Shown: piece after piece, positions 1-64,000 of the stretch | How the letters are laid out: each line of letters opens with the position of its first letter | Position numbering within the stretch: position 1 is the stretch's first letter | Origin: Chryseobacterium sediminis | GTDB taxonomy: Bacteria; Bacteroidota; Bacteroidia; Flavobacteriales; Weeksellaceae | Reading direction: 5' to 3' | Length of the DNA stretch: 64,000 nucleotides | NCBI RefSeq assembly: GCF_008386505.1 | Contig: NZ_VUNZ01000003.1 | Span: forward strand, 496,001 to 560,000 | The notes under the pieces: generated by a model | What the model was told of the DNA's origin: nothing | What the model saw: the letters and a program-made list of their open reading frames with translations, nothing else | Databases searched by the model: none | Program-made: the position numbers and the translations under genes

Positions 1-392
1 GGAATCATGGGAAGATAAATACAGACTCTGTCTCCCTTTTTAATCCCCATATCATGTAAAACATTAGCCGTTTTATTCACTCGGGTATACAATTCCTGAT
101 AAGAAATATGCTGTGCTTCTTCCTTAGGATCGTTGGGTTCCCAGATGATGGCTGTTTTATCTCCTCTTATGGCAAGATGCCTGTCTATACAGTTTTTGGT
201 AATATTGAGTTTTGCATTTTTGAACCAGGTAATTTTAGCTTCATTCATATCGTACTTAACAACCTTGCTCCATCTTTGGTACCACACGAAATTTTGATCC
301 GCTACCTTATCCCAGAATTTTTTAGGATTTTTGATAGACTTTTTATAATCTTCAAAATACTGTGGTAAATCTTCTATTAAGTAATTTCTCAT
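1..392 (-). CDS. acs: Acetyl-CoA synthetase, N-terminal part (cut by window edge)
   Basis: This is the first ~130 residues of an AMP-forming acetyl-CoA synthetase, which activates acetate to acetyl-CoA in the cytoplasm. Reading leftward from the ATG at 392, the protein begins MRNYLIEDLPQYFEDY. It then shows the N-terminal cap of the family (FWDKVA, a WF-K-A-LN-CIDRHL stretch, DKTAIIWE) and the start of the adenylation domain (YQELYTRVNKTANVL, KGDRVCIYLPMI). The frame is open to base 1, so the C-terminal part lies outside the window. It follows a second acyl-CoA synthetase after 56 bp and is probably the last visible gene of the same minus-strand carboxylate cluster. The family call is secure. 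Acetate as substrate is inferred from family and context. Confidence 0.85.
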   Translation of the reverse strand, partial: MRNYLIEDLPQYFEDYKKSIKNPKKFWDKVADQNFVWYQRWSKVVKYDMNEAKITWFKNAKLNITKNCIDRHLAIRGDKTAIIWEPNDPKEEAQHISYQELYTRVNKTANVLHDMGIKKGDRVCIYLPMI

Positions 393-448
393 ATCCCTTT
401 CGTTTTTTGAAATTTGAATTTATTTTAAATTTATGTTTAATTTCTGGC

Positions 449-2335
449 TTAAGCCCTGTATTCCTTGATTTTTTCCTGAATTTCATCAATAATTTTCTCA
501 TCGTCAATTGTTGAAGGAATCTGGAAATCTTTCCCGTCAAGTAAAGTCCGGATCAGTTTTCTTAAAATCTTTCCGGATCGTGTTTTAGGTAGGCGTTTGA
601 CAACCATGGCGTTTTTCAGAAAAGCTACTGCTCCGATTTTGTTGCGGACCATCTGAATGATATCTTTTTCAACGTCTTCCTCGGAAATAGCTGATCCATT
701 TTTCAACACAACGGTTGCAAAAGGAACCTGTCCTTTTAAATCATCATCAATTCCTACTACAGCGCATTCTGCAACATCAGGATGTGAAGAGACAATTTCC
801 TCCATTTCAGAAGTAGAAAGTCTGTGTCCCGCAACGTTGATTACATCATCCACTCTTCCTGTGATGAAAATATAGCCGTCTTCATCCTGTATTGCCCCGT
901 CTCCTGAGAAATAGTATCCTTTGTACTGAGACAGGTAACTGTTTTCAAAACGTTGATAGTCTTTCCATATTCCAAGCATGGCACCGGGTGGGAGAGGAAG
1001 TTTGATTACCAGATAACCCTCGTGATGAGGATCAAGTTCCAGTCCGTTTTCATCAAAAATTTTAATGTCATATCCCGGAACAGGTTTCCCTGCAGAAGCT
1101 CTTTTGATCTGATAGTTTTCATCATGAGTAAGTAATCCAAGCATAGGCCATCCGGACTCGGTCTGCCACCAATGGTCTATAGCCGGAACTCCGATATGTT
1201 CTGCAAACCAATCCAGAGTAGCCACATCACATCTTTCACCAGCCAGAAACTGTTTTTTGAAATGGGTTAAATCATATTTTTTTACCAGTTCTCCGTTCGG
1301 ATCTTCTTTTTTGATTGCTCTGATAGCAGTAGGCGCAGTAAACATTACCGAAACCTTATATTCTGAAATAATTCTCCAAAATGTTCCTGCATCGGGAGTC
1401 ATGATAGGTTTTCCTTCAAAAATAATAGTTGCGTTTCTATTGATAAGTGGTCCGTACACCGAAAAACTGTGGCCAACTGCCCATCCAAAATCTGAAGCAG
1501 CCCAATAGGTTTCTCCCGGATCAACACCATAAACATATGTCATGGAAAATTTTAAAGCAGTTGCGTAACCTCCTGTATCACGAACAATGCCTTTTGGCTT
1601 TCCTGTAGTTCCGGATGTGTAAAGCAGATAAAGCGGATGGGTAGATTCCACAGAAATACATTCTGTAGGAGCTGATTTTTCAACCAGTTCTTCATAATCA
1701 ATCAGTCCATCAAACATTTCATCCTGATTATCTACTAATTTTCTGTTGTATACAACAATATGATCTACTTTATCCTGTGCAAGTTCAATCGCTTTTTCTA
1801 CCAGTGGGAGGTAAGGAATTCTTTTGGCAATTTCTACTCCTGCAGTGGCTGTGATTAAAACTTTGGGTTTACAGTCGTCAATTCTTACCACAAGTTCATG
1901 AGGGGCAAAACCTCCGAAAACCACATTATGAATAACCCCGATTCTTGCACATGCCAGCATCGCAAAAAGAGTCTGAGGAATCATTGGCATATAAATAACC
2001 GCTGTGTCTCCTTTTTTTAATCCTAAAGAAATTAGTCCTCCTGCGAATTTTGAAATTTCCTCCTTCGCCTGATTGAAGGTGTAGGTTTTCTTTTGGCTGG
2101 TGACAGGAGAATCGTAAATTATTGCAGTCTGATCCCCGAATCCGTCTTCAATGTGTTTGTCAATACATAAGTAACACATATTGAGCTTTCCGTCGGAAAA
2201 CCATTGTGGGTAATCATTTTCGTCTTTGGAAAGGATCTGCTTTGGAAAATCAAACCATTGTATTTGTTCGGCCTGTTTTCTCCAGAAGTCTTCTTTATTC
2301 TCTATGCTTTGTTTAAATAATATATCAGTATCCAT
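449..2335 (-). CDS. Propionyl-/acetyl-CoA synthetase (PrpE/ACSS3-like)
   Basis: This 628-residue AMP-forming acyl-CoA synthetase has the normal family length. The ATP/AMP motif YTSGTTGKPKG lies at residues 239-249. The WWQTESGWP motif sits mid-protein, and the C-terminal PKTRSGK carries the catalytic lysine that is reversibly acetylated in this family. The stretch VVFGGFAPHELVVRIDDCKP near residue 140 resembles propionyl-CoA synthetases and eukaryotic ACSS3 more than classical Acs, so propionate or another short acid is a likely substrate. An acs gene follows directly, and a receiver protein and a transporter-kinase fusion lie upstream in the same direction. Together these suggest that short-chain carboxylate activation is the output of the sensor. 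Substrate choice cannot be settled from sequence alone. Confidence 0.88.
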   Translation of the reverse strand: MDTDILFKQSIENKEDFWRKQAEQIQWFDFPKQILSKDENDYPQWFSDGKLNMCYLCIDKHIEDGFGDQTAIIYDSPVTSQKKTYTFNQAKEEISKFAGGLISLGLKKGDTAVIYMPMIPQTLFAMLACARIGVIHNVVFGGFAPHELVVRIDDCKPKVLITATAGVEIAKRIPYLPLVEKAIELAQDKVDHIVVYNRKLVDNQDEMFDGLIDYEELVEKSAPTECISVESTHPLYLLYTSGTTGKPKGIVRDTGGYATALKFSMTYVYGVDPGETYWAASDFGWAVGHSFSVYGPLINRNATIIFEGKPIMTPDAGTFWRIISEYKVSVMFTAPTAIRAIKKEDPNGELVKKYDLTHFKKQFLAGERCDVATLDWFAEHIGVPAIDHWWQTESGWPMLGLLTHDENYQIKRASAGKPVPGYDIKIFDENGLELDPHHEGYLVIKLPLPPGAMLGIWKDYQRFENSYLSQYKGYYFSGDGAIQDEDGYIFITGRVDDVINVAGHRLSTSEMEEIVSSHPDVAECAVVGIDDDLKGQVPFATVVLKNGSAISEEDVEKDIIQMVRNKIGAVAFLKNAMVVKRLPKTRSGKILRKLIRTLLDGKDFQIPSTIDDEKIIDEIQEKIKEYRA

Positions 2336-2363
2336 ATCAATAGTCTTGTGTTTGTTTTTTTGC

Positions 2364-2400
2364 TTATCCTTGTCAAGATTTTAAACCTTGACAAGGATAA
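2364..2400. repeat. Palindromic dispersed repeat, copy 1
   Basis: A near-perfect inverted repeat with arms TTATCCTTGTCAAG and CTTGACAAGGATAA surrounds the core ATTTTAAAC. It lies 17 bp past the stop codon of the receiver gene on the minus strand. An almost identical element lies at 15217-15249, also just after a gene end. The strand symmetry and position after stop codons fit a REP-like element that could also act as an RNA hairpin. No long T-run follows it. Confidence 0.75.
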
Positions 2401-2417
2401 AAGGGCGAAGCAACATT

Positions 2418-2777
2418 TTAAAACATTTCTTCAATTTGCTGCATCAGCTTTTTGATGGAGTAGGGTTTTGTGACGTAGGCATCAGCTCCCATTTCCAATC
2501 CCTTTTCAATATCTCTGGGGTTGTTTTTGGCACTTAGAAAGATGACTTTGGTATCTCTTAGTTTTTCGTCTTGTTTTATGAGGTCCAAAGTGCTGTACCC
2601 ATCAAGATTTGGCATCATAATGTCGAGAAGGATTACATCCGGAACCATTGTTTTCAAAAAATCAAGGACTTCCGTACCGTCACGGGCAATATAAACGTCA
2701 TAGCCATTTTTCTTGAAGCTGTATTCCAGCGACATGAGTATTTTGTGTTCGTCATCAGCAATAATTATCTTTTTCAT
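2418..2777 (-). CDS. Stand-alone receiver domain response regulator
   Basis: This 119-residue CheY-like receiver has no output domain. The acidic pair is D8/D9 and the phosphoacceptor is D52 in VILLDIMMP. A switch serine lies in VIFLSAKNN and the conserved lysine in YVTKPYS. It starts 9 bp downstream of the transporter-histidine kinase fusion, so the two should form a two-component pair. In gamma-proteobacterial CrbS/CrbR and CbrA/CbrB pairs the regulator carries a DNA-binding domain. Here none is present, so the signal must pass to another protein or act by protein contact. The family assignment is secure and the partner is inferred from adjacency. Confidence 0.9.
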   Translation of the reverse strand: MKKIIIADDEHKILMSLEYSFKKNGYDVYIARDGTEVLDFLKTMVPDVILLDIMMPNLDGYSTLDLIKQDEKLRDTKVIFLSAKNNPRDIEKGLEMGADAYVTKPYSIKKLMQQIEEMF

Positions 2778-2786
2778 AAAAGGGTT

Positions 2787-5492
2787 TTAATGGTGTTCAA
2801 CTTCATCTGTGATCTCTTTTTTTATTTTTTTGGGAATGCTTATGGTGAAAGTGACTCCCAGTCCGCTGTTTTCGGCTTTTATATTTCCTCCGTGTGCCTG
2901 TACTATCTTTTTTGAAATAGCAAGTCCCAGTCCGCTTCCTGTTGGTTTTATAATGTTCTGGTTTTTAGATTGATAAAATTTGTCAAAAATCATTTCCAGG
3001 TCTTCTTCCGGAATGTGTTTTCCGGTATTGAAAATACTGATGGCAAGTTGTTGGTCTTTTTCAAATAATTTGGTTTGAATAGTTCCCTGCTCATCTGTGA
3101 ATTTTAAAGCATTTCCCCATATATTTTGAAAAAGCTGAATCATTCTCGCTTCATCGTATTCAAATATAAACTGATTCAGAAGATTAACTTCACTTAAATG
3201 AATATTTTTATGTTGTATCAGGTGAAGAAGTGGGCTTAATGCTTTTTTATAGGTTTCAATAATGTTATTTTCCTGAATATGTAAAGAAATTTCGCCATGC
3301 TGTAATTTATCCAGATACAAAATATCGTTGATGATTTCACTTAATCTGTCAGATTCTGTGATGATGTTGTTTAAAAATTCCTGTTTAATGTCAAAAGGAA
3401 TATCGTCATCATCAGCTAAAATTTCTCCAGCAGAACGAATAGCCGTAATCGGGGTTCTCAGTTCGTGAGCAACAGAGTCAAGGAAATCGTCTTTTTGGCG
3501 GTCTTTGATGATGAGGCTCTCATTGGCGGTTCGCAGATCGTCTGAAAGTTTTTGCAGCTCTTCGGACTGCTCGGTAAGCTTTTTATTTAAGCTGATATTT
3601 TCTTTAGATTCTTCAAGAATATTTAAAACCTCTTTTAAAGATATTTTATCTTCTTTGGTGACACCTTCAATTAATATTTTTGCTGAAGCAGTCCCGATTC
3701 TTCCTGCCAGAAGGTTTTCTGAAAATTTGATAAATCGGGAATCGGCGGTTTCTGTTTTGGAATCAATGTTATATTTTAAATTAAAAATTCGTAACGCCTG
3801 CTCTGTTTTATTTTTGCCTAGAAAACGTTCAAGAATATTTTGAATATCCGAAATATAAGCTGTTCCGCGCCAGATAAAAGCATTTTCATGATTCTGAATG
3901 TATTTGTCAATATCCACATACAGTTCAGCAAAGTTTCTTTCACGGTAATTTCCCTTAGAACTTACGGAAACAATGGTAAACAGGCTTGTATTTACAAGCA
4001 TCGACCAGAAGAAAATCTGTGGAATTCTTCCCAGATAAGGAATGGTGAAAAATCCGAAAGCATCGTACATGTCTCTCAGTACTCCTTTAAGCTCCTGATT
4101 GTATGAAAAATAATACTGAGGAATAATCAATCCGAAATAACAGATCGCTAATCCTGCTATAAGCCCTGTAACAGCACCTTTGTAACTTCCTCTTCTCCAG
4201 AATAAAGCTCCAAAAAATGCAGGCGCCAGCTGAGCAATGATGACAAATGAGATCAATCCTACAGAATCCAGTGAGGTTTTCAGGATGAAATATTTATAAA
4301 AGACAAATGCCATGATAATCAGTCCAAAAATGCTGATTTTTCTGATATTGGTAATGCTTCTTGTGTTTTGTTCCTCACTTTCGGATTTTAATTTTCCAAG
4401 CAATCCATATGGAATGATGAGGTTGTTGGAAAGCATGATGGACAAAGTAATGGCGGAAATAATAATCATGGAAATACATGAACTCAATCCTCCCAGAAAA
4501 ACAAGTACAGTGATAAGGGTATTGTCAAAATGCTGCGGAATCAGAATAGAGTAGAACTCCGGATTTACGTTTTGACCATCAAAAATCAGTCTTCCACCCC
4601 AAGCGATCGGAAAGATAAATATGGTGAAGATTAGAAGGTAAAGAGGGAAAAACCAAATCGCTGTTTTGATATGTTTTTCCTGCCTGTTTTCAACAATAGC
4701 GGTGTGAAACTGTCTCGGCAGAATACAGATTGCTGTTGCAGAAATCATACACAAAATCATCCAGTTCATAGCACCCTCAATACCGTTGAAGGTGTTTTTC
4801 TCTTTAAAATCTTTAAATCTGCTGGCTTTCTCATAGATATCTGAAAATCCGTCAAAGGCATAATAGATCACGAAAAGCCCGAGAATGATAATAAAGAATA
4901 GCTTTAAAAAACTTTCCAGCGCAATGGCTGAAATAATCCCCAGTCGTTTTTCTGAGGCATCTACATATCGGGTTCCATAATAAGAGGAAAATAAGGCAAT
5001 TAAAACCACTACAAAAGTGGCGTTATCGGTAAGGATATTTTTTGACATCGGAGTTTCCGTTACCAAATGAAACGTTTCCGAAATTGCTTTGATCTGCAAC
5101 CCGATATAAGGAACAATAGCCAAAAGACAAACCACTGTAATAATAGCACTCAGACTTCTGCTGTTCCCATATCTTAACGAGATGAAATCAGCAAGGCTGC
5201 TTATTTTATTAACCCTTGAAATTCTTACGATCCGGGTGTTGATATAGATCCAGGCCGGAATAATCATGATAGGGCCAATGTAAATCGGCAGATAATTTAA
5301 TCCGCTTGTAGCTGCAACCCCAATGCTTCCATAATACGTCCAGGCAGTACAGTATACTGCAAGAGACAATGCATAGATGTAAGGATTGTTGATCCAGAGC
5401 TTACTCTTTTTCTTCTCTGCCAGGTGGGCAACCAAGAAAAGAAGAGCGAGGTAAAACAGAACCACAAAAAATAATGCGAAACTACTCATCAT
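2787..5492 (-). CDS. Sodium:solute symporter-histidine kinase fusion (CbrA/CrbS type)
   Basis: The 901-residue protein begins with a multi-helix sodium:solute symporter domain over about residues 1-500 (LVAHLAEKKKS, then AWTYYGSIGVA). A linker and coiled coil follow, then a histidine kinase core. The phosphoacceptor is the histidine in SVAHELRTPITAIR near residue 676. The ATP-binding lobe shows an N-box (NIWGNALKF) and GSGLGLAISKKIV. Such fusions (CbrA, CrbS) couple transport or binding of a small acid or amino acid to phosphosignalling at the inner membrane. The gene overlaps a small membrane protein at its start by 11 bp and is followed by its receiver partner and two acyl-CoA synthetases. 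I infer carboxylate sensing. Confidence 0.92.
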   Translation of the reverse strand: MMSSFALFFVVLFYLALLFLVAHLAEKKKSKLWINNPYIYALSLAVYCTAWTYYGSIGVAATSGLNYLPIYIGPIMIIPAWIYINTRIVRISRVNKISSLADFISLRYGNSRSLSAIITVVCLLAIVPYIGLQIKAISETFHLVTETPMSKNILTDNATFVVVLIALFSSYYGTRYVDASEKRLGIISAIALESFLKLFFIIILGLFVIYYAFDGFSDIYEKASRFKDFKEKNTFNGIEGAMNWMILCMISATAICILPRQFHTAIVENRQEKHIKTAIWFFPLYLLIFTIFIFPIAWGGRLIFDGQNVNPEFYSILIPQHFDNTLITVLVFLGGLSSCISMIIISAITLSIMLSNNLIIPYGLLGKLKSESEEQNTRSITNIRKISIFGLIIMAFVFYKYFILKTSLDSVGLISFVIIAQLAPAFFGALFWRRGSYKGAVTGLIAGLAICYFGLIIPQYYFSYNQELKGVLRDMYDAFGFFTIPYLGRIPQIFFWSMLVNTSLFTIVSVSSKGNYRERNFAELYVDIDKYIQNHENAFIWRGTAYISDIQNILERFLGKNKTEQALRIFNLKYNIDSKTETADSRFIKFSENLLAGRIGTASAKILIEGVTKEDKISLKEVLNILEESKENISLNKKLTEQSEELQKLSDDLRTANESLIIKDRQKDDFLDSVAHELRTPITAIRSAGEILADDDDIPFDIKQEFLNNIITESDRLSEIINDILYLDKLQHGEISLHIQENNIIETYKKALSPLLHLIQHKNIHLSEVNLLNQFIFEYDEARMIQLFQNIWGNALKFTDEQGTIQTKLFEKDQQLAISIFNTGKHIPEEDLEMIFDKFYQSKNQNIIKPTGSGLGLAISKKIVQAHGGNIKAENSGLGVTFTISIPKKIKKEITDEVEHH

Positions 5493-5676
5493 GTCTTTTT
5501 ACAATTACAAAAGAAATCATAATGGAAATCATCCAGACCACGAACAGGTAAATGAGGATCATAGGATAGCCTAAAACCTCCCTTTCGCTGTTAAAAAGCA
5601 ATGAAATAGGAATGCTGAAAGCAATCATAAGCCCTACGCTCAGTATGATAAGTTTTTGCTCGTGTCTCTTTTTCAT
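5482..5676 (-). CDS. Small membrane protein overlapping the sensor kinase
   Basis: This 64-residue protein has two predicted membrane helices, at about residues 8-28 and 37-58, with a basic N-terminus (MKKRHEQK) and C-terminus (VKRHDE). Its last 11 bases overlap the start of the transporter-kinase gene, which implies translational coupling. Small membrane proteins are also encoded beside some solute symporters and beside cbrA in Pseudomonas, so an accessory or stabilising subunit is plausible. I do not recognise a named family with certainty. Confidence 0.75.
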   Translation of the reverse strand: MKKRHEQKLIILSVGLMIAFSIPISLLFNSEREVLGYPMILIYLFVVWMISIMISFVIVKRHDE

Positions 5677-5690
5677 AAATGATTATTGAT

Positions 5691-5731
5691 AAAAGATAAT
5701 TGATGGACGTGCTATCCATCAATTATCTTTT
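5691..5731 (-). terminator. Strong hairpin between transporter and sensor genes
   Basis: A perfect 16-bp stem is formed by AAAAGATAATTGATGG at 5691-5706 and its complement at 5716-5731, around a 9-base loop. In the direction of the genes (minus) the right arm ends in TCTTTT, a short U-run, so it may be a partial terminator. It would lower expression of the sensor genes relative to the porin, symporter and small-protein genes upstream. The longer T-run is on the plus strand, where no gene ends. Confidence 0.6.
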
Positions 5732-5737
5732 TTGTTT

Positions 5738-5965
5738 TTAAATTTTATCGTCAGAATATTCTCCTTTCAGGGCATAATAACCGAAAATGGCCATTCCCCC
5801 TGAAATAATTGGCATCAGTACAAAAAGGATGATAATGCCAAAAACCAAATCTTCCTGCTTTCCGGATGCTATTTTTGGGATTCCCAATACCGTAATTCCG
5901 AAATACCCTACAACTACCGCGATTGCGATCCAGAGAATGCCTAATATTTTTTTTAGTCCGTTCAT
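5738..5965 (-). CDS. Small two-helix membrane protein
   Basis: This 75-residue protein has two hydrophobic helices, at about residues 5-27 and 41-65, and an acidic C-terminal end (GEYSDDKI). It lies 43 bp downstream of the MFS symporter gene in the same direction and ahead of a strong hairpin. The layout suggests it is made together with the symporter. I have a weak recollection of a Bacteroidota-specific domain of unknown function with this shape, but cannot confirm the family. No function is proposed beyond a transporter-associated membrane role. Confidence 0.72.
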   Translation of the reverse strand: MNGLKKILGILWIAIAVVVGYFGITVLGIPKIASGKQEDLVFGIIILFVLMPIISGGMAIFGYYALKGEYSDDKI

Positions 5966-6008
5966 TTTAGTAGTTTTAAAATTAATAAAAATTTGAGTGA
6001 TTCAGTAC

Positions 6009-7589
6009 TTAATCGTGAAGATTATTGTTCTTATTTTTAAGATAAAATAATCCGATGATAAGACATACTGCAGCAACTCCAATAGGATACCAAAGCCCTT
6101 CCAGATACCAGGTTGCATGTCCTGCTTCTTTTCCTGTAGTAACCAGATAAGTTGCCACTGCCGGCAGAAGACCTCCAAATACCCCGTTTCCGATGTGATA
6201 AGGTAATGACATTGAGGTATAACGAATCCTCACAGGGAACATTTCTACAAGGAAAGCGGCAATAGGTCCGTATACCATGGTTACAAATATTACCTGGATA
6301 AATACGAGGAATACCAGATACCATTTCGTGTCGTCGCTCAGTTTTACAGACGTGGAGATTTTTGGTTCTTCCGCTTTTCCGTCTTTCATAACAGGTCCTG
6401 CGGGCGACCAGTGAACAATACTGTCTTTTTTGATTAAAGTTCCGTCTGTGTAAAGGGTTTCTTTGTGGAAAGTAACCAGACTATCCGTAGCAATATCACT
6501 GTGGATTTTAGCGCTTCTTTTTTCTGTAATTCCATTGGCAGCAATGGTTTTGCTCTCAAGGTTTACACTTTTGAACATACTGTCGTAAATAGGTCTGTAA
6601 GCTAAAATAGCGACCAACATTCCTGTCATCATCACTGCTTTTCTTCCAATTTTGTCAGACAGCCATCCAAAGAATACAAAGAAAGGTGTTCCCAAAAATA
6701 AAGCAGTAGCCATGAGTGAATCTACCTGTGCAGATTCTACATTCATTACCTTTTGAAGGAAACTCATGGCGTAAAACTGTCCAGTGTACCAGATAACTCC
6801 TTGTCCCATTGCCGCTCCGAATAAGGCTAATAATACAAACTTGAAGTTGTATCTATTCCCGAAACTCTCTTTTAAAGGATTTTTAGAAGTTTTCCCCTCG
6901 CTCTTAGCCTTAGCAAAAAGAGGCGATTCTTTCATATTCTTTCTGATGACATAGGAAACGGCAACCATCAAAATCGAGATCCAGAAAGGAACTCTCCATC
7001 CCCAGTTGTCAAATTCTTCTGCGGAAAGGGTTGATTTTGTGATTAAAATTACGATCAGTGAAATGAAAAGTCCGGCCGTTGCGGTAGTCTGAATCCATGA
7101 AGTCCAGTAACCTCTTCGGTGAGGCTGGGCATATTCAGCAACATACGTGGCAGCACCTCCGTATTCACCACCAAGAGCAAGCCCCTGAAGTAATCTTAAA
7201 ATTAAAACTAAAACCGGTGCCATAAACCCAATGGTTTTATAACTTGGAATACATCCGATAAGGAAAGTAGAAAATCCCATGATCAGTAAAGTAACAAGAA
7301 AAGTATATTTTCTTCCGATGATATCTCCCAGTCTTCCGAAAAATAAAGCTCCGAAAGGCCTTACAACAAATCCGGCGGCAAAAGTAGCCAGAGTAGATAA
7401 AAATGCTGCAGTAGGATTATCTGCAGGGAAAAATTTAGTAGCTAAAACAATAGCTAAACTTCCGAAGATATAGAAATCGTACCATTCTATCAGGGTGCCG
7501 AGGGATGAAGCAGTGATCACACTCCATATGGTGCGGTTTTTCTGCCTGTCGGTCATATTTTCGTAGCTTTCGTGATGATTTTCGCTCAT
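6009..7589 (-). CDS. MFS metabolite:H+ symporter with extended loop
   Basis: This 526-residue major facilitator transporter resembles the metabolite:H+ symporter subfamily (ProP, KgtP, ShiA). It shows SLGTLIEWYDFYIFG in helix 1, the loop motif GRLGDIIGRKYTF between helices 2 and 3, and the second copy GWLSDKIGRKAVMM after helix 7. An unusual hydrophilic stretch of about 85 residues (roughly 335-415, from SMFKSVNLES to KLSDDTKWYL) interrupts the C-terminal half, making the protein about 80 residues longer than E. coli KgtP. An outer-membrane barrel gene lies 46 bp upstream. Proton-coupled uptake of a carboxylate is inferred from the acyl-CoA synthetases downstream. Confidence 0.87.
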   Translation of the reverse strand: MSENHHESYENMTDRQKNRTIWSVITASSLGTLIEWYDFYIFGSLAIVLATKFFPADNPTAAFLSTLATFAAGFVVRPFGALFFGRLGDIIGRKYTFLVTLLIMGFSTFLIGCIPSYKTIGFMAPVLVLILRLLQGLALGGEYGGAATYVAEYAQPHRRGYWTSWIQTTATAGLFISLIVILITKSTLSAEEFDNWGWRVPFWISILMVAVSYVIRKNMKESPLFAKAKSEGKTSKNPLKESFGNRYNFKFVLLALFGAAMGQGVIWYTGQFYAMSFLQKVMNVESAQVDSLMATALFLGTPFFVFFGWLSDKIGRKAVMMTGMLVAILAYRPIYDSMFKSVNLESKTIAANGITEKRSAKIHSDIATDSLVTFHKETLYTDGTLIKKDSIVHWSPAGPVMKDGKAEEPKISTSVKLSDDTKWYLVFLVFIQVIFVTMVYGPIAAFLVEMFPVRIRYTSMSLPYHIGNGVFGGLLPAVATYLVTTGKEAGHATWYLEGLWYPIGVAAVCLIIGLFYLKNKNNNLHD

Positions 7590-7635
7590 ATTGATTAGTT
7601 TTTGATGTTAGTGGAATAGGATAGTAAGTAATGTT

Positions 7636-9015
7636 CTATAGATAGATTTGAAACTGTACAATAAATTCTCCCTTTGAAGAAGGACTTTCAGTAGGGCTCG
7701 TATAAATCGGTCTTGTTGAATATTGGGTCGTGATTTTTGCATGATGCCCATCTATGAACCAATTGGCTCCTACGTCAAACTGGGATGAAGATTTATCGAA
7801 AGCCTCAAAACTTTTATGGGTATACGCAGCGAAAGGCTGTATTCTGATTTTTGGCTTTTCTGCCTGGCTTGGTAATAGTAAACCAGCCTGTGCGTAGATA
7901 ATATTACCTGTTCCGATGGTCGGTTGCAGGTTTCCTGGTCCTGCAATAGCTTTATTTCCAATAAAATTAGGATCTGAAGCAGCAATATTCATTGTACCCA
8001 GATTTCTTACGTAATTAGGACCGAAATTATAGTTATAATATCCGGCATAGGCGGAAACTGCCATTTTGTTTTTCGCTTCTCCCAAAGGAATATCGGCGAA
8101 GGCATCTACAGCAAAAAGAGTAATATCGTGTTTCTCAATGTTGGAGTTCACGGAAGTTCTTGTTCCGTCTGCCTGATGATAAAAACCTGCGCCTACATTG
8201 AAAACTTTCTTCGTTCCCAGATAAGATCCCACTTTGTATGGAAGGGTATTCGATTCCTCATCAAGGAACTGGTATTCCACATATCCTGCTTTTGAAAAAC
8301 TGGGATTTCCGTTGTTGTCTACCGCAACAGCTTTTGAAGGATCTGTTACATTTACTGGGATCAGATCTGTGGCAAAAGGTTTATTTAAGCTGAAACGGTA
8401 TTCCAGTTTTCCGTATTTACCTTTTGCAAACATTCCAAGCTGTCTTGCAAATTGATCAGAATTGTCAATCAGTGGCCATGAGAAAACGGGAGAATCTAAT
8501 GTGAGGAAATTCAGCGTAGAAGCCATCGTCATACGGGAAAGTCCCATATAGTAATGAAGGCCCGCCCCTAAAGATAAACTGAATTTTCCTGCTTCTCCAG
8601 GTAAAATAACTGCATATTCGTTCCAGGCATCATGAAAAAATAACTGGGTTTTCTTTCCGTTTCCGTAACCTCCTGTACCGGAAGTACCTGTGGCCCCACC
8701 ATTGATGAAAGTCTGGTTATTGATTCCGAAATGAAGGAGAATCATATATCTTTTAGAGATCTGTGCATACGCTAAAGCACGTAATCGTCTGTTTCCTATG
8801 CTCCAGGAGTTGTCTGTGGGCTCACCACCTACCATACTTCCGGGATTCATAGAGGTGTTTCTCAGCCAAAGCTGATCCCATAAAATAAAACGGACGAATT
8901 TATCACCATCAGGATTGAGGTTGAGTTTTAAGCCACTGCCATAATCAGGAGACCCTTGAGAGTATATAGAACTGCTGATTAAGGCTACTCCAATAAATGT
9001 AAGTAATTTCTTCAT
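7636..9015 (-). CDS. Outer-membrane porin-like beta-barrel
   Basis: This 459-residue exported protein has a signal peptide (KKLLTFIGVALISSSIYSQ) and then alternating hydrophobic/polar strands rich in Tyr, Gly and Asn, typical of Bacteroidota phosphate-selective or carboxylate porins. It lacks the plug domain of a TonB receptor. It is first in a minus-strand series that continues with the MFS symporter, so outer- and inner-membrane steps of one uptake route are probably encoded together. The substrate cannot be read from the sequence. The start is set by the signal peptide. Confidence 0.8.
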   Translation of the reverse strand: MKKLLTFIGVALISSSIYSQGSPDYGSGLKLNLNPDGDKFVRFILWDQLWLRNTSMNPGSMVGGEPTDNSWSIGNRRLRALAYAQISKRYMILLHFGINNQTFINGGATGTSGTGGYGNGKKTQLFFHDAWNEYAVILPGEAGKFSLSLGAGLHYYMGLSRMTMASTLNFLTLDSPVFSWPLIDNSDQFARQLGMFAKGKYGKLEYRFSLNKPFATDLIPVNVTDPSKAVAVDNNGNPSFSKAGYVEYQFLDEESNTLPYKVGSYLGTKKVFNVGAGFYHQADGTRTSVNSNIEKHDITLFAVDAFADIPLGEAKNKMAVSAYAGYYNYNFGPNYVRNLGTMNIAASDPNFIGNKAIAGPGNLQPTIGTGNIIYAQAGLLLPSQAEKPKIRIQPFAAYTHKSFEAFDKSSSQFDVGANWFIDGHHAKITTQYSTRPIYTSPTESPSSKGEFIVQFQIYL

Positions 9016-9034
9016 AAATTATCAATTTTTGGCG

Positions 9035-9231
9035 TTGTTTTTTATGAATGCCAAATTGTAATTAATAATTTAGTTACGAAAATTTAATATATATTAGTGG
9101 TAATGGTATAGTTATGACGTATTTAATGTTATATGGTTTCGGTTTCGGGATCCGGGATTTTAATCTAATCGGTTTATAAGTGTTTGATATTGAAAAATAT
9201 AATTAAATCTAGTGGCTCTTACCTCACCCTG
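9035..9231. other. Intergenic space with left arm of a heptad array
   Basis: This is AT-rich non-coding sequence. At 9135-9158 it contains a GC-rich patch, GGTTTCGGTTTCGGGATC and following bases, that repeats with a period of 6-7 bp. It is roughly the opposite-strand counterpart of the array at 9232-9294. No convincing ORF was seen. Confidence 0.5.
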
Positions 9232-9294
9232 TATCTCGCATCTCGTAACTCGTATCCCGCACCTCGTATCCCGCATCCCCTAACTCGCATCCCG
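9232..9294. repeat. Heptad tandem array, nine units in register
   Basis: Nine consecutive 7-bp units occupy exactly 63 bp: TATCTCG, CATCTCG, TAACTCG, TATCCCG, CACCTCG, TATCCCG, CATCCCC, TAACTCG, CATCCCG. The consensus is YAYCYCG. The units vary but the period never slips. The array ends 2 bp before the stop codon of the minus-strand zinc-ribbon gene, so it lies in that gene's 3' untranslated region. Confidence 0.9.
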
Positions 9295-9296
9295 CA

Positions 9297-9713
9297 CTAC
9301 TTCTTAAACCTTTCCCACTTAATCAGCATATACTTATCAGCAAACTGGGTAATGATAATCCCTGAATTTTTAATATTTTCTTCCTGAGCGATATACTCAA
9401 TAAGTTCATTCTGTTTCAATATTTTATAAACAGGGTGAAACTCGGAGTGAGGAGGTCTTGTAATATTATACTTTTTGATCCATGAACTTATAGTAACGTG
9501 TGAAACTCCTATAATTCTTTCTATTTCACGATAACTTAAGCCTTCCAAATATAGCTGCAGTGCTTTGGTGACGTAATAATCGTCAATCTGTTTTCCTAGT
9601 TTTTTAACAGTGAAATAATATTTACAGTCTTTGCAGTGGAAGCGTTGCTTTTCATTAATGATACCGCTTTTTACTACTTTGATACTGTTGCATTTAGGAC
9701 AGGTGTTTTCCAT
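9297..9713 (-). CDS. IS1-type zinc-ribbon/HTH protein (candidate domesticated regulator)
   Basis: This 138-residue protein has an N-terminal zinc ribbon (C5, C8, C27, C30: CPKC and CKDC). A helix-turn-helix over about residues 55-82 follows (YREIERIIGVSHVTISSWIKKY). This is the InsA-like N-terminal half of IS1-family transposases. No DDE catalytic domain is present and no IS ends were seen. The last ~50 residues are unrelated to transposase catalysis. It is divergent from the arginine operon, 160 bp away, and sits next to tandem sites in the shared promoter region. I infer a domesticated DNA-binding protein, perhaps controlling arg genes. An IS fragment is the alternative, but the intact reading frame argues against it. 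Confidence 0.75.
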   Translation of the reverse strand: MENTCPKCNSIKVVKSGIINEKQRFHCKDCKYYFTVKKLGKQIDDYYVTKALQLYLEGLSYREIERIIGVSHVTISSWIKKYNITRPPHSEFHPVYKILKQNELIEYIAQEENIKNSGIIITQFADKYMLIKWERFKK

Positions 9714-9725
9714 AACTATATTATT

Positions 9726-9758
9726 TTAGCAAATATATAATAAATTAGCAAATGTATA
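9726..9758 (-). promoter_or_regulatory. Tandem direct repeat upstream of the zinc-ribbon gene
   Basis: TTAGCAAATATATA at 9726-9739 and TTAGCAAATGTATA at 9745-9758 are direct repeats spaced 19 bp centre to centre, 13 bp upstream of the start codon at 9713. Read on the minus strand they are TATATTTGCTAA and TACATTTGCTAA, so each contains a TAnnTTTG -7 element. They could be two alternative promoters or an operator for autoregulation. Confidence 0.5.
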
Positions 9759-9819
9759 TTTTTCAATAAAGATAATTTTACCTGTATAAAATTTTAAAAC
9801 AAAAAAAATATCTTTTTTA

Positions 9820-9852
9820 TTTGGATTTAAAAGAAAATATATTTTAAATTTG
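9820..9852 (+). promoter_or_regulatory. Promoter of the arginine operon
   Basis: TTTG at 9820-9823 and TAAATTTG at 9845-9852 are separated by 21 bp, fitting the Bacteroidota -33/-7 promoter form. Transcription would begin near 9858-9860, leaving about 15 bases before the ATG at 9874. That is too short for a leader-peptide attenuator. Confidence 0.65.
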
Positions 9853-9873
9853 CCAAAAAAATTAGATAAATAA

Positions 9874-10560
9874 ATGGAAATAGAAATTTCCTCATGCGAG
9901 CATCTAATGTATGTGAGTGAAATACAGCAGGAAATGTATGATTCTGCACAGCGCAGAGGAACGGGGATCGCAAAACGTTCCATAGAATATTTGAGTAAGA
10001 AGATTTCAGAAGGCAATGCTGTGGTAGCTACTGAAAATGGCGAGTGGGTAGGTTTCTGCTATATAGAAACCTGGTCGCATGGGAAGTTTGTGGCCAATTC
10101 GGGATTGATTGTATCACCGAAGTTCAGGAACGGGGGCGTAGCAACTCAAATCAAGCAGAGGGTTTTCCAATTATCTAGAGATAAGTATCCGGAAGCGAAA
10201 GTATTCGGATTGACAACAGGTTTGGCAGTAATGAAAATTAATAGTGATTTGGGGTATAAACCGGTAATCTATTCTGAACTTACTCAAGATGAAGAATTCT
10301 GGAACGGCTGCAAAAACTGCGTGAACTATGAGATTTTAATGATGAAGGAACGTAAGAATTGTCTGTGTACAGCCATGTTATTTGTTCCTGAAAATATAGA
10401 AAAAAAAGAGGTTGTAAATGATCAGCCTGAAAATAAATATAATGGAGCAAGCCAAAGTAATTTTGTGTATTCTGCACAAAACTCTGCAAGTGAATTCCAT
10501 GTGACCATTAATAAAAATAAAAGAAGTCCAGATGAAAAAGAAAGTCATCTTAGCGTTTAG
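9874..10560 (+). CDS. GNAT N-acetyltransferase, likely first step of arginine synthesis
   Basis: This 228-residue protein has a GNAT fold over about residues 1-150: a substrate-side helix (VSEIQQEMYDSAQRRGTGIAKR), then VATENGEWVGFCYIETW, and the acetyl-CoA loop GLIVSPKFRNGGVATQIKQRVF. It heads the arginine operon and no classical argA or argJ is seen. The inferred job is N-acylation of glutamate, making the substrate for ArgB. The last ~55 residues are polar and low in complexity (NDQPENKYNGASQS...), unlike the fold. The gene overlaps argG by 29 bp in a different frame, implying coupled translation. The donor could be acetyl- or succinyl-CoA. Confidence 0.8.
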   Translation: MEIEISSCEHLMYVSEIQQEMYDSAQRRGTGIAKRSIEYLSKKISEGNAVVATENGEWVGFCYIETWSHGKFVANSGLIVSPKFRNGGVATQIKQRVFQLSRDKYPEAKVFGLTTGLAVMKINSDLGYKPVIYSELTQDEEFWNGCKNCVNYEILMMKERKNCLCTAMLFVPENIEKKEVVNDQPENKYNGASQSNFVYSAQNSASEFHVTINKNKRSPDEKESHLSV

Positions 10561-11728
10561 TGGAGGTTTAGATACTTCCTACTGTGCCAAATATCTTAGT
10601 GAAACACTAGGATATGATGTGTATGCAGTCACTGTAAATACCGGAGGTTTTTCAAAAGAAGAAGAAAAAGAATTGGAGAGAAAAGCTTTAAATCTTGGAG
10701 TGAAAGAATACAGGTGCGTAGACGCTCAGGAAGATTACTATAATTCATGTGTGAAGTATTTGATTTTTGGAAATGTACTAAAAAATAATACCTATCCTCT
10801 TTCTGTAAGTGCTGAGCGTACTATTCAGGCGCAGGAAATTGCAAAATATGCGATTGAGGTAGAGGCGGATGCTATTGCTCATGGAAGTACAGGAGCTGGA
10901 AATGATCAGGTTCGATTTGATTTGATTTTCCAGGTAATGTGTCCGAATATTGAAATCATTACGCCTATCCGTGATATGGCTTTGTCTCGTGAAGAAGAAA
11001 TTGAGTTTTTGAAAGGCCACGGTTACGAAATGGAATTCCATAAAGCACAATATTCAGTGAATAAAGGACTTTGGGGAACTTCGGTAGGAGGAAAGGAAAC
11101 CTTGACTTCAAGAAACTATCTGCCGGAAGAAGCTTTTCCATCACAGATTAAAGAAAATCAGCCCTCAGAACTGGAAATCGAGTTTAAAAATGGAGAAGTG
11201 ATAGGAGTGAATGGAGAAAGTTTTGAACATTCTGTGTATGCGATTCAGAAAATAGAAGAATTGGCTTCAGCTTACGGAATTGGCCGTGATATCCATGTTG
11301 GAGATACCATTGTTGGAATTAAAGGACGAGTGGGATTTGAAGCCGCTGCAGCATCAGTGATCATCAAGGCACATCATTTATTAGAAAAACATACGCTTTC
11401 AAAATATCAGCAAATGATGAAGTCTCAGTTATCCGATTGGTATGGGAACTGGCTTCATGAGGCACTTTTCTTAGATCCTGTAATGAGAAATATAGAATCT
11501 TTCCTGACAGATTCTCAAAAAACAGTGAGCGGAAAAGTATTCGTAACGCTTCATCCTTACAGATTTATTTTAAACGGAATTGAATCTGATCATGACCTGA
11601 TGTCTGATAAATTCGGAAGTTATGGAGAGGCAAACAGAGCGTGGACAGGAGATGATGTGAAAGGATATACAAAAATTGTAAGCAATTCTTTAAATATATA
11701 CCACCAGATTAACCAAAATATCAATTAG
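10532..11728 (+). CDS. argG: Argininosuccinate synthase
   Basis: This 398-residue enzyme joins citrulline and aspartate with ATP to form argininosuccinate. The pyrophosphatase-type ATP loop is LAFSGGLDTSYCAKYL near the N-terminus. TGAGNDQVRFDLIF and ELASAYGIGRD correspond to substrate-binding regions. The length is typical. The ATG at 10532 lies inside the end of the upstream GNAT gene, and the protein begins directly with the ATP-loop strand (MKKKVILAFSGG), so no later start fits. argC follows after 51 bp. Confidence 0.95.
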   Translation: MKKKVILAFSGGLDTSYCAKYLSETLGYDVYAVTVNTGGFSKEEEKELERKALNLGVKEYRCVDAQEDYYNSCVKYLIFGNVLKNNTYPLSVSAERTIQAQEIAKYAIEVEADAIAHGSTGAGNDQVRFDLIFQVMCPNIEIITPIRDMALSREEEIEFLKGHGYEMEFHKAQYSVNKGLWGTSVGGKETLTSRNYLPEEAFPSQIKENQPSELEIEFKNGEVIGVNGESFEHSVYAIQKIEELASAYGIGRDIHVGDTIVGIKGRVGFEAAAASVIIKAHHLLEKHTLSKYQQMMKSQLSDWYGNWLHEALFLDPVMRNIESFLTDSQKTVSGKVFVTLHPYRFILNGIESDHDLMSDKFGSYGEANRAWTGDDVKGYTKIVSNSLNIYHQINQNIN

Positions 11729-11779
11729 TTCCGAAGGGACGATTAATGCAAGACGGAATAGAATTCTGTCAGAATCAAA

Positions 11780-12745
11780 ATGAAGAAAACAGTAGGAATA
11801 ATTGGTGCTAACGGTTATACAGGAAGTGAACTGGTACGCTTATTGGCTTTTCATCCCCATGTGACATTGAGTTTTTTATATAGTCGTTCAAATTCGGGAA
11901 CGCGAATTTCAGATTTGTACCCGGATTTAACGACGGTTTGTGAAATGGTTTTGACAGATAAACCAGAAGACGTAGATATTCTTTTTCTGTGTCTTCCCCA
12001 TAAAGAAAGTCAAAACTGGTTAACTCAAAATCTTGTAAAAGATGAAACGCTGGTGATTGATCTCGGAAACGATTTCCGTTTAGAAGGAAACTTTGGAAAC
12101 AGAAATTTTATCTACGGATTACCTGAAATCAATAAAAAACAACTGGAAGGAGCAAAGAGTATTGCCAATCCCGGATGTTTTGCTACGGCTATTCAATTGG
12201 CTTTAATGCCTTTAGCGGAAAAAAAAGTATTAAATGAAGTTTTTACTACAGGGATTACAGGTTCTACCGGAGCCGGACAGTCTTTGCAGGCAACAACTCA
12301 TTTTACCTGGAGAAATGATAATGTTTCAGCATATAAAACTTTAACGCATCAGCATGTGGATGAGATTTTACAACAGTTGATATCATTTAATAATAAAGAA
12401 GTAAACCTGAATTTTGTTCCATGGAGAGGAGATTTTGCAAGAGGAATTTTTACAAGTTCCACGATGAAGACGGATTTGGATTTGGAGGAAATAGAACAAT
12501 TATATCAGGATTTTTATGCGGAGGAGCCTTTCGTTACGGTAAGTAGGAAGGCAGTTGATTTAAAGCAGGTTGTCAATACCAATCGCTGTGTGATTCAGAT
12601 CGAAAAGAGTGGAAATGTTGTCGTTATTCACTCAGCGATTGACAATTTGTTAAAAGGAGCTTCAGGACAGGCAGTTCAGAATATGAATCTGGCGATGAAC
12701 TGGGAAGAAAATGCAGGATTGAATTTAAAGCCAATAGCATTCTAA
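11780..12745 (+). CDS. argC: N-acyl-gamma-glutamyl-phosphate reductase
   Basis: This 321-residue protein has an N-terminal Rossmann motif (GIIGANGYTGSELVRLL) and the catalytic cysteine C133 in ANPGCFATAIQLAL. It reduces N-acylglutamyl phosphate to the semialdehyde with NADPH. The stretch TGITGSTGAGQSLQATTHFTWR matches the short type of ArgC found in this phylum. It lies third in the arginine operon. The acyl group carried by its substrate (acetyl or succinyl) is not determined by visible residues. Confidence 0.93.
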   Translation: MKKTVGIIGANGYTGSELVRLLAFHPHVTLSFLYSRSNSGTRISDLYPDLTTVCEMVLTDKPEDVDILFLCLPHKESQNWLTQNLVKDETLVIDLGNDFRLEGNFGNRNFIYGLPEINKKQLEGAKSIANPGCFATAIQLALMPLAEKKVLNEVFTTGITGSTGAGQSLQATTHFTWRNDNVSAYKTLTHQHVDEILQQLISFNNKEVNLNFVPWRGDFARGIFTSSTMKTDLDLEEIEQLYQDFYAEEPFVTVSRKAVDLKQVVNTNRCVIQIEKSGNVVVIHSAIDNLLKGASGQAVQNMNLAMNWEENAGLNLKPIAF

Positions 12746-12759
12746 TTTATTAATAAGGA

Positions 12760-12850
12760 GAAGGTTGTAGATGATAGGTTGCAGTAGTGTGAAGAATAAC
12801 TTTAGATCTGCAGGCTTTCAACAATCAACCATCAAACTAACAACAAGCAA
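12760..12850. repeat. Opposed heptad arrays between argC and argD
   Basis: The left arm (12760-12787) reads GAAGGTT GTAGATG ATAGGTT GCAGTAG. The right arm (12819-12850) reads CAACAAT CAACCAT CAAACTA and continues in weaker register. The arms are roughly complementary in reverse, so the spacer forms an imperfect long inverted repeat built of 7-bp units. It fills most of the 110-bp gap inside the operon. Confidence 0.65.
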
Positions 12851-12855
12851 CAAAA

Positions 12856-13995
12856 ATGAATTTATTCAACGTATATCCATTATTCAATATAAATCCGGTA
12901 AAAGCTCAGGGATCATTTCTTTGGGATGACAAAGGAGAAAAATATCTTGATTTCTACGGAGGTCATGCCGTAATTTCTATTGGGCATAATCATCCGCATT
13001 ATCAGAATAAGCTAAAAGATCAGCTGGAAAAAATATCTTTTTATTCCAATTCCGTTCAGAACGAATTACAGACTGAACTGGCAGAAAAACTTGGAAAACT
13101 TTCAGGATATGAAGATTATAATCTGTTCTTATGTAATTCAGGAGCTGAAGCTAATGAAAATGCATTAAAACTGGCTTCTTTTCATAATGGGAAAAGCAAA
13201 GTACTGTATTTTTCGGGATCTTTTCATGGAAGAACTTCTGCGGCGGTTTCAGTGACTGATAATCCAAAAATTGTGGCTCCGGTTAACTTTTCAGAAAGAT
13301 TCATCAAATCAGAATGGAATGATGTAGAACAACTAGAAGAGACTTTTGAAAAATTTGGAAATGAAATTTCTTCGGTTATTATCGAAGGGATTCAGGGAGT
13401 AGGCGGAATTATGATTCCTACACCGGAATTTTTATCTAAAATTAAAGAGCTATGTGAAAAATATGATGCTGTTCTTATTTTGGATGAAGTACAATCCGGA
13501 TATGGAAGAAGCGGATATTTCTTTGCCCATCAGGAATTCGGAGTTGAAGCAGACATTATTACAACTGCAAAAGGAATGGGGAACGGATTTCCTGTTGGAG
13601 GAGTTTTGATCCATCCTAAATTCCAGGCGAGCAATGGTTTGCTGGGAACTACATTCGGAGGGAATCATCTGGCTTGTGTCGCTTCAATTGCTGTTCTGGA
13701 TGTCATGAAAGATGAAAGTCTTATCGAAAATGCCCAGGAAATGGGTGAGTATATTGAAAATGAAATTAAAGATTTACCACATATTAAATCCATCCGAAGG
13801 AAAGGGTTGATGATCGGAATAGAACTCGACAGAGACTGTTCAGAAATAAGGAAAAGCTTATTGTTCGATCATCATATTTTCACAGGAAACTCTAATGATA
13901 AAACAGTGTTAAGGATTCTTCCGGCACTGAATATCAAAAAAGAGGAAACAGATCTTTTCATCAATGCTTTGAAAGTGGTATTGGGGAAGGTTTAA
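12856..13995 (+). CDS. argD: N-acylornithine aminotransferase
   Basis: This 379-residue class III PLP aminotransferase converts the N-acylglutamate semialdehyde to N-acylornithine using glutamate. It shows LDFYGGHAVISIGHNHP at the N-terminus, the cofactor motif LCNSGAEANENALKLA, LILDEVQSGYGRSG, and the Schiff-base lysine K239 in TTAKGMGNGFPVGG. The length is slightly below the usual ~400. The position between argC and the carbamoyltransferase gives the assignment. Succinylornithine would be the amino product if the pathway is succinylated. Confidence 0.92.
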   Translation: MNLFNVYPLFNINPVKAQGSFLWDDKGEKYLDFYGGHAVISIGHNHPHYQNKLKDQLEKISFYSNSVQNELQTELAEKLGKLSGYEDYNLFLCNSGAEANENALKLASFHNGKSKVLYFSGSFHGRTSAAVSVTDNPKIVAPVNFSERFIKSEWNDVEQLEETFEKFGNEISSVIIEGIQGVGGIMIPTPEFLSKIKELCEKYDAVLILDEVQSGYGRSGYFFAHQEFGVEADIITTAKGMGNGFPVGGVLIHPKFQASNGLLGTTFGGNHLACVASIAVLDVMKDESLIENAQEMGEYIENEIKDLPHIKSIRRKGLMIGIELDRDCSEIRKSLLFDHHIFTGNSNDKTVLRILPALNIKKEETDLFINALKVVLGKV

Positions 13996-14050
13996 ACTGC
14001 AAAAGGCTAAAATTATAAAAAGGTTAAAAGCTTAGAATATTACACAATGT

Positions 14051-14128
14051 TTGTCATTCTGAATGGGACAAAGTGAAATGAAGAATCTGTAAAATAATGT
14101 AGAGATTCTTCCTTCGTCAGAATGACAA
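14051..14128. repeat. Dispersed palindromic repeat, GTCATTCTGA family, copy 1
   Basis: The ends TTGTCATTCTGA and TCAGAATGACAA are perfect 12-bp inverted repeats. The interior reads GAAGAATCTG and GAGATTCTTCCTTCG. Related elements are at 21986-22062 and 50871-50930. It lies in the 260-bp space between argD and the carbamoyltransferase gene; no other feature was found there. Confidence 0.8.
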
Positions 14129-14255
14129 AACAACCGTCAATTGCTGAATGAAATGCCTTTGCGAACGAAAAAATGGTATTAGTGAAAAACATTGTTCCCT
14201 TGCGTTAAGAAGCCTAATTAATGTGTAAACAAAATCTTTAAAATCAATTTTAAAA

Positions 14256-15212
14256 ATGAAAAAATTTACCTCTGTAAGTGATGTAGAAAACTTACAGGAA
14301 ATCATAAAAAAAGCTTTACAAATAAAAGCAGATCCCCTTACTGAAACAGAAAAAGGAAAGGGAAAAACAATAGGACTTGTATTTTTAAATTCAAGTTTGA
14401 GAACCCGTCTGAGCAGTCAGATTGCAGCTCAAAATTTAGGGTTGAATGTTTTGACATTAAATGCAGCACAGGAAGCCTGGAATCTTGAATTTGCTGACGG
14501 AGCTATCATGAACGGAGATACCGTAGAACATATCAAAGATGCCATTGAAGTTTTAAATCAATATTGTGATATCATTGCTGTACGTTGTTTTGCAGGGATG
14601 AAGAGCAAGGAAGATGATGTGAACGAAAGCATTTTAAGCCAGTTTGAAAAACATGCAAAAGTTCCTGTCATTTCATTGGAATCTGCAACCCGCCATCCGT
14701 TGCAAAGTCTGGCGGACTGTATTACCATTACAGAAAACTGGAAAAAAGATCATAAACCAAAAGTGGTATTGACCTGGGCTCCCCACATCAAACCTATTGC
14801 ACATGCTGTTGGAAACTCTTTCGCAGAGTGGATGCAGGAAATGGATGTAGAGTTGGTAATTGCTAATCCTGAAGGCTATGATTTGGATAAAAAATTCACA
14901 AAAGATGTGAAAGTCGTTCATGATCAGGACGAAGCTTTAAAAGATGCTGATTTTATTTATGTAAAAAATTGGTCCTCGTTTGATGACTACGCTGCCATGC
15001 CTGAAGTGAAAGGAGACTGGATGCTGACGAATGAAAAACTGGCAGATACAAATGATGCAAAAGTAATGCACTGCCTTCCGGTTCGTCGTAATGTAGAGCT
15101 GAGTGATGAGGTAATGGATGGAGAAAATTCTATCATCTATCAGCAGGCAAAGAACCGAATCTTCTCTGCGCAGGCTGTGTTCAGTGAGATTTTAGATGAA
15201 TTAAAAGCCTGA
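14256..15212 (+). CDS. argF': N-acetyl-/N-succinylornithine carbamoyltransferase
   Basis: This 318-residue enzyme transfers a carbamoyl group from carbamoyl phosphate to an acylated ornithine, the unusual route of Bacteroidota and Xanthomonas. The carbamoyl-phosphate loop is FLNSSLRTRLSSQ (residues 43-55). The signature HCLPVRRNVELSD replaces the HCLP-R form of ordinary OTCases. By recalled alignment, residue 90 (MNGDTVEHI) is where proline marks the B. fragilis succinylornithine enzyme and glutamate marks the Xanthomonas acetylornithine enzyme. Here it is valine, so acyl specificity cannot be read. Carbamoyl phosphate would come from carAB about 6 kb downstream. Confidence 0.9.
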   Translation: MKKFTSVSDVENLQEIIKKALQIKADPLTETEKGKGKTIGLVFLNSSLRTRLSSQIAAQNLGLNVLTLNAAQEAWNLEFADGAIMNGDTVEHIKDAIEVLNQYCDIIAVRCFAGMKSKEDDVNESILSQFEKHAKVPVISLESATRHPLQSLADCITITENWKKDHKPKVVLTWAPHIKPIAHAVGNSFAEWMQEMDVELVIANPEGYDLDKKFTKDVKVVHDQDEALKDADFIYVKNWSSFDDYAAMPEVKGDWMLTNEKLADTNDAKVMHCLPVRRNVELSDEVMDGENSIIYQQAKNRIFSAQAVFSEILDELKA

Positions 15213-15216
15213 AGTG

Positions 15217-15249
15217 ATCCTTGTCAAGGTTTTAAACCTTGACAAGGAT
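15217..15249. repeat. Palindromic dispersed repeat, copy 2
   Basis: A perfect palindrome with arms ATCCTTGTCAAGGTTT and AAACCTTGACAAGGAT starts 4 bp after the stop codon of the carbamoyltransferase gene. It matches the element at 2364-2400 in nearly every base. In an operon this hairpin could protect the upstream mRNA or attenuate argB. The following bases (AGAAAAGAG) are not a terminator U-run. Confidence 0.8.
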
Positions 15250-15281
15250 AGAAAAGAGCAAGTATCCCAAAATGTTTACAA

Positions 15282-16076
15282 ATGAAAGAAAAGTTATACA
15301 TCATAAAAATTGGCGGAGCTTTAATTGATGATGAGGAATTGTTAGCCCAATTCTTAGAACAGTTTTCTGAAATTCAGGAAAAGAAGATCCTTGTACACGG
15401 TGGAGGCAAATTGGCAACAACGCTGGCTGATAAACTGGGCATTGAACAGAAAATGATCAACGGAAGGAGGATTACGGATAAAGAGACATTGGATATTGTA
15501 ACGATGGTGTATGCAGGGGGAATCAATAAAAATATTGTTGAAAAACTGCAACAGAAAAAATGTAATGCCATAGGGTTTTCCGGAGCAGACGGAAACTTAA
15601 TTAAAGCTAAAAAAAGAGAACACCCTGAAATCGATTTTGGATTTGTAGGGGATATCACTAAGAAAAGTGTGAATAGGAAGCTGGTTTCAAAATTGATCAA
15701 ACTGGATCTTGTTCCTGTGTTTTCAGCAATTACCCATGATAGAAAAGGAAATCTTTTCAATACCAATGCTGATACCATTGCTTCTGTGATAGCACAGGCC
15801 CTGTCAGAGAAATATGAAGTTGAATTGCTGTATTGTTTTGATAAAGAAGGTGTTTTGGAAGATGTTAACGATCCGGAATCGGTGATTAAAAGTGTCACTG
15901 AGGAAGATTTTACGGTATTGAAAGAAGAAGGAAAACTTCATAAAGGGATTTTGCCCAAACTTGAAAATGCTCTTGGAGCGATAAAAAATAATGTAGATAA
16001 AGTGTTTCTGATCAAAGAAACAGAACTGAAAAACCATATAGAAAATCATCATGCAGGAACTGAAATCTGTTTATAA
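15282..16076 (+). CDS. argB: N-acylglutamate kinase
   Basis: This 264-residue amino-acid kinase phosphorylates N-acetyl- or N-succinylglutamate. The glycine-rich motifs IKIGGALIDD at the N-terminus and LVHGGGKLATTLAD near residue 40 bind phosphates. NTNADTIASVIAQAL lies in the C-terminal half. There is no long N-terminal helix of the kind seen in arginine-inhibited hexameric ArgB, so feedback inhibition may be absent. The end overlaps the argE start by 26 bp in another frame. Confidence 0.93.
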   Translation: MKEKLYIIKIGGALIDDEELLAQFLEQFSEIQEKKILVHGGGKLATTLADKLGIEQKMINGRRITDKETLDIVTMVYAGGINKNIVEKLQQKKCNAIGFSGADGNLIKAKKREHPEIDFGFVGDITKKSVNRKLVSKLIKLDLVPVFSAITHDRKGNLFNTNADTIASVIAQALSEKYEVELLYCFDKEGVLEDVNDPESVIKSVTEEDFTVLKEEGKLHKGILPKLENALGAIKNNVDKVFLIKETELKNHIENHHAGTEICL

Positions 16077-17133
16077 TAAAGAAGAGCTATTGAATAATGC
16101 AGTCGGATTACTTAAAAATTTGATTGAAATTCCTTCATTCAGCAAAGATGAATTCAATACATCGGTAGAAATTGAAGACTTTTTCAAAAAACACCAGATT
16201 CCTACCAAACGTTTTAAGAATAACATCTGGGCGGTGAATAAACATTTCGATGTATTTAAACCTTCCGTTTTATTGAATACGCATCATGATACGGTAAAAC
16301 CGAACAAAGCATATACCCTTGATCCGTTTATTCCTATTGAAAAAGACGGCAAACTGTTCGGGTTGGGAAGCAATGATGCAGGAGCTTCTTTGGTTTCTAT
16401 GGCGCAGGTTTTTTTACATTTTTATGATAAAGAAGATTTAAAATATAATTTAGTTATTGCTTTGACGGCAGAGGAGGAGATTTCAGGATTTGATGGAATC
16501 GAAGCCTTATTTCCGCAGCTACCCAATGTAGAACTCGCCATTGTAGGAGAACCCACGCAGATGAATCTGGCGATTGCAGAAAAAGGACTTCTTGTGATTG
16601 ATGGAGAAATGAAAGGTACTCCTTCTCATGCCGCTCATCCTAATGATGATAACTCAATTGTAAAATGTATGCAGGATCTGCAGAAGATTTTAGCTTTTAA
16701 ATTTCCAAAGGTTTCAGAATATCTGGGTGAGGTTAAAGTTACCTTATCAGGAATTCACGCAGGAGTACAGCATAACGTTGTTCCGGAGTCTTGTAATTTC
16801 ACACTGGATGTAAGGGTTACAGATGAATATTCCAATCAGGAAGCGTTTGAAATCATTCAGTCGCAGATGGAATCAACACTCACGGCAAGATCTTTCAGGC
16901 TGAATTCTTCAAAAATCGAGATGGATCATCCATTTGTAAAAGCAGGAATTGAAATCGGAAGGACAACTTATGGATCTCCAACCTCTTCAGATCAGGCGAT
17001 TATTCCATGTACATCCGTGAAAATGGGTCCTGGAGACAGTAGGCGCTCCCATACTGCAGATGAATTTATCTATATCCATGAAATAGAAGAAGGAATAGAA
17101 ATCTACATCAGAATTTTAGAAAAAGTGTTATAA
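16051..17133 (+). CDS. argE: M20 metallohydrolase, N-acetylcitrulline/acylornithine deacylase
   Basis: This 360-residue M20-family peptidase-like amidohydrolase removes the acyl group late in the pathway. The metal site is LNTHHDTVKP, followed by GLGSNDAGASLVSM and the catalytic pair TAEEEISGFDG. The dimerisation domain is residues ~180-290 (KGTPSHAAHPNDDN). In organisms with an acylornithine carbamoyltransferase the substrate is the acylated citrulline, not acylornithine. The ATG at 16051 lies inside argB, and the protein then enters the family N-terminus without a long extension. Confidence 0.9.
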   Translation: MQELKSVYNKEELLNNAVGLLKNLIEIPSFSKDEFNTSVEIEDFFKKHQIPTKRFKNNIWAVNKHFDVFKPSVLLNTHHDTVKPNKAYTLDPFIPIEKDGKLFGLGSNDAGASLVSMAQVFLHFYDKEDLKYNLVIALTAEEEISGFDGIEALFPQLPNVELAIVGEPTQMNLAIAEKGLLVIDGEMKGTPSHAAHPNDDNSIVKCMQDLQKILAFKFPKVSEYLGEVKVTLSGIHAGVQHNVVPESCNFTLDVRVTDEYSNQEAFEIIQSQMESTLTARSFRLNSSKIEMDHPFVKAGIEIGRTTYGSPTSSDQAIIPCTSVKMGPGDSRRSHTADEFIYIHEIEEGIEIYIRILEKVL

Positions 17134-17134
17134 A

Positions 17135-17217
17135 GAAAGGAAGAATGAAGTGGGAAGATGGAAGTTATTATAGTTTGTAATTCACTTCCAGCCTCCAGCT
17201 TCGGGCTTCCAGCTCAA
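17135..17217. repeat. Opposed heptad arrays between argE and argH
   Basis: The left arm has GAAAGGA AGAATGA AGTGGGA AGATGGA (17135-17162). The right arm has CACTTCC AGCCTCC AGCTTCG GGCTTCC AGCTCAA (17183-17217). Every unit is exactly 7 bp. The arms are imperfect reverse complements separated by 20 AT-rich bases, so RNA or single-stranded DNA could fold into one long stem. The rest of the 347-bp space up to argH holds only a possible short ORF at 17394. Confidence 0.85.
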
Positions 17218-17393
17218 TATATGTTTTGACTCAGTCCGGCAGGCACGAAGTTTAGTTTTTAATAAGATTTATGCAAAAAAGAAAATTAGAAATGAAAGCT
17301 TCACATAAGGAAATGTTTTTTTATAGTTAATAGTAATAAGGATTGCCTTGCCGGGCATGTCAAAGCCAACAAATATTTTAAATCAATTTTATC

Positions 17394-17456
17394 ATGACAT
17401 CACTACCAACGAATTTTTCTGGTAATACAACAGGTAGAAGTGGTGATTGCATATGA
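17394..17456 (+). CDS. Possible 20-residue peptide upstream of argH
   Basis: A short ORF begins MTSLPTNFSGNTT, continues GRSGDCI and stops at 17454-17456, 24 bp before the argH start. Its Ser/Gly/Thr-rich composition is unlike random translation of this AT-rich DNA. It has one arginine codon, so a classical arginine attenuator is unlikely, and no terminator hairpin was found between it and argH. It may be a leader peptide or a remnant. Confidence 0.4.
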   Translation: MTSLPTNFSGNTTGRSGDCI

Positions 17457-17480
17457 TTTAAAAAAAATAAACAATTACAT

Positions 17481-18785
17481 ATGAAAAAAATATGGCAGAA
17501 GGATGACCTTGCCACCAATATATTAGTCAATAATTTTACCGTAGGGAAAGATCTTGACTTTGACGAGCGTTTGGCGAAATATGATGTCAAAGGTTCTATG
17601 GCGCATTGCAAAATGTTAGCAGAAACTGGGATTATTTCTCAGGAAGAATCAGAGCAGATGTTATCTGTTTTAAATGTTATTTTAGAAAAAATTGAAGACG
17701 GCAGTTTTGAAATTGATAAAGATGCTGAGGATATCCATTCTCAGGTAGAAGCTATTCTCATTGAAGAATTAGGAGATACAGGAAAAAAAATTCATACAGC
17801 AAGATCAAGAAATGATCAGGTTTTACTGGATATCAAATTATATTTATTGGATGAGATCCGTGAGATCACAGCCCTTACCGATGAGTTTTTCCAGATTCTG
17901 ATTCAGCTGGCGGATCAGCATAAAAATGTATTGCTTCCGGGATATACCCATTTGCAGATAGCAATGCCTTCCTCATTCGGATTGTGGTTCGGTGCTTATG
18001 CAGAAGCGCTTTTGGATGATGTGGAAATGCTGTTTTCAGTGAAAAATATTATTAATAAAAACCCATTGGGATCAGCTGCAGGGTATGGTTCTTCGTTTCC
18101 GATTAACCGTGAGAGTACGACCTATAACTTAGGATTCCAGTCGATGAATTATAACTCGGTGTACGCTCAGATGACTCGTGGAAAATCAGAAAAGATGCTG
18201 GCGATGGCAATGGCAACTTTAGCGGGAACGCTTGGGAAATTTGCTTATGACGTATGTTTGTATTTGAACCAAAACTTTGATTTTATCAGCTTTCCGAAAG
18301 AGTTTACCACAGGAAGCAGTATTATGCCTCATAAAAAGAATCCGGATATCTTTGAACTTGTTCGTGCACGATGCAACAGAATTCAGTCACTTCCGAATGA
18401 ACTTATTTTACTGACAAATAATCTGCCTTCGGGATATCACAGAGATGTACAGCTGACCAAAGAAATTCTTTTCCCTGCCATTGATTCCCTGAAAGAATGT
18501 TTGGAAATCCTAAGCTATACTTTACCGAACATTAAAGTAAAAGACGGGATTCTGGAAGATGAAAAATACAAATACCTTTTCAGTGTAGAAAAGATCAATG
18601 AAGAAGTAAAAAGCGGAAGTTCATTCCGTGATGCTTATGTGAAAATAGGGCAGGAGATTGAAAACAATGTATTTGAATTTGAACCAGGAAACCTTGAACA
18701 TACCCATCAGGGGAGTATCGGAAATCTTTGTCTTGATAAAATAGAATATCAGTTCAATAAACTGAAAAATAAATTATTGGGTTAG
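17481..18785 (+). CDS. argH: Argininosuccinate lyase
   Basis: This 434-residue enzyme of the aspartase/fumarase superfamily splits argininosuccinate into arginine and fumarate. The family signature is TTGSSIMPHKKNPDIFELVRARC near residue 280. EDIHSQVEAIL and TARSRNDQVLLDIKLYL are the other two conserved regions. The length is slightly below the usual ~460. It is the last arg gene here, separated from argE by 347 bp of structured DNA, so it may have its own promoter or be expressed differently from the rest. Confidence 0.94.
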   Translation: MKKIWQKDDLATNILVNNFTVGKDLDFDERLAKYDVKGSMAHCKMLAETGIISQEESEQMLSVLNVILEKIEDGSFEIDKDAEDIHSQVEAILIEELGDTGKKIHTARSRNDQVLLDIKLYLLDEIREITALTDEFFQILIQLADQHKNVLLPGYTHLQIAMPSSFGLWFGAYAEALLDDVEMLFSVKNIINKNPLGSAAGYGSSFPINRESTTYNLGFQSMNYNSVYAQMTRGKSEKMLAMAMATLAGTLGKFAYDVCLYLNQNFDFISFPKEFTTGSSIMPHKKNPDIFELVRARCNRIQSLPNELILLTNNLPSGYHRDVQLTKEILFPAIDSLKECLEILSYTLPNIKVKDGILEDEKYKYLFSVEKINEEVKSGSSFRDAYVKIGQEIENNVFEFEPGNLEHTHQGSIGNLCLDKIEYQFNKLKNKLLG

Positions 18786-18924
18786 AATCTAAGCCATTAA
18801 GGTCATTAAAAACTTAAGCAAAAATCAGTGGAATTTCTAAATTATTTTAGACTGCTGCCTTTTCGTTGTGAAGCCTTAATCTTATAAATCTTATCTGCTT
18901 AAGTGATCTTAATGGTTAGATTTT
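18786..18924. repeat. Long imperfect inverted repeat after argH
   Basis: The left arm starts AATCTAAGCCATTAAGGTCA and includes CTTAAGCA. The right arm runs TGCTTAAG, TGATCTTAATGG, TTAGATTTT. The arms pair over about 30 bases with small bulges. The space 18786-19207 (422 bp) has no gene: this element fills its first third and a second repeat family begins at 18999. Confidence 0.7.
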
Positions 18925-18998
18925 GCTCCGCTCTTTGAATTTGATGATTGCTTTAATACTGACTGTGGTTGGAAATTGAGATTAAATATGTAGGTCGA

Positions 18999-19110
18999 AA
19001 TTTTATCGGAGATAAAATCTTTGCGCCTTACAGCATAGAGTTTTCAATTTTTTGCGTCTTTGCGTTTTTCTAAATTAAATTTGTTGGTAAGCGCAAAGGC
19101 GCAAAGAATA
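18999..19110. repeat. ATTTTATC/CGCAAAG repeat family, copy 1
   Basis: AATTTTATCGGAGATAAAATCTTTG (25 bp, 18999-19023) recurs exactly at 50101-50125. It contains the palindrome ATTTTATC-GGA-GATAAAAT. It is followed by TTTGCGTCTTTGCG and, on the other side, GCGCAAAGGCGCAAAG at 19094-19109, which are inverted arms. Similar arms bracket 31151-31295. Confidence 0.75.
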
Positions 19111-19207
19111 AAACAAAAATGTATCTGGATTTTAAGGCGCCAGAAAATCCTTGATTTTCAGCAAACGTAAATCTAAAATCAAATTTAATGGTTTAAAAAT
19201 AGAAGGA

Positions 19208-19669
19208 TTATTCTAGATCAATTTTAAACTTAGTGGATTTTTTAACCTCATGAAGCACGATGGAGCTGTGGTATTGCCCGATATTAGGAATGTTTGAGAT
19301 CACATTCACTGCAAATTCATTATACGAATTGATATCTTTAGCAATGATCTTCAACATATAGTCATACTCTCCGGAAAGACTGATGATTTCCTGTACTTCG
19401 TCATATTTTCCAATGTGATTCTCAAAGGTTTCCAATACTTTCTTGGATTGTTCCTTAAGACGTACATTACAGTAGACTACAATATTCAAGCCCAGTTTTT
19501 CACGGTTTAAAAGTCCTACATATTTCTGAATGATCCCATGTTTCTCCAACTGTTTGATTCGTTCATACGTAGGAGTAAAGGTAAGACCAATTTTTTCGGA
19601 AATTTCCTTAACCGATAATGTAGAGTCTTCCTGAATAATGCTGAGAATCATTTTGTCTTTTAAATCCAT
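19208..19669 (-). CDS. Lrp/AsnC family regulator
   Basis: This 153-residue protein has an N-terminal HTH (residues ~1-50: STLSVKEISEKIGLTFTPTYERIKQLEKHGII) and a C-terminal RAM-type ligand-binding domain with a conserved VQEIISLSGEYDYMLKI stretch. Such proteins form octamers that bind amino acids and regulate amino-acid genes. It lies between argH and the divergent pyrB leader, so it is a candidate regulator of either pathway. The effector is not readable. Confidence 0.9.
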   Translation of the reverse strand: MDLKDKMILSIIQEDSTLSVKEISEKIGLTFTPTYERIKQLEKHGIIQKYVGLLNREKLGLNIVVYCNVRLKEQSKKVLETFENHIGKYDEVQEIISLSGEYDYMLKIIAKDINSYNEFAVNVISNIPNIGQYHSSIVLHEVKKSTKFKIDLE

Positions 19670-19752
19670 AAAAAAAATTGAGTTGTAACAAAAATATTAA
19701 TTTTAAATGAGAATAAGGAAATACTGAGGTTTTTAATTTATTTTAAACTTTG

Positions 19753-19785
19753 TTTTTGTAGGTTCATAAAATTGTTGTATCTTTG
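19753..19785 (+). promoter_or_regulatory. Promoter of the pyrB-carAB leader
   Basis: TTTTTG at 19753-19758 and TATCTTTG at 19778-19785 are spaced 19 bp, a perfect Bacteroidota promoter. Transcription should start around 19790-19793. That coincides with the ATG of the leader peptide at 19792, so the leader message may be nearly or fully leaderless. Confidence 0.8.
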
Positions 19786-19791
19786 CACCTA

Positions 19792-19863
19792 ATGAATAAA
19801 AAAGCATTTATATCATTAGATTTACCGGGCGAAAGCGCCCTTTACGATATTTATTGTTATTAG
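19792..19863 (+). CDS. pyr operon leader peptide (candidate)
   Basis: This 23-codon ORF starts MNKKAFISLDL and ends YDIYCY followed by TAG. The stop codon (19861-19863) overlaps the first bases of the terminator stem at 19862. A ribosome that reaches it would therefore cover the 5' arm. The last codons are strongly U-rich (CTT TAC GAT ATT TAT TGT TAT). This is the geometry of the enteric pyrBI leader, with an unrelated peptide sequence. Translation has not been shown. Confidence 0.7.
   Translation: MNKKAFISLDLPGESALYDIYCY
19827..19840 (+). promoter_or_regulatory. Pause-type hairpin in the pyr leader
   Basis: GGGCG-AAAG-CGCCC forms a compact 5-bp GC stem with a tetraloop. It is followed at once by a U-rich tract (TTTACGATATTTATTGTTATTAG). 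In enteric pyrBI leaders a similar hairpin before U-rich sequence pauses RNA polymerase when UTP is low. It lies within the leader peptide reading frame. Confidence 0.65.
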
Positions 19864-19889
19864 CGAAGATTGTTGTCTTCGCTTTTTTT
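19862..19889 (+). terminator. Intrinsic terminator (attenuator) ahead of pyrB
   Basis: AGCGAAGA (19862-19869) pairs with TCTTCGCT (19876-19883) around the loop TTGTTG. With the last stem base it is followed by seven T residues (19883-19889). The pyrB ATG is only 20 bp further on, so this terminator sits between promoter and gene and should block expression unless it is disrupted. Confidence 0.85.
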
Positions 19890-19908
19890 ATGCCCAAAAA
19901 TAAGAATT

Positions 19909-20799
19909 ATGTTTACGATTACAGAACTAAGCACCGAGAGAATCAACAGTATACTGACAGAAGCACTGGCTTTTGCGAACGGTAAAACTGCCAAAATTGA
20001 AGGAGAAGTTTTTTGCTCAAACCTTTTCTTCGAAGACAGTACAAGAACGAAAACAAGTTTTGATCTTGCAGAAAGAAAACTGGGACTTCAGGTAGTTCCG
20101 TTTGATGCATCACACAGTTCGGTAAACAAAGGGGAAAGCCTTTATGATACAGTAAAGACCATTGAAAGTATAGGAGTAAACCTTGTGGTGATCCGCGATA
20201 AAAAAGACAGATACTTTGAGGAACTGAAAAATATTAAGATTCCTGTGATTAACGGAGGAGACGGAACAGGAAACCATCCTTCACAATGTATGCTGGATCT
20301 GATGACCATCTATCAGGAATTCGGAAAGTTTGAAGGATTAAAAGTAGGAATTGTAGGAGATGTAAAACACAGTCGTGTTGCTAATTCAAATGCAGAGGCA
20401 TTAAGAAGATTAGGCGCTAAAGTATACTTCTCAGGACCTGAGCAGTGGTTTGACGAAGGAGCTTTAATCAACGGAACTTATATGTCAATGGATGAGCTGA
20501 TCGGGGAAGTGGATGTTCTGATGTTATTAAGAATCCAGCATGAAAGACACGATGCTGCAATGAGTTTCACGGCTTCAGAATATCATAAAAGATATGGACT
20601 GACCAAAGAAAGAGAGAAAGCCATGAAAAAAGAAGCAATCATTATGCACCCTGCGCCTATCAACAGAGGAGTGGAAATAGATTCAGATCTTGTAGAATGC
20701 GAAAGATCAAGAATCTTTAAACAAATGGAAAACGGTGTTTTCGCCAGAATGGCCATTTTGAAAGAAGCGTTGGAAGAAAAAGGATTTACCTTTAAATAA
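19909..20799 (+). CDS. pyrB: Aspartate carbamoyltransferase catalytic chain
   Basis: From the ATG at 19909 ([13 protein letters not shown]) the enzyme has 296 residues. A longer frame opens at a TTG in the terminator loop and is rejected as a start. PyrB makes carbamoyl-aspartate, the committed step of UMP synthesis. Visible motifs are the carbamoyl-phosphate loop [18 protein letters not shown], then [27 protein letters not shown] and [14 protein letters not shown]. No pyrI regulatory chain is adjacent, so allosteric CTP control is probably replaced by the transcriptional attenuator upstream. carA follows after 104 bp. Confidence 0.95.
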
Positions 20800-20803
20800 G
20801 AAA

Positions 20804-20838
20804 AAAGGTAAAAGAGCCAAGTTAAAAGTAAGAAGTTA
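20804..20838. repeat. Short heptad array between pyrB and carA
   Basis: Five 7-bp units in register: AAAGGTA, AAAGAGC, CAAGTTA, AAAGTAA, GAAGTTA (consensus NAAGNNA). They start 4 bp after the pyrB stop codon. No clear opposing arm was found, only a loosely similar AACTTATTAAAG further right. Confidence 0.6.
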
Positions 20839-20903
20839 GTGAACCTTGTAAGAGGTAACTTATTAAAGAGATAGAATAAAATAATAAGAGATAATAGTTT
20901 AAA

Positions 20904-21977
20904 ATGAAGAAAAAATTAATACTGGAGTCCGGTGAAGTGTTTCATGGAGAAGGTTTCGGAGCAGAATTGGAAACTGCAGGGGAGGTAGTTTTCAATACCG
21001 GAATGACAGGATATCAGGAATTGATTTCTGACCCGTCGTATTGCGGTCAGATAGTTTGTATGACCTATCCGCTTATCGGAAATTATGGTATTAACCGTGA
21101 TGATTATGAAAGTATTGAGCCGGCAATCAAAGGGCTTATCGTAAAAGAACTTTGCGATCTTCCTTCTAATTTCCGTACTCAGATTACTTTAGATGAATTA
21201 TTTAAAAAGAAAAACCTTTCAGGAATTTCAGGAATCGACACAAGAAGACTGACAAGAATTCTTCGTAACCATGGAGTTGTAAAAGGTAAGATTGTAAACG
21301 CTGATGCAGATGAAACTGCAGTAGCTTCTGAGCTGAAATCAACAAATTTCCCAACCAACCAGGTAGAAGAGGTTTCAACAAAAACACCTTATGCTAATCC
21401 GAACAGAGGTTTCAAGGTAGTATTGGTAGACTTCGGTGCAAAACTGGGGATTATCAGAGAGTTATCTCAAAGAAACTGTGATATCATTGTGGTTTCTCAG
21501 GATACTACAGCAGAAGAAATTCTGTTGATGAATCCGGACGGTATCATGTTGTCAAACGGTCCTGGTGACCCGGAAGATGTGCCACATGCTTTAGATATGA
21601 TCAGAGGATTATTAGGAAAAGTTCCAATCTTCGGAATCTGTTTAGGACACCAGTTGATCGGCCTTGCTTGTGGAGCGAAAACTTTCAAACTGAAATTCGG
21701 ACACAGAGGAGGAAACCACCCGGTGTTAGACCTTGAGAAAAATACGGTAGCCATTACTTCTCAGAACCATGGGTATGCTGTGGATCAGGAAAGCTTAAAA
21801 GGAACAGACCTTATCGAAACGCATATCGCTTTGAATGACAGAACAAACGAAGGATTAAAACACAAAATCCACCCTTGTTTCTCAGTTCAATACCACCCGG
21901 AAGCAAGCCCTGGTCCTGAAGATGCAAACTATCTGTTTGATGAGTTTATTCAAATGATGGAGGACTTTAAAAAATAA
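20904..21977 (+). CDS. carA: Carbamoyl-phosphate synthase small subunit
   Basis: This 357-residue glutaminase subunit supplies ammonia from glutamine to CarB. The N-terminal CPSase domain has GEVVFNTGMTGYQELISDPSY. The C-terminal class I amidotransferase shows the nucleophile cysteine in FGICLGHQLIGLACG and the His/Glu pair in QYHPEASPGPEDANYLF. The product feeds both PyrB here and the acylornithine carbamoyltransferase in the arg cluster. carB follows after 167 bp that contain a dispersed repeat. Confidence 0.95.
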   Translation: MKKKLILESGEVFHGEGFGAELETAGEVVFNTGMTGYQELISDPSYCGQIVCMTYPLIGNYGINRDDYESIEPAIKGLIVKELCDLPSNFRTQITLDELFKKKNLSGISGIDTRRLTRILRNHGVVKGKIVNADADETAVASELKSTNFPTNQVEEVSTKTPYANPNRGFKVVLVDFGAKLGIIRELSQRNCDIIVVSQDTTAEEILLMNPDGIMLSNGPGDPEDVPHALDMIRGLLGKVPIFGICLGHQLIGLACGAKTFKLKFGHRGGNHPVLDLEKNTVAITSQNHGYAVDQESLKGTDLIETHIALNDRTNEGLKHKIHPCFSVQYHPEASPGPEDANYLFDEFIQMMEDFKK

Positions 21978-21985
21978 TACGGCTT

Positions 21986-22062
21986 TCTGTCATTCAGAAC
22001 AAAGCGATAGCGGAGTGAAGAATCTCAACAAAGTATGTTTAGATTCCTATGGAATGACAAAG
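21986..22062. repeat. Dispersed palindromic repeat, GTCATTCTGA family, copy 2
   Basis: TTCTGTCATTCAGAAC on the left and GGAATGACAAAG on the right flank GAAGAATCTCAAC and AGATTCCTAT, matching the layout of 14051-14128 with a degenerate left half. It sits between carA and carB, so it is transcribed within the operon. Confidence 0.65.
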
Positions 22063-22091
22063 TGTGTTAATTCAATCTAAATAAAGCATTA

Positions 22092-22134
22092 TGCTAAAAG
22101 TCTAAGATTTATGTATCTAACTTCTAGTATCTAA
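22092..22134. repeat. Short heptad stretch before carB
   Basis: TATCTAA CTTCTAG TATCTAA (22114-22134) are three 7-bp units in register. They are preceded by GCTAAAAGTCTAAGATTTATG, which looks like a degenerate opposing arm (TAGACTTTTAGC on the other strand). It ends 11 bp before the carB start. Confidence 0.5.
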
Positions 22135-22144
22135 AAAAAGAAAA

Positions 22145-25100
22145 ATGGCAAAACGTACAGATATAAAAACAATTTTAGTAATCGGTTCAGGACCTATCAT
22201 CATTGGTCAGGCAGCTGAATTTGATTACGCAGGAACGCAGGCTTGCCTGTCTTTGAAAGAAGAAGGTTATAAGGTAATTTTGATCAATTCAAACCCTGCA
22301 ACCATCATGACGGATGTGGAAATCGCTGATAAAGTATATATTGAGCCGATTTCATTACAGTTTGTAAGCCACATCATCAGAAAAGAACGTCCGGATGCAT
22401 TATTACCTACATTGGGGGGGCAGACAGGACTGAACATGGCGGTAGAACTGGAAAAATCAGGAATTCTTGAAGAATGCAAAGTGGAAGTACTGGGAACAAA
22501 GCTTTCTGCCATCAACAGAGCAGAAGACAGAGATCTTTTCCGTGAATTGATGAGAGAGTTGAACGAGCCGGTACCGGAATCTGATATCGTTAACACGGTA
22601 GAAGGAGCATTAGCTTTCGCAGATGAAATCGGGTATCCAGTAATCGTTCGTCCTGCCTTTACGATGGGAGGAACAGGAGGAGGTATTGCATCCAACGAGG
22701 TAGAATTGAAAGAAATTGCCGAATTAGGATTAAAGCACAGCCCGGTTACACAATGTTTGATTGAAAAATCAATCGCCGGTTTCAAAGAAATTGAATACGA
22801 AGTAATGCGTGATGCAAACGACAACGCCATTGTGGTTTGTAACATGGAAAATATTGATCCGGTAGGAGTTCACACAGGAGACTCTATCGTAGTAGCACCT
22901 TCTCAGACCCTTTCAGACAGAGAATATCAGTTACTGAGAAATGCTTCTTTAAAAATCATCAGAGCATTAGGTATCGAAGGAGGATGTAACGTACAGTTGG
23001 CATTAGATCCACATTCTTTTGAATATTATATCATTGAGGTAAATCCAAGAGTATCCCGTTCATCAGCTTTAGCAAGTAAAGCAACAGGATACCCGATTGC
23101 AAAGATCGCTGCAAAAATTGCGGTAGGATTAACGCTTGACGAAATCATGAACCCGGTAACAGGAAAAACATACGCATGTTTTGAGCCTGCTCTGGATTAT
23201 GTGGTAACAAAATTCCCAAGATTCCCATTCGATAAATTTGAAACTGCAGACAGAAGACTTTCCACTCAGATGAAAGCAACTGGTGAAGTAATGGCAATCG
23301 GTAGAAATCTTGAAGAATCTTTACAGAAAGCGATCCGTTCACTAGAAACAGGAATCAAACATTTAGGATTAAAAACAAAACAAGCTGAAGCACTTACTGC
23401 TGAGGAAATCGAAAGAAGAATCAGAGTTTGTGATGACGAGAGACTTTTCATCATCGGAGATGCTTTAAGAAGAGGATACGACTGGGAACAGATTGTAGAA
23501 TGGAGTAAAATTGATAAATTCTTCATCTGGAAACTGAAAAAACTGGTTGACTTTGAAAAAGTAATTGCTGCCAACAAATTCGATAAAGAAACATTAATTG
23601 AAGCGAAAAGATTAGGTTTCGCAGATATCAATATTGCGGTTCTTTGGGATGTAAAAGAACGTGAGGTTTTCAACTTCAGAAAAGAAAACGGAGTAATGCC
23701 GGTTTACAAAATGGTAGATACTTGTGCTGCTGAGTTTGAAAGTGAAACCCCTTATTTCTACGGAACTTACGAAGAAGAAAACGAAAGTGTTGTTTCAGAC
23801 AAAGAAAAAATTATCGTACTAGGTTCTGGGCCTATCAGAATCGGACAGGGAGTTGAGTTTGACTACGCTACCGTTCATTCAGTATGGGCAATCAAAGAAA
23901 TGGGTTACGAAGCGATTATCATCAACAACAACCCTGAGACTGTTTCTACAGACTTCTCAATCTCTGATAAATTATACTTCGAGCCGCTTACAGAAGAAGA
24001 TGTAATGAACATCATCGAGCTAGAAAAGCCTAAAGGAGTAGTGGTACAGTTCGGAGGACAGACTGCGATTAACCTTGCAGATAAATTAGCCTCTCACGGA
24101 GTACAGATCTTGGGAACTTCACTGGAAGATCTAGACAGAGCTGAAAACAGAGATAAATTTGAAAAAGCACTTCAGGAGCTGGGAATTCCTCAGCCAAAAG
24201 GAAGAACTTCAACTTCTAAGGAAGAAGCTATAAAAATTGCTAACGAAATCGGTTATCCGGTATTGGTACGTCCAAGTTACGTTCTTGGAGGTAGAGCAAT
24301 GGAAATTGTATACGCAGAAGCTGAACTGGCTTACTATATGGAGCATGCAGTAGAAGCGAGTCCTGAACACCCTGTTTTGGTTGACAAATACATGGTAGGA
24401 AAAGAAATTGAAGTTGATGCAATCTGTGACGGAGAAACTGTAGTGATTCCGGGAATTATGGAACACATCGAAAGAGCGGGAGTTCACTCCGGAGACTCTA
24501 TCGCGGTATATCCACCTCAGAATATTTCTCAAAGTGAAATTGACACTTTGGTAGACTATACACAAAGACTGGCAAAAGGATTAAATGTTATCGGATTAAT
24601 GAACATCCAATACGTTCTTTTTGAAGGAAATGTATATGTGATCGAAGTAAACCCTCGTTCTTCAAGAACAGTTCCTTTCTTATCTAAAATCACGGAAGTT
24701 CCAATGGCTAACCTTGCAACAAAGGCAATTTTAGGACAAAAACTAAAAGATTTAGGATACGAAAACGGATTGGTTCCAAACAAAGAAGGAGTATTTGTAA
24801 AAGTACCGGTATTCTCTTTCTCCAAACTAACGAAAGTTGACATCTCTTTAGGCCCTGAAATGAAGTCTACAGGAGAAGTTATGGGGAAAGATACAACCCT
24901 TGAGAAAGCACTTTATAAAGGATTGGTAGCAGCAGGAAGAAAAGTTCCTATGCACGGTTCTATCCTGTTTACGGTAGCAGATAAGCACAAAGATGAAGCA
25001 GCCGCTCTTGCAGCAAGATTCCATGAAGTAGGATTCAGAATCTGGGCTACAGAAGGTACAGCGAAATTCTTTGAAGATAAAGGAATTCCTTGCAAAATTG

Positions 25101-25327
25101 GATACAAAATAGGAGAAGAAAGTGTAAACCTTATCGACCTGATCCAGAAAGGAAAAGTTCAGTATGTTGTGAATACCACTACAAAAGGTAAACAGGCAGA
25201 AAGAGACGGATTCCAGATCAGAAGAATGAGCGTAGAAAACGGTGTTCCTTGTTTAACTTCAATGGATACGGTAGAAGCGATCTTAAAAGTAATCGAAAGC
25301 ATGAGCTTCAAAATGGAGACGATGTAA
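22145..25327 (+). CDS. carB: Carbamoyl-phosphate synthase large subunit
   Basis: This full-length enzyme has 1060 residues. Two homologous ATP-grasp halves begin [23 protein letters not shown] near the N-terminus and [22 protein letters not shown] near residue 560. A C-terminal allosteric MGS-like domain follows ([18 protein letters not shown] to the end). It makes carbamoyl phosphate from bicarbonate, ATP and ammonia delivered by CarA. The C-terminal domain is where UMP and ornithine act in E. coli. Since free ornithine is not the carbamoylation substrate here, ornithine activation may differ. A clear terminator follows. Confidence 0.96.
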
Positions 25328-25354
25328 TTTCAAGTACAAAATAAATATTATAAG

Positions 25355-25386
25355 CCTCATAGATTTCTGAAATCTATGAGGTTTTT
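25355..25386 (+). terminator. Intrinsic terminator after carB
   Basis: CCTCATAGATTT and AAATCTATGAGG form a perfect 12-bp stem with a 3-base loop, followed by TTTTT. It ends the pyrB-carA-carB transcript. Confidence 0.9.
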
Positions 25387-25492
25387 AGCTTACATAAGAA
25401 TAGGATTAATTTTCTTATAATATTTCATTATTTGTTAATAAAAGTAATGTGTAAATTTGAGTTATTAACAACTCTGTCAAAATAAATTATTG

Positions 25493-26044
25493 ATGAAGGT
25501 ATTTCTTCAGATTTTTATAATTCTTTTACTTTTCAATTGCCGGCAAAAGGTGACTTTAAAAGATATAAGGCTTCAAAGTACAGTTATTGAATATAAGCAG
25601 CCAAAAATTTCAGATATACAAAGTATCGAAAAGATAAATGGTGGAATTAAATATTACAATAATGTTGATATTAGATTATCAAAAGAATATTTTCCAGAAA
25701 TAGAAAAGTACGAATTTGAACAACCCATAATTTATCATAGAGATACAGCAAACCTGGATACGCAAATTTCTTATTTTTTTACAAAGAATGACAGTATTAT
25801 ACGTTTGATTGAATACAGCTGGGACCAAGATCAGAAAAAAGAATTGTTTATTGATAAACTCTATCGCTTGAATAAAAGTAACATAGCCAAGGAGCTAAAA
25901 ATGGATGGATCTGAAAAAACTGAACAAGTTGATTACTGGTGGCAGAAAATTATAAGATGGGATAATAATAATCTTCATATATATAGTTTTGTTTTTGGAA
26001 TTGATGAAGGGCAAAGGACAAGAGTTATTGTTAGATTCAAATAA
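25493..26044 (+). CDS. Hypothetical lipoprotein
   Basis: From the ATG at 25493 this is 183 residues. The N-terminus (MKVFLQIFIILLLFNCRQK) is a lipoprotein signal with lipobox LFNC, so the mature protein should be anchored by Cys near residue 15. The rest is a small mixed-charge domain containing RLSKEYFPEIEKYEF and YWWQKIIRWDNNNLHIYSFVF, with no motif I recognise. A TTG immediately before the ATG gives the longer frame and is not needed. Another orphan gene follows after 33 bp. Confidence 0.7.
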   Translation: MKVFLQIFIILLLFNCRQKVTLKDIRLQSTVIEYKQPKISDIQSIEKINGGIKYYNNVDIRLSKEYFPEIEKYEFEQPIIYHRDTANLDTQISYFFTKNDSIIRLIEYSWDQDQKKELFIDKLYRLNKSNIAKELKMDGSEKTEQVDYWWQKIIRWDNNNLHIYSFVFGIDEGQRTRVIVRFK

Positions 26045-26077
26045 TAAATAAAAAGAAGAAAATTTAGTGTATAAAAT

Positions 26078-26683
26078 ATGGAAAATAAAAATATTGATTT
26101 TAGAGCAGAACAACTCCATCAGGAAGCGAGAGCGTTGGGACAAACCGGAAAATATGATTTATCAATCTCAAAACTTCAAGAAGCAATGAAGATTCAACCA
26201 ACCTGGGCATATCCGGTATATGATCTGGCATTAAAATTTTATAAAAAAACAGATGAATTGGAACCAAAAGGATTTTTTACTACAAAGACCGCAATATATT
26301 CTTTGGAAGGAGAAAAACTTGGAATATTCCCTAAAGGTTTATATTTAACTTATATGCAAATTGAGTGGACAGACGATATTAATAAAAAACATGAAATCAT
26401 TAGCTTTCTGACACAAAATGTTCCTGATTTTGCACCAGGATGGAAAGAACTTGCAGATATATCAGAAGATGAAACAGTACGACTTTATGCAATCAATCAA
26501 GGACTTTCAAAAAAACCAGATAGTCAAACAGAAGGAATTTTGCTGATTAATAAGGCTATAATATTGAATAATAACCAAGATAAAGAAGGTGCAAAACAAA
26601 TATTAAATACTCTTGTTTTATCAGGAAACGTAACAAAAAGCAATGTTGAATTAGCTGAACTTGTACTAAATTCTTTATTATAA
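26078..26683 (+). CDS. TPR-like protein of unknown function
   Basis: This 201-residue soluble protein has a tetratricopeptide-like unit at about residues 10-60 (ALGQTGKYDLSISKLQEAMKIQPTWAYPVYDLALKFYKK) and a second helical region near the C-terminus (LLINKAIILNNNQDKEGAKQILNTLVLSG). There is no signal peptide. TPR modules usually mediate protein contacts. Its neighbours give no pathway clue. Confidence 0.72.
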   Translation: MENKNIDFRAEQLHQEARALGQTGKYDLSISKLQEAMKIQPTWAYPVYDLALKFYKKTDELEPKGFFTTKTAIYSLEGEKLGIFPKGLYLTYMQIEWTDDINKKHEIISFLTQNVPDFAPGWKELADISEDETVRLYAINQGLSKKPDSQTEGILLINKAIILNNNQDKEGAKQILNTLVLSGNVTKSNVELAELVLNSLL

Positions 26684-26855
26684 AAACAATTATTTTATAG
26701 AATTCCTTTAAATTGTTTATCATAAAGTAATTTGAAAACAGATTTTAAAATCAATTTAATTTTTTGCAGAATTATTTATAAATTAGAGCGTTAAAATTCA
26801 AGCTGTTATTGCTATTTAAAAACTAATAAAAACTTCACCAAATTAAGATATAACC

Positions 26856-27350
26856 ATGGCAGAATATTACGCTAAATCAAGCAATTCTTTATCTTTTGAA
26901 GTCACAAAAGAAGAGACATTAATTGGGAAACTTACTTATGCAAGCTGGTTTAAATTTAATGCTGTTATTGAAATTGCAGATGGTCAGAGCTATCAGGTGG
27001 AGCCAAAGGGTTTTTGGGGAACTACCATCGAACTGAAAGATCATGAAAGAGTCCTTTTAAAATTCAGGATGAACTGGAACGGGGAAATTGTGGTGCAGAC
27101 CTATTTTGATGGCGTGAAAAACGGTTATCTCTTTAAGCACAGAGGAATTTTTAAAGAATCATTCGTCCTTACAGATCAGGATGGTGTTGAGCTTATGATT
27201 TTAAAGCCGCATCTGAAATGGGCTTCTATGAATTATGAATACCATATAACAACTTCTGACGCCTTTGAAACCTTTCCGGACAAAGAAATTGTCTTAATTA
27301 ATGCATTGCATTGTGCCAATTATTATATGTCAATGATGATGGCTGTGTAA
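26856..27350 (+). CDS. Hypothetical protein, LURP-one-like beta-rich
   Basis: This 164-residue, mostly beta-strand protein alternates hydrophobic strands and short turns (SLSFEVTKEETLIGKLTYASWFK, QVEPKGFWGTTIEL, GYLFKHRGIFKESFVL). The pattern recalls the tubby/LURP-one barrel but I cannot confirm it. It is separated by only 3 bp from the Crp-type regulator downstream, so the two are probably co-transcribed. No signal peptide was seen. Confidence 0.65.
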   Translation: MAEYYAKSSNSLSFEVTKEETLIGKLTYASWFKFNAVIEIADGQSYQVEPKGFWGTTIELKDHERVLLKFRMNWNGEIVVQTYFDGVKNGYLFKHRGIFKESFVLTDQDGVELMILKPHLKWASMNYEYHITTSDAFETFPDKEIVLINALHCANYYMSMMMAV

Positions 27351-27353
27351 AAT

Positions 27354-27929
27354 ATGATATCTGAATTTGATCATATTATAGCTCATTTTAGCCAGTACAT
27401 TAAAGTGAGTGAATCTCTGAGAAACGAACTTGAAAGCAGGTTGTCTTTTCATATCTTTGATAAAGGGGAGCTTGTACAGGATGCAGATAAAATTTGTACC
27501 AAAAGTTATTTCATTCTTAAAGGACTGGTAAGAACCTATTATCTGAAAGACGGAATAGAGATCAGCGAGTATTTTTCCTGTGAAAATGAATGGATCAATT
27601 CTCCTAAAAGCTTTATAGAGAGAACAAAAGATATCTATTATATTGATTGTCTTGAAAAGACTGAAACCTTCTGCCTTAAAGTGAATGATCTTGGGTATCT
27701 CTTCGACCATTTTCCGGAAATGGAACGATATGCAAGACTCTCGATGGGAAGTGTATTCGGGCATCTGATGGAAAGAATTACTTCACAGAGATTTACTACG
27801 GCAAAAGAAAAATATGACCATTTTTTAAACACATATAAAGGAGTTTATCATCGGATTCCTTTGGGAATGGCAGCTTCCTATCTGGGCATTACACAGTCTA
27901 CTCTGAGCAGATTACGTAAAGAAAAGTAG
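27354..27929 (+). CDS. Crp/Fnr-family transcriptional regulator
   Basis: This 191-residue protein has an N-terminal cyclic-nucleotide-binding-like barrel (residues ~25-115: FIFDKG-type strands, SYFILKGLVRTYYLKDGIEISEYF) and a C-terminal HTH (residues ~150-190: GVYHRIPLGMAASYLGITQSTLSRLRKE). The cAMP-binding arginine/serine pair of Crp is not evident, as usual for this Bacteroidota group, so the ligand is unknown. It lies upstream of a hydrolase and the siderophore receptor set and could regulate them. Confidence 0.87.
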   Translation: MISEFDHIIAHFSQYIKVSESLRNELESRLSFHIFDKGELVQDADKICTKSYFILKGLVRTYYLKDGIEISEYFSCENEWINSPKSFIERTKDIYYIDCLEKTETFCLKVNDLGYLFDHFPEMERYARLSMGSVFGHLMERITSQRFTTAKEKYDHFLNTYKGVYHRIPLGMAASYLGITQSTLSRLRKEK

Positions 27930-27989
27930 TTTTTGATCTAGAGCAAAAATAAATCGGATTAACAGATCTATTTTTGACAAAAAAAGATC

Positions 27990-28811
27990 ATGAAACTATT
28001 ATTTAAAATTTTTGTTTTTCTGCTAATAAGTACAGCACTGAAGTCACAGGATACTATTCATTCAAAAAATACAGATGCAGTTTTATATACTCCTTCAAAA
28101 AAAATAAAAGGTTTAGTTGTGGGTTTGGGAGGGGCAGAAGGAGGTAATGCCTGGGCATCCGGACATTGGAAATCTATAAGAGATCAATTTCTGGATAGGG
28201 ATTATGCGTTTTTGGCGCTGGCTTATTTTGGCTCAAAAAATTCACCAAAACTTCTTGAGAAAATTGAAATTCAGGACGTGTACAAAACTATATCGGTTGC
28301 TAAACAGAAGCTTTCTACGGACAAATTAGCAATCGTTGGAGGGTCCAGAGGGGCAGACCTCGCACTGCTTCTTGGAAGTTATTATTCTGATATTTCTTGT
28401 ATTATAGCTCTTTCCTCCAGCCATGTTGTTTTTCCTGGAAATACCGATCATTTTTCAACATCCAGTTGGACATTTGGAGGCAAGGAACTTCCTTTTGTGC
28501 CTGTAAATGAAGCTGCAGTTCCCTTTATGATGCAGCACAATATAAGAAAGGCGTTTGAAGCAATGCTGCAGGATAAAAATGCAGAAAGTAAGTCTCTTAT
28601 AAAAGTAGAAAATTCCAGGGCTGCTATTTTGCTGATGTCTGGTAATCAGGATGAAATTTGTCCATCGGCAGAAATGTCAGACAAAATTATTCAAAGACTT
28701 AAAGACCATCATTATCAATACCATTTTGAGCATATAAAATGGGAAGGCAGGCATACTGAACCCTACCAACATTTTGACCGGATTTTTACCTTTCTACAAA
28801 AATATTTTTAA
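27990..28811 (+). CDS. Exported alpha/beta hydrolase (BAAT-like)
   Basis: This 273-residue protein has a signal peptide (KLLFKIFVFLLISTALKSQ). The alpha/beta-hydrolase core resembles the C-terminal domain of acyl-CoA:amino acid N-acyltransferase/thioesterases: GLVVGLGGAEGGNAW, the nucleophile elbow VGGSRGADLALLL with catalytic serine, MSGNQDEICPS for the acid, and a terminal GRHTEPYQHF supplying histidine. Export makes a role on intracellular acyl-CoA unlikely, so it may hydrolyse an extracytoplasmic ester. It ends in its own terminator. Confidence 0.8.
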   Translation: MKLLFKIFVFLLISTALKSQDTIHSKNTDAVLYTPSKKIKGLVVGLGGAEGGNAWASGHWKSIRDQFLDRDYAFLALAYFGSKNSPKLLEKIEIQDVYKTISVAKQKLSTDKLAIVGGSRGADLALLLGSYYSDISCIIALSSSHVVFPGNTDHFSTSSWTFGGKELPFVPVNEAAVPFMMQHNIRKAFEAMLQDKNAESKSLIKVENSRAAILLMSGNQDEICPSAEMSDKIIQRLKDHHYQYHFEHIKWEGRHTEPYQHFDRIFTFLQKYF

Positions 28812-28828
28812 AATAAAAATTTAAAATG

Positions 28829-28857
28829 GGGTTCTTGATTTTTCAGGAACCCTTTAT
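28829..28857 (+). terminator. Terminator after the BAAT-like hydrolase
   Basis: GGGTTCTTGA (28829-28838) pairs with TCAGGAACCC (28843-28852), one G-U pair, around a TTTT loop, followed by TTTATTTA. Confidence 0.75.
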
Positions 28858-28929
28858 TTATCGGATATTTTGAAAGCTTTGATTTTATGATTTGTGTCAT
28901 GTTTTTATTTAGAATTAATAAAAATAAGA

Positions 28930-28937
28930 TAATTTTG
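28930..28937 (+). promoter_or_regulatory. -7 element of the TonB receptor gene
   Basis: TAATTTTG matches the TAnnTTTG form 23 bp upstream of the start codon. A convincing -33 TTTG at the right distance was not found. No recognisable Fur-type 19-bp palindrome was seen nearby. Confidence 0.45.
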
Positions 28938-28959
28938 CAGAACTAACTTAATTATAAAC

Positions 28960-31110
28960 ATGAAAAAAACAATTATTTCTGCAGCTCTATTAGCCGTAAC
29001 AATGCTGAGTGCCCAGGAAACAGACACCATTAAAGTGGCTGAAATCCAGTCCGTATCACTACAGGGAACCCATAATTACAGAACCAAAAAATCTGAGTCT
29101 ATAGCAAGACTTCCTCTGGAAAACCTGGAAAATCCTACCGTTTACAATCTTGTTCCCAAAGAAATCATCAGTGAAATGGGTGCAATGGACTTCAACACAG
29201 CGATGGCTTCTGCCCCAGGTGTTGTGGTCAGTAATAGTGTGAACGACAGCGGGAATGATATTTTCATGAGGGGATTCAGCTCAAACGCAAGTTTCAGAAA
29301 TGGACTTATCCAAAACCCAAGAGTACAGTCCGAAATCGCTAATATTGAAAGAGTAGAAGTAATTAAAGGACCATCCGGAACCTTATTCGGAGGAACATTG
29401 GCCAACTATGGCGGTGTGGTGAATATTGTCACTAAAAAACCACAGGAAAACTTCGGGGGAATTATCAATTATACCACCGGAAGCTGGGGAATGAACAGGA
29501 TCACAGCTGATGTGAATACTCCTTTGAATAAAGAAAAAACGGCATTAGCAAGATTCAATGTCGCAGCCTATTCTCAGGATTCGTTTCAGGATTCCGGTTA
29601 CAATAAAGGATTATTCTTTTCCGGAAGTGTTTTATATAAAGTTAGCGACAAAACCACAGTAACGCTTGACACCGAGTTCCATGCTCCGGATAAAACATTG
29701 AATGCCTACGTAAGAAACTCAGAAAAACTGACCTTACACTCAATGAAAGATCTGGAAGTAGCTTACAAGAGGGCGTTTACGAGTAATGACATTGGCTCCA
29801 AAAGAACCAATTTTGTAACAATGGCTGAGGTTACTCATAAATTCAATGATCAATGGACGTCAAGAACATCTTACCAAAGAGGAGAAGCCAATGAAAATGA
29901 ATCTATCTTTTTAGTATTGAGATATTTGAATAATAACCAGGTAGAAAGAATGATCCGTCCTTTCGACAGCTTTAAAGTGACCACAGACAATATTCAGCAG
30001 AATTTTACCGGAGATTTTAAAATAGGTGGGTTAAGAAACCGTCTGGTAGTAGGCATAGATTATTTCCAGCAAAGAACAAAATATCAGTTCCCTTACTATG
30101 AAGCCAACGGATACAGCAATGTTTTCATGCCTTATGATAAGGTGAGCCTCGACAGCTCTTCTGCATGGGATCCTATTTCGAGAAACAAATTCATGAATAA
30201 GGAGAGAAAGTCTACAGAATCAGATATTACCACATTCAGAACGATCAGCGGTTATATCTCCAATGTTTTGAATATTACAGACAACTTGCTGGTAATGGCG
30301 AGTTTGAGAGTAGACAGTTATAAAAATGATGATACAGTGGTAAACGGTGTTGAGATTTCTACTAAAAACGGATATCCTGAAAATAAAGTGACAGGATACA
30401 GTCAGACCCAGTTTTCACCAAAATTTGGATTGGTCTATGAAATTGTAAAAGACCAGATTTCATTCTTTGCCAATTATGTAAACGGATTTAAAAACTATGC
30501 TCCATCATTGAATGAAGTCGGGGTTTTAACAAAATGGGATCCCGAACAGGGAAATCAGATTGAAACAGGTTTTAAAGTAGATCTTTTCCATAAAAAATTA
30601 CTGACAACTGTGAGTTATTATAATATTAACGTTAAAAACAGATTGGTTGCAGATCCGGGCGGAATAGGAAGTATTCAGGATGGTAATATCAAAAGTCAGG
30701 GGCTGGAAATAGGCATCATCGCCAATCCTTTCAGAGGATGGAATATCGTTGCAGGATATGGGTATAATGACAACAAATACGACGATCGAAGCAAAGACAG
30801 CGGAAAAAGAATTGCCTGGACACCCAAACATGTAGCGAATCTATGGACGAGTTACAAAATTATGGATGGAGCCTATGAAGGGCTTGGTTTTGGGGCAGGA
30901 TTCAATTTTGTAGATCAAACCTACATCAATATTACCAATCATTTCCTTGCTCCTTCTTATACTACAGTGGGTGCTACGGTTTTCTATGACAAGAAAAAAT
31001 ACAGAATCGGTCTTAAAATGAATAATGCCCTAAATGAAGTCTACTGGAACTTCTACGGGCAGCCACAGAAGCCAAGGGAAATCCTCGCCAATTTTGCATT
31101 CAAATTTTAA
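28960..31110 (+). CDS. TonB-dependent siderophore receptor
   Basis: The 716-residue outer-membrane receptor has a signal peptide (MKKTIISAALLAVTMLSAQ). The plug domain spans about residues 50-165 (FNTAMASAPGVVVSNSVND, IFMRGFSSNASFRNG, IERVEVIKGPSGTLFGG). A 22-strand type barrel follows, ending in ANFAFKF with the usual terminal phenylalanine. The plug lacks a carboxypeptidase-like N-terminal extension and resembles ferrichrome/catecholate receptors. PepSY and esterase genes follow, supporting ferric-siderophore uptake powered by TonB. Confidence 0.92.
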   Translation: MKKTIISAALLAVTMLSAQETDTIKVAEIQSVSLQGTHNYRTKKSESIARLPLENLENPTVYNLVPKEIISEMGAMDFNTAMASAPGVVVSNSVNDSGNDIFMRGFSSNASFRNGLIQNPRVQSEIANIERVEVIKGPSGTLFGGTLANYGGVVNIVTKKPQENFGGIINYTTGSWGMNRITADVNTPLNKEKTALARFNVAAYSQDSFQDSGYNKGLFFSGSVLYKVSDKTTVTLDTEFHAPDKTLNAYVRNSEKLTLHSMKDLEVAYKRAFTSNDIGSKRTNFVTMAEVTHKFNDQWTSRTSYQRGEANENESIFLVLRYLNNNQVERMIRPFDSFKVTTDNIQQNFTGDFKIGGLRNRLVVGIDYFQQRTKYQFPYYEANGYSNVFMPYDKVSLDSSSAWDPISRNKFMNKERKSTESDITTFRTISGYISNVLNITDNLLVMASLRVDSYKNDDTVVNGVEISTKNGYPENKVTGYSQTQFSPKFGLVYEIVKDQISFFANYVNGFKNYAPSLNEVGVLTKWDPEQGNQIETGFKVDLFHKKLLTTVSYYNINVKNRLVADPGGIGSIQDGNIKSQGLEIGIIANPFRGWNIVAGYGYNDNKYDDRSKDSGKRIAWTPKHVANLWTSYKIMDGAYEGLGFGAGFNFVDQTYINITNHFLAPSYTTVGATVFYDKKKYRIGLKMNNALNEVYWNFYGQPQKPREILANFAFKF

Positions 31111-31150
31111 AATTTAAAAACAAAAATAATATCACCGAAAATATAAGGAT

Positions 31151-31295
31151 GAAAACCGCAAAGGTGCAACGCTTTGATTTATGATAAACCAATGTTTCTG
31201 ATGCCCTCGAATATGCTAAAGTAAATGGCAGCAGGAATAACTCTTTTCACTTTTCAAACACGCCATTATAAATCCTGTTGCGCCTTTGCATTTTC
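31151..31295. repeat. CGCAAAG repeat family, copy 2
   Basis: GAAAACCGCAAAGGTGCAAC (31151-31170) is the inverted partner of GTTGCGCCTTTGCATTTTC (31277-31295). The arms enclose about 106 bp. The right part overlaps an open frame that extends the PepSY gene upstream to 31225. The repeat explains that frame, so the true start lies further downstream. Confidence 0.65.
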
Positions 31296-31314
31296 AACCA
31301 TTATCTTTTTAATG

Positions 31315-32595
31315 ATGAAAACAGATATGGAGAATAAAAAAACTAATCCTAAAAAAAAGCAGGGAAAATCCCTTACCAAAAGGATCACCGGATGGCTGCA
31401 TCTATGGCTCGGACTGGTTTCCGGAATCATTGTTCTGACAGTTACTCTCTCAGGAACTGTATTTGTCTTTTGTGACGAAATCATTGATCTGTGCGGCGGA
31501 AGTGCTAAATATGTACAGGCTCCTGTCAATGCTAAAAAAATGACTCCTGAAGCATTGCTGGTTCAGTTTCATCAGCAGGTTCCGGACAGAAAAGCATTCT
31601 ATTTCGATACCTATAAAGAAGCGGACAGAAGTTTCAGGGTAGCATCAGCAACTAAGCCTCCCAAAGACAAAAACACAGCAGAAAAATCCAAAAAGAAAGG
31701 GCGAGGACCAAGAGGCGTTTTTGCCTATCATTATCTTAATCCATACACCGGAAAAGTAATAGGTTCTACAAAGAGCTATGAGTTTTTCTATGTCGTAGCC
31801 CATATTCATGCTCAATTATTGGCAGGAAAGTTCGGGAAAACGGTAGTTGGAGTTGCTTCCATCATATTTTTTATCCAGTTAATTGGAGGGCTGATCCTTT
31901 GGTGGCCAAAAAAATGGAACAAAACAACCAGAACAACTGCGTTTAAAATCAAATCAGGAACAAAATGGCGCAGAAAAAATTATGACTTTCACAATGTCTT
32001 TGGTTTTTATTCATTGCTTCCTGCAGTATTTATTACCATTACAGGGCTCATTATGGCCTATGAGGTTCTAACAAATCTTACCCAACAGGCTTTCGGTGGA
32101 GCGGTGGATGCCCATACCATTGCAGAAAAATATGAACCTAAATTTGATTCTGAGAAAAAAGCTTTGTCATATACTGATTTTATAGACAAAAAATTCAGGG
32201 AATTTCCCGAGGCAAAACAGTTCAGAATGAGCATTCCCAGAAATGATTCAGCAACGGTTTATCATGTGGTTGCCGCTCAGTTTATTGGGTTAAAAAGCCT
32301 TGTCAACGGGAAAAGCATGGAAACCAACAAGTATACCGGAAAAGAAATTGATTACCCGAAAGAAGTACAGATGCATGAAGTGATTGAGCATATGAATTTT
32401 GATCTTCATGTAGGCTATTGGGGCGGAATGTTTGGTAAAATATTCACCTTCATTATTGGAATTATCTGTACAAGCCTCCCAATCACCGGATTCCTGATCT
32501 GGTGGGGCAGAAGAAACAAATCACCCAAAAAGAATAAAGAAGTTAAAAATATTCATCAACACAGAAAAGACTCACACCATGAACAGCTGGTTTAA
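31315..32595 (+). CDS. PepSY-associated membrane protein (siderophore reductase-like)
   Basis: With the ATG at 31315 (MKTDMENKK) this has 426 residues. The frame opens at 31225, but that extension is repeat DNA. The domain has four main membrane helices: LHLWLGLVSGIIVLTVTLSG, VVGVASIIFFIQLIGGLILWW, FHNVFGFYSLLPAVFITITGLIM, and FTFIIGIICTSLPITGFLIWW. Periplasmic PepSY-type loops lie between them, and histidines near the helices could bind haem. Relatives such as FhuF-independent PepSY reductases help release iron from siderophores at the inner membrane. It overlaps the esterase start by 17 bp. Confidence 0.85.
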   Translation: MKTDMENKKTNPKKKQGKSLTKRITGWLHLWLGLVSGIIVLTVTLSGTVFVFCDEIIDLCGGSAKYVQAPVNAKKMTPEALLVQFHQQVPDRKAFYFDTYKEADRSFRVASATKPPKDKNTAEKSKKKGRGPRGVFAYHYLNPYTGKVIGSTKSYEFFYVVAHIHAQLLAGKFGKTVVGVASIIFFIQLIGGLILWWPKKWNKTTRTTAFKIKSGTKWRRKNYDFHNVFGFYSLLPAVFITITGLIMAYEVLTNLTQQAFGGAVDAHTIAEKYEPKFDSEKKALSYTDFIDKKFREFPEAKQFRMSIPRNDSATVYHVVAAQFIGLKSLVNGKSMETNKYTGKEIDYPKEVQMHEVIEHMNFDLHVGYWGGMFGKIFTFIIGIICTSLPITGFLIWWGRRNKSPKKNKEVKNIHQHRKDSHHEQLV

Positions 32596-33631
32596 AATTG
32601 TATATATCCCATTATTATTACTCTTCACATTAGGAAAAGCTCAGGAAAAACTGACAATCGGAGAGAAGCAAAACTTATTTTCAAAAGTTTTAAACGAAAA
32701 CAGGGAAATTTGGGTGCATTTGCCTAAAACTTATAACGATAATACAATCAATCCCTCAAAATATCCGGTCATCTATCTTTTAGACGGAGAAATTAACTTT
32801 GATTATTACACAGGACTAACGGATTTTATCGCCAGAACTCCTTATGCGGATATTCCGGAATGTATTGTTGTAGGAATTAAAAATACAGAAAGGACAAGAG
32901 ATCTCACTCCCACAAAAGCTCAGAAGAAAAGCCCTGTGAATCCGGATATCATACTCTTTGCGGACAGTGGCGGAGGCGAAAATTTTGTGAAATTTATGCA
33001 GGAAGAACTGAAACCATTCATTAATAAAAACTACAGAACTCAGGATTATTCTGTATTGGTTGGGCACTCTTTCGGAGGATTATTTGCCATCAATACATTC
33101 CTTTTACATCCGGATTATTTTAATGCATATGTTGCGAATGATCCAAGTTTATGGTGGGATAATAAAGTAACCATTTCAAGAACAAAAGAGTATTTGGAAA
33201 AGAATAAGAAGTTTCCTGCAAAAAAAACTTTATATGTTTCTCAGGCAGACAATGAAGAACAGCAGAAAAACTGGAATTCTGATATGACGCAGGCGATTGA
33301 AGAGTTTAAAGGAATTATAGAAAAGAACGGATCCCTAAACTATAAACATAGTTTTTTTGAAGGAGAAACTCACGGAACAGTTTCCTATCCAGGGAATTAT
33401 GAAGCATTAAAATTTATATTCAAAGGTTTCAGAACCGATGTAAAACAGCTTGCCAAAAATCCAAAACAGCTGGAAGAAGACTATAAAAAGTTTTCCGAAA
33501 AAATGGGAACAGGTTTTACTCCTTCAGAAACTTATCTGAATGTAGTCATCAAATTCATGAAGAGTAATGGCTTCAAGGAATCTGAAACCTATTTTACAAA
33601 TCTGAAAGACAGATATTATCCTAAGAAATAA
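32579..33631 (+). CDS. Exported esterase of the enterobactin esterase (Fes/IroE) family
   Basis: This 350-residue protein begins with a signal peptide (SWFKIVYIPLLLLFTLGKAQ). The esterase-D-like alpha/beta hydrolase has PVIYLLDGEINFDYYTG, IPECIVVGIKNTERTRDLTP, and the nucleophile elbow VGHSFGGLFAINTFLL. The catalytic histidine is in FFEGETHGTVSYPG. A C-terminal helical tail of ~70 residues follows. It is translationally linked to the PepSY gene, so periplasmic hydrolysis of an imported ferri-siderophore ester is the likely role. Confidence 0.85.
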   Translation: MNSWFKIVYIPLLLLFTLGKAQEKLTIGEKQNLFSKVLNENREIWVHLPKTYNDNTINPSKYPVIYLLDGEINFDYYTGLTDFIARTPYADIPECIVVGIKNTERTRDLTPTKAQKKSPVNPDIILFADSGGGENFVKFMQEELKPFINKNYRTQDYSVLVGHSFGGLFAINTFLLHPDYFNAYVANDPSLWWDNKVTISRTKEYLEKNKKFPAKKTLYVSQADNEEQQKNWNSDMTQAIEEFKGIIEKNGSLNYKHSFFEGETHGTVSYPGNYEALKFIFKGFRTDVKQLAKNPKQLEEDYKKFSEKMGTGFTPSETYLNVVIKFMKSNGFKESETYFTNLKDRYYPKK

Positions 33632-33643
33632 GACACTCAAAAT

Positions 33644-33682
33644 AAAAAAGCAAATCAGTTCATCAACGGATTTGCTTTTTTT
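33644..33682 (+). terminator. Terminator after the siderophore esterase
   Basis: AAAAAAGCAAATC (33644-33656) pairs with GATTTGCTTTTTTT (33669-33682) around a 12-base loop. Confidence 0.85.
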
Positions 33683-33791
33683 ATACATGGATAAGAATTC
33701 TTATAATAGGTTTGGATAAAGCCCATTCCTCTTGAATCTTCTTTTGGTGATTGAAATGAATCCTAATTCCAAAAATCTATCCGCACAGTTT

Positions 33792-33855
33792 TTCATTCCG
33801 TAGGAATCTAGATTTTGTATTTAGATGGTAAGAGTATAGATTCCTACGGAATGAA
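33792..33855. repeat. Perfect 19-bp inverted repeat
   Basis: TTCATTCCGTAGGAATCTA at 33792-33810 is exactly complementary to 33837-33855, with a 26-base AT-rich spacer. The half-sites GGAATCTA and CGGAATGA resemble the GTCATTCTGA family. The rest of the 323-bp gap 33632-33954 holds the terminator above and no gene. Confidence 0.8.
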
Positions 33856-33954
33856 CAAGCTAAACGTTTTATTTATCCAAAGATTCGACATTCCGGTAGA
33901 AATCTAAACCAATTCTTTTAGAAACTTTTTTACCATTTAGCATTTTCATCCTAT

Positions 33955-34968
33955 TTAATGCCTGTTATCACAATTAATCGGAAAATCCTTCTCATTTTTA
34001 TCTAAGAAACTGATGGAAGGACAGCCAAAAGATTGTGCAATAAATCCAAAAATAACAGAAGGTTTTCCTTTGAAAAGATGTCCTGTGTACTGGAAAGCAT
34101 TGGCCTCGTCAGCATCTATCCCATAAAGCGGAAGAAATTCTCCTCCATCACTTCCTGCAAGGCTGAATGTTTTCTCAGCAATTTTTTCTTTACGATCATT
34201 GATGACGACCAGTTTACGATCTACAATATTTCCTTCTTCAAGATAATCCTGCAGATAATAAGTCATATTTTCATACTGTGCCTGATAGGTCTTTCCTGAT
34301 GTCAACTTTGAATGACTAAAATATTTTTTTGAAATATCAGCGCCCGCTTTTTGCCATTTTACTGGCTTCATTTTATTTTCTATGAATGGGTTTTTATTTC
34401 CAAAATAGGCGATGGCATTATTGAATCGGTCGTACTCTGTGGTTTTTTGGTGAGTAGCTACCTGAAAGCCGATCATATAAGAATCCGGATCTAAATCTTC
34501 ACTATCTGTATAAGGACTTAAATAAGCAACCGCTTTTAATTGGTTTATCGGCTTTTTTTGAAGTTTATTAGAGCCATACTCGTATATATAGAGAGAATCA
34601 TTTTCCGTGAGATGAATTCCGTTGAGAAGCTTTTTTCTGCTGGGAGCATCCAGTTCAAAATGCTGGCGTTCTTCATAGGTCATCTGCTTATGATTTTTAA
34701 CAATGTCTGCAGGAATAGGTTGCTCTCCTTTGTATATATCTGAAACAGAAATGAAAATATCCATATCAGAATCTTTTTCAGCGGATGAAATAACAGATAA
34801 ACTGAAAATATTAAAATCGGTGTAATCTATTTTCTCTTCAGTTTTTGTTGTTTTTATAGAGTCATTCGTGGTTTTTGCTTCTGTTATAAGTGTTTTTTTC
34901 TCTTCTTTCTGACAGCTCACCACAAAAAGTGAGAGAAATAAAAGGGTGACAGCTTTGATCTTCATCAT
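33955..34968 (-). CDS. Hypothetical lipoprotein
   Basis: Taken from the ATG at 34968 (MMKIKAVTLLFLSLFVVSCQKEEKK), this has 337 residues. The lipobox VVSC marks lipid anchoring, while the longer upstream frame lacks a signal-like N-terminus. A Thr/Lys/Glu-rich linker (KTTNDSIKTTKTEEK) leads to a globular part without known motifs. A single late cysteine pair (FGCPSISFL and INCDNRH) could form a disulphide. It lies 4 bp downstream of another exported protein, so both are probably co-transcribed. Confidence 0.72.
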   Translation of the reverse strand: MMKIKAVTLLFLSLFVVSCQKEEKKTLITEAKTTNDSIKTTKTEEKIDYTDFNIFSLSVISSAEKDSDMDIFISVSDIYKGEQPIPADIVKNHKQMTYEERQHFELDAPSRKKLLNGIHLTENDSLYIYEYGSNKLQKKPINQLKAVAYLSPYTDSEDLDPDSYMIGFQVATHQKTTEYDRFNNAIAYFGNKNPFIENKMKPVKWQKAGADISKKYFSHSKLTSGKTYQAQYENMTYYLQDYLEEGNIVDRKLVVINDRKEKIAEKTFSLAGSDGGEFLPLYGIDADEANAFQYTGHLFKGKPSVIFGFIAQSFGCPSISFLDKNEKDFPINCDNRH

Positions 34969-34998
34969 CTTTCTTAGCATTAAAGGGTTTATCATATT

Positions 34999-35853
34999 CT
35001 AATTCATTTTGTAGTAAGGCTCTGAAAAATATTTGCTGGGTTTAATGTAAGCCATTTTTCTGTCGGCATCAAAGATCCAGATGAATCTGCGGAGCATATC
35101 AGCACCCAGATAACTTACATTTTGTGTTTTAAGTTCTCCTGAGAAAAATCCTGCCGGAATATCTTTGAAAACACTCTTTCCCAGCTTAAAAAAAGGAAGA
35201 ACGGCCTGTTTGGTGGTTAAAGTTTTACCTTCAGAGTTTTTCAGAGTTTTTTCCCCGGTTACTTTTAGCTTTTTGTCAAGTTGCTTTTCTTCTGCAAACT
35301 CGTTACTGTAGAGAATCGCTCCGGAGAACCCCGATTGCAGTACAAAATAGGCTTCCTGTTGCTGATCTCCCTCAATAATATTATCCCCGGCAAGATAAAA
35401 CCCGTCATGATCTAAGATGATATTGACAGCTTGGTAGCCACTCAGGTCTGGCATTTTATCGTACATTACAAATTGGCTGTTATCATAATCAATTTTAAAG
35501 GCTTTACCATCAAAAATTCCGGTTCCCATTTTTCCATCAGCTTCGTGGCCTGTTAACTGATTGTCAAAAAAGCGCACATTTTTCTGGTTGATCTTCCCAA
35601 TTTCTACGGTATTATGATCACTGATTTCTTCTTTGTTGAAAATAATATGGTCAGCTTTATGCTTTCGTTCAGGAGAAATTGAATAATCTTTCATCGCAAT
35701 CTGAAACATCAGATCCAGTGAATCTTTTTTATTGACAAGAGTTTTAACAATAATATTATTGTGCTTTGTAATCCGGAAGGGGATAGTCTGTTGGGCTTTC
35801 ATACCATAAAATCCGGCAGAAAGCAGCATAAAAAGGGCTGTTTTTTTGAGCAT
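34999..35853 (-). CDS. Exported retropepsin-like protein lacking the catalytic aspartate
   Basis: This 284-residue protein has a signal peptide (LKKTALFMLLSAGFYGMKAQ). The order of strands resembles Bacteroidota aspartyl proteases of the retropepsin fold: IPFRITKHNNIIVKTLVN, then a flap-like region, GTGIFDGKAFKIDYDN, FVLQSGFSGAILYSNEF, and the terminal YLGADMLRRFIWIFDADRKMAYIKP. The active-site Asp-Thr/Ser-Gly triads expected after the first strand (LDLMFQIA) and at QSGFSG are absent. It may be a binding protein derived from a protease. Confidence in the fold is moderate. Confidence 0.7.
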   Translation of the reverse strand: MLKKTALFMLLSAGFYGMKAQQTIPFRITKHNNIIVKTLVNKKDSLDLMFQIAMKDYSISPERKHKADHIIFNKEEISDHNTVEIGKINQKNVRFFDNQLTGHEADGKMGTGIFDGKAFKIDYDNSQFVMYDKMPDLSGYQAVNIILDHDGFYLAGDNIIEGDQQQEAYFVLQSGFSGAILYSNEFAEEKQLDKKLKVTGEKTLKNSEGKTLTTKQAVLPFFKLGKSVFKDIPAGFFSGELKTQNVSYLGADMLRRFIWIFDADRKMAYIKPSKYFSEPYYKMN

Positions 35854-35892
35854 TATCAGTGATTAGTGTTTTAAAACTTTAAAATTACCTAT

Positions 35893-35900
35893 TATCTTTG
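35893..35900 (+). promoter_or_regulatory. -7 element for the second Crp-type regulator
   Basis: TATCTTTG is a perfect TAnnTTTG element 23 bp upstream of the ATG at 35923. No clear TTTG was seen at 19-21 bp spacing. Confidence 0.45.
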
Positions 35901-35922
35901 GAAAAGCAAATAATAAAATGAA

Positions 35923-36441
35923 ATGGTTGAAAAATTGCTTCAAAGCGGAATCCATTGGGAAAAGAAAGAATTCAAAAGAAATGAGTTTCTGAAGATTTCG
36001 GGAAGTACAGATACCTCTATTTATTTTGTTGAAAGCGGAAGTGTCCGGATCTTTATGATGGATGAAAATGAAGAAAGAATTATTCGTTTCGGATACACCG
36101 GAAATATTATTGTTAGTCTGGATTCCTTTTTATCGGGAAAACCGTCTGATCTTTACATTCAGGCGATTAAAAGAACAACAGTAAGAATAGCCTCAAAAAA
36201 GGATTTTTATGAGTTTATACAATCCAGTGAAGAACACCTGAAATTTTGGATGAATATTCTGGAAGATCTCGTATTGCAACAGCTGGAAAGAGAAAAAGAT
36301 TTGCTCATTAATGCTCCGGGAGAACGTTTTGAGAGGGTTTTAAAACGAAGTCCGAAACTGTTTCAGGAAGTTCCTAATAAATATATTGCCAATTATCTGA
36401 GGATGTCACCGGAAACTTTATCCAGACTTAAAAAATCTTGA
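35923..36441 (+). CDS. Crp/Fnr-family transcriptional regulator
   Basis: This 172-residue protein has a cyclic-nucleotide-binding-like barrel (residues ~15-110: TDTSIYFVESGSVRIFMMDENEERIIRFGYTGNIIV) and a short C-terminal HTH (FQEVPNKYIANYLRMSPETLSRLKKS). It ends inside the recognition helix region, typical of short Bacteroidota members. It is 54 bp upstream of the DinB/MGMT/Ada genes in the same direction and may control them, although Ada itself is the known regulator of alkylation repair. Confidence 0.87.
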   Translation: MVEKLLQSGIHWEKKEFKRNEFLKISGSTDTSIYFVESGSVRIFMMDENEERIIRFGYTGNIIVSLDSFLSGKPSDLYIQAIKRTTVRIASKKDFYEFIQSSEEHLKFWMNILEDLVLQQLEREKDLLINAPGERFERVLKRSPKLFQEVPNKYIANYLRMSPETLSRLKKS

Positions 36442-36494
36442 GTTCAGTCAATATTTAAGAATAATCTGTTCAGGATATTTGCATAAAAAACGTA

Positions 36495-37046
36495 ATGAAA
36501 ATTTCAACCTCAGAATTACTGGATGAGTTAAAAGACATAGCAGAACAGCATTTACACTTTGCTGAAATACTGTCTTTAAAGCCGGAGCATGAACTGAATT
36601 TCAGACCTTCACAAGAAAGCTGGAGTACATTGGAATGTCTGGAGCATCTCAACCGCTATGGAAACTTCTATATTCCTGAAATCACTAACAGAATAGCTGC
36701 TTCCAAAACTTCTCCGAAAGATATTTTCAAATCAGGAATTCTTGGGAATTATTTTGCCAAAAGTATGCTTCCCAAAGAGAATCTGAATAAAATGAAGACA
36801 TTTAAAACAATGAATCCCATCCACAGCCAGCTGAACAAAAGAGTGGTGGACGAATTTATCAGCCAGCAAAAACAGTTACTCGAATTATTAGAAAAAGCTC
36901 ACCACATTGATCTGGGAAATACGAAGACCAGTATTAGTATTTCAAAACTGATAAAATTGAAGCTGGGCGATACTTTCCGTTTTGTTATTTATCATAATGT
37001 AAGGCATATTGAGCAGATAAAAAGAATTTTAACCTATAAAAAATAA
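36495..37046 (+). CDS. DinB-like four-helix protein
   Basis: This 183-residue protein has the DinB/YfiT four-helix pattern: LAEQHL-type first helix (IAEQHLHFAEIL), then ELNFRPSQESWSTLECLEHLNRYG, with the first metal-binding histidine in CLEHL and a terminal YHNVRHIEQIKRIL carrying the other histidines. Family members are metal-dependent thiol transferases or damage-inducible proteins. The position directly before MGMT and Ada genes suggests co-regulation with alkylation repair. Confidence 0.85.
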   Translation: MKISTSELLDELKDIAEQHLHFAEILSLKPEHELNFRPSQESWSTLECLEHLNRYGNFYIPEITNRIAASKTSPKDIFKSGILGNYFAKSMLPKENLNKMKTFKTMNPIHSQLNKRVVDEFISQQKQLLELLEKAHHIDLGNTKTSISISKLIKLKLGDTFRFVIYHNVRHIEQIKRILTYKK

Positions 37047-37079
37047 GATATAATTTCCAAAAAGCTTATTTTTAAACTA

Positions 37080-37592
37080 ATGGAATTTATACACCAAAAA
37101 AACATATCAACTCCACTGGGAGAAATGATTGCCTGTGCCGTAGATCAGGGAATCTGTCTGCTTGAATTTACAGACCGGAAAAATATAGAAAAACAGCTGA
37201 AGGCCTTATCAAAAGCTTTGAAGGCGGAGATTGTGGAAAAAGAACACCTTCATTTCCACCAATTGGAAGAAGAACTGAAAGAATATTTTGAAGGAAAAAG
37301 GAACCGTTTTGAGGTTCCGTTGTTTACTACAGGAACTGAGTTTCAGGAAAAAGTATGGCAGCTTCTCCGTGAAATCCCGATGGGTGAAATAAGAACATAT
37401 AAGCAACAGTCGGAAATCTTAGGAAATCCAAAGGCAATACGTGCGGTAGGAACGGCCAATGGAATTAACAAAATTGCGATTTTAATCCCTTGTCATCGGG
37501 TGATAGGTTCCAACGGAGAGTTGGTGGGATATGCCGGAGGTATCTGGAGAAAACAAAAACTGCTGGAGCTTGAAAAGGCGATTTTATTTTAA
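37080..37592 (+). CDS. ogt: Methylated-DNA--protein-cysteine methyltransferase
   Basis: This 170-residue suicide enzyme removes O6-alkyl groups from guanine onto its own cysteine. The active site is C138 in LIPCHRVIGSNG. The DNA-binding helix region is FQEKVWQLLREIPMGEIRTYKQQSEILGNPKAIRAVG. The C-terminus (GGIWRKQKLLELEKAILF) is nearly identical to that of the Ada protein 1.3 kb downstream, indicating a local duplication. It is 33 bp after the DinB-like gene. Confidence 0.93.
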   Translation: MEFIHQKNISTPLGEMIACAVDQGICLLEFTDRKNIEKQLKALSKALKAEIVEKEHLHFHQLEEELKEYFEGKRNRFEVPLFTTGTEFQEKVWQLLREIPMGEIRTYKQQSEILGNPKAIRAVGTANGINKIAILIPCHRVIGSNGELVGYAGGIWRKQKLLELEKAILF

Positions 37593-37688
37593 ATCTGAAC
37601 TTCACTTTCAAAGATCATTAAAAAAATAGATGTTCATTTTTCGGTTGTAAGGCACTCTGCAATCTTTCTACTTTTGAATAAAAAAGTT

Positions 37689-37829
37689 ATGATAAGTTTT
37701 GAACAGTTACATCATAGTGAACAACCATTACCTTTGAGTAATGTGTTGAATGTAGAGATCTGCAGGAAGCTTGAAAAAGCAAGTCAGAAGGTTACGAATA
37801 GAAGAAATTTTTCACCTCTTTTTATTTAA
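37689..37829 (+). pseudogene. Remnant of an isocitrate lyase/PEP mutase-family gene
   Basis: A 46-codon frame starts MISFEQLHHSEQPLPLSNV and continues LNVEICRKLEKASQK. This resembles the N-terminus of PEP mutase/isocitrate lyase superfamily proteins (FEQLH-x-PLLLGNVWDV-SA-xxEKAG), but the catalytic body is gone and the frame ends 2 bp before ada. It is probably a decayed gene rather than a functional peptide. The resemblance is by eye only. Confidence 0.4.
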
Positions 37830-37831
37830 TT

Positions 37832-38875
37832 ATGAAACTCACAGAAAAAATAATGTATGAGGCCTCTTATACGAAAGATGTTTCATTTGAAGGAATATTC
37901 TGGATGGGGGTAAAAACCACAGGTATATTCTGCAGACCAACCTGTACAGCACGGAAACCAAAATTTGAAAATGTAGAGTTTTTTTCCAATACCAAAGATG
38001 CGATGCTAAAGGGATATCGTCCGTGTAAAGTATGCAGACCTTTGGAACACCTTAATGCAACACCAGAATCTATAAAAGAACTGCTGAAAGAAATTGCAGA
38101 TGATCCAACATTAAAACTTAAAGATTATGATCTTGTAAAAAGAGGATTGGAACCCGCAACAGTCCGCAGATGGTTTCTGAAACATCATGGAATAACTTTT
38201 CATGCTTTTCAGAGAATGTCAAAGCTCAATACAGCATTTAAAAAGCTTCAACAGGGAGAATCAGTTACAGGGGTGGCATTTGATACGGGATATGAAAGTC
38301 TGAGTGGTTTTAATGAGAGTTTTAAAAATATTTTTGGAGTATCTCCTAAAAATAATACAACGGAAAAAATCATTGATCTGAAGAGAATTGAAACCACACT
38401 GGGAACCATGATAGCCTGTGCTGATGAAAATGGAATCTGTCTGCTGGAATTTTCAGACAGGAAAGCACTTCCTACAGAGCTGAAAAGTATCTCAGCACAT
38501 TGTAATGCGAATATTATACAAGGAGAGAACCCTCACTTTGATACTCTGGAACAAGAACTTTCAGAATATTTTGAAGGAAAAAGAACCCAATTTACTGTTC
38601 CTCTTTCTCCAGTGGGAACTGCTTTCCAGAAAGAAGTCTGGAATATTTTGCAGAAAATTCCTTACGGAGCAACAAGAAGCTATCAGGAACAGGCTGATAT
38701 CCTGGGAAATCCTAAATCTGTAAGAGCAGTAGCCAATGCGAACGGCTTAAACAAAATATCCATTATAATACCCTGTCACCGTGTGATTGGAAGCAATGGG
38801 CAGTTAACAGGATATGGCGGAGGGATCTGGAGAAAACAAAAACTATTGGAACTTGAGAAAGCTATTTTGTTTTAA
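37832..38875 (+). CDS. ada: Ada-type regulator and DNA methyltransferase
   Basis: This 347-residue three-part protein has an N-terminal zinc domain with C34, C38, C65 and C68 (FCRPTC and CKVC) that accepts methyl groups from phosphotriesters. An AraC-type HTH spans about residues 75-175 (GLEPATVRRWFLKHHGITFHAFQRM, GVAFDTGYESLSGFNESFKNIFG). A C-terminal MGMT domain has PCHRVIGSNGQ. In known Ada proteins methylation of the first cysteine turns the protein into an activator of repair genes. The DinB and MGMT genes just upstream are likely targets, and it may regulate itself. Confidence 0.93.
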   Translation: MKLTEKIMYEASYTKDVSFEGIFWMGVKTTGIFCRPTCTARKPKFENVEFFSNTKDAMLKGYRPCKVCRPLEHLNATPESIKELLKEIADDPTLKLKDYDLVKRGLEPATVRRWFLKHHGITFHAFQRMSKLNTAFKKLQQGESVTGVAFDTGYESLSGFNESFKNIFGVSPKNNTTEKIIDLKRIETTLGTMIACADENGICLLEFSDRKALPTELKSISAHCNANIIQGENPHFDTLEQELSEYFEGKRTQFTVPLSPVGTAFQKEVWNILQKIPYGATRSYQEQADILGNPKSVRAVANANGLNKISIIIPCHRVIGSNGQLTGYGGGIWRKQKLLELEKAILF

Positions 38876-38930
38876 AAAAAATTATCACTTACCTTTCACC
38901 CCTTTAATATAAGTTTTATTCCACGCTTCT

Positions 38931-39536
38931 ATGAAATCAAAAATTCCGGCTATTTTAATTTTTTCCAGACTGATTATTGGATTTATAATCATTTCTTTAA
39001 GCCTTATTAAAATAGAGAATCATCAAATAATTATTGTCATTCTTTTATCCATAGGATTACTGACCGATATTTTTGATGGAATCATCGCCCGGTATCTGAA
39101 TGTTTCAACCCCAAAGCTCAGACGTATGGATTCTACGGTTGATCAGATTTTTTTCATCTCAGTAGGAGTTTCTACTTATTTACTGTGTCCCGGATTTTTC
39201 AAAACAAATGTTTACAAAATAATTATTCTGGCAGGGGCAGAAGTCCTTATTTATCTGGTAAGCTTTTTAAAATTCAGAAAAGAAGTGGCAACGCATTCTA
39301 TTGGGGCCAAAATATGGACCTTATTTCTTTTTGGGACACTGATTCAGATTATCTTAAAATGTCAGTCTGTTATTTTGTTTAATTTTTGTTTTTGGGTAGG
39401 ATTACTCACTCGGGCAGAGATTATTGCCATCCTTTTAATCCTTAAAGAGTGGACGAATGATGTGCCTTCTGTTTTTCATTCCATACAGCTGAGAAAAGGG
39501 AAAAATATCAAGAAAAGTAAAATCTTTAATAGTTAA
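38931..39536 (+). CDS. CDP-alcohol phosphatidyltransferase family protein
   Basis: This 201-residue membrane protein of about six helices has the CDP-alcohol motif at DIFDGIIARY and MDSTVD. In the consensus D-x2-DG-x2-AR-x8-G-x3-D-x3-D all four aspartates are present, but the single glycine appears as leucine (LRRM). The family makes phospholipids by displacing CMP from a CDP-alcohol. The substrate is unknown and the altered glycine may affect activity. It is transcribed after ada but is probably independent. Confidence 0.8.
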   Translation: MKSKIPAILIFSRLIIGFIIISLSLIKIENHQIIIVILLSIGLLTDIFDGIIARYLNVSTPKLRRMDSTVDQIFFISVGVSTYLLCPGFFKTNVYKIIILAGAEVLIYLVSFLKFRKEVATHSIGAKIWTLFLFGTLIQIILKCQSVILFNFCFWVGLLTRAEIIAILLILKEWTNDVPSVFHSIQLRKGKNIKKSKIFNS

Positions 39537-39665
39537 TCATTCATTTCTAAAGAGAATTGTCTTAAAAGAATATAACTATAGAAAAATATCGGTAAAACAA
39601 AAATTAACGAAGTTTGTGAAAGCTATTTTGTTTTGATTTTCGTAATTTTAAACAAAAATTTACAC

Positions 39666-40268
39666 GTGAAAAAGTTACTAGCAGCAGTTTGCATTTCAGT
39701 TTCAGCATTAAGTTTTGCTCAGGATTATTCTGTGCCGGCAGCAAGCCCGCGTCAGAAGGTGGAGCAGCAATTTTCAATGTCTAAGATTTCTATTGACTAC
39801 GGAAGACCGGGAGTGAAAGGACGTAAGATCTTTGGAGAATTGGTTCCTTATGGTCAGGTTTGGAGAGCAGGTGCTAACTCATCTACGAAAATTACTTTCG
39901 GACAGGCAGTTAATTTCGGTGGGAAAACAGTTCCTGCAGGAACTTATGGATTATTTATCGTTCCTACAGAAAAAGAATGGAAAGTGATCCTGAATAAAGA
40001 TTTCCAGCAATGGGGAGCTTATACTTACGATCCTAAACAGGATGTAGTAGATGTTACTGTGCCGGTTAATAAATTAACAGACAAACAGGAATGGTTTGAA
40101 ATTACCCTGAATCCTACAGATGAAAATACAGGTAACTTAGTGATCAAATGGGATATGGCTCAGGCGGAAGTTCCTTTGAAACCATCAAAATTAGACACTG
40201 TAATCAAGATTTCTGACAAATTGAAGGAAATCAAGAAAATAGAATCAGATTCTACTAAAAAAAGCTAA
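39666..40268 (+). CDS. Exported DUF2911 family protein
   Basis: A GTG at 39666 begins a clean signal peptide (KKLLAAVCISVSALSFAQ), giving 201 residues. The frame opens earlier at 39633, but those codons would precede the signal. The mature domain (ASPRQKVEQQFSMSKISIDYGRPGVKGRKIFGELVPYGQVWRAG onward, YGLFIVPTEKEWKVILN) matches the DUF2911 domain common in Bacteroidota, function unknown. It is followed after 3 bp by an acetyltransferase gene. Confidence 0.85.
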   Translation: MKKLLAAVCISVSALSFAQDYSVPAASPRQKVEQQFSMSKISIDYGRPGVKGRKIFGELVPYGQVWRAGANSSTKITFGQAVNFGGKTVPAGTYGLFIVPTEKEWKVILNKDFQQWGAYTYDPKQDVVDVTVPVNKLTDKQEWFEITLNPTDENTGNLVIKWDMAQAEVPLKPSKLDTVIKISDKLKEIKKIESDSTKKS

Positions 40269-40271
40269 ACA

Positions 40272-40799
40272 ATGAATTTTTCTGTTCAGCCTGTTTTAGA
40301 GAATGAAGAATTTCAATTGATCCCCTTACAGCAAGGGGATTTTGAATCTTTATATGAAGTAGCTTCCGATCCTAAAGTCTGGGAACAGCATCCCAACAAA
40401 GATCGTTATCAGAGAGAGGTTTTTGAAAACTTTTTTACAGGAGCTATGGAGAGTGGTGGTGCTTTCAAAATTATTGAGAAAGCTACCGGAGATGTATTGG
40501 GAAGCAGCCGTTATTATAACTTTGATGAAGAAGACAGTCATATTTTTATCGGATATACTTTCTATGGAACAAAATCATGGGGAAAAGGTATCAATCCTCA
40601 GGTTAAAAAGCTGATGCTGGATTATATCTTTCAGTTTGTAGATAAAGTGCATTTTCATATTGGGAAAGAAAATTTCCGTTCGCAGACAGCTTTGGAGAGA
40701 CTTGGAGGACAAAAGATAGCAGAGGAAGAAGTTGCTTATTTTGGAGAGCCTTCAAGAACCAACTTCGTTTATGAAATTAAAAAAGAAGACTGGGCATGA
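40272..40799 (+). CDS. GNAT N-acetyltransferase
   Basis: This 175-residue acetyltransferase resembles the RimJ/RimL subgroup: FQLIPLQQGDFESLYEVASDPKVWEQHPNKDRY at the N-terminus, then VLGSSRYYNF, the acetyl-CoA region IGYTFYGTKSWGKGINPQVKKLML, and FHIGKENFRSQTALERLGG. The substrate is not predictable. Its stop codon overlaps the start of the next gene by 4 bp (ATGA), so both are translated together. Confidence 0.88.
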   Translation: MNFSVQPVLENEEFQLIPLQQGDFESLYEVASDPKVWEQHPNKDRYQREVFENFFTGAMESGGAFKIIEKATGDVLGSSRYYNFDEEDSHIFIGYTFYGTKSWGKGINPQVKKLMLDYIFQFVDKVHFHIGKENFRSQTALERLGGQKIAEEEVAYFGEPSRTNFVYEIKKEDWA

Positions 40800-41167
40800 A
40801 AAAATATAAAATCCAACAGTCCCCATTTGTAGTTCCTACTAATGATGGGAAACTGATTGAAGAGCATTGGGGAAATTCTACCGGAAATTCTAATGTTTCG
40901 ATTGCTCATATGGTGGCGCCTCCTGATTGGAGCGAGCCTCATCAGACCCCTGAATTTGATGAATTTACATATATCATCTCAGGAAAAAAGCAATTTGAAA
41001 TTGACGGAGAGACTGTTACTCTGGAAAAAGGTCAGAGTATTCTTATTGAAAAAGGAGCAAGAATTCGTTACAGTAACCCGTTTTCAGAACCTTGTGAATA
41101 CCTTGCTATCTGTCTGCCTGCATTTTCTATGGAGCTGGTCAACAGAGAAGAGGAAGGAGTAGATTAA
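40796..41167 (+). CDS. Cupin domain protein
   Basis: This 123-residue single-domain cupin has the two motifs WSEPHQTPEFDEFTYIISGKKQFE (first metal-binding box) and RIRYSNPFSEPCEYLAICLP. Only one clear histidine-rich box is seen, so metal binding is uncertain. The protein is coupled to the acetyltransferase by a 4-bp overlap. The function is unknown. Confidence 0.85.
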   Translation: MKKYKIQQSPFVVPTNDGKLIEEHWGNSTGNSNVSIAHMVAPPDWSEPHQTPEFDEFTYIISGKKQFEIDGETVTLEKGQSILIEKGARIRYSNPFSEPCEYLAICLPAFSMELVNREEEGVD

Positions 41168-41185
41168 GAAAATTTCAAAAATATA

Positions 41186-41215
41186 AAAGGCAAATCTGAG
41201 GGTTTGTCTTTTTTT
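41186..41215 (+). terminator. Terminator after the cupin gene
   Basis: AAAGGCAAA (41186-41194) pairs with TTTGTCTTT (41203-41211), one G-U pair, and is followed by further T residues. Confidence 0.75.
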
Positions 41216-41244
41216 ATTATTTTTAAGTTTAAATGAATATATAA

Positions 41245-41475
41245 ATGGCTACACAAATGTGTCCCCACTGTAAAGAAGACTCTTTCACGTGGCATATTGA
41301 TGATGAAGAGTCAGGTATAACAGTTTGGGGTTGTTATCAGTGTCACTATACAGCTGAAGAAGATGAAAATGACGAATGCATCTGTGATCATTGCGGTCAT
41401 CGGGCAAAGACTAAATTAAAAGATCAGGATAAAGAATATTGGTGGTGTTTTATATGTAAGGAAATTATAAAATAA
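41245..41475 (+). CDS. Small multi-zinc-ribbon protein
   Basis: This 76-residue acidic protein has nine cysteines: C6/C9 (CPHC), C30/C33 (CYQC), C45, C47/C50 (CDHC) and C68/C71 (CFIC). This could make two zinc ribbons side by side. Aromatic residues (FTWHID, EYWWCFIC) surround them. No catalytic domain is present. Such proteins bind nucleic acids or metal, but no family name is certain. Confidence 0.75.
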   Translation: MATQMCPHCKEDSFTWHIDDEESGITVWGCYQCHYTAEEDENDECICDHCGHRAKTKLKDQDKEYWWCFICKEIIK

Positions 41476-41494
41476 AACGTAAATTTCCGTTTTA

Positions 41495-42250
41495 TTACTT
41501 AAGTCTTTTAATAATCCGGAGAAATTCATCTTTCTTTCTCTGTGAAACCTGTAAAGATGTTTCATCACTCATAATGATATAGCCGCCCCGCCCGCGGATG
41601 TACTTTTCAACATGCTGAAGGTTGATGAGGTGCTGATGGTGAATACGGACAAAGCCCTGCTCCTTCAATGTTTCTTCAAAATAGGCAAGGGTATGGGAAA
41701 CCACTATTTTCTTTCCGCCTTTGAAATAGAGGGAAGTATAATTATCATCAGCCTGAAGGCGCACAATATCTATGGTATGGACGTATACCAGACCTTCGAG
41801 GGTAGGCAAAGCAATTTTAGTCTGCTCAACCGGAGTTTTAATGTGCTGCAGTAGCGCTGATAATTGCTGTATTTTATTCTTGTCTTCCAGAAGTTTGGAT
41901 ACCCTGTTTACAGTAATCATTAATTCATGAATCACAATGGGCTTGAGAAGATAATCCACCGCATGATGTTTGAATGCCTCTACAGCGTACTGATCATAAG
42001 CGGTAACAAATACTGTATAAAAATTAATATCAGATATCTTATCAAATAATTTGAAACCATTTTCTACAGGCATATTCACGTCCAGAAACACCAGTTCCGG
42101 AGAGGTCTCCCGGATCACTTCTACAGCTTCATTTACAGAATCGGCTTGCCCGACTATTTCAACATCCGGACAGTATTTAGATAAGAAACGGAGAAGGGTC
42201 TCGCGGGATTCCTGTTCATCATCTACAACAATAGATTTTATTCTGTTCAT
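41495..42250 (-). CDS. LytTR-family response regulator
   Basis: This 251-residue regulator has an N-terminal receiver (acidic pair D10/D11, phosphoacceptor D57 in LVFLDVNMP, lysine in YLLKPI) and a C-terminal LytTR DNA-binding domain (residues ~150-248: GLVYVHTIDIVRLQADDNYTSLYF, GFVRIHHQHLINLQHVEKYIRG). It overlaps the upstream sensor kinase gene by 4 bp, making a clear pair. LytTR regulators of this type are usual partners of propeller-type LytS-like kinases in Bacteroidota. Confidence 0.93.
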   Translation of the reverse strand: MNRIKSIVVDDEQESRETLLRFLSKYCPDVEIVGQADSVNEAVEVIRETSPELVFLDVNMPVENGFKLFDKISDINFYTVFVTAYDQYAVEAFKHHAVDYLLKPIVIHELMITVNRVSKLLEDKNKIQQLSALLQHIKTPVEQTKIALPTLEGLVYVHTIDIVRLQADDNYTSLYFKGGKKIVVSHTLAYFEETLKEQGFVRIHHQHLINLQHVEKYIRGRGGYIIMSDETSLQVSQRKKDEFLRIIKRLK

Positions 42251-45126
42251 AGGAAAGGGGTATTTTTTATGGTTATTCTGACAATAGTTCCCTGTAAATC
42301 GGGGTTTATATTGTTTTTATCGGTGATTTCTGTAGAAATAGATGTTCCATATAGTTCATTGATGGCGGAAATTCTTCCGGCGGTAATTTTCAGTCCCATA
42401 GATTTATAATCATCCGGTCTGCTGTCAAATTCGCGGGCTTTTTCAAATCCTACGCCGTTGTCTTCCACAATACATATGATGGAGTCTTCACTACGGCTAC
42501 AGGATATCCTTAGAATTCCTCCTGTTTTCAGATACCTCAATCCATGACTGATAGAATTTTCAGTATAAGTCTGAAGAAGCATGGTCGGGATTTTTAATTG
42601 TTCCAATCCGAGCTCTACAAAAATTTCATAGCTGAAGTGATTTTTGAAACGCATCTGCTCCAGTTCAATATAAGTTTTCAGCATAGACATTTCTTTCTCA
42701 ATTGTATTCCAGTGTTCTTTGGAGTGGGTGAGGGTCTTTCGTATCAGGTCTGAAAAAGCGGCCATGTAATAATTGGCATTCAGTTCATCTTCTTTGCCAT
42801 AATAATTCTGGATGGCATTCAGAACATTAAAGATAAAATGAGGATTAATCTGAGCGCGGAGAGCCTGCATTTCCAGCTCTGCAATCATTTTTTTTCTTTC
42901 CGTTTTCTCCGCTTCTTTTTTACGGATAATATTGACACGATGCCTGTATATTAAGATTATAAAGACCAATAATAACAGTAATATACCTCCCATAAACCAA
43001 AGTTCTTCCCAAAATGGAGGTTTTACAACAATGGCCAGAACAGCCGGTGTTGTATTCCAGCTATTGTTTTTACCAGATGCCCAAATGTTGAGAAGATAAT
43101 TGCCTGGCTTTAAGGCTCCCAGAGTTAAGGTGCTTTCTTCTGTAATTACGGTGTCATTTTCAGCCCCAGACAGAAGATATTTATACTTGATATCTTTTTC
43201 GTCCAGATAAGAAATTGCCGTATAGATGATTTGAGCATTATTCTGATTATAATTCAGACTTATTTTCTGCGGATAATAAACCGTGCTGTCTTTAAGAGAA
43301 GCCTTTAGAAAATATACTTTGTAAGGTTGGCTTTTGCTGACCTGATCCTGGCTGATGACAATAATTCCTTTTGACGTAGCTAGAAAAGCTTTTCCTTCAC
43401 TGAATGTAACATTGTTGATCATATGACTCGGAACTCCATCAGCAGCGGAGAAATGATAAACAGAAAAGTGCATATCATCATCAAAGGTGATTCGGGATAA
43501 TCCTTTATCTGTATTTACCCATAGTCTTTCTTTCTCATCTACATAGGCCTTCTCACAAATATTACTGATTAAGCCATTGGTTTTATTCAGCTTAATGATT
43601 CTTTGTCCGTCACGAATAAAAATACCATCAGAGTGAGTACTAATGACAAGTCTTCCTTTCAGAAAATTGAGTGAGGTGATACGATTTTTTCCTAAAGACG
43701 GATCCTGAATGAATTTTTTTTTAGCCGGATTGTAGTAAAATAGTCCCTGTACTGTACCAAGCCAGTAGGTTCCCTTTGTATCAATTGCTGTTGCAGGAGC
43801 TGCAATAGAAGTAATCAATTCTGGGAGTTGACTGAAAGTTTCTTTCTTGAGATCATAGATAAGATGATTCCTCTTTTCCGTACTGGTTTGGCTTAACAGT
43901 ACAGTATTATTTTTGATTGATGCTGATTTTTGGGAGAATTCCAGAAGTTTTGTGTATCTATTTCCGGTCAGGCTGCATTTGAATAATCCTCTGTCAGTTC
44001 CTGCGAAGAAAGTATCATCATCAATAGGTAAAATATACTTTAGTCTGTTCCATTGTCCGTCTCCCAGTGTATATAAAGGTTTGAAACGATTCTTTTCTCC
44101 TATCATAATCGCACTGTTGCTGTATCCCGCCAGAAGCTTTCCTCCGGGCAAATATTTTACAACTAAAACATTATTATCTGTAAGACCGTCATCTGTAGTA
44201 TAGACCAGCGTTTTATTTGCGGGCTGCATGTATACCCCTTCATTGGTAGGATACCAGCTATTACCCTGTTTATCTATAAAACTGCTATAGCTTACAATGC
44301 CTTTCATTGCAATATAATGGGGCCTTTGGTCTGCAATCTCATTAGGGTCATATTCCAGAATTCCGCTTGTGGTACAACACCATATTTTATCATTTTTGCC
44401 TATCGTAAGATCAAGAATATTGCTGGGCATTTCAATTTTTTTAATCAGAGGCTTATCTTCTTTAAATATAATATCGTAGAGAATATTATAATACCTTACA
44501 TACAGATGTCCGTTCAGATAAAAACAGGCTCTTACAGCTTTTTCCTTAAATACATATGCTGTCTTTATTCCAGAATGCGTTTTTTTTATAATCTTTTTGG
44601 TGGAAACATAAAAGTCCTGACCCTGATCTTTGAAATGATAATTAGGAGATTGTGAGATGGTATCTTTGGGGTTGAAAATACTTTTTTTGCCTATGAGATA
44701 TTTTTTGTGCTGATCAGAATACAGATCCCATCTCGGGGTAATATCGTAAAACCCGATTCTTCTTTTCTCCATGAAGCGACAAAGATTGTCATTCTGTACA
44801 GAATATACTTTTCCGTTATAAATATAGGTAGGACTTCCATTATAAGTGCTTACCCATAAACGCTGCCAGGGATCTTCCCATGCCTGAAAGGTTTCATTAT
44901 CAGGAAGCCCGTGATTGCTGGTAATGGTCTCAAAATGATGCCCGTCAAACCTCGATATTCCCCAGCTGGTACAGAACCAGATAAACCCTTTACTGTCCTG
45001 ATACACTGAGTAAACCGTATTGCTGGGCAGTCCGTCACTAAGCGTATAATGTCGCAGCTGGGGTTTCTGGCCGTACATCAGCAGGCTTTGAAACAAAAAG
45101 AATAATATGAGGGAGTAATGATACAT
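42247..45126 (-). CDS. Propeller-type sensor histidine kinase
   Basis: From the ATG at 45126 (MYHYSLILFFLFQSLLMYGQ), which opens a signal peptide, the protein has 959 residues. A longer frame reaches 45207 without a signal-like start. The periplasmic part is about 700 residues of propeller repeats (GLPSNTVYSVYQDSKGFIWFCT, then GLPDNETF, GLTDNNVLVVKYL, GLISNICEKAYVDEKERLWVNT). A Y_Y_Y-type domain follows, then a membrane helix (WFMGGILLLLLVFIILIY) and a HisKA_3-like cytoplasmic kinase with LRAQINPHFIFNVLNAIQNYYG. Ligands of such propellers are often polysaccharide fragments; here the signal is unknown. Confidence 0.92.
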   Translation of the reverse strand: MYHYSLILFFLFQSLLMYGQKPQLRHYTLSDGLPSNTVYSVYQDSKGFIWFCTSWGISRFDGHHFETITSNHGLPDNETFQAWEDPWQRLWVSTYNGSPTYIYNGKVYSVQNDNLCRFMEKRRIGFYDITPRWDLYSDQHKKYLIGKKSIFNPKDTISQSPNYHFKDQGQDFYVSTKKIIKKTHSGIKTAYVFKEKAVRACFYLNGHLYVRYYNILYDIIFKEDKPLIKKIEMPSNILDLTIGKNDKIWCCTTSGILEYDPNEIADQRPHYIAMKGIVSYSSFIDKQGNSWYPTNEGVYMQPANKTLVYTTDDGLTDNNVLVVKYLPGGKLLAGYSNSAIMIGEKNRFKPLYTLGDGQWNRLKYILPIDDDTFFAGTDRGLFKCSLTGNRYTKLLEFSQKSASIKNNTVLLSQTSTEKRNHLIYDLKKETFSQLPELITSIAAPATAIDTKGTYWLGTVQGLFYYNPAKKKFIQDPSLGKNRITSLNFLKGRLVISTHSDGIFIRDGQRIIKLNKTNGLISNICEKAYVDEKERLWVNTDKGLSRITFDDDMHFSVYHFSAADGVPSHMINNVTFSEGKAFLATSKGIIVISQDQVSKSQPYKVYFLKASLKDSTVYYPQKISLNYNQNNAQIIYTAISYLDEKDIKYKYLLSGAENDTVITEESTLTLGALKPGNYLLNIWASGKNNSWNTTPAVLAIVVKPPFWEELWFMGGILLLLLVFIILIYRHRVNIIRKKEAEKTERKKMIAELEMQALRAQINPHFIFNVLNAIQNYYGKEDELNANYYMAAFSDLIRKTLTHSKEHWNTIEKEMSMLKTYIELEQMRFKNHFSYEIFVELGLEQLKIPTMLLQTYTENSISHGLRYLKTGGILRISCSRSEDSIICIVEDNGVGFEKAREFDSRPDDYKSMGLKITAGRISAINELYGTSISTEITDKNNINPDLQGTIVRITIKNTPFL

Positions 45127-45352
45127 AGTTTTCAGGCTAATATAGAAAATTCCCCAGAATGAGAAATGCTTCAAAAAGTTGTATTTCCAGCTTTTCTGCT
45201 CATTCAAAGTATCGAAATACTCATCTGGGTTTTTTTTCTGCTCACTTGCTCATTAGTCCTTTTTTTTTCCTTAAAAAAGAAACAACTTGTACCTGTTTAT
45301 CGGTAACGGCGTCCCGTGATAACAAAGAACGCCATCACAAAAATATTACCTT

Positions 45353-46225
45353 ATGAAAAAAACTCTAACAGAGATCTTTAGATCATCAGAATCATTTTTA
45401 AGCTTAGGGAAAACAGGAGCCCTTCTTATTGCTGTACTTTTTTCTGGCGAAACATTTAAGGCACAGAAGATAATAGATCCTTTTCCTTATACCTATGATA
45501 TTGTTGTAAAAAGACAAGATTCATTTTGGAAGGAAGTCTCTGGCCATGTACATTCTGATGCTTTGCTGGAAATGAAAATTGGGCCAAATGCGCTTCAGAA
45601 AAATTTTATTAAGGATGTTGAAATAGCGTCTCAAACTTATAGTTTTCCATTGGTTGCAACACTTCCAGGTGCTCCGCCAATTACACAGACTTTTAAAATT
45701 CATTTTCCTTCACCAGGGTTAACAAGCCTTTATTATCCCATTCCAACTGCAGTGGGAGGATCCACTACGATTATTCCCGGATGCTGGACACCTGAGATGG
45801 ATCGCGGGCTATACCATGACACGGGTACTACTACAAGTTATGGGTATGGGGTAACTCTTACCCGTACTGCTTCTGCAGAATATATTCTTCAGTGTACTCA
45901 ATTCAGTTGTTATATATGCCAGCCATGTCCACCTGTAATTCCAACTTTTAGTAAATCAAACTCAGCCCAACAGAACAAAACGAAACTCTATCCAAACCCA
46001 AGCAGTGGATTCTCAGAGCTTGAGTACACCGCTTCAGGAAAAGAGACCATTACTGTAATGGTTACAGATATTGCAGGCAAAACATTGTATGGATATAAGA
46101 CTGATATTGAAGCAGGGGTTAATAAACTGCCAATAGATCTCCAAAAAGGAGTATCAGGAACCTATTATGTGAATTGGCGTTCCAGTAACGGAAATGCAGG
46201 ATCATTACCAATCATAAAAAAATAA
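45353..46225 (+). CDS. T9SS-sorted secreted protein
   Basis: This 290-residue protein has a hydrophobic signal region starting after a long basic N-terminus (residues ~20-36: GKTGALLIAVLFSGETFKAQ). A middle domain of unknown type has six cysteines, four clustered in FSCYICQPCPP after LQCTQ. The C-terminal type IX sorting domain (residues ~210-290) has KLYPNPSSGFSELEYTASG, VMVTDIAGKTLYGYK and GTYYVNWRS. It should be secreted through T9SS and anchored to the surface. It is divergent from the propeller kinase and is a candidate target. Confidence 0.82.
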   Translation: MKKTLTEIFRSSESFLSLGKTGALLIAVLFSGETFKAQKIIDPFPYTYDIVVKRQDSFWKEVSGHVHSDALLEMKIGPNALQKNFIKDVEIASQTYSFPLVATLPGAPPITQTFKIHFPSPGLTSLYYPIPTAVGGSTTIIPGCWTPEMDRGLYHDTGTTTSYGYGVTLTRTASAEYILQCTQFSCYICQPCPPVIPTFSKSNSAQQNKTKLYPNPSSGFSELEYTASGKETITVMVTDIAGKTLYGYKTDIEAGVNKLPIDLQKGVSGTYYVNWRSSNGNAGSLPIIKK

Positions 46226-46253
46226 TTTTTGCGGGTAAAAACTAATATTGATG

Positions 46254-46284
46254 AAAAAAAGCGCACCTTGGTGCGCTTTTTATT
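46254..46284. terminator. Bidirectional terminator after the T9SS gene
   Basis: GCGCACC-TT-GGTGCGC is a GC-rich stem with AAAAAAA before it and TTTTT after it. It can end transcripts in both directions between convergent genes. Confidence 0.85.
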
Positions 46285-46310
46285 TTTGATATTTTAGATG
46301 GAAGCTGAGT

Positions 46311-47054
46311 TTATTTCAGAATTTCCTTTAGGAACATAAGGGTGTGATTCCATGCTCTTTTAGCCATAGTTTCATTATAATCCGGAGATTTCGGATCTGT
46401 AAAGGTGTGTTTTGAATGAGCGTAGGTGATGATCTGCCAGTCGGCATTTCCTTCATTCATTTCTTTGATGAGGTTATTGTAATCATCAGGAGTGACACTT
46501 TTATCATCTGCCGGATTTTCAACCAGAATTTTAGCACTTAATGTTTCATTTTTTCTGCTCTGATCTCTGGCCAGACTTCCGTGGATAGAAACCACTCCGG
46601 CAACAGGCAAATGACCTCTTGCAGATTCTAATGCTCCGGTACCTCCGAAACAATATCCAATTACAGCTGTTTTATCAGAAATTGCTCCGTTTTTCTTCAG
46701 CTGTTCCAACGCCAGTGAAATTCTTTTCTGGTATTCCTGATAATTCTGTTTGTAATATCCTGAACTTTTAGCAGCGGATTCATTGTCAGCAGGAATCTTT
46801 CCTTCACCATAAATATCAGCGATGAAGGCAATGTAACCCTGTTTTTCAAGCTCTAAAGCTGCTGTTTTAGCTTCTTCATCAATTCCTTTCCAGGCTGGCA
46901 GAATCAAAACTCCCGGAAGTTTTTTTCCTGCGTTGGAAGTGATAAGACCATTTAGTTTCTGTGAACCGTCCTGATAGGAAACAGGTTTAAGTTTCTGGCT
47001 GAAAAGGGTTCCTGAAGCCATAATCATTGTGGTTAATAAGATAGAACGTATCAT
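46311..47054 (-). CDS. Exported dienelactone hydrolase family protein
   Basis: From the ATG at 47054 (MIRSILLTTMIMASGTLFSQ), which opens a signal peptide, this has 247 residues; the longer upstream frame is not signal-like. The hydrolase shows PGVLILPAWKGIDEEAK, the cysteine nucleophile elbow VIGYCFGGTGALESARGHLP, KILVENPADDKSVTPDDYN for the acid, and ITYAHSKHTFTDPKSPDYN with histidine. Family members open lactones or cleave esters. The substrate is unknown. Export suggests a periplasmic role. Confidence 0.85.
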   Translation of the reverse strand: MIRSILLTTMIMASGTLFSQKLKPVSYQDGSQKLNGLITSNAGKKLPGVLILPAWKGIDEEAKTAALELEKQGYIAFIADIYGEGKIPADNESAAKSSGYYKQNYQEYQKRISLALEQLKKNGAISDKTAVIGYCFGGTGALESARGHLPVAGVVSIHGSLARDQSRKNETLSAKILVENPADDKSVTPDDYNNLIKEMNEGNADWQIITYAHSKHTFTDPKSPDYNETMAKRAWNHTLMFLKEILK

Positions 47055-47206
47055 AATTAATTGTTTGTGAATGAGTGGATGGTAAGATAGATTAAAAGTA
47101 AGAAAATATTTAAAAGAGTTCAGCGTCAGCTTCAAATTTCTTCAATTCCTTTATTAAATCAATATCTGAAAAAGGGATAGAGCAGTTTCTTAATCTCTGT
47201 CTTTCT

Positions 47207-47638
47207 TTACTCTGGCCTGTAAAACTGATACTGCCCGTTTTCATAATAAGCATTAATATGCTGAAGTCCATTGGTCAGAATGATTTCTCTGGCTCCGATA
47301 ATAGAATTGTACCTTGCTGTCTGTTCAAATGTTTTTTCCGTTAATTTGATCTGTGGAGCTTTGCATTCGATCAGAATTACAGGCTCTGTTTTCTCAGTAA
47401 CCAGAAGGTCAATACGTTTTGTTAGCCCATTCAGGACAATCTTTTTTTCAGTGATCAGGGCTGATGTAGAATAGGATTTTACAGTAAGGTAATAATGTAT
47501 CCAGTGCTGTCTTACCCATTCCTCAGGAGTGAGCAGAAGATAAGTTTTACGAACCAAATCATAAATAAAAAACTTATCTTTGTCTTTCTTGAATTTAAAA
47601 TCAAAAGTTTCCTGAAAATTCAGTTTTGGAAGTTCCAT
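47207..47638 (-). CDS. HsdR N-terminal domain-like protein
   Basis: From the ATG at 47638 (MELPKLNFQETFDFKF) this has 143 residues. It resembles the N-terminal nuclease domain of type I restriction subunit R: LLLTPEEWVRQHWIHYYL, TKRIDLLVTEKTEPVILIECKAPQIKL with the PD-(D/E)xK-like Asp...Glu-x-Lys motif, and FEQTARYNSII. No helicase, HsdM or HsdS follows, so this is a solo protein. The ATG is only 7 bp from the divergent holA start. Confidence 0.8.
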   Translation of the reverse strand: MELPKLNFQETFDFKFKKDKDKFFIYDLVRKTYLLLTPEEWVRQHWIHYYLTVKSYSTSALITEKKIVLNGLTKRIDLLVTEKTEPVILIECKAPQIKLTEKTFEQTARYNSIIGAREIILTNGLQHINAYYENGQYQFYRPE

Positions 47639-47645
47639 TAATAAG

Positions 47646-48683
47646 ATGAAAGAATTAGATTTAATCCTCAAAAATATTAAAAATAAAGAAGTTTTACCTA
47701 TTTATTTTTTCCACGGAGAAGAAGCTTACTTTATTGATGTCGCTGTAAAAGCCCTTGAAAATAACTTTTTGGAAGAAGATGAAAAAGCTTTCAACCAAAC
47801 AGTTACCTACGGAAAAGATACTTCTTATCAAGAAGTTCTTTCTTTGGCAAGGCAGTTTCCGATGATGGGAGACAAGCAGGTGATTATCGTGAAAGAAGCT
47901 CAGGATTTGCGATTTAATGAAGAGGAAAACAGAATTCTGGAATCTTATGTAGAAAACCCTGTTCCTTCTACAGTATTGGTTTTTGCTCACAAACACAAGA
48001 AGCTGGACAGCCGAAAAAAGGCCGCTAAAGCTTTAGATAAAGCCAAAGCTCTTTTTCTGAGTGAATCTGTAAAGGAAAGCAATCTTCCTAAATGGATTTC
48101 AGATGAATGTACGAAACTTAAAATCAATACAGCACCAAATATTTCCCATCTTCTGGCAGAATATCTTGGTAATGACCTGTCAAGAATTGTCAATGAACTC
48201 AACAAATTAAAGATCATTCTTAAAGAAGGAGAAATCCTTGACGGGACTATTGTTGAAAACCATATCGGAATCAGTAAAGAATATAACATTTTTGAACTTC
48301 AAAAAGCTTTGGGGACCAAAAATGCCAATACTGCTTTTAAAATTGCCCATTTTATGGGAAAGAATCCGAAAAACAATCCTTTTGTAATGATGCTGGCAAG
48401 CCTTTACAATTACTTTTCAAACGTTATTATCTATCAAACGATGGCTGGGCAGTCTCCACAGACCATTGCATCCCAGATGGGGGTAAATCCTTATTTTATA
48501 AAAGACTACGCAGAAAGTGCAAGACTTTATCCTTTGAAACATGCTACAAGAGTCATTTCTATTTTGCGGGAATTCGATATGAAAGGAAAAGGGCTGGGTG
48601 CTGTGAATATGGGAGAAGCGGAACTGATCAGAGAGCTGGTTTATAAAATTATCAATGTAGATAAGATCAAGATGAAAGTGTAG
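47646..48683 (+). CDS. holA: DNA polymerase III delta subunit
   Basis: The 345-residue clamp-loader subunit opens the sliding clamp. Features are LPIYFFHGEEAYFIDVAVKALE (nucleotide-binding-like N-terminus), GDKQVIIVKEAQDLRFNEEENRIL, the central VLVFAHKHKKLDSRKKAAKAL, and the C-terminal collar helices (GISKEYNIFELQKALGTKNANTAFKIA). It lacks true Walker motifs, as expected for delta. It is divergently paired with an HsdR-N-like gene. Confidence 0.92.
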   Translation: MKELDLILKNIKNKEVLPIYFFHGEEAYFIDVAVKALENNFLEEDEKAFNQTVTYGKDTSYQEVLSLARQFPMMGDKQVIIVKEAQDLRFNEEENRILESYVENPVPSTVLVFAHKHKKLDSRKKAAKALDKAKALFLSESVKESNLPKWISDECTKLKINTAPNISHLLAEYLGNDLSRIVNELNKLKIILKEGEILDGTIVENHIGISKEYNIFELQKALGTKNANTAFKIAHFMGKNPKNNPFVMMLASLYNYFSNVIIYQTMAGQSPQTIASQMGVNPYFIKDYAESARLYPLKHATRVISILREFDMKGKGLGAVNMGEAELIRELVYKIINVDKIKMKV

Positions 48684-48684
48684 A

Positions 48685-48851
48685 CGGGATGCGTGATGCG
48701 TGGTAATGAGTTTCGTGATTCGAGATAACGAGATGAGTTTGCGATACTTGATGTGGGAATGAAAATAAAATTTTTAATTTTCATATTAAACATCGACCCC
48801 TGTAACCCGAACCCCGAACCCCGCAACTCGAATCCCGAATCCAGAACCCAA
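48685..48851. repeat. Opposed heptad arrays after holA
   Basis: The left arm begins CGGGATG CGTGATG CGTGGTA and continues with CGTGATT CGAGATA and slipped units to about 48757. The right arm is seven units in strict register at 48803-48851: TAACCCG AACCCCG AACCCCG CAACTCG AATCCCG AATCCAG AACCCAA. The arms are G-rich and C-rich on the same strand, so they can pair. No gene lies in 48684-48979. Confidence 0.85.
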
Positions 48852-48979
48852 AAACAACTCCTATCGAAATTCAACATATCAGATATTGACAAGTATCATT
48901 AAAATAACTTTAAGGAGAAATTAAAAATTCCGAAATTAGCAGTCTTAATTCAAATTAAATCTTTTCGAACAAGTAAATT

Positions 48980-49921
48980 ATGGAGCAAAACATTTTAGAT
49001 TGTGTGATCGTTGGATCTGGGCCTTCTGGCTTCACCGCTGCTATCTATGCAGCAAGAGCAGACCTTAAACCTGAATTGTATACAGGTTTGGAGCCAGGCG
49101 GACAATTAACTACAACCACAGAAGTGGATAACTTTCCGGGGTATCCAGCTGGGATTACAGGTCCTGAAATGATGATGGATCTGCAAAAACAGGCAGAAAG
49201 ATTTGATACCAAAGTTCATTATGAAATGATCACTAAAGCTGAATTCTCTAAAGAAGTTGGCGGTGTTCACAAATTATATGCAGGAAACAAAGAGATTTTG
49301 GCAAAAACAGTAATTATCTCTACAGGAGCTACTGCAAAGTATTTAGGTCTTGATGATGAAAAAAAATATGCAGGAGGTGGTGTTTCAGCTTGTGCTACGT
49401 GTGACGGATTCTTCTACAGAGGAAAAGATGTTGTAGTAGTAGGAGCAGGAGATACAGCTGCCGAAGAAGCTACTTATCTTGCAAAATTATGTAAGAAAGT
49501 AACTTTATTGGTAAGAAAAGACGTTTTCAGAGCTTCAAAAGCAATGGTTCACAGAGTGGAAAGTACTCCAAATATTGAAGTGAAATTCCACCATGAATTA
49601 ATCGGGATTGAAGGTGAAAACAGCCTGGTAGAAAGAGCGGTAATCATCAACAACCAGACTCAGGAGAAATCTACAGTAGATGTTGAAGGAATCTTTATTG
49701 CAATTGGTCACAAACCGAATACTGATATCTTCGCAGGCCAGATAGATCTTGATGAAAACGGATATATCTTAACAGAAAAAGGTTCTTCAAGAACAAATCT
49801 TCCGGGAGTATTTGCTGCAGGAGACGTTCAGGATCATATCTACAGACAGGCTATTACAGCTGCAGGAAGCGGATGTATGTCTGCAATGGATGCTGAAAAA
49901 TATTTAGCTGAATTACACTAA
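48980..49921 (+). CDS. trxB: Thioredoxin-disulfide reductase
   Basis: This 313-residue flavoprotein transfers electrons from NADPH to thioredoxin. The FAD motif VGSGPSGFTAAIYAARA begins at residue 11. The redox pair is C138/C141 in SACATCDGFF, the NADPH motif VGAGDTAAEEATYLAKL follows, and the terminal GVFAAGDVQDHIYRQAITAAGSG binds FAD. The length is standard. It ends in a clear terminator. Confidence 0.95.
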   Translation: MEQNILDCVIVGSGPSGFTAAIYAARADLKPELYTGLEPGGQLTTTTEVDNFPGYPAGITGPEMMMDLQKQAERFDTKVHYEMITKAEFSKEVGGVHKLYAGNKEILAKTVIISTGATAKYLGLDDEKKYAGGGVSACATCDGFFYRGKDVVVVGAGDTAAEEATYLAKLCKKVTLLVRKDVFRASKAMVHRVESTPNIEVKFHHELIGIEGENSLVERAVIINNQTQEKSTVDVEGIFIAIGHKPNTDIFAGQIDLDENGYILTEKGSSRTNLPGVFAAGDVQDHIYRQAITAAGSGCMSAMDAEKYLAELH

Positions 49922-49943
49922 TCGTATTCAGTTTATACAATAC

Positions 49944-49971
49944 AAAGCGTGCCTTATGGGTGCGCTTTTTT
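49944..49971 (+). terminator. Terminator after trxB
   Basis: AAAGCGTGCC (49944-49953) pairs with GGTGCGCTTT (49959-49968) with two G-U pairs, then further T residues. Confidence 0.85.
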
Positions 49972-49996
49972 GTTCTTATATACCTATTGTTGGGTA

Positions 49997-50180
49997 ATCA
50001 CAAAGATGCAAAGATTTTTCTACTTTATGTATGATTTTAAGTCGCAAGAATATTTCGGCTTCACTCAATATGAGATTTTCAGCAAAAAATATACGTTATC
50101 AATTTTATCGGAGATAAAATCTTTGTGTCTTATAACAGACTTTTTTAATATTACTTGCGCTTTTGTGTTTTCCAACAAAA
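49997..50180. repeat. ATTTTATC/CGCAAAG repeat family, copy 3
   Basis: AATTTTATCGGAGATAAAATCTTTG at 50101-50125 repeats 18999-19023 exactly. Flanks include CACAAAGATGCAAAG (about 49999) and TTGCGCTTTTGTGTTTTCC (about 50155), the opposed arms seen at other copies. It fills the middle of the 390-bp gap 49922-50311. Confidence 0.7.
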
Positions 50181-50311
50181 ATATTTCTTCATATCAAATA
50201 TCCAATGAGAAATTTATGAAATATCTGATAAAAACATTAATATATTTGTGAACAAGCAAAATGATTCCGTTTTGCATTCCATTTATATAAACTAAAAAAA
50301 ACGAATAAAAA

Positions 50312-50689
50312 ATGAAAAGAGTAACCGCTATTGGAGGCATCTTCTTTAAGTGTAAAGACCCTGAACAAGTAAACGAATGGTACAAAACCCACCTCGGATT
50401 ACCCACCAGTCCATACGGCGCTAAATTCGACTGGAAAGACGAAGAATCTGATAAAAAAGGATATACACTGTGGAGTCCTTTCAAAGAATCTACTCAGTAC
50501 TTTGAGCCTTCATCAAAAGAATTTATGATCAACTACCATGTGGAGAATATTGAAGCATTGGTAGAAGAACTGAAAAAAGAAGGTGTAACTGTTCTGGATG
50601 AGGTTGCTACATATGAATATGGAAAGTTTGTACATATTCTTGATCCGGAAGGAAACAAAATAGAATTGTTTGAACCTGTTGGAGAGTAA
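50312..50689 (+). CDS. VOC-superfamily (glyoxalase-like) protein
   Basis: This 125-residue protein has one vicinal-oxygen-chelate fold made of two beta-alpha-beta-beta-beta modules: VTAIGGIFFKCKDPEQVNEWYKTHLGL and FMINYHVENIEALVEELKKEGV, ending in the typical ILDPEGNKIELFEPV. Possible metal ligands are H53-region residues and the terminal E in IELFE. The family includes glyoxalases and antibiotic-binding proteins. The substrate is not predictable. Confidence 0.85.
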   Translation: MKRVTAIGGIFFKCKDPEQVNEWYKTHLGLPTSPYGAKFDWKDEESDKKGYTLWSPFKESTQYFEPSSKEFMINYHVENIEALVEELKKEGVTVLDEVATYEYGKFVHILDPEGNKIELFEPVGE

Positions 50690-50740
50690 AAGGTGAAGCA
50701 AGCGGAACAAACTAAAACATGGAATCTAAAGTATTTTAAC

Positions 50741-50768
50741 GAAGCCGAGATTCCTGTGGAATGACAAA
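50741..50768. repeat. Half copy of the GTCATTCTGA family
   Basis: GAAGCCGAGATTCCTGTGGAATGACAAAC resembles the right half of the element at 21986-22062. The left half is missing. Confidence 0.45.
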
Positions 50769-50790
50769 CATTACAACTGAAGACATACAC

Positions 50791-50846
50791 ATTCCACTCC
50801 CTCGGAGGGGTGGCGAAAATTCAGAGAATTTTTGACGGGGTGGTTT
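50791..50846. repeat. CCACTCCCTCGGAGGGGTGG palindromic element
   Basis: CCACTCCCTCGGAGGGGTGG is followed by AAAATTC-AGA-GAATTTTTGA and then CGGGGTGG. It consists of a GC hairpin, an AT hairpin and a repeated GGGGTGG. It sits in the 263-bp non-coding space between the VOC gene and the small hypothetical gene, next to another repeat at 50871. Confidence 0.65.
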
Positions 50847-50870
50847 TCCCTGCGCTCAAGTCTTTCCACA

Positions 50871-50930
50871 TTGTCATTCTGACGAAGGAAGAATCTCAAA
50901 CTTGAAGATTCTCTTTCGCCAGAATGACAG
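50871..50930. repeat. Dispersed palindromic repeat, GTCATTCTGA family, copy 3
   Basis: TTGTCATTCTGACGAAGGAAGAATCTC and GAAGATTCTCTTTCGCCAGAATGACAG are opposed arms of about 25 bp around AAACTT. This is the most compact copy in the window and probably the closest to the family consensus. Confidence 0.8.
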
Positions 50931-50952
50931 TTTTACAATACTTTTGTAATTC

Positions 50953-51165
50953 CTAATCCAAAATGTAGATTTTCTTTTCTTTAAGATTGAATCCCAGTTT
51001 TTTACCCAGCCAATTGATGCTTGTCTTACCTTCATAAATAAGACCTTCCACAAAAGAGACTTTAGGTTTTTCAATGGTAGAAAAAGGGGTAGAGATAGAG
51101 CCAATATCGCCTTTATAAAACTTGGTTGTCAGATCTGGATTGAATTCGCTTTTCTTTTCCATCAC
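50953..51165 (-). CDS. Small hypothetical protein
   Basis: A 70-codon frame starts MMEKKSEFNPDLTTKFYKG and ends KEKKIYILD. The composition is protein-like and charged, with no motif. The ATG at 51162 may be preferred over 51165. It is not supported by any neighbour. It may be real or a fragment, since the space on its left is filled with repeats. Confidence 0.45.
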   Translation of the reverse strand: MMEKKSEFNPDLTTKFYKGDIGSISTPFSTIEKPKVSFVEGLIYEGKTSINWLGKKLGFNLKEKKIYILD

Positions 51166-51273
51166 TGCAGGTTTTCCTTTTTGATATCCTCGCTAAGTAC
51201 AGATCGTTCATGAGAATAAATATCTTCATACTTAAAGTAAAATTCCTACATTTAGCAACTAATCAAAAAGAAT

Positions 51274-51486
51274 ATGGAAACAAAAGTCATCAAAATAACA
51301 CACGTTACCGGAACCTACATCATTGATGCTCCCCATGGAAAGCTAAATGACCTGAAAACCCAGCTGGACAAGTGCCTGAACGATGAGCAGGGTGCTATTG
51401 TGATAAAGGGAGAAGATGGAGATCAGTTTGTATACCCGTCTGATCTTTTAAAAAATAGCTTCATTGCAATCATAGATAGGGAATAG
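51274..51486 (+). CDS. Small hypothetical protein
   Basis: The 70-residue protein METKVIKITHVTGTYIIDAPH... to IAIIDRE looks like a compact alpha/beta domain: a strand, a helix (LNDLKTQLDKCLNDEQ), then strands (GAIVIKGEDGDQFVYPSD). No known family was recognised. A good reading frame and an upstream space of about 100 bp support it as a gene. Confidence 0.6.
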   Translation: METKVIKITHVTGTYIIDAPHGKLNDLKTQLDKCLNDEQGAIVIKGEDGDQFVYPSDLLKNSFIAIIDRE

Positions 51487-51562
51487 GTGGTGTGTTCATG
51501 AAAAATAATTCCCCTGATTCCTAGTCTATTATTAAGTTTTGTTAAAATTTGTGTGGCAAAAG

Positions 51563-51594
51563 TTTTGCAGAAAATAAAAATCGTTCTATATTTG
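51563..51594 (+). promoter_or_regulatory. Promoter of tRNA-Ser
   Basis: TTTTG at 51563-51567 and TATATTTG at 51587-51594 are separated by 19 bp, a consensus Bacteroidota promoter, about 35 bp upstream of the tRNA 5' end. Confidence 0.8.
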
Positions 51595-51628
51595 CACCAC
51601 TGAAAACAACGGTATAGCCGGGGTTTAG

Positions 51629-51713
51629 GGAGAGTTGGCAGAGTGGTCGATTGCGGCAGTCTTGAAAACTGTTGACTGTAACAGGTCCGGGGGTTCGAAT
51701 CCCTCACTCTCCG
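51629..51713 (+). tRNA. tRNA-Ser (anticodon UGA)
   Basis: The acceptor arms GGAGAGT (51629-51635) and ACTCTCC (51706-51712) pair perfectly, with G as discriminator. The D-arm region is GGCAGAGTGGTC. The anticodon stem GCAGT/ACTGT encloses the loop CTTGAAA with anticodon TGA. The T-arm is GGGGGTTCGAATCCC. A long variable arm (TGACTGTAACAGGTCC region) is present, as in serine tRNAs. The encoded 3' end is GCA rather than full CCA. Confidence 0.95.
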
Positions 51714-51718
51714 CAAAA

Positions 51719-51751
51719 GGAGACGTTCAAAAATGAACGTCTCCTTTTTTT
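51719..51751 (+). terminator. Terminator after tRNA-Ser
   Basis: GGAGACGTTC and GAACGTCTCC form a perfect 10-bp stem (51719-51728, 51735-51744), followed by seven T residues. Confidence 0.95.
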
Positions 51752-51906
51752 ATGTTTATACCTACCTGTCCCAAATCATTGAAAAAGGAATCTCTGCAAA
51801 TATTTTTGATTGGGATTTATTTTTAACACTTTGCTCAATTAAATGTAATAAATCGGGGATATGATTGTCTTATAATAAATACCTGTTAATCAAAATCATC
51901 CGTTTT

Positions 51907-53655
51907 ATGAATAATTACAAAAAAATTTTTATTTTGCTGTTTATTATATTGGCTATGATTGATGTTGATGCTCAAAAGACATTATCTCCAAATTTTAGGA
52001 GTCAGGATGAAGTCTATGATATTCAGGACAGCATTATGATCAGAACGCGTGATGGGGCTCTACTCTCTGCTATTGCTGTTCGTAAAAAAGGTGATACAAG
52101 ACCTAAACCTGTTATCCTGCAATTTACCATTTATGTTCGTGATAAAGACAGGGATTTACAATCGCTTAAAGACGCTGTAGATAGAGATTATATTGGTGTA
52201 ATCGCTTATACAAGAGGTAAAAGATACAGTCCCAATGAAATATACCCATACGAAACCGATGGAAATGACACCTACGATATTATTGACTGGATCAGTAAAC
52301 AATCCTGGTGCAATGGAAGTGTCGGAATGTACGGAGGAAGTTATAATGGGTTTACACAATGGGCTGCAACCAAGAAAGTTCACCCTGCACTGAAAACGAT
52401 TGTTCCCTATGTTGCTAACCGGCCGGGAATGGGATTGCCTATGGAAAATAACATTTTCATCAACCCGAATTATGAATGGTCTTTTTATGTTGGCAACAAT
52501 AAATATCTGGATACAGAAACCGGCAACAATAGAAACCGGTTCAGAGCAATGATGTTCAAATGGTGGGAATCCGGAGCTGCCTATAAGAAAATGGACAGTA
52601 TTGATGGAACACCTAACAGATTGTTTCAACGTTGGATAAGCCATCCTGATTTCGATGATTACTGGCAAAAGATGGCTCCTTATAAAGAAGATTTTGCTCA
52701 GATAAAAATCCCGGTTTTGGCTTTTGATGGTTATTATAATGATTCCCAAAATTCAAGCCTATATTATTTACGGGAACTTAACAAATACAGTCCGGATACC
52801 CCTGCATATCTGGTGATAGGACCTTATGGGCATTTTGGAACCCAGATAGGAGGTGAAGAGATGATCAATGGATATAAAATAGATCCCTTGGCCCGCTTTA
52901 ATATCAAAGAATATACTTATCAATGGTTTGATTTCATATTAAAAGGTGGTAAGAAACCTGATTTTTTAAAAGATAAAATTAATTATCAGGTTATAGGTAC
53001 AGACCAATGGCGTAGCGCCCCTTCCTTAGATGCCATGCACAATACATATCTGAAATTCTATTTGAGCAAAAACAAATTAGGGAAATTCTATTCTTTAAGC
53101 TCCCATCAACCTAAAAACTTAGAATACTTTAAACAAGAGGTCGATTTTTCCGACCGAAAGAGCAGTAATAACGATTATTATCCGGATCCAATTGTTCGAG
53201 ACAATATTGATGGTAATGGTTTGGTTTTCGTTACTGAACCCTTTGAAGAACCATTTCTTATTAATGGCTCCTTTCTCGGACAAATAAATTTAATCTGTAA
53301 TAAAAAGGATCTTGATATAGGTCTCACGCTATATGAAGTTACTGCGGAGGGTAAATATTTTCACTTGTCTTATTATATTGGTCGCGCAAGTTATGCAAAA
53401 GATCCTGCCAAGCGCACTCTGTTGACACCCGGAAAAAAAGAAAGCATACCTTTTTCCAATACCCACCTGATAAGTAAGCAACTCCAAAAAGGAAGCAGAT
53501 TGGCAATTGTACTTAATGTTAATAAAAATCCTTTTTCCCAGCTTAATTATGGCACAGGTAAAGAGGTGAGTGAAGAAACAATTCTCGATGCCAGAGAACC
53601 CTTAAATATCCAATGGTTTAACAGCAGTTTTGTTGAAATCCCTATTTTAAAATAA
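51907..53655 (+). CDS. Exported CocE/NonD-family hydrolase
   Basis: From the ATG at 51907, which opens a signal peptide (YKKIFILLFIILAMIDVDAQ), this has 582 residues. The S15/CocE fold shows VYDIQDSIMIRTRDGALLSAIAV, the nucleophile elbow MYGGSYNGFTQWAATKK, the acid region PVLAFDGYYNDSQNSS, and the catalytic histidine in VIGPYGHFGTQIGG. A C-terminal jelly-roll begins around residue 390. Family members include cocaine esterase, X-Pro dipeptidyl peptidases and glutaryl-7-ACA acylase. The substrate here is unknown. Confidence 0.9.
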   Translation: MNNYKKIFILLFIILAMIDVDAQKTLSPNFRSQDEVYDIQDSIMIRTRDGALLSAIAVRKKGDTRPKPVILQFTIYVRDKDRDLQSLKDAVDRDYIGVIAYTRGKRYSPNEIYPYETDGNDTYDIIDWISKQSWCNGSVGMYGGSYNGFTQWAATKKVHPALKTIVPYVANRPGMGLPMENNIFINPNYEWSFYVGNNKYLDTETGNNRNRFRAMMFKWWESGAAYKKMDSIDGTPNRLFQRWISHPDFDDYWQKMAPYKEDFAQIKIPVLAFDGYYNDSQNSSLYYLRELNKYSPDTPAYLVIGPYGHFGTQIGGEEMINGYKIDPLARFNIKEYTYQWFDFILKGGKKPDFLKDKINYQVIGTDQWRSAPSLDAMHNTYLKFYLSKNKLGKFYSLSSHQPKNLEYFKQEVDFSDRKSSNNDYYPDPIVRDNIDGNGLVFVTEPFEEPFLINGSFLGQINLICNKKDLDIGLTLYEVTAEGKYFHLSYYIGRASYAKDPAKRTLLTPGKKESIPFSNTHLISKQLQKGSRLAIVLNVNKNPFSQLNYGTGKEVSEETILDAREPLNIQWFNSSFVEIPILK

Positions 53656-53857
53656 AAACATTTTAAGCAGAATCTACTAAAGTCAATTTTTTACATTTGG
53701 ACGGTTAAATAAAATTGATCCTATTAAAAAGGGAAAATCAATAGTGGGTTTCTGAAATTTGAAAAACATATTCTGTCATTTATTTAATATTGCTTAGAAA
53801 ACTCAAAAGAGGTATCGGGAGTTCGACATGACTCTCTCCCCTTAGAAACAAAATGAA

Positions 53858-53885
53858 ACCTACTGATTACCAGTAGATTTTTTTT
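53858..53885 (+). terminator. Terminator downstream of the CocE-like gene
   Basis: CTACTG-ATTAC-CAGTAG is followed by ATTTTTTTT. It lies 200 bp past the stop codon. The remaining non-coding bases of 53656-54087 are very AT-rich and show no gene. Confidence 0.7.
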
Positions 53886-54087
53886 ATGGGTTTTTCTCCT
53901 CGCATTTTTCCATATTTCTTACAAAAGTAACTTTGATTTTTTAAATTATATGGTACCAAATCTTTTATTGATTAATCCATCACACATTGTTATTTTTCAA
54001 GCTTTATTTTTTTTATAACATAATTATTTGGTTTTTAATTGTATATGTAATTTTTTTGTAAATTCAAGCAGTATAAATTCTTACCTA

Positions 54088-54867
54088 ATGAAGAATACCT
54101 GGATCTATTTTAAGATAATTCTATTTTATCTTTTGAGTATGCTATTGTTTGCATTTTCTAATGCTATTTGCAAGACATGGAAGTTTCCAGAATTATTCTC
54201 ACTTATATTTGCAACAGTATTAACGTGTGGATTGATTTATATTTTTATACGCTGGGATAAAATTTCATTAACGCAAATAGGTCTCGGGGGTAAAAAAAGC
54301 TGGATATCAAAGTTTTGTATTGGGGTTTGCATTGGAGTGGTGGTGGTAGGGATAATGACCTTGATTATTACTAATTTAACCGATATAGTTTTTAAAAGAT
54401 CACCGAAATTTCAGCCAGGCCAATTTGCTTTATACATTCCACTTTTCCTTTTTGTAGCTCTTCGGGAGGAGCTTACTTTTAGAACATATATGTTGTGGAG
54501 GCTTAATGATAAAATAGGTCCAATATTAAGCTTAACCTGTGTTACAATGGTATTTATTGCGGAGCATATGATTGCTGGTTTAACCTTAAAAAACGCGCTG
54601 ATCGGCTCGGGATTAGGTGCATTGCTTTTTGGAATCGCTACTTTAAGAACAGGAAATATCGCTCTATCTACTGGTTTGCATTTTGCGTGGAATTCAGCGC
54701 ACTGGATGTTCGGCTTTAAGGACAATACTGGATTATTTATTGAAACAGTAGCTAAAGGCAATGAGAGTCAGGGTGAAATCGTTGCATATATGGCGTATAC
54801 CGCTGTGATGCTCCTTGGAATTGTAGCGGTTATCCTGATATCAAAACCATTTCAGCATACCCGGTGA
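54088..54867 (+). CDS. CPBP-family intramembrane glutamic endopeptidase
   Basis: From the ATG at 54088 (MKNTWIYFKIILFYLLSML) this has 259 residues. The frame opens at a TTG at 54028, which is less likely. The Abi/CAAX-protease family motifs are ALREELTFRTYMLWRL (EExxxR), FIAEHMIAGLT with the second metal-binding histidine, and STGLHFAWNSAHWMFG with the third. There are about seven membrane helices. Relatives cleave prenylated or membrane proteins and can give bacteriocin immunity. No bacteriocin gene is nearby. Confidence 0.88.
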   Translation: MKNTWIYFKIILFYLLSMLLFAFSNAICKTWKFPELFSLIFATVLTCGLIYIFIRWDKISLTQIGLGGKKSWISKFCIGVCIGVVVVGIMTLIITNLTDIVFKRSPKFQPGQFALYIPLFLFVALREELTFRTYMLWRLNDKIGPILSLTCVTMVFIAEHMIAGLTLKNALIGSGLGALLFGIATLRTGNIALSTGLHFAWNSAHWMFGFKDNTGLFIETVAKGNESQGEIVAYMAYTAVMLLGIVAVILISKPFQHTR

Positions 54868-54910
54868 AATCGAAAAGGTATCAGAGAGTTTAGCAAACTT
54901 GAATAAAACA

Positions 54911-54946
54911 AAAACGCCTTAAATCATTTGATTCAAGGCGTTTTTT
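54911..54946. terminator. Bidirectional terminator between convergent genes
   Basis: AAAACGCCTTAAATCA and the downstream GATTCAAGGCGTTTTTT form a stem of about 14 bp with one bulge. A-run and T-run flank it, so it can serve both the CPBP gene and the minus-strand hydrolase. Confidence 0.85.
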
Positions 54947-54970
54947 ATTGTGAGATATCTCAAATTTATT

Positions 54971-55915
54971 TTATGGCAAACTAATCTTTTTGCCCTGTTC
55001 CGGGAAGATATAATTTACTTTTAAGGGATTGTTTTTTAATAACTCTTTTTTGATAATTTCAGGATTATCACCCGTTGGTTTTCTATGAGTAACAACGATG
55101 CTGAGTCCCTCAAGGTTGTTTTGTCCGGTTTTTTCTTTCAGCTTGCTGAGTTCTTCAGTCAGAAGATTAGGAGTAAGGTGGCCAAACAGCAGATGTTCGG
55201 GCTGGCTGTTAGGGAAAGAAACTTCAATTAATATGGTGTTTAACTGTCTTTTTTTAACAAGTGGAGCTATAGTGGTCCAAAGATTATCAAGACGTTCGGA
55301 CTTTTCTATGCGGTCAGCTCCTGTATCTCCCAGATAAAGAAGGTAATGATTGTCTCTTCTTACCAATGCTGCACTGCTTTTATAAGGATTTACATGACTC
55401 AGTTCGTAACCTGTTATAAAAAATGGGGTTTTAGGTGCCGGAATTTCGGTTCCTTCCTTAAGTTCATTATAATGGTATTTTCCAAGGATCGGTTTTTGGC
55501 CCTGATCGGCAAAATTAATCCAGGTATCTGTGATAAAATAATGATTTTGTAAAATCTGAATCACCGGAGCTATAGCAAAAATATCTTTTTTAGAATCTGC
55601 CGGAGAATTGATAATGAGTCCGGATAAATGATCCAAATGACCATGTGATACAAAATATCCTTTTATCTGATCTTTTAAAACTGTTTCTGCAGAACCGTCA
55701 AGGCTTTTCAGTTCAATAGCTTTTCGTATTCCTGCATTTACGGTACCTGCATCAAGGCAAAGAAATGCATTGTCTTTCGGAGCGCCTACCAGATAGGCAG
55801 ATAAATTGTCTTCCTGCTCTCCACCATAAATCCCTAAGGGAATGACATCAAAATTCTGTGCGTGGCAAACAATATTCAGAAGAAGGGCCAATAAAGAAAC
55901 TGCTGTTTTTTTCAT
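54971..55915 (-). CDS. Exported class II cyclic-nucleotide phosphodiesterase-like MBL protein
   Basis: From the ATG at 55915 (MKKTAVSLLALLLNIVCHAQ, signal peptide) this has 314 residues. The metallo-beta-lactamase-fold site is FVSHGHLDHLSGLIIN, with later ligands in TGYELSHV, LLYLGDTGADRIE and LLFGHLTP. The pattern and length match class II cAMP/cGMP phosphodiesterases (CpdP, yeast PDE1 type). Because it is exported, it would act on extracytoplasmic cyclic nucleotides or a different phosphodiester. Confidence 0.85.
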   Translation of the reverse strand: MKKTAVSLLALLLNIVCHAQNFDVIPLGIYGGEQEDNLSAYLVGAPKDNAFLCLDAGTVNAGIRKAIELKSLDGSAETVLKDQIKGYFVSHGHLDHLSGLIINSPADSKKDIFAIAPVIQILQNHYFITDTWINFADQGQKPILGKYHYNELKEGTEIPAPKTPFFITGYELSHVNPYKSSAALVRRDNHYLLYLGDTGADRIEKSERLDNLWTTIAPLVKKRQLNTILIEVSFPNSQPEHLLFGHLTPNLLTEELSKLKEKTGQNNLEGLSIVVTHRKPTGDNPEIIKKELLKNNPLKVNYIFPEQGKKISLP

Positions 55916-56064
55916 AATACTTAAACTGGAAACCATCCTTTACCGGATGAACAGAGCAAATTTACGCTATTTTTTGGCGACTGCCTTTCAGTTGTATTAA
56001 CAAATAGGGCATAATTAAGTTAAGTATTTAAGAATCTGGTTAAACAACTTTGTATATAAATGAT

Positions 56065-56092
56065 AAAGCCCGCCGAACAATCAGCAGACTTT
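56065..56092 (-). terminator. Terminator of the deiminase gene
   Basis: On the minus strand AAAGTCTGCTGA and TCGGCGGGCTTT pair over 12 bp using several G-U pairs, with loop TTGT. It lies 19 bp past the deiminase stop codon. Confidence 0.65.
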
Positions 56093-56110
56093 ATTTAATG
56101 GGAATATTGT

Positions 56111-57232
56111 TTATTGTGGCTGCTGCTGTGTTACACAGTGTACCATTCCGCCATTGGCAAATAAGTTACGGCAGTCTATTCCAACAACCTGTTTGCCGGG
56201 ATACAGCTGTTGGATAATATTGTTGGCAACAACATCATTTGGATCATTATAATTAGGAACCAATACACGGTTATTTGCGATATAATAATTGATGTAAGAA
56301 GCACGGCCTACATTTTTTCCGTAAGTGGTTATCACGTCGTTTCTTGTTAACGGAACTTTTACAAACTGGTAAGGAGAACCATTTTTCGCGGTAGCATCAT
56401 ATAATTTATCAATATCACCGTCCGGAACCTGCCAGTAAGCAAGATCATCAGGGCTCATGGTGATAATAGTAGACGAATTGGCAAATCGAGCAAAACCGTC
56501 AATATGCATATCGGTGATATCAAGACCTGCTTTTCCATTCAGCCAGATAAATTTAGTTACCCCTAAATTTTTGGTAAATATGGCTTCTGCCTGTTGTTGA
56601 GTCATCCCCGGATTTCTGTTGTTATTGAGGATAGAACTTTTACAAGCCATCAATACTCCGTTCCCGTCAATTTCTACACTTCCGCCTTCATTGATCATTA
56701 CTGAGTTGAGATTGATTTTTGGAATATTGGTGTCTGCTGCTATTTTTGATGGAATTGTGTTGCATTTGCTGTAATCTGCTTTATTACCCCAGCCGTTAAA
56801 TCCCCAATCCTGAATGAATAACTGCCCGTTTTGATCTTTTACATAGATTGGACCATTATCTCTTACCCAAAAATCATCTGTCTGATAAAGTTTGAAATTG
56901 ATATTGGTAAGGGAAACTCCGGCACTGTTTAATAATCCTATAATACGATCTTTTTCTACCCCGTCATAGGCTATGATATGAACCTTTTCACTCTGTACCA
57001 GTTCTTTGGTCATTGCGACCCAGGTTGCATCCAGCCGGTTGCGGTAAGTAGTTCCATATTGATATTGATGTGGCCATTGAAGCCAGGTTCCTTCATGCGT
57101 TGCAGATTCTTCCGGCATTCTGTAAACGGGAGTTCCCGGATTTGTACTTCCTGAATCTTCTGTAGGTTCTGTTTGGGAACAGGCAATTAAAAGAGCAGGT
57201 AATAACAGGAACATGATTTTCTTTTTTTGCAT
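56111..57232 (-). CDS. Lipoprotein of the agmatine deiminase/peptidylarginine deiminase family
   Basis: From the ATG at 57232 this has 373 residues. The N-terminus (QKKKIMFLLLPALLIACSQ) is a lipoprotein signal with lipobox LIAC. The guanidino-modifying fold shows EGTWLQWPHQYQYG, QTDDFWVRDNGPIYV, MINEGGSVEIDGNGVLMAC, the histidine/aspartate in DMHIDGFARF, and the terminal active cysteine in NGGMVHCVTQQQ. It should convert agmatine or peptidyl-arginine to the citrulline form on the cell envelope. An AraC regulator lies 71 bp upstream. Confidence 0.9.
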   Translation of the reverse strand: MQKKKIMFLLLPALLIACSQTEPTEDSGSTNPGTPVYRMPEESATHEGTWLQWPHQYQYGTTYRNRLDATWVAMTKELVQSEKVHIIAYDGVEKDRIIGLLNSAGVSLTNINFKLYQTDDFWVRDNGPIYVKDQNGQLFIQDWGFNGWGNKADYSKCNTIPSKIAADTNIPKINLNSVMINEGGSVEIDGNGVLMACKSSILNNNRNPGMTQQQAEAIFTKNLGVTKFIWLNGKAGLDITDMHIDGFARFANSSTIITMSPDDLAYWQVPDGDIDKLYDATAKNGSPYQFVKVPLTRNDVITTYGKNVGRASYINYYIANNRVLVPNYNDPNDVVANNIIQQLYPGKQVVGIDCRNLFANGGMVHCVTQQQPQ

Positions 57233-57302
57233 AATTGATCTATTTTTTAACAAGGCAAAATTAGATGGATTGAAATGCTAAAACTTGTCCCAAATTGACA
57301 AC

Positions 57303-58127
57303 TTACTTCAAAGGTAGCAAAATATAAGTCAGCTGTTCTTCCTGATGCTCTTCCTGTTCAGTATGTCTTTCATATTTTTCTATGATAGGAGAGTGTGAAA
57401 ACTCAAGACCTGAATTAAAAATCCAGCGGGAATAGATTTTAGTGTAAGTTTCGTCTATGGTTTCATAGCTGCCCATATGAGTAAAACGGGCATACTTACC
57501 CCCGAAAATTGTTTTTGAAGGCAGTTTTTTGTTGGCAGATTGTGTAGAAGAACATGCATCATACCGGCAGTTGATTTCTGTTTTAATCAATGGTTCGTCT
57601 GCTATAACACCAAAATATGCTGTTCCGGAATCAGGAAAATTGTTTTTCATGAAGTTTTTCCATAGTACCTCAATTTCTTCATTATTATAATAGGTTTTAA
57701 TGCTTTGATAGTATACCTGAAAGGGTTTAAGATATACAATTTCCGGTTCCAGTAATATGTCGGAAGTTACCGGAATAATTTCATCTCCACAAAGGAGCTT
57801 TTCCTTACTTAATCTCGCTGCTTTGGGTGAAATCCCGAAGTGTTGTTTGAAAGCCTTGGAAAAAGAAGCTATATTGGCAAATCCCACTTCAATAGCAATG
57901 GAGGTAAGGTTTTCCTGAGTATAAAGAATTCTCTTATAAGCATTTTCTACCTTCAGTCTTTGCTGGAAAGCACCTATGGTCTCTCCACAGCTGTACTTAA
58001 AAATACGCTGAATATTCCGGTAAGAATAATGAGAGACTTCTTCCAGTTCCTTTACAGAGACGGGCTGATCATAATTCTTTTCCATGAAATTGATGACGCT
58101 GTAAATGCAGTTCAGATTGTCTTCCAT
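57303..58127 (-). CDS. AraC-family regulator with GyrI-like effector domain
   Basis: This 274-residue protein has its AraC HTH at the N-terminus (residues ~1-110: PVSVKELEEVSHYSYRNIQRIFKYSCGETIGAFQQRLKVENAYKRIL, IAIEVGFANIASFSKAFKQHFGISPKAAR). The C-terminal half is a GyrI/BmrR-like ligand-binding domain (EIVYLKPFQVYYQSIKTY, ARFTHMGSYETIDETYTKIYSRWI, YERHTEQEEHQEEQLTYILLPLK). This order is typical of multidrug- or small-molecule-responsive Rob/SoxS-type regulators. It may regulate the deiminase gene downstream. Confidence 0.9.
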   Translation of the reverse strand: MEDNLNCIYSVINFMEKNYDQPVSVKELEEVSHYSYRNIQRIFKYSCGETIGAFQQRLKVENAYKRILYTQENLTSIAIEVGFANIASFSKAFKQHFGISPKAARLSKEKLLCGDEIIPVTSDILLEPEIVYLKPFQVYYQSIKTYYNNEEIEVLWKNFMKNNFPDSGTAYFGVIADEPLIKTEINCRYDACSSTQSANKKLPSKTIFGGKYARFTHMGSYETIDETYTKIYSRWIFNSGLEFSHSPIIEKYERHTEQEEHQEEQLTYILLPLK

Positions 58128-58293
58128 AAGCTTTGAAGTTTTCAGAAATAAGAGGTCTGAAATACATTACAAATAAAAGAAATAAAAAAATATCACAGCA
58201 AAATTGTATTTTAGCTTTTGGTAAAAATAAACCTGAAACCATGATTTTTGCCATTTTAAAACCCAAAAACAACCCAAAAACTTGAAATAAACC

Positions 58294-58542
58294 ATGGAAA
58301 AAGAATTATCACAATTAACCGACCATGAATTATTAGAAAAGAAAAAAGAAATCAAATCCAATAATATTCTCAATGCTGTACTTTTGGGAGTAATGGTTGG
58401 TATTTCGATTTACAGTACTATAACTGGCGGTTTCGGATTTTTAACTGTTTTGCCATTATTTTTTGTAGGTTCTATTGCTAGCCGCTGGAATAAAAATAAG
58501 AAACAATTAGAAGAAGAATTAAACTCCAGAAACCTGAAATAA
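58294..58542 (+). CDS. Small two-helix membrane protein
   Basis: This 82-residue protein has a charged N-terminal helix (SQLTDHELLEKKKEIKSN) and two membrane helices (residues ~30-47 and 53-70). A basic tail ends KKQLEEELNSRNLK. The topology places both ends in the cytoplasm. No family was recognised. The gene stops 1 bp before the start of the next one. Confidence 0.7.
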   Translation: MEKELSQLTDHELLEKKKEIKSNNILNAVLLGVMVGISIYSTITGGFGFLTVLPLFFVGSIASRWNKNKKQLEEELNSRNLK

Positions 58543-58543
58543 A

Positions 58544-58951
58544 ATGCAGGAGTTTAACAGAAAAACAGAAGTGGGAGCGGTAGCCTATTTCCGTTACTGT
58601 ATAAAAAACGGAGATGCTGCAGGAGCATTAAGCTGTTTTCATCCCGAAGCGGTCTATATAGACAGGGATGGGAGAGAGCTGAGAGGGCTGGCCCAGATAG
58701 AACCGGCAATGAATGAAATCTGCAGATTAAAGCTGGATATTCAGGGAGAAGTTCCACATGTGATTGTTGTGAATGATCTTGCCATGTGGCTTGATCAGTG
58801 GGAAATGACGGGAATTGCTCCGGACGGACACTCTATACACATGACTGGTCATACTTCCAGCATTATGAAAAGGGATGAAGATGGAGAATGGCTGTGGCTG
58901 GTTGATAATCCTTTTGGTTCCGCTATACTTAAAAATGATAATATGGTGTAA
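58544..58951 (+). CDS. SnoaL-like/NTF2-fold protein
   Basis: This 135-residue protein follows the NTF2-like pattern: VAYFRYCIKNGDAAGALSCFHPEAVYIDRDGRELRGLAQIEPAMNEICR, then AMWLDQWEMTGIAPDGHSIHMTGHTSSIMKRDEDGEWLWLVDNPFG. In this group (DUF4440/SnoaL-like) a single cavity holds a small substrate. The family includes ketosteroid isomerases, but here the function is unknown. Co-translation with the small membrane protein is likely. Confidence 0.85.
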   Translation: MQEFNRKTEVGAVAYFRYCIKNGDAAGALSCFHPEAVYIDRDGRELRGLAQIEPAMNEICRLKLDIQGEVPHVIVVNDLAMWLDQWEMTGIAPDGHSIHMTGHTSSIMKRDEDGEWLWLVDNPFGSAILKNDNMV

Positions 58952-58970
58952 AGTCTTTCAGAAACAAATA

Positions 58971-59001
58971 AAAAACCTTCAGATCAGTTCTGAAGGTTTT
59001 T
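58971..59001. terminator. Bidirectional terminator
   Basis: AAAAACCTTCAGA (58971-58983) pairs with TCTGAAGGTTTTT (58989-59001) in a perfect 13-bp stem between convergent genes. Confidence 0.9.
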
Positions 59002-59026
59002 GTATTTATCTGTCGGATATTGATTT

Positions 59027-60481
59027 TTAATTACGCAAAAACTGGCCAATTCCAGGCGAATCAAAAGTAAAGGCATTTTGACTTTCAGATTTATCAATTT
59101 TGTTACTGATGGTTAATGCCCATAATACTAGTTCTTTACAGAAATTCTGATCTTCCGGACTTAGGTCAGAAGTATTTTCTTCCACTACAGCAGCCAGAGG
59201 GGCTATCTTATCGAGCTTAGCATAAAACTCTTCATCCGTATCATTATAATTAAGTTCTAAATGATTTTTGTTGAACCATCTGATCAGGTCGGTATAAGGA
59301 GTTTTGATCCCTTCTTTTTCAAGTTTGGAGATGCGTGGGAACAGACTTTCAAATTGGGTCATAACCGCTTTATCAATCAAAATTTTGGCTACATAATCTG
59401 CACCTTCCTGTTCTCCTTCATATACCAGCTCAATTTTTCCTGTGATGGAAGGAATGATGGACATAAAATCTAGCAGGCGGACAGTGGTTCGTTCAGCTCC
59501 GGATTCAATCAAACGTAATTTAGCGGCTGCGATTAAGTTCTCCATAGCGCTGATGGTCAGACGCGCACTTACGCCGCTTTTTGCATCTACATATTCACTG
59601 ATGCGTGCTGCAAAAGCTACTTCCTCCAAAAGATCTTTCGCCAGGTCAGGAATCTGTATCTGTGCTTTATCTTCAGCAGAAATCAATGCTTCCTGTTCTG
59701 TGATCTGTCTGGCAAGAGCAATTGTTTTTGGATAGTGGGTGAAAATCTGAGACCCGATTCTGTCTTTCAATGGCGTTACAATGCTTCCTCTGTTGGTATA
59801 ATCTTCCGGATTGGCTGTGAAAACAAACTGAATGTCAAGTGGCATTCTCAACTGGAAACCACGGATCTGAATGTCTCCTTCCTGCAAAATATTAAACAGG
59901 GAAACCTGAATACGGGCCTGTAGATCCGGTAATTCATTTAAAACAAAAATGGAACGGTTGGCACGCGGAATCATTCCGTAATGTAAAACACGCTCGTCAG
60001 AATAAGGAAGTTTTAAAGTAGCCGCTTTAATGGGGTCTATGTCACCAATTAAATCAGCAACATTTACGTCAGGAGTAGCCAGTTTTTCATAGAAACGGTG
60101 AGAGCGGTGTACCCACGAAATCGGAGTTTCATCACCCAGCTCAGCAATGAGATCTCTGGCAAATTTTGAAATCGGATGAAATGGACTGTCATTGATTTCT
60201 GATCCTTTTACAATAGGCATGTATTCATCCAGCAGATTGACCATGCTTCTTGCAATTCTTGTTTTTGCCTGTCCGCGTAAACCCAGTAAATTGATATGGT
60301 GACCGGCAAGAATGGCTTTTTTCAATTGGGGTACCACGGTGTCTTCATAGCCCCAGAGTCCTTCAAATACTGGTTCTTTAGCTTTAATCCTGGCTATTAA
60401 ATTCGCCTGAATTTCCTCGTTAATTGTTTTATGGGTATAGCCGGAGTCTTTTAATTCTTTGAATGTAATATCGTTTTTCAT
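59027..60481 (-). CDS. MoxR/ChlI-like AAA+ ATPase
   Basis: The 484-residue ATPase has Walker A GLRGQAKT at residues 67-74, in which the usual glycine before lysine is replaced by alanine, and Walker B FVLNELPDL with NE in place of DE. FTANPEDYTNRGSIVTPLKDRIGSQIFTHYPKT is sensor 1 and following. The C-terminal part is long and helical. It resembles magnesium-chelatase ChlI/MoxR proteins that act with VWA-domain partners to remodel or insert metal into targets. The VWA gene follows 61 bp downstream on the same strand. Confidence 0.88.
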   Translation of the reverse strand: MKNDITFKELKDSGYTHKTINEEIQANLIARIKAKEPVFEGLWGYEDTVVPQLKKAILAGHHINLLGLRGQAKTRIARSMVNLLDEYMPIVKGSEINDSPFHPISKFARDLIAELGDETPISWVHRSHRFYEKLATPDVNVADLIGDIDPIKAATLKLPYSDERVLHYGMIPRANRSIFVLNELPDLQARIQVSLFNILQEGDIQIRGFQLRMPLDIQFVFTANPEDYTNRGSIVTPLKDRIGSQIFTHYPKTIALARQITEQEALISAEDKAQIQIPDLAKDLLEEVAFAARISEYVDAKSGVSARLTISAMENLIAAAKLRLIESGAERTTVRLLDFMSIIPSITGKIELVYEGEQEGADYVAKILIDKAVMTQFESLFPRISKLEKEGIKTPYTDLIRWFNKNHLELNYNDTDEEFYAKLDKIAPLAAVVEENTSDLSPEDQNFCKELVLWALTISNKIDKSESQNAFTFDSPGIGQFLRN

Positions 60482-60542
60482 TTTCTTGTACTACTAATTA
60501 TCTGGTGATATTTTTATTGTTTTAAAGTCTGAAATCAGATCT

Positions 60543-61682
60543 TTATATTCTTCTTATTCTGTTTTTTTCGTAATCCTCGAAGATCATTTGTCCTAAACCT
60601 GAGAGTCCTGTCAGAAATGCTTTTCCTTTGTTCTGAGCTGTAAACTCTTCTACAAACTGACGCAGATAAGGATCTTGGGCAATCATAAAAGTGGTGATAG
60701 GGATTTTCAGTTTTCTGGCCTGTGCTGCTCTGTTGAGGCATTGGTTAACAATTTTTTCATCCAAACCAAAACTGTTCATATAAAACTCTCCGCTGGGCAG
60801 CTGGATACAGCTCGGTTTTCCATCGGTAATCATAAAAATCTGTTTGTTGGTATTTCTTTTCCTGCGAAGAATATCCATTGCCAGCTCCAGACCGGCTACG
60901 GTATTGGTATGATAAGGCCCTACTTTTAAATAGGGAAGGTCTTTGATCTTGATGGGCCATGCTTCATTTCCAAAAACAATGATATCAATGGAGTCTTTGG
61001 GGTATTTCCGTTTAATCAGTTCCACAAGTGCCATGGCAACTTTTTTCGCTGGTGTAATACGGTCTTCACCATATAAGATCATGGAATGGCTGATGTCGAT
61101 CATCAGAACGGTACTCATCTGTGCCTTATGCTTGGTTTCTTCTACAATGAGGTCATCTTCCGTAAGGCGAAGGTCTGAAATTCCGTTATTGATCTGGGCA
61201 TTTTTTAAACTTTCAGTCATGTTTACGGCTGCAAGATCATCCCCGTATTGGAAGGAGCGGTTTTCGCCATCTCTTTCGTCACCAATTCCTGTTTTGCTGG
61301 TGCGGTGATTTCCGGCTCCGTTTTTTTTAAGTTTTCCAAATATTTGATCTAAAGCATATTCACGAAGGGCTGCTTCCAGTTTTGGAGTTAATATATTTTT
61401 ACCTTTACCGCTTCCAGTATTGCCTTCTTCAGGATCTTCTTCTTTGATATAGCCCCGTTTTTTCAGATCTTCTTCAAAATCCTGAAGGGTATATTCATCA
61501 TTGAAAATGTCATATTCCTTATCAAGCATATCAAGCCATTCAAAGGCTTCTTCAAGATCTCCGGAAGTGTGGGTGAGCAAATCTTTGAAAACATCAAAGA
61601 CCCGGTCAAAATGCGATAATTCCTCAGGCACATGTTTGCTGAATATAAAGCCTTTCTGAGGATTAAAATTTTTATCTGTCAT
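60543..61682 (-). CDS. VWA-domain protein, partner of the AAA+ ATPase
   Basis: This 379-residue soluble protein has an N-terminal helical part (FNPQKGFIFSKHVPEELSHFDRVFDVFKDLLTHTS) and a C-terminal von Willebrand A domain from about residue 190. The MIDAS motif is VLMIDISHSMILYGEDR (D-x-S-x-S), later TNTVAGLELAMDILRR and FMITDGKPSCIQLPSGEF. Pairs of MoxR ATPase and VWA protein assemble or activate other proteins. The gene order here places VWA upstream of the ATPase. No client protein is adjacent. Confidence 0.9.
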   Translation of the reverse strand: MTDKNFNPQKGFIFSKHVPEELSHFDRVFDVFKDLLTHTSGDLEEAFEWLDMLDKEYDIFNDEYTLQDFEEDLKKRGYIKEEDPEEGNTGSGKGKNILTPKLEAALREYALDQIFGKLKKNGAGNHRTSKTGIGDERDGENRSFQYGDDLAAVNMTESLKNAQINNGISDLRLTEDDLIVEETKHKAQMSTVLMIDISHSMILYGEDRITPAKKVAMALVELIKRKYPKDSIDIIVFGNEAWPIKIKDLPYLKVGPYHTNTVAGLELAMDILRRKRNTNKQIFMITDGKPSCIQLPSGEFYMNSFGLDEKIVNQCLNRAAQARKLKIPITTFMIAQDPYLRQFVEEFTAQNKGKAFLTGLSGLGQMIFEDYEKNRIRRI

Positions 61683-61883
61683 AAGATGATGAAGCTGTTT
61701 TGCTGTTATTTGCTTTTGAATATTTCAGATAATCCAAAAATTATCAGGAGTATTCTTTATTTCGTTTCAATCTGAAAAGTTAGGAAAATATCACTTCAAG
61801 ATTCCTCCTGAGAAATAGAAAAAACTAATGGTGGTGATATGAAATTAGAATATAATATCAGATTGTGTAGACTGTAAATGCGA

Positions 61884-61912
61884 TAAAGCCCCGAAATACT
61901 CCGGAGCTTTAT
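61884..61912 (-). terminator. Possible terminator of the amine-oxidase gene
   Basis: On the minus strand AAAGCTCCGG and CGGGGCTTTATC pair with one mismatch. It lies about 35 bp past the stop codon at 61947. The U-run is weak. Confidence 0.45.
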
Positions 61913-61946
61913 CTATACACATCATCTTATTATTATGTATTTAAGA

Positions 61947-63716
61947 TTACCAACCTAAATAATAATCACGATCCAGCCAGTAGGGCCAGTCTAATTTAAA
62001 ATGGGTCTGAAGCATTTTTTCAGCTTCACAGAAAGCACCTTCCACCCAGCCTTGCTGATCAGAATAAGCTTCTCCAATAATGTGGATTTGCTCATCCATC
62101 AACGGTTTTCTCATATATGGCATAACATCTTTCACGGAGAAACCTGCTTTCCAGGCGTGGTATCCTGCACCATAAGGATCGTCTGTCCAGTCTCTAAAAT
62201 AAGTTACATAAGGTTGCGGAATTTCTACACCATGTAATTCTTTCAGCTGGTTTATCAATTCGTTGACCATGAACTCTGTGGCCTGAACATCGTCAAATTT
62301 GTGCAATTCTTCCATGGATGTAGACTTGTTAGCTCTTACTTTGAAAAGAACTTTGTCGTCAGATAGCGCTTTCCAGAACGTTTCCGTTTCCATATCACCA
62401 TAACTTCCCAGCAACATTGAATTGTCGTTTTCAGGATCAGTACCGAAATAATAGCACTGTCTCATAGGTAAGTCCGTAATGGAATGCCCGGAATCAATTC
62501 CCAGATCTCTCCACCATGGACGGTCAAATCCCATTAGGATTTTAAAGGCAGGCTCCATAATAATAGAACGGATATTTTCATTCAGTTTCTGATGTCTGTT
62601 AGCATCGAAAAAGAAGTTATTCTGATCCAATAATTCAAGAGATTTTCTTGGCATACCCAATACCAATGAATTGGCATACACTTTCCAGGTTGTATTGCTC
62701 TGTATATTCAGGAAAGTAAGTTCATATTTATGAGTATGAATCAGATGATGGTCTTTGGTGAAAGTAATCAGCTTATTTTCAGACCATATGCGGGCTCCGT
62801 CATGTTCCATATAAGCGTTGGCTACTGCATAAGCAATGCTGTCATATCCTTCTTCAATGGTTTTGTAGATAGTACCGGCAGAAAAATCTCCTACCATGTA
62901 CGGAAAGGCCTCAGCAGAATTCCAGTTGATGGTATTGGAATAGTATCCTCCGGCATTCGCTAAAAATTCATATCCTTCCTGGGAAACCTGATCTTTGATT
63001 AAGTTCCAGAAACCGATATCATTTACCAGACGTTTGTCATAAGGAGAACCCGGGAAATTGTAGATCATTCTTGGTTTGATGGCATCCCAGTCTCTACTGG
63101 TCAGCTGGAAAGAGTAATCATAGCCATTAGGGTCTGCAATAATCAGTTCTTTATAGTTTTCTGCTACCCATGGATCTGACATTAAAACATTGTAAATGAT
63201 TTTATTAAATAGCTGATCAGAGCTGAAACCTTCATCATTTTCATTCAGGTAATATCGGGTAATCAGTTTGTTATTAAGTTTTTGTTCCTCTGTCCAGGCA
63301 CTCTGTTTGAAACGCTCTTTTCTGATGTACATTAGAAGTTTTTCAGGCTCTCCCATAGGAAATGGAACAGGAGTCATCTTATCCTTTAGTACAGGTGTTC
63401 TTTTGTCTGGGTCCTCTTTCAATGGATACCCTTCGATCAATGTGGTTACAATTTGCTGAGAAGTCAGATAACGCATTCCTCCAAGCTCACCCCAAAAATT
63501 CATTCCCGGCATAACTACGGACTCAAGTCTTCCGCCTAGTCTGTTGCTCATATCAAAGACCTGTACTTCATGAGCTTTATACTTATTATCGGTTACCAGA
63601 CGAAAAGCAGTGTATAGTCCGGAAGTTCCGGCACCAATAATGGCTACTTCTACTTTCAGATCGGGCTGCATCCCCGGATACAACGGGGTATCTTTATTGA
63701 CGTTTGTTTGATTCAT
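61947..63716 (-). CDS. Flavin monoamine oxidase-family protein
   Basis: This 589-residue protein has the FAD dinucleotide motif VAIIGAGTSGLYTAFRLVTD at residues ~28-47 and continues with VFDMSNRLGGRLESVVMPGMNFWGELGGMRYL, the GG doublet of amine oxidases. The C-terminal WKAGFSVKDVMPYMRKPLMDEQIHIIGEAYSDQQGWVEGAFCEAEKML closes the FAD site. No signal peptide is present. Relatives oxidise amines or L-amino acids. It lies 13 bp downstream of another flavin oxidoreductase gene, so both may act on related substrates. Confidence 0.87.
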   Translation of the reverse strand: MNQTNVNKDTPLYPGMQPDLKVEVAIIGAGTSGLYTAFRLVTDNKYKAHEVQVFDMSNRLGGRLESVVMPGMNFWGELGGMRYLTSQQIVTTLIEGYPLKEDPDKRTPVLKDKMTPVPFPMGEPEKLLMYIRKERFKQSAWTEEQKLNNKLITRYYLNENDEGFSSDQLFNKIIYNVLMSDPWVAENYKELIIADPNGYDYSFQLTSRDWDAIKPRMIYNFPGSPYDKRLVNDIGFWNLIKDQVSQEGYEFLANAGGYYSNTINWNSAEAFPYMVGDFSAGTIYKTIEEGYDSIAYAVANAYMEHDGARIWSENKLITFTKDHHLIHTHKYELTFLNIQSNTTWKVYANSLVLGMPRKSLELLDQNNFFFDANRHQKLNENIRSIIMEPAFKILMGFDRPWWRDLGIDSGHSITDLPMRQCYYFGTDPENDNSMLLGSYGDMETETFWKALSDDKVLFKVRANKSTSMEELHKFDDVQATEFMVNELINQLKELHGVEIPQPYVTYFRDWTDDPYGAGYHAWKAGFSVKDVMPYMRKPLMDEQIHIIGEAYSDQQGWVEGAFCEAEKMLQTHFKLDWPYWLDRDYYLGW

Positions 63717-63729
63717 GGTTTATAATTTT

Positions 63730-64000
63730 TTAAAGTGCTAAGAAATATTTATATCCTAATCGGAATGGGGTAATGTCAAAATCGGTATGTCCGTCTAAGG
63801 CAAGATCAGACATGATTTTACCTAAGAAAGGGGTGAATTTTGCGGCCCATCCTGTGGCATAGACCACAATATTTTTATGGTTGGGTACATAAGGAGGTGC
63901 AAAATCAATTAATAATTCTTTATTGGGAATTGTACTCAATGCGATAAGACATGTTGAGGTATATTCCGGTTCGATGTTCAGCCCCGTCATGTGGTTTTCA
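63730..64000 (-). CDS. FAD-dependent oxidoreductase, C-terminal part (cut by window edge)
   Basis: The frame is open to base 64000, so only the last ~90 residues are visible. They end LALDGHTDFDITPFRLGYKYFLAL. The stretch ELLIDFAPPYVPNHKNIVVYATGWAAKFTPFLGKIMSDLAL matches the C-terminus of the monomeric sarcosine oxidase/N-methyltryptophan oxidase group (NVVIAAGFSGHGFKFAP type). The N-terminal FAD motif lies outside. It is upstream of the amine-oxidase-like gene in the same operon. Confidence 0.75.
   Translation of the reverse strand, partial: ENHMTGLNIEPEYTSTCLIALSTIPNKELLIDFAPPYVPNHKNIVVYATGWAAKFTPFLGKIMSDLALDGHTDFDITPFRLGYKYFLAL

Follow-up and report, generated by a model that had tools for sequence, protein, structure and literature searches.

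The heptad palindromes that lie between protein-coding genes in this stretch of DNA are probably gene-less (solo) relatives of intervening-sequence-type elements, residing outside rRNA. The stretch, referred to here as the window, comprises 64,000 nucleotides and corresponds to positions 496001-560000 of contig C6 in G000, a genome of 4.9 Mb. An earlier note on this DNA, made from the sequence alone, described spacers with opposed arms of 7-bp units and knew of no feature type to explain them. Gene content and the named relatives of the genome's IVP genes suggest a Chryseobacterium-like bacterium as the source. In outline, however, the elements built around a gene for the 23S rRNA-intervening sequence protein (IVP, or S23; Pfam PF05635) do so, the arms of both being alike in period, polarity and complementarity. 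Our assignment of the window palindromes to descent from IVP elements is made by analogy, perhaps with the exception of the single arm in front of carB.

We evaluated the periodicity of each spacer by its lag-7 self-match relative to 2000 dinucleotide shuffles. Significant values were obtained for argE-argH (17134-17480, p=0.0005), for the spacer 9016-9296 (p=0.0005), for argC-argD (12746-12855, p=0.0010) and for holA-trxB (48684-48979, p=0.0005), which bears out both the opposed heptad arms that the earlier note saw between argE and argH and the like build that it reported at 9135-9294, 12760-12850 and 48685-48851. At argE-argH, a single lag-7 segment (17137-17214) spans the two arms together with the loop; the register is thus unbroken, as had been claimed, and the arms are complementary. 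The left arm of holA-trxB does show slips of register, and only 48685-48726 scores there. The two arms described as single, at 20804-20838 and 22114-22134, could not be upheld on periodicity alone, as their spacers were not significant under dinucleotide shuffling (20800-20903, p=0.09; 21978-22144, p=0.23). Throughout the window palindromes, the G-rich arm comes first and the C-rich arm follows. RNA folding z-scores for the forward and reverse strands were -4.4/-4.6 at argE-argH, -3.6/-2.8 at holA-trxB and -3.2/-0.2 at argC-argD, and no folding excess was present at 9135-9294 (-0.8/-0.8). The positions of the arms are given in Table 1.

Table 1. Heptad arms and bounding genes in the window (window coordinates).
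Feature	Position	Strand	Unit and basis
G-rich heptad arm, spacer between the 459-aa and 138-aa genes	9120..9158		lag-7 segment
C-rich heptad arm, 9016-9296 spacer	9231..9296		ATCTCGC/ATCCCGC units; lag-7 16.9, lag-14 23.2
Genes bounding the 9016-9296 spacer	459-aa, 7636-9015; 138-aa, 9297-9713	both -	
argC-argD G-rich heptad arm	12757..12790		GTTGNNN; by eye, without a scored segment of its own
argC-argD C-rich heptad arm	12818..12853		CAACNAT; ends at argD start; lag-7 scored
argE-argH G-rich (5') heptad arm	17135..17166		AAGNNGG; by eye and lag-7
argE-argH C-rich (3') heptad arm	17183..17214		YTCCAGC; complement of the left arm
Weak single G-type arm, 3' of the aspartate carbamoyltransferase gene	20803..20839		p=0.09 alone
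Single C-arm 5' of carB	22100..22133	+	alignment with IVP-element C-arms; lag-7 alone p=0.23
holA-trxB G-rich heptad arm, directly 3' of the holA stop	48685..48758		scored segment 48685-48726; remainder by eye, register slips
holA-trxB C-rich heptad arm, 5' of the conserved trxB leader	48797..48857		scored segment 48769-48857 takes in the loop

Regarding the flanking genes, argH, argC, holA and the genes for thioredoxin reductase, aspartate carbamoyltransferase and the carbamoyl-phosphate synthase small subunit scored above NCBIfam cut-offs; for argE and argD, the names that fit best, the scores stayed below the cut-offs, and the gene at 22145-25327 is presumably carB, judging from its place and size. 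Scanned against Rfam with gathering scores as thresholds, the window yielded one tRNA only. Segments were called with a codon-scored gene caller combined with a segment score; an earlier, stricter scan restricted to the window had flagged one of the four loci, a spurious ORF across the holA-trxB spacer being part of the cause. The gene caller misses the 138-aa gene at 9297-9713, and the spacer entered as 9016-9906 (-+) in the sample counts is really 9016-9296. The product of this gene, on the reverse strand and adjoining the arm at 9231-9296, matches the N-terminal zinc-binding part of IS1/IS1595-type transposases, and the gene occupies the same place in the syntenic windows of nine of ten relatives.

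The period-7 excess over shuffled controls, on whose presence across the genome the earlier note had staked its pattern, extends past the window: it is present in a 464-kb sample of the same genome (window included, 268 spacers), which represents part of the genome, and in ten relatives. Lag-7 segments in the 268 spacers numbered 76, 28, 16 and 4 at scores of at least 6, 8, 10 and 14, against 37.6, 7.0, 0.4 and 0.0 in shuffles, and the coding DNA of the sample, six times as long, held 62, 8, 4 and 0. At the same thresholds, lag 5 gave 42, 8, 2 and 0 segments; lag 8 (47, 14, 8 and 2; shuffles 37.2, 7.8, 2.2 and 0.2) and lag 11 (45, 16, 4 and 1; shuffles 29.6, 4.8, 1.6 and 0.2) were somewhat raised, as were lags 14 and 21, which are multiples of 7. 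The lag-7 count exceeded the shuffle mean in all 11 species sampled. Counted irrespective of IVP, the 64 heptad spacers comprise 52 that are stronger as G-first and seven that are stronger as C-first, compared with 131 and 96 among spacers without heptads, and three of the 64 adjoin an IVP gene or a fragment of one. Forty-two arrays were scored, some of them bracketing IVP genes (L059, L075, L078). Two other loci deserve mention. L045 (12339-12460), in the window's genome, holds an 8-bp array in which GAGTATTA occurs about eight times, with no IVP gene noted beside it; L050 (12728-13400) contains, by eye, a pair of short peptide ORFs that are nearly identical (MKNQKLKLALKNV..., with a GG motif) and look like a duplicated secreted-peptide precursor.

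The arms of solo palindromes are weakly complementary (median 7.0 vs 6.5, p 1e-4), a figure that may understate the match, the arms having been picked by GC skew, which is a crude guide. At holA-trxB, complementarity of the solo arms was 8.2 vs 6.0 (p 1e-3) in 26 spacers used out of 30 loci. An AG-centred unit core stands above chance in both kinds of arm: its information is 1.71 for IVP arms, with a null maximum of 1.29, and 1.66 for solo arms, with a null maximum of 1.27. The analysis kept distinct G-rich arms, namely 154 of 196 with period 7 and 46 of 51 with period 8. The solo and IVP cores look alike (AG.T), with a match that is not significant (r 0.43, p 0.22). The earlier statement that the palindromes have no sequence in common is right insofar as they are not copies of one sequence, but it overlooks the weak AG core that the arms share.

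The comparison of syntenic spacers in eleven members of the genus showed that many of those between tandem genes differ from species to species, both in how long they are and in what they contain; the divergent spacers at 9714-9906, 19670-19908 and 35854-35922 are constant in length and lack strong heptads. At holA-trxB, by reading of the forward-strand loci with a short spacer, the trxB side is conserved and the heptad unit and its number on the holA side differ in nearly all species, the heptads being absent in a few (e.g. L014, L025, L029). Several other repeats populate the same kind of spacers. A dispersed intergenic repeat, TTGTCATTCTGAA ... GAAGAATCTC ... GGAATGACA, lies at 21978-22144 and 13996-14255 of the window and in L054, L055 and L087, occupies the same spacers in several species, and has an exact 14-mer, TTGTCATTCTGAAT, in 3 of 319 loci. 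A third repeat type, approximately GCCCYGNAGGGGCGACCTGTTAATA ... CCATGGGTGAAACCC, is found at 20800-20903 and in the orthologous spacers of G020, G030, G025 and G009. Finally, a conserved element of about 200 nt (CGACYTAGGAAAATGGAGCGTTAAGAAAA ...) is present in the argC-argD spacer of G020, G002, G030, G010, G025 and G009 and in the argE-argH spacer of G009, so that in some species it fills a spacer where the window has heptads. It seems that several repeat families exchange spacers with one another.

The connection with IVP genes is most direct at carA-carB. The spacer of G002, G007 and G010 contains a heptad G-arm, a small gene and a complementary C-arm, and a profile scan of the G010 copy identified the gene as PF05635. 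G007 and G010 have an open frame of 117 aa, and the G002 copy is broken; G016 carries another PF05635 subfamily in this spacer, with flanks of period 8 rather than 7. The C-arm that the window has 5' of carB can be aligned with that of G002, G007 and G010 (score 31.5) and also with the carA-carB spacer of G009, which has no IVP gene (29.0). Because it aligns with the C-arm of an IVP element in the same spacer of relatives, this single arm is best read as the relic of such an element, a reading drawn from alignment. No IVP gene was found in any of the window spacers, nor at the holA-trxB loci; the window's genome has six PF05635 genes, all of them outside the window spacers, and a PF05635 match was obtained in 30 of the 39 genomes searched, this one included. 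All five IVP proteins scanned with the profile, none of them from the window, scored 74-135 bits against a cut-off of 33.8.

We then characterized the flanks of IVP genes at large, using 81 genes (of 84 distinct hits) from the order, which represent 21 sites and are not independent, and a wide set consisting of the best 80 of 578 confirmed relatives, drawn from Bacteroidota, Planctomycetota, Acidobacteria, Clostridia, Chloroflexi, Proteobacteria, candidate phyla and the archaeal Methanophagales. A lag-7 score of at least 7 occurred within 150 nt upstream and downstream of 70% and 65% of the 81 order genes, compared with 10% and 9% of 327 ordinary genes, the latter taken from the window's genome only. 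Both flanks scored at least 6 at 48 of the 81 genes versus 6 of the 327, and around these IVP genes lags 5, 6 and 9 showed no rise comparable to that of lag 7. By site, the mean lag-7 score was at least 7 at 19 of 21, and period 8 was the stronger at three. Among the best 80 of the wide set, lag 7 marked 48 upstream and 38 downstream flanks, lag 8 marked 17 and 11, and lag 5 one of each. Cognate arms complement each other far better than non-cognate ones, with a median of 17 vs 10 in the order set (p 6e-31) and of 18 vs 9 among the best 80 of 578 (p 3e-27). When RNA was folded for 155 of the 161 elements of both sets, at least 12 arm-arm pairs formed in 119, compared with 61 of the 155 when arms were swapped and with 14 of 50 ordinary genes from the window's genome.

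The polarity observed in the window recurs in these elements (the 81 loci plus the best 80 of 578). Upstream, 122 of 138 arms have more G than C, eight have more C than G and eight are equal; downstream, the counts are 20, 106 and three of 129 arms. Median arm lengths are 5.2 and 5.4 units, values that depend on the detection threshold. The gene points the same way as both neighbours, which share its direction, at 116 of 132 loci, with 14 mixed and two opposed to both (29 of the 161 loci, with one flank uncalled, were set aside); for ordinary genes of the window's genome, 178 of 317 are co-directional with both neighbours and 26 with neither. Not every element conforms: L237 and L297 begin with the C-rich arm, both arms of L228 are G-rich, and about one third of IVP flanks have no strong period. 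The L228 element, from Faecalibacter, displays a very strong period 7 on both flanks in direct rather than inverted arrangement. Taken as a set, and at the level of sequence, these data show that arms bracket IVP genes across many phyla and that cognate arms match each other.

Two sites of the window's genome were followed across species. At Site A (L097), out of 22 genomes, five have a full-length IVP gene (L168, L169, L171, L172, L176; that of L169 is an open frame of 117 aa), one has a broken gene (L178), one retains the 3' part of the gene with the C-arm only (L177), 14 have no IVP and one is unreadable. Nine of the 14 without the gene have a lag-7 score of at least 9, among them L189, which has a long spacer of other sequence. 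The C-arm unit AACTAGC of this site occurs, by reading, seven times in the window's genome, six in G010, three in G016 and twice each in G020 and G007. Site B (L098), covered in 13 genomes, has an intact IVP gene in the window's genome and broken ones in G020 and G016; five genomes lack the gene and have 59-233 nt between its neighbours, four of them scoring 7-10 at lag 7, and in five more distant genomes the flanking genes are 0-11 nt apart. By locus, the broken genes include those of L178, L191 and L192. Sequence comparison thus shows that unit numbers differ between species and that the same spacers hold an intact, a broken or no IVP gene.

The unit length is clustered on the protein tree. 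On a tree of IVP proteins (158 of 161, reduced to 111 by removal of near-copies; 99 with a clear period were used and 12 dropped), the assignment to period 7 or 8 required 12 changes versus a shuffled mean of 19.3, and none of 500 shuffles was as low, on a tree with few columns and many weak forks. One clade of eight proteins, all with period 8, joins Lambdaproteobacteria, KSB1, Nitrospirae and several Flavobacteriia (SH-aLRT 90). A nearest-neighbour test gave a weaker signal than the tree, with agreement in 74 of 99 cases against a shuffled mean of 65.6 and a maximum of 81 in 1000 shuffles. Our interpretation of this clustering is that the gene moves together with its arms and that the length of the unit is determined by some factor linked to the protein. 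The earlier note had inferred a common generating process or a structure-based role from the shared period and symmetry: a single architecture is indeed present, but the clustering of unit length on the IVP tree argues for an element family as well, and not for a mutational process alone.

At a given site, codon comparison shows the IVP gene to be under purifying selection. Same-site pairs in which neither gene is broken and dS falls between 0.05 and 1.5 have a median dN/dS of 0.08 (150 pairs, not independent), which suggests that the protein is kept while present. IVP proteins at least 80% identical share their site in 130 of 131 pairs, and below 80% other sites appear and then prevail; the elements therefore appear to be seldom mobile, and these 131 pairs gave no sign of recent movement. 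A structural model of the IVP of L221 (named Chryseobacterium; pLDDT 96) matches PDB entries 2gsc and 2rld, each with five chains. The title of the paper on 2gsc reportedly names five four-helix bundles. The model also resembles Avd alone (4dwl; TM 0.80, E 0.01, 9% identity) and Avd in the DGR reverse-transcriptase complex (8ub7 and others; TM about 0.8, E about 0.01-0.06), and the bAvd profile PF22296 was hit by one of five IVP proteins, below its cut-off. As modelled, IVP would be a four-helix-bundle protein with a fold like that of Avd, a likeness that is weak by E-value at a TM of 0.8. Homology between PF05635 and Avd is noted in a DGR review (PMC10053308). The fold is the point of likeness; the DGR itself differs in that the window's genome has no match to a PF00078 reverse transcriptase.

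The closest known system is the intervening sequence (IVS) of 23S rRNA. According to a study of Coxiella (PMC4990558), the IVS is a selfish 23S rRNA element with an S23p ORF and terminal inverted repeats; three or two tandem heptameric repeats, variable among strains, are located just before the S23p start, an RNase III site lies at the first heptameric repeat, and the function and origin of rRNA IVSs are termed unclear. The IVSs of Coxiella and Leptospira resemble our elements in their small size, complementary termini, sense S23p ORF (present in some IVSs and absent from the window spacers) and decayed ORFs, and that of Coxiella additionally in the variable-number heptameric repeats just 5' of the ORF. 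They differ in lying within 23S rRNA (helix 9, 25 or 45), whereas the window loci lie between protein genes; moreover, the elements described here have tandem-unit arrays as both arms, and their excision without religation by RNase III, an enzyme encoded in the window's genome (PF14622), is putative. Complementary termini are found in the IVP elements as a set and, among the window solos, are clear at argE-argH and holA-trxB, with the fold signal absent at 9135-9294 and weak in the solo class. The anatomy described in the Coxiella study (PMC4990558) is similar, lies in rRNA and is reported for a single organism.

A second precedent consists of the TAACTGA heptamer arrays of Beggiatoaceae, cyanobacteria and Bacteroidetes, described in PMC4679880. 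Like the long SSRs of Mrazek et al., they are intergenic tandem heptamers, in one genome mostly just 5' of start codons, but they use one fixed heptamer, in contrast to the opposed complementary arms with a locus-specific unit found here; no link to IVP was found in the text consulted (PMC4679880). Within the reachable literature on heptad repeats, IVP, S23, IVS and Avd, most subscription papers being outside reach, we found no statement of tandem heptad arms as a general feature of IVP genes.

Under the preferred reading, a complete element would consist of an arm of about five 7-bp (or 8-bp) units, the IVP/S23 gene and a complementary arm, inserted mostly in sense orientation between co-directional, presumably co-transcribed genes. 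Beyond this anatomy, we infer a mechanism in which base pairing between the arms of the transcript presents the IVP message in a loop; the paired arms may be cut by RNase III, by analogy with rRNA IVSs. An IVP pentamer, as a relative of Avd, may bind the G-arm with approximately one unit per subunit, a proposal that we make because of the five-chain structures and the median arm lengths of 5.2 and 5.4 units, and that would explain the fixed spacing, the loose sequence and the G-first polarity. The model borrows from the trp RNA-binding attenuation protein TRAP, a ring protein whose evenly spaced NAG repeats are bound one per subunit. TRAP itself has an unrelated fold, is an 11-mer and uses another spacing. 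Units would be gained and lost through whole-unit slippage, and loss of the gene would leave solo palindromes such as those of the window.

Several observations run counter to the IVS reading, among them that the window spacers contain no IVP gene, that solo arms are weakly complementary, and that solo arrays are more numerous than IVP genes (the sample holds 13 array-bearing spacers, which extrapolates to about 138, versus six IVP genes in the genome). We regard as unlikely, though deserving of serious attention, an explanation in which the heptad palindromes are primary, arising by replication slippage and by hairpin template switching that homogenises the arms, with IVP genes later inserted or kept in the hairpins. 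The palindromes may precede the genes, since solo arrays are the commoner, the match of their core to that of IVP arms is not significant and the remaining families of the order show little heptad excess (6 vs 3.0 where genomes bear IVP genes and 2 vs 2.2 where they do not, samples too small to tell whether solo palindromes need IVP genes). Whole-unit changes in copy number, seen directly in the Site A C-arm, fit this account, as does Mrazek's proposal that 7 nt suits polymerase slippage, as cited in PMC4679880. Slippage alone, however, does not predict the G-first polarity (52 to 7 in heptad spacers, 122 to 8 in IVP arms), the clustering of the period on the IVP tree across phyla or the sense orientation.

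It is improbable that the palindromes serve between operons as bidirectional transcription terminators or as hairpins that stabilise mRNA, their period of 7 arising incidentally. Such a role would agree with the strong hairpins predicted at argE-argH and holA-trxB and with the location of 53 of 64 heptad spacers between tandem genes, but convergent spacers, which are neediest of terminators, are depleted (2 of 64 vs 87 of 506 others, p 0.002). With divergent spacers near background (7 of 64), these counts also led us to reject the idea that heptads are to be expected at every gene end. A terminator scan of 8900-22300 gave 11 hits versus 8.3 in shuffled sequence, one of which overlaps the palindromes (17203-17215, within the argE-argH C-arm), and no hit at holA-trxB; a T-run follows 7 of 23 C-arms, a count without a control set, and as a class the palindromes do not show the GC stem with an adjoining T-run that marks intrinsic terminators. 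Neither period 7 nor the link to IVP would be explained. Least credible are REP/BIME-like or retroelement-derived repeats spread in trans by a Y1 transposase or a reverse transcriptase: the repeats are intergenic and palindromic and the IVP fold is like that of the DGR protein Avd, but the copies have little sequence in common and the window's genome matches neither PF01797 (Y1_Tnp) nor PF00078 (RVT_1), for which 5 and 3 of 14 control genomes, respectively, have matches.

Returning to the reading of the palindromes as solo relatives of IVS-type elements, we advance a broader version tentatively, as possible rather than probable: IVP/S23 genes may constitute a domain-wide class of mRNA-embedded elements in which the arms serve as a molecular ruler, each subunit of an Avd-like pentamer engaging one unit of 7 or 8 nt as the protein wraps the 5' arm, clade and unit length co-evolve, gene-less arms are bound in trans, and the IVSs of 23S rRNA are rare members inserted in rRNA. 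To our knowledge, genes annotated as "four helix bundle protein" are common and have remained unexplained. If the anatomy holds (G-arm, IVP gene, complementary C-arm and a unit length clustered on the tree), the matter becomes a direct question of binding. It would also offer a way to annotate many IVP genes as elements and an explanation for hypervariable spacers that resemble simple repeats, and it would tie an unexplained heptad pattern to the decades-old puzzle of inserts in rRNA.
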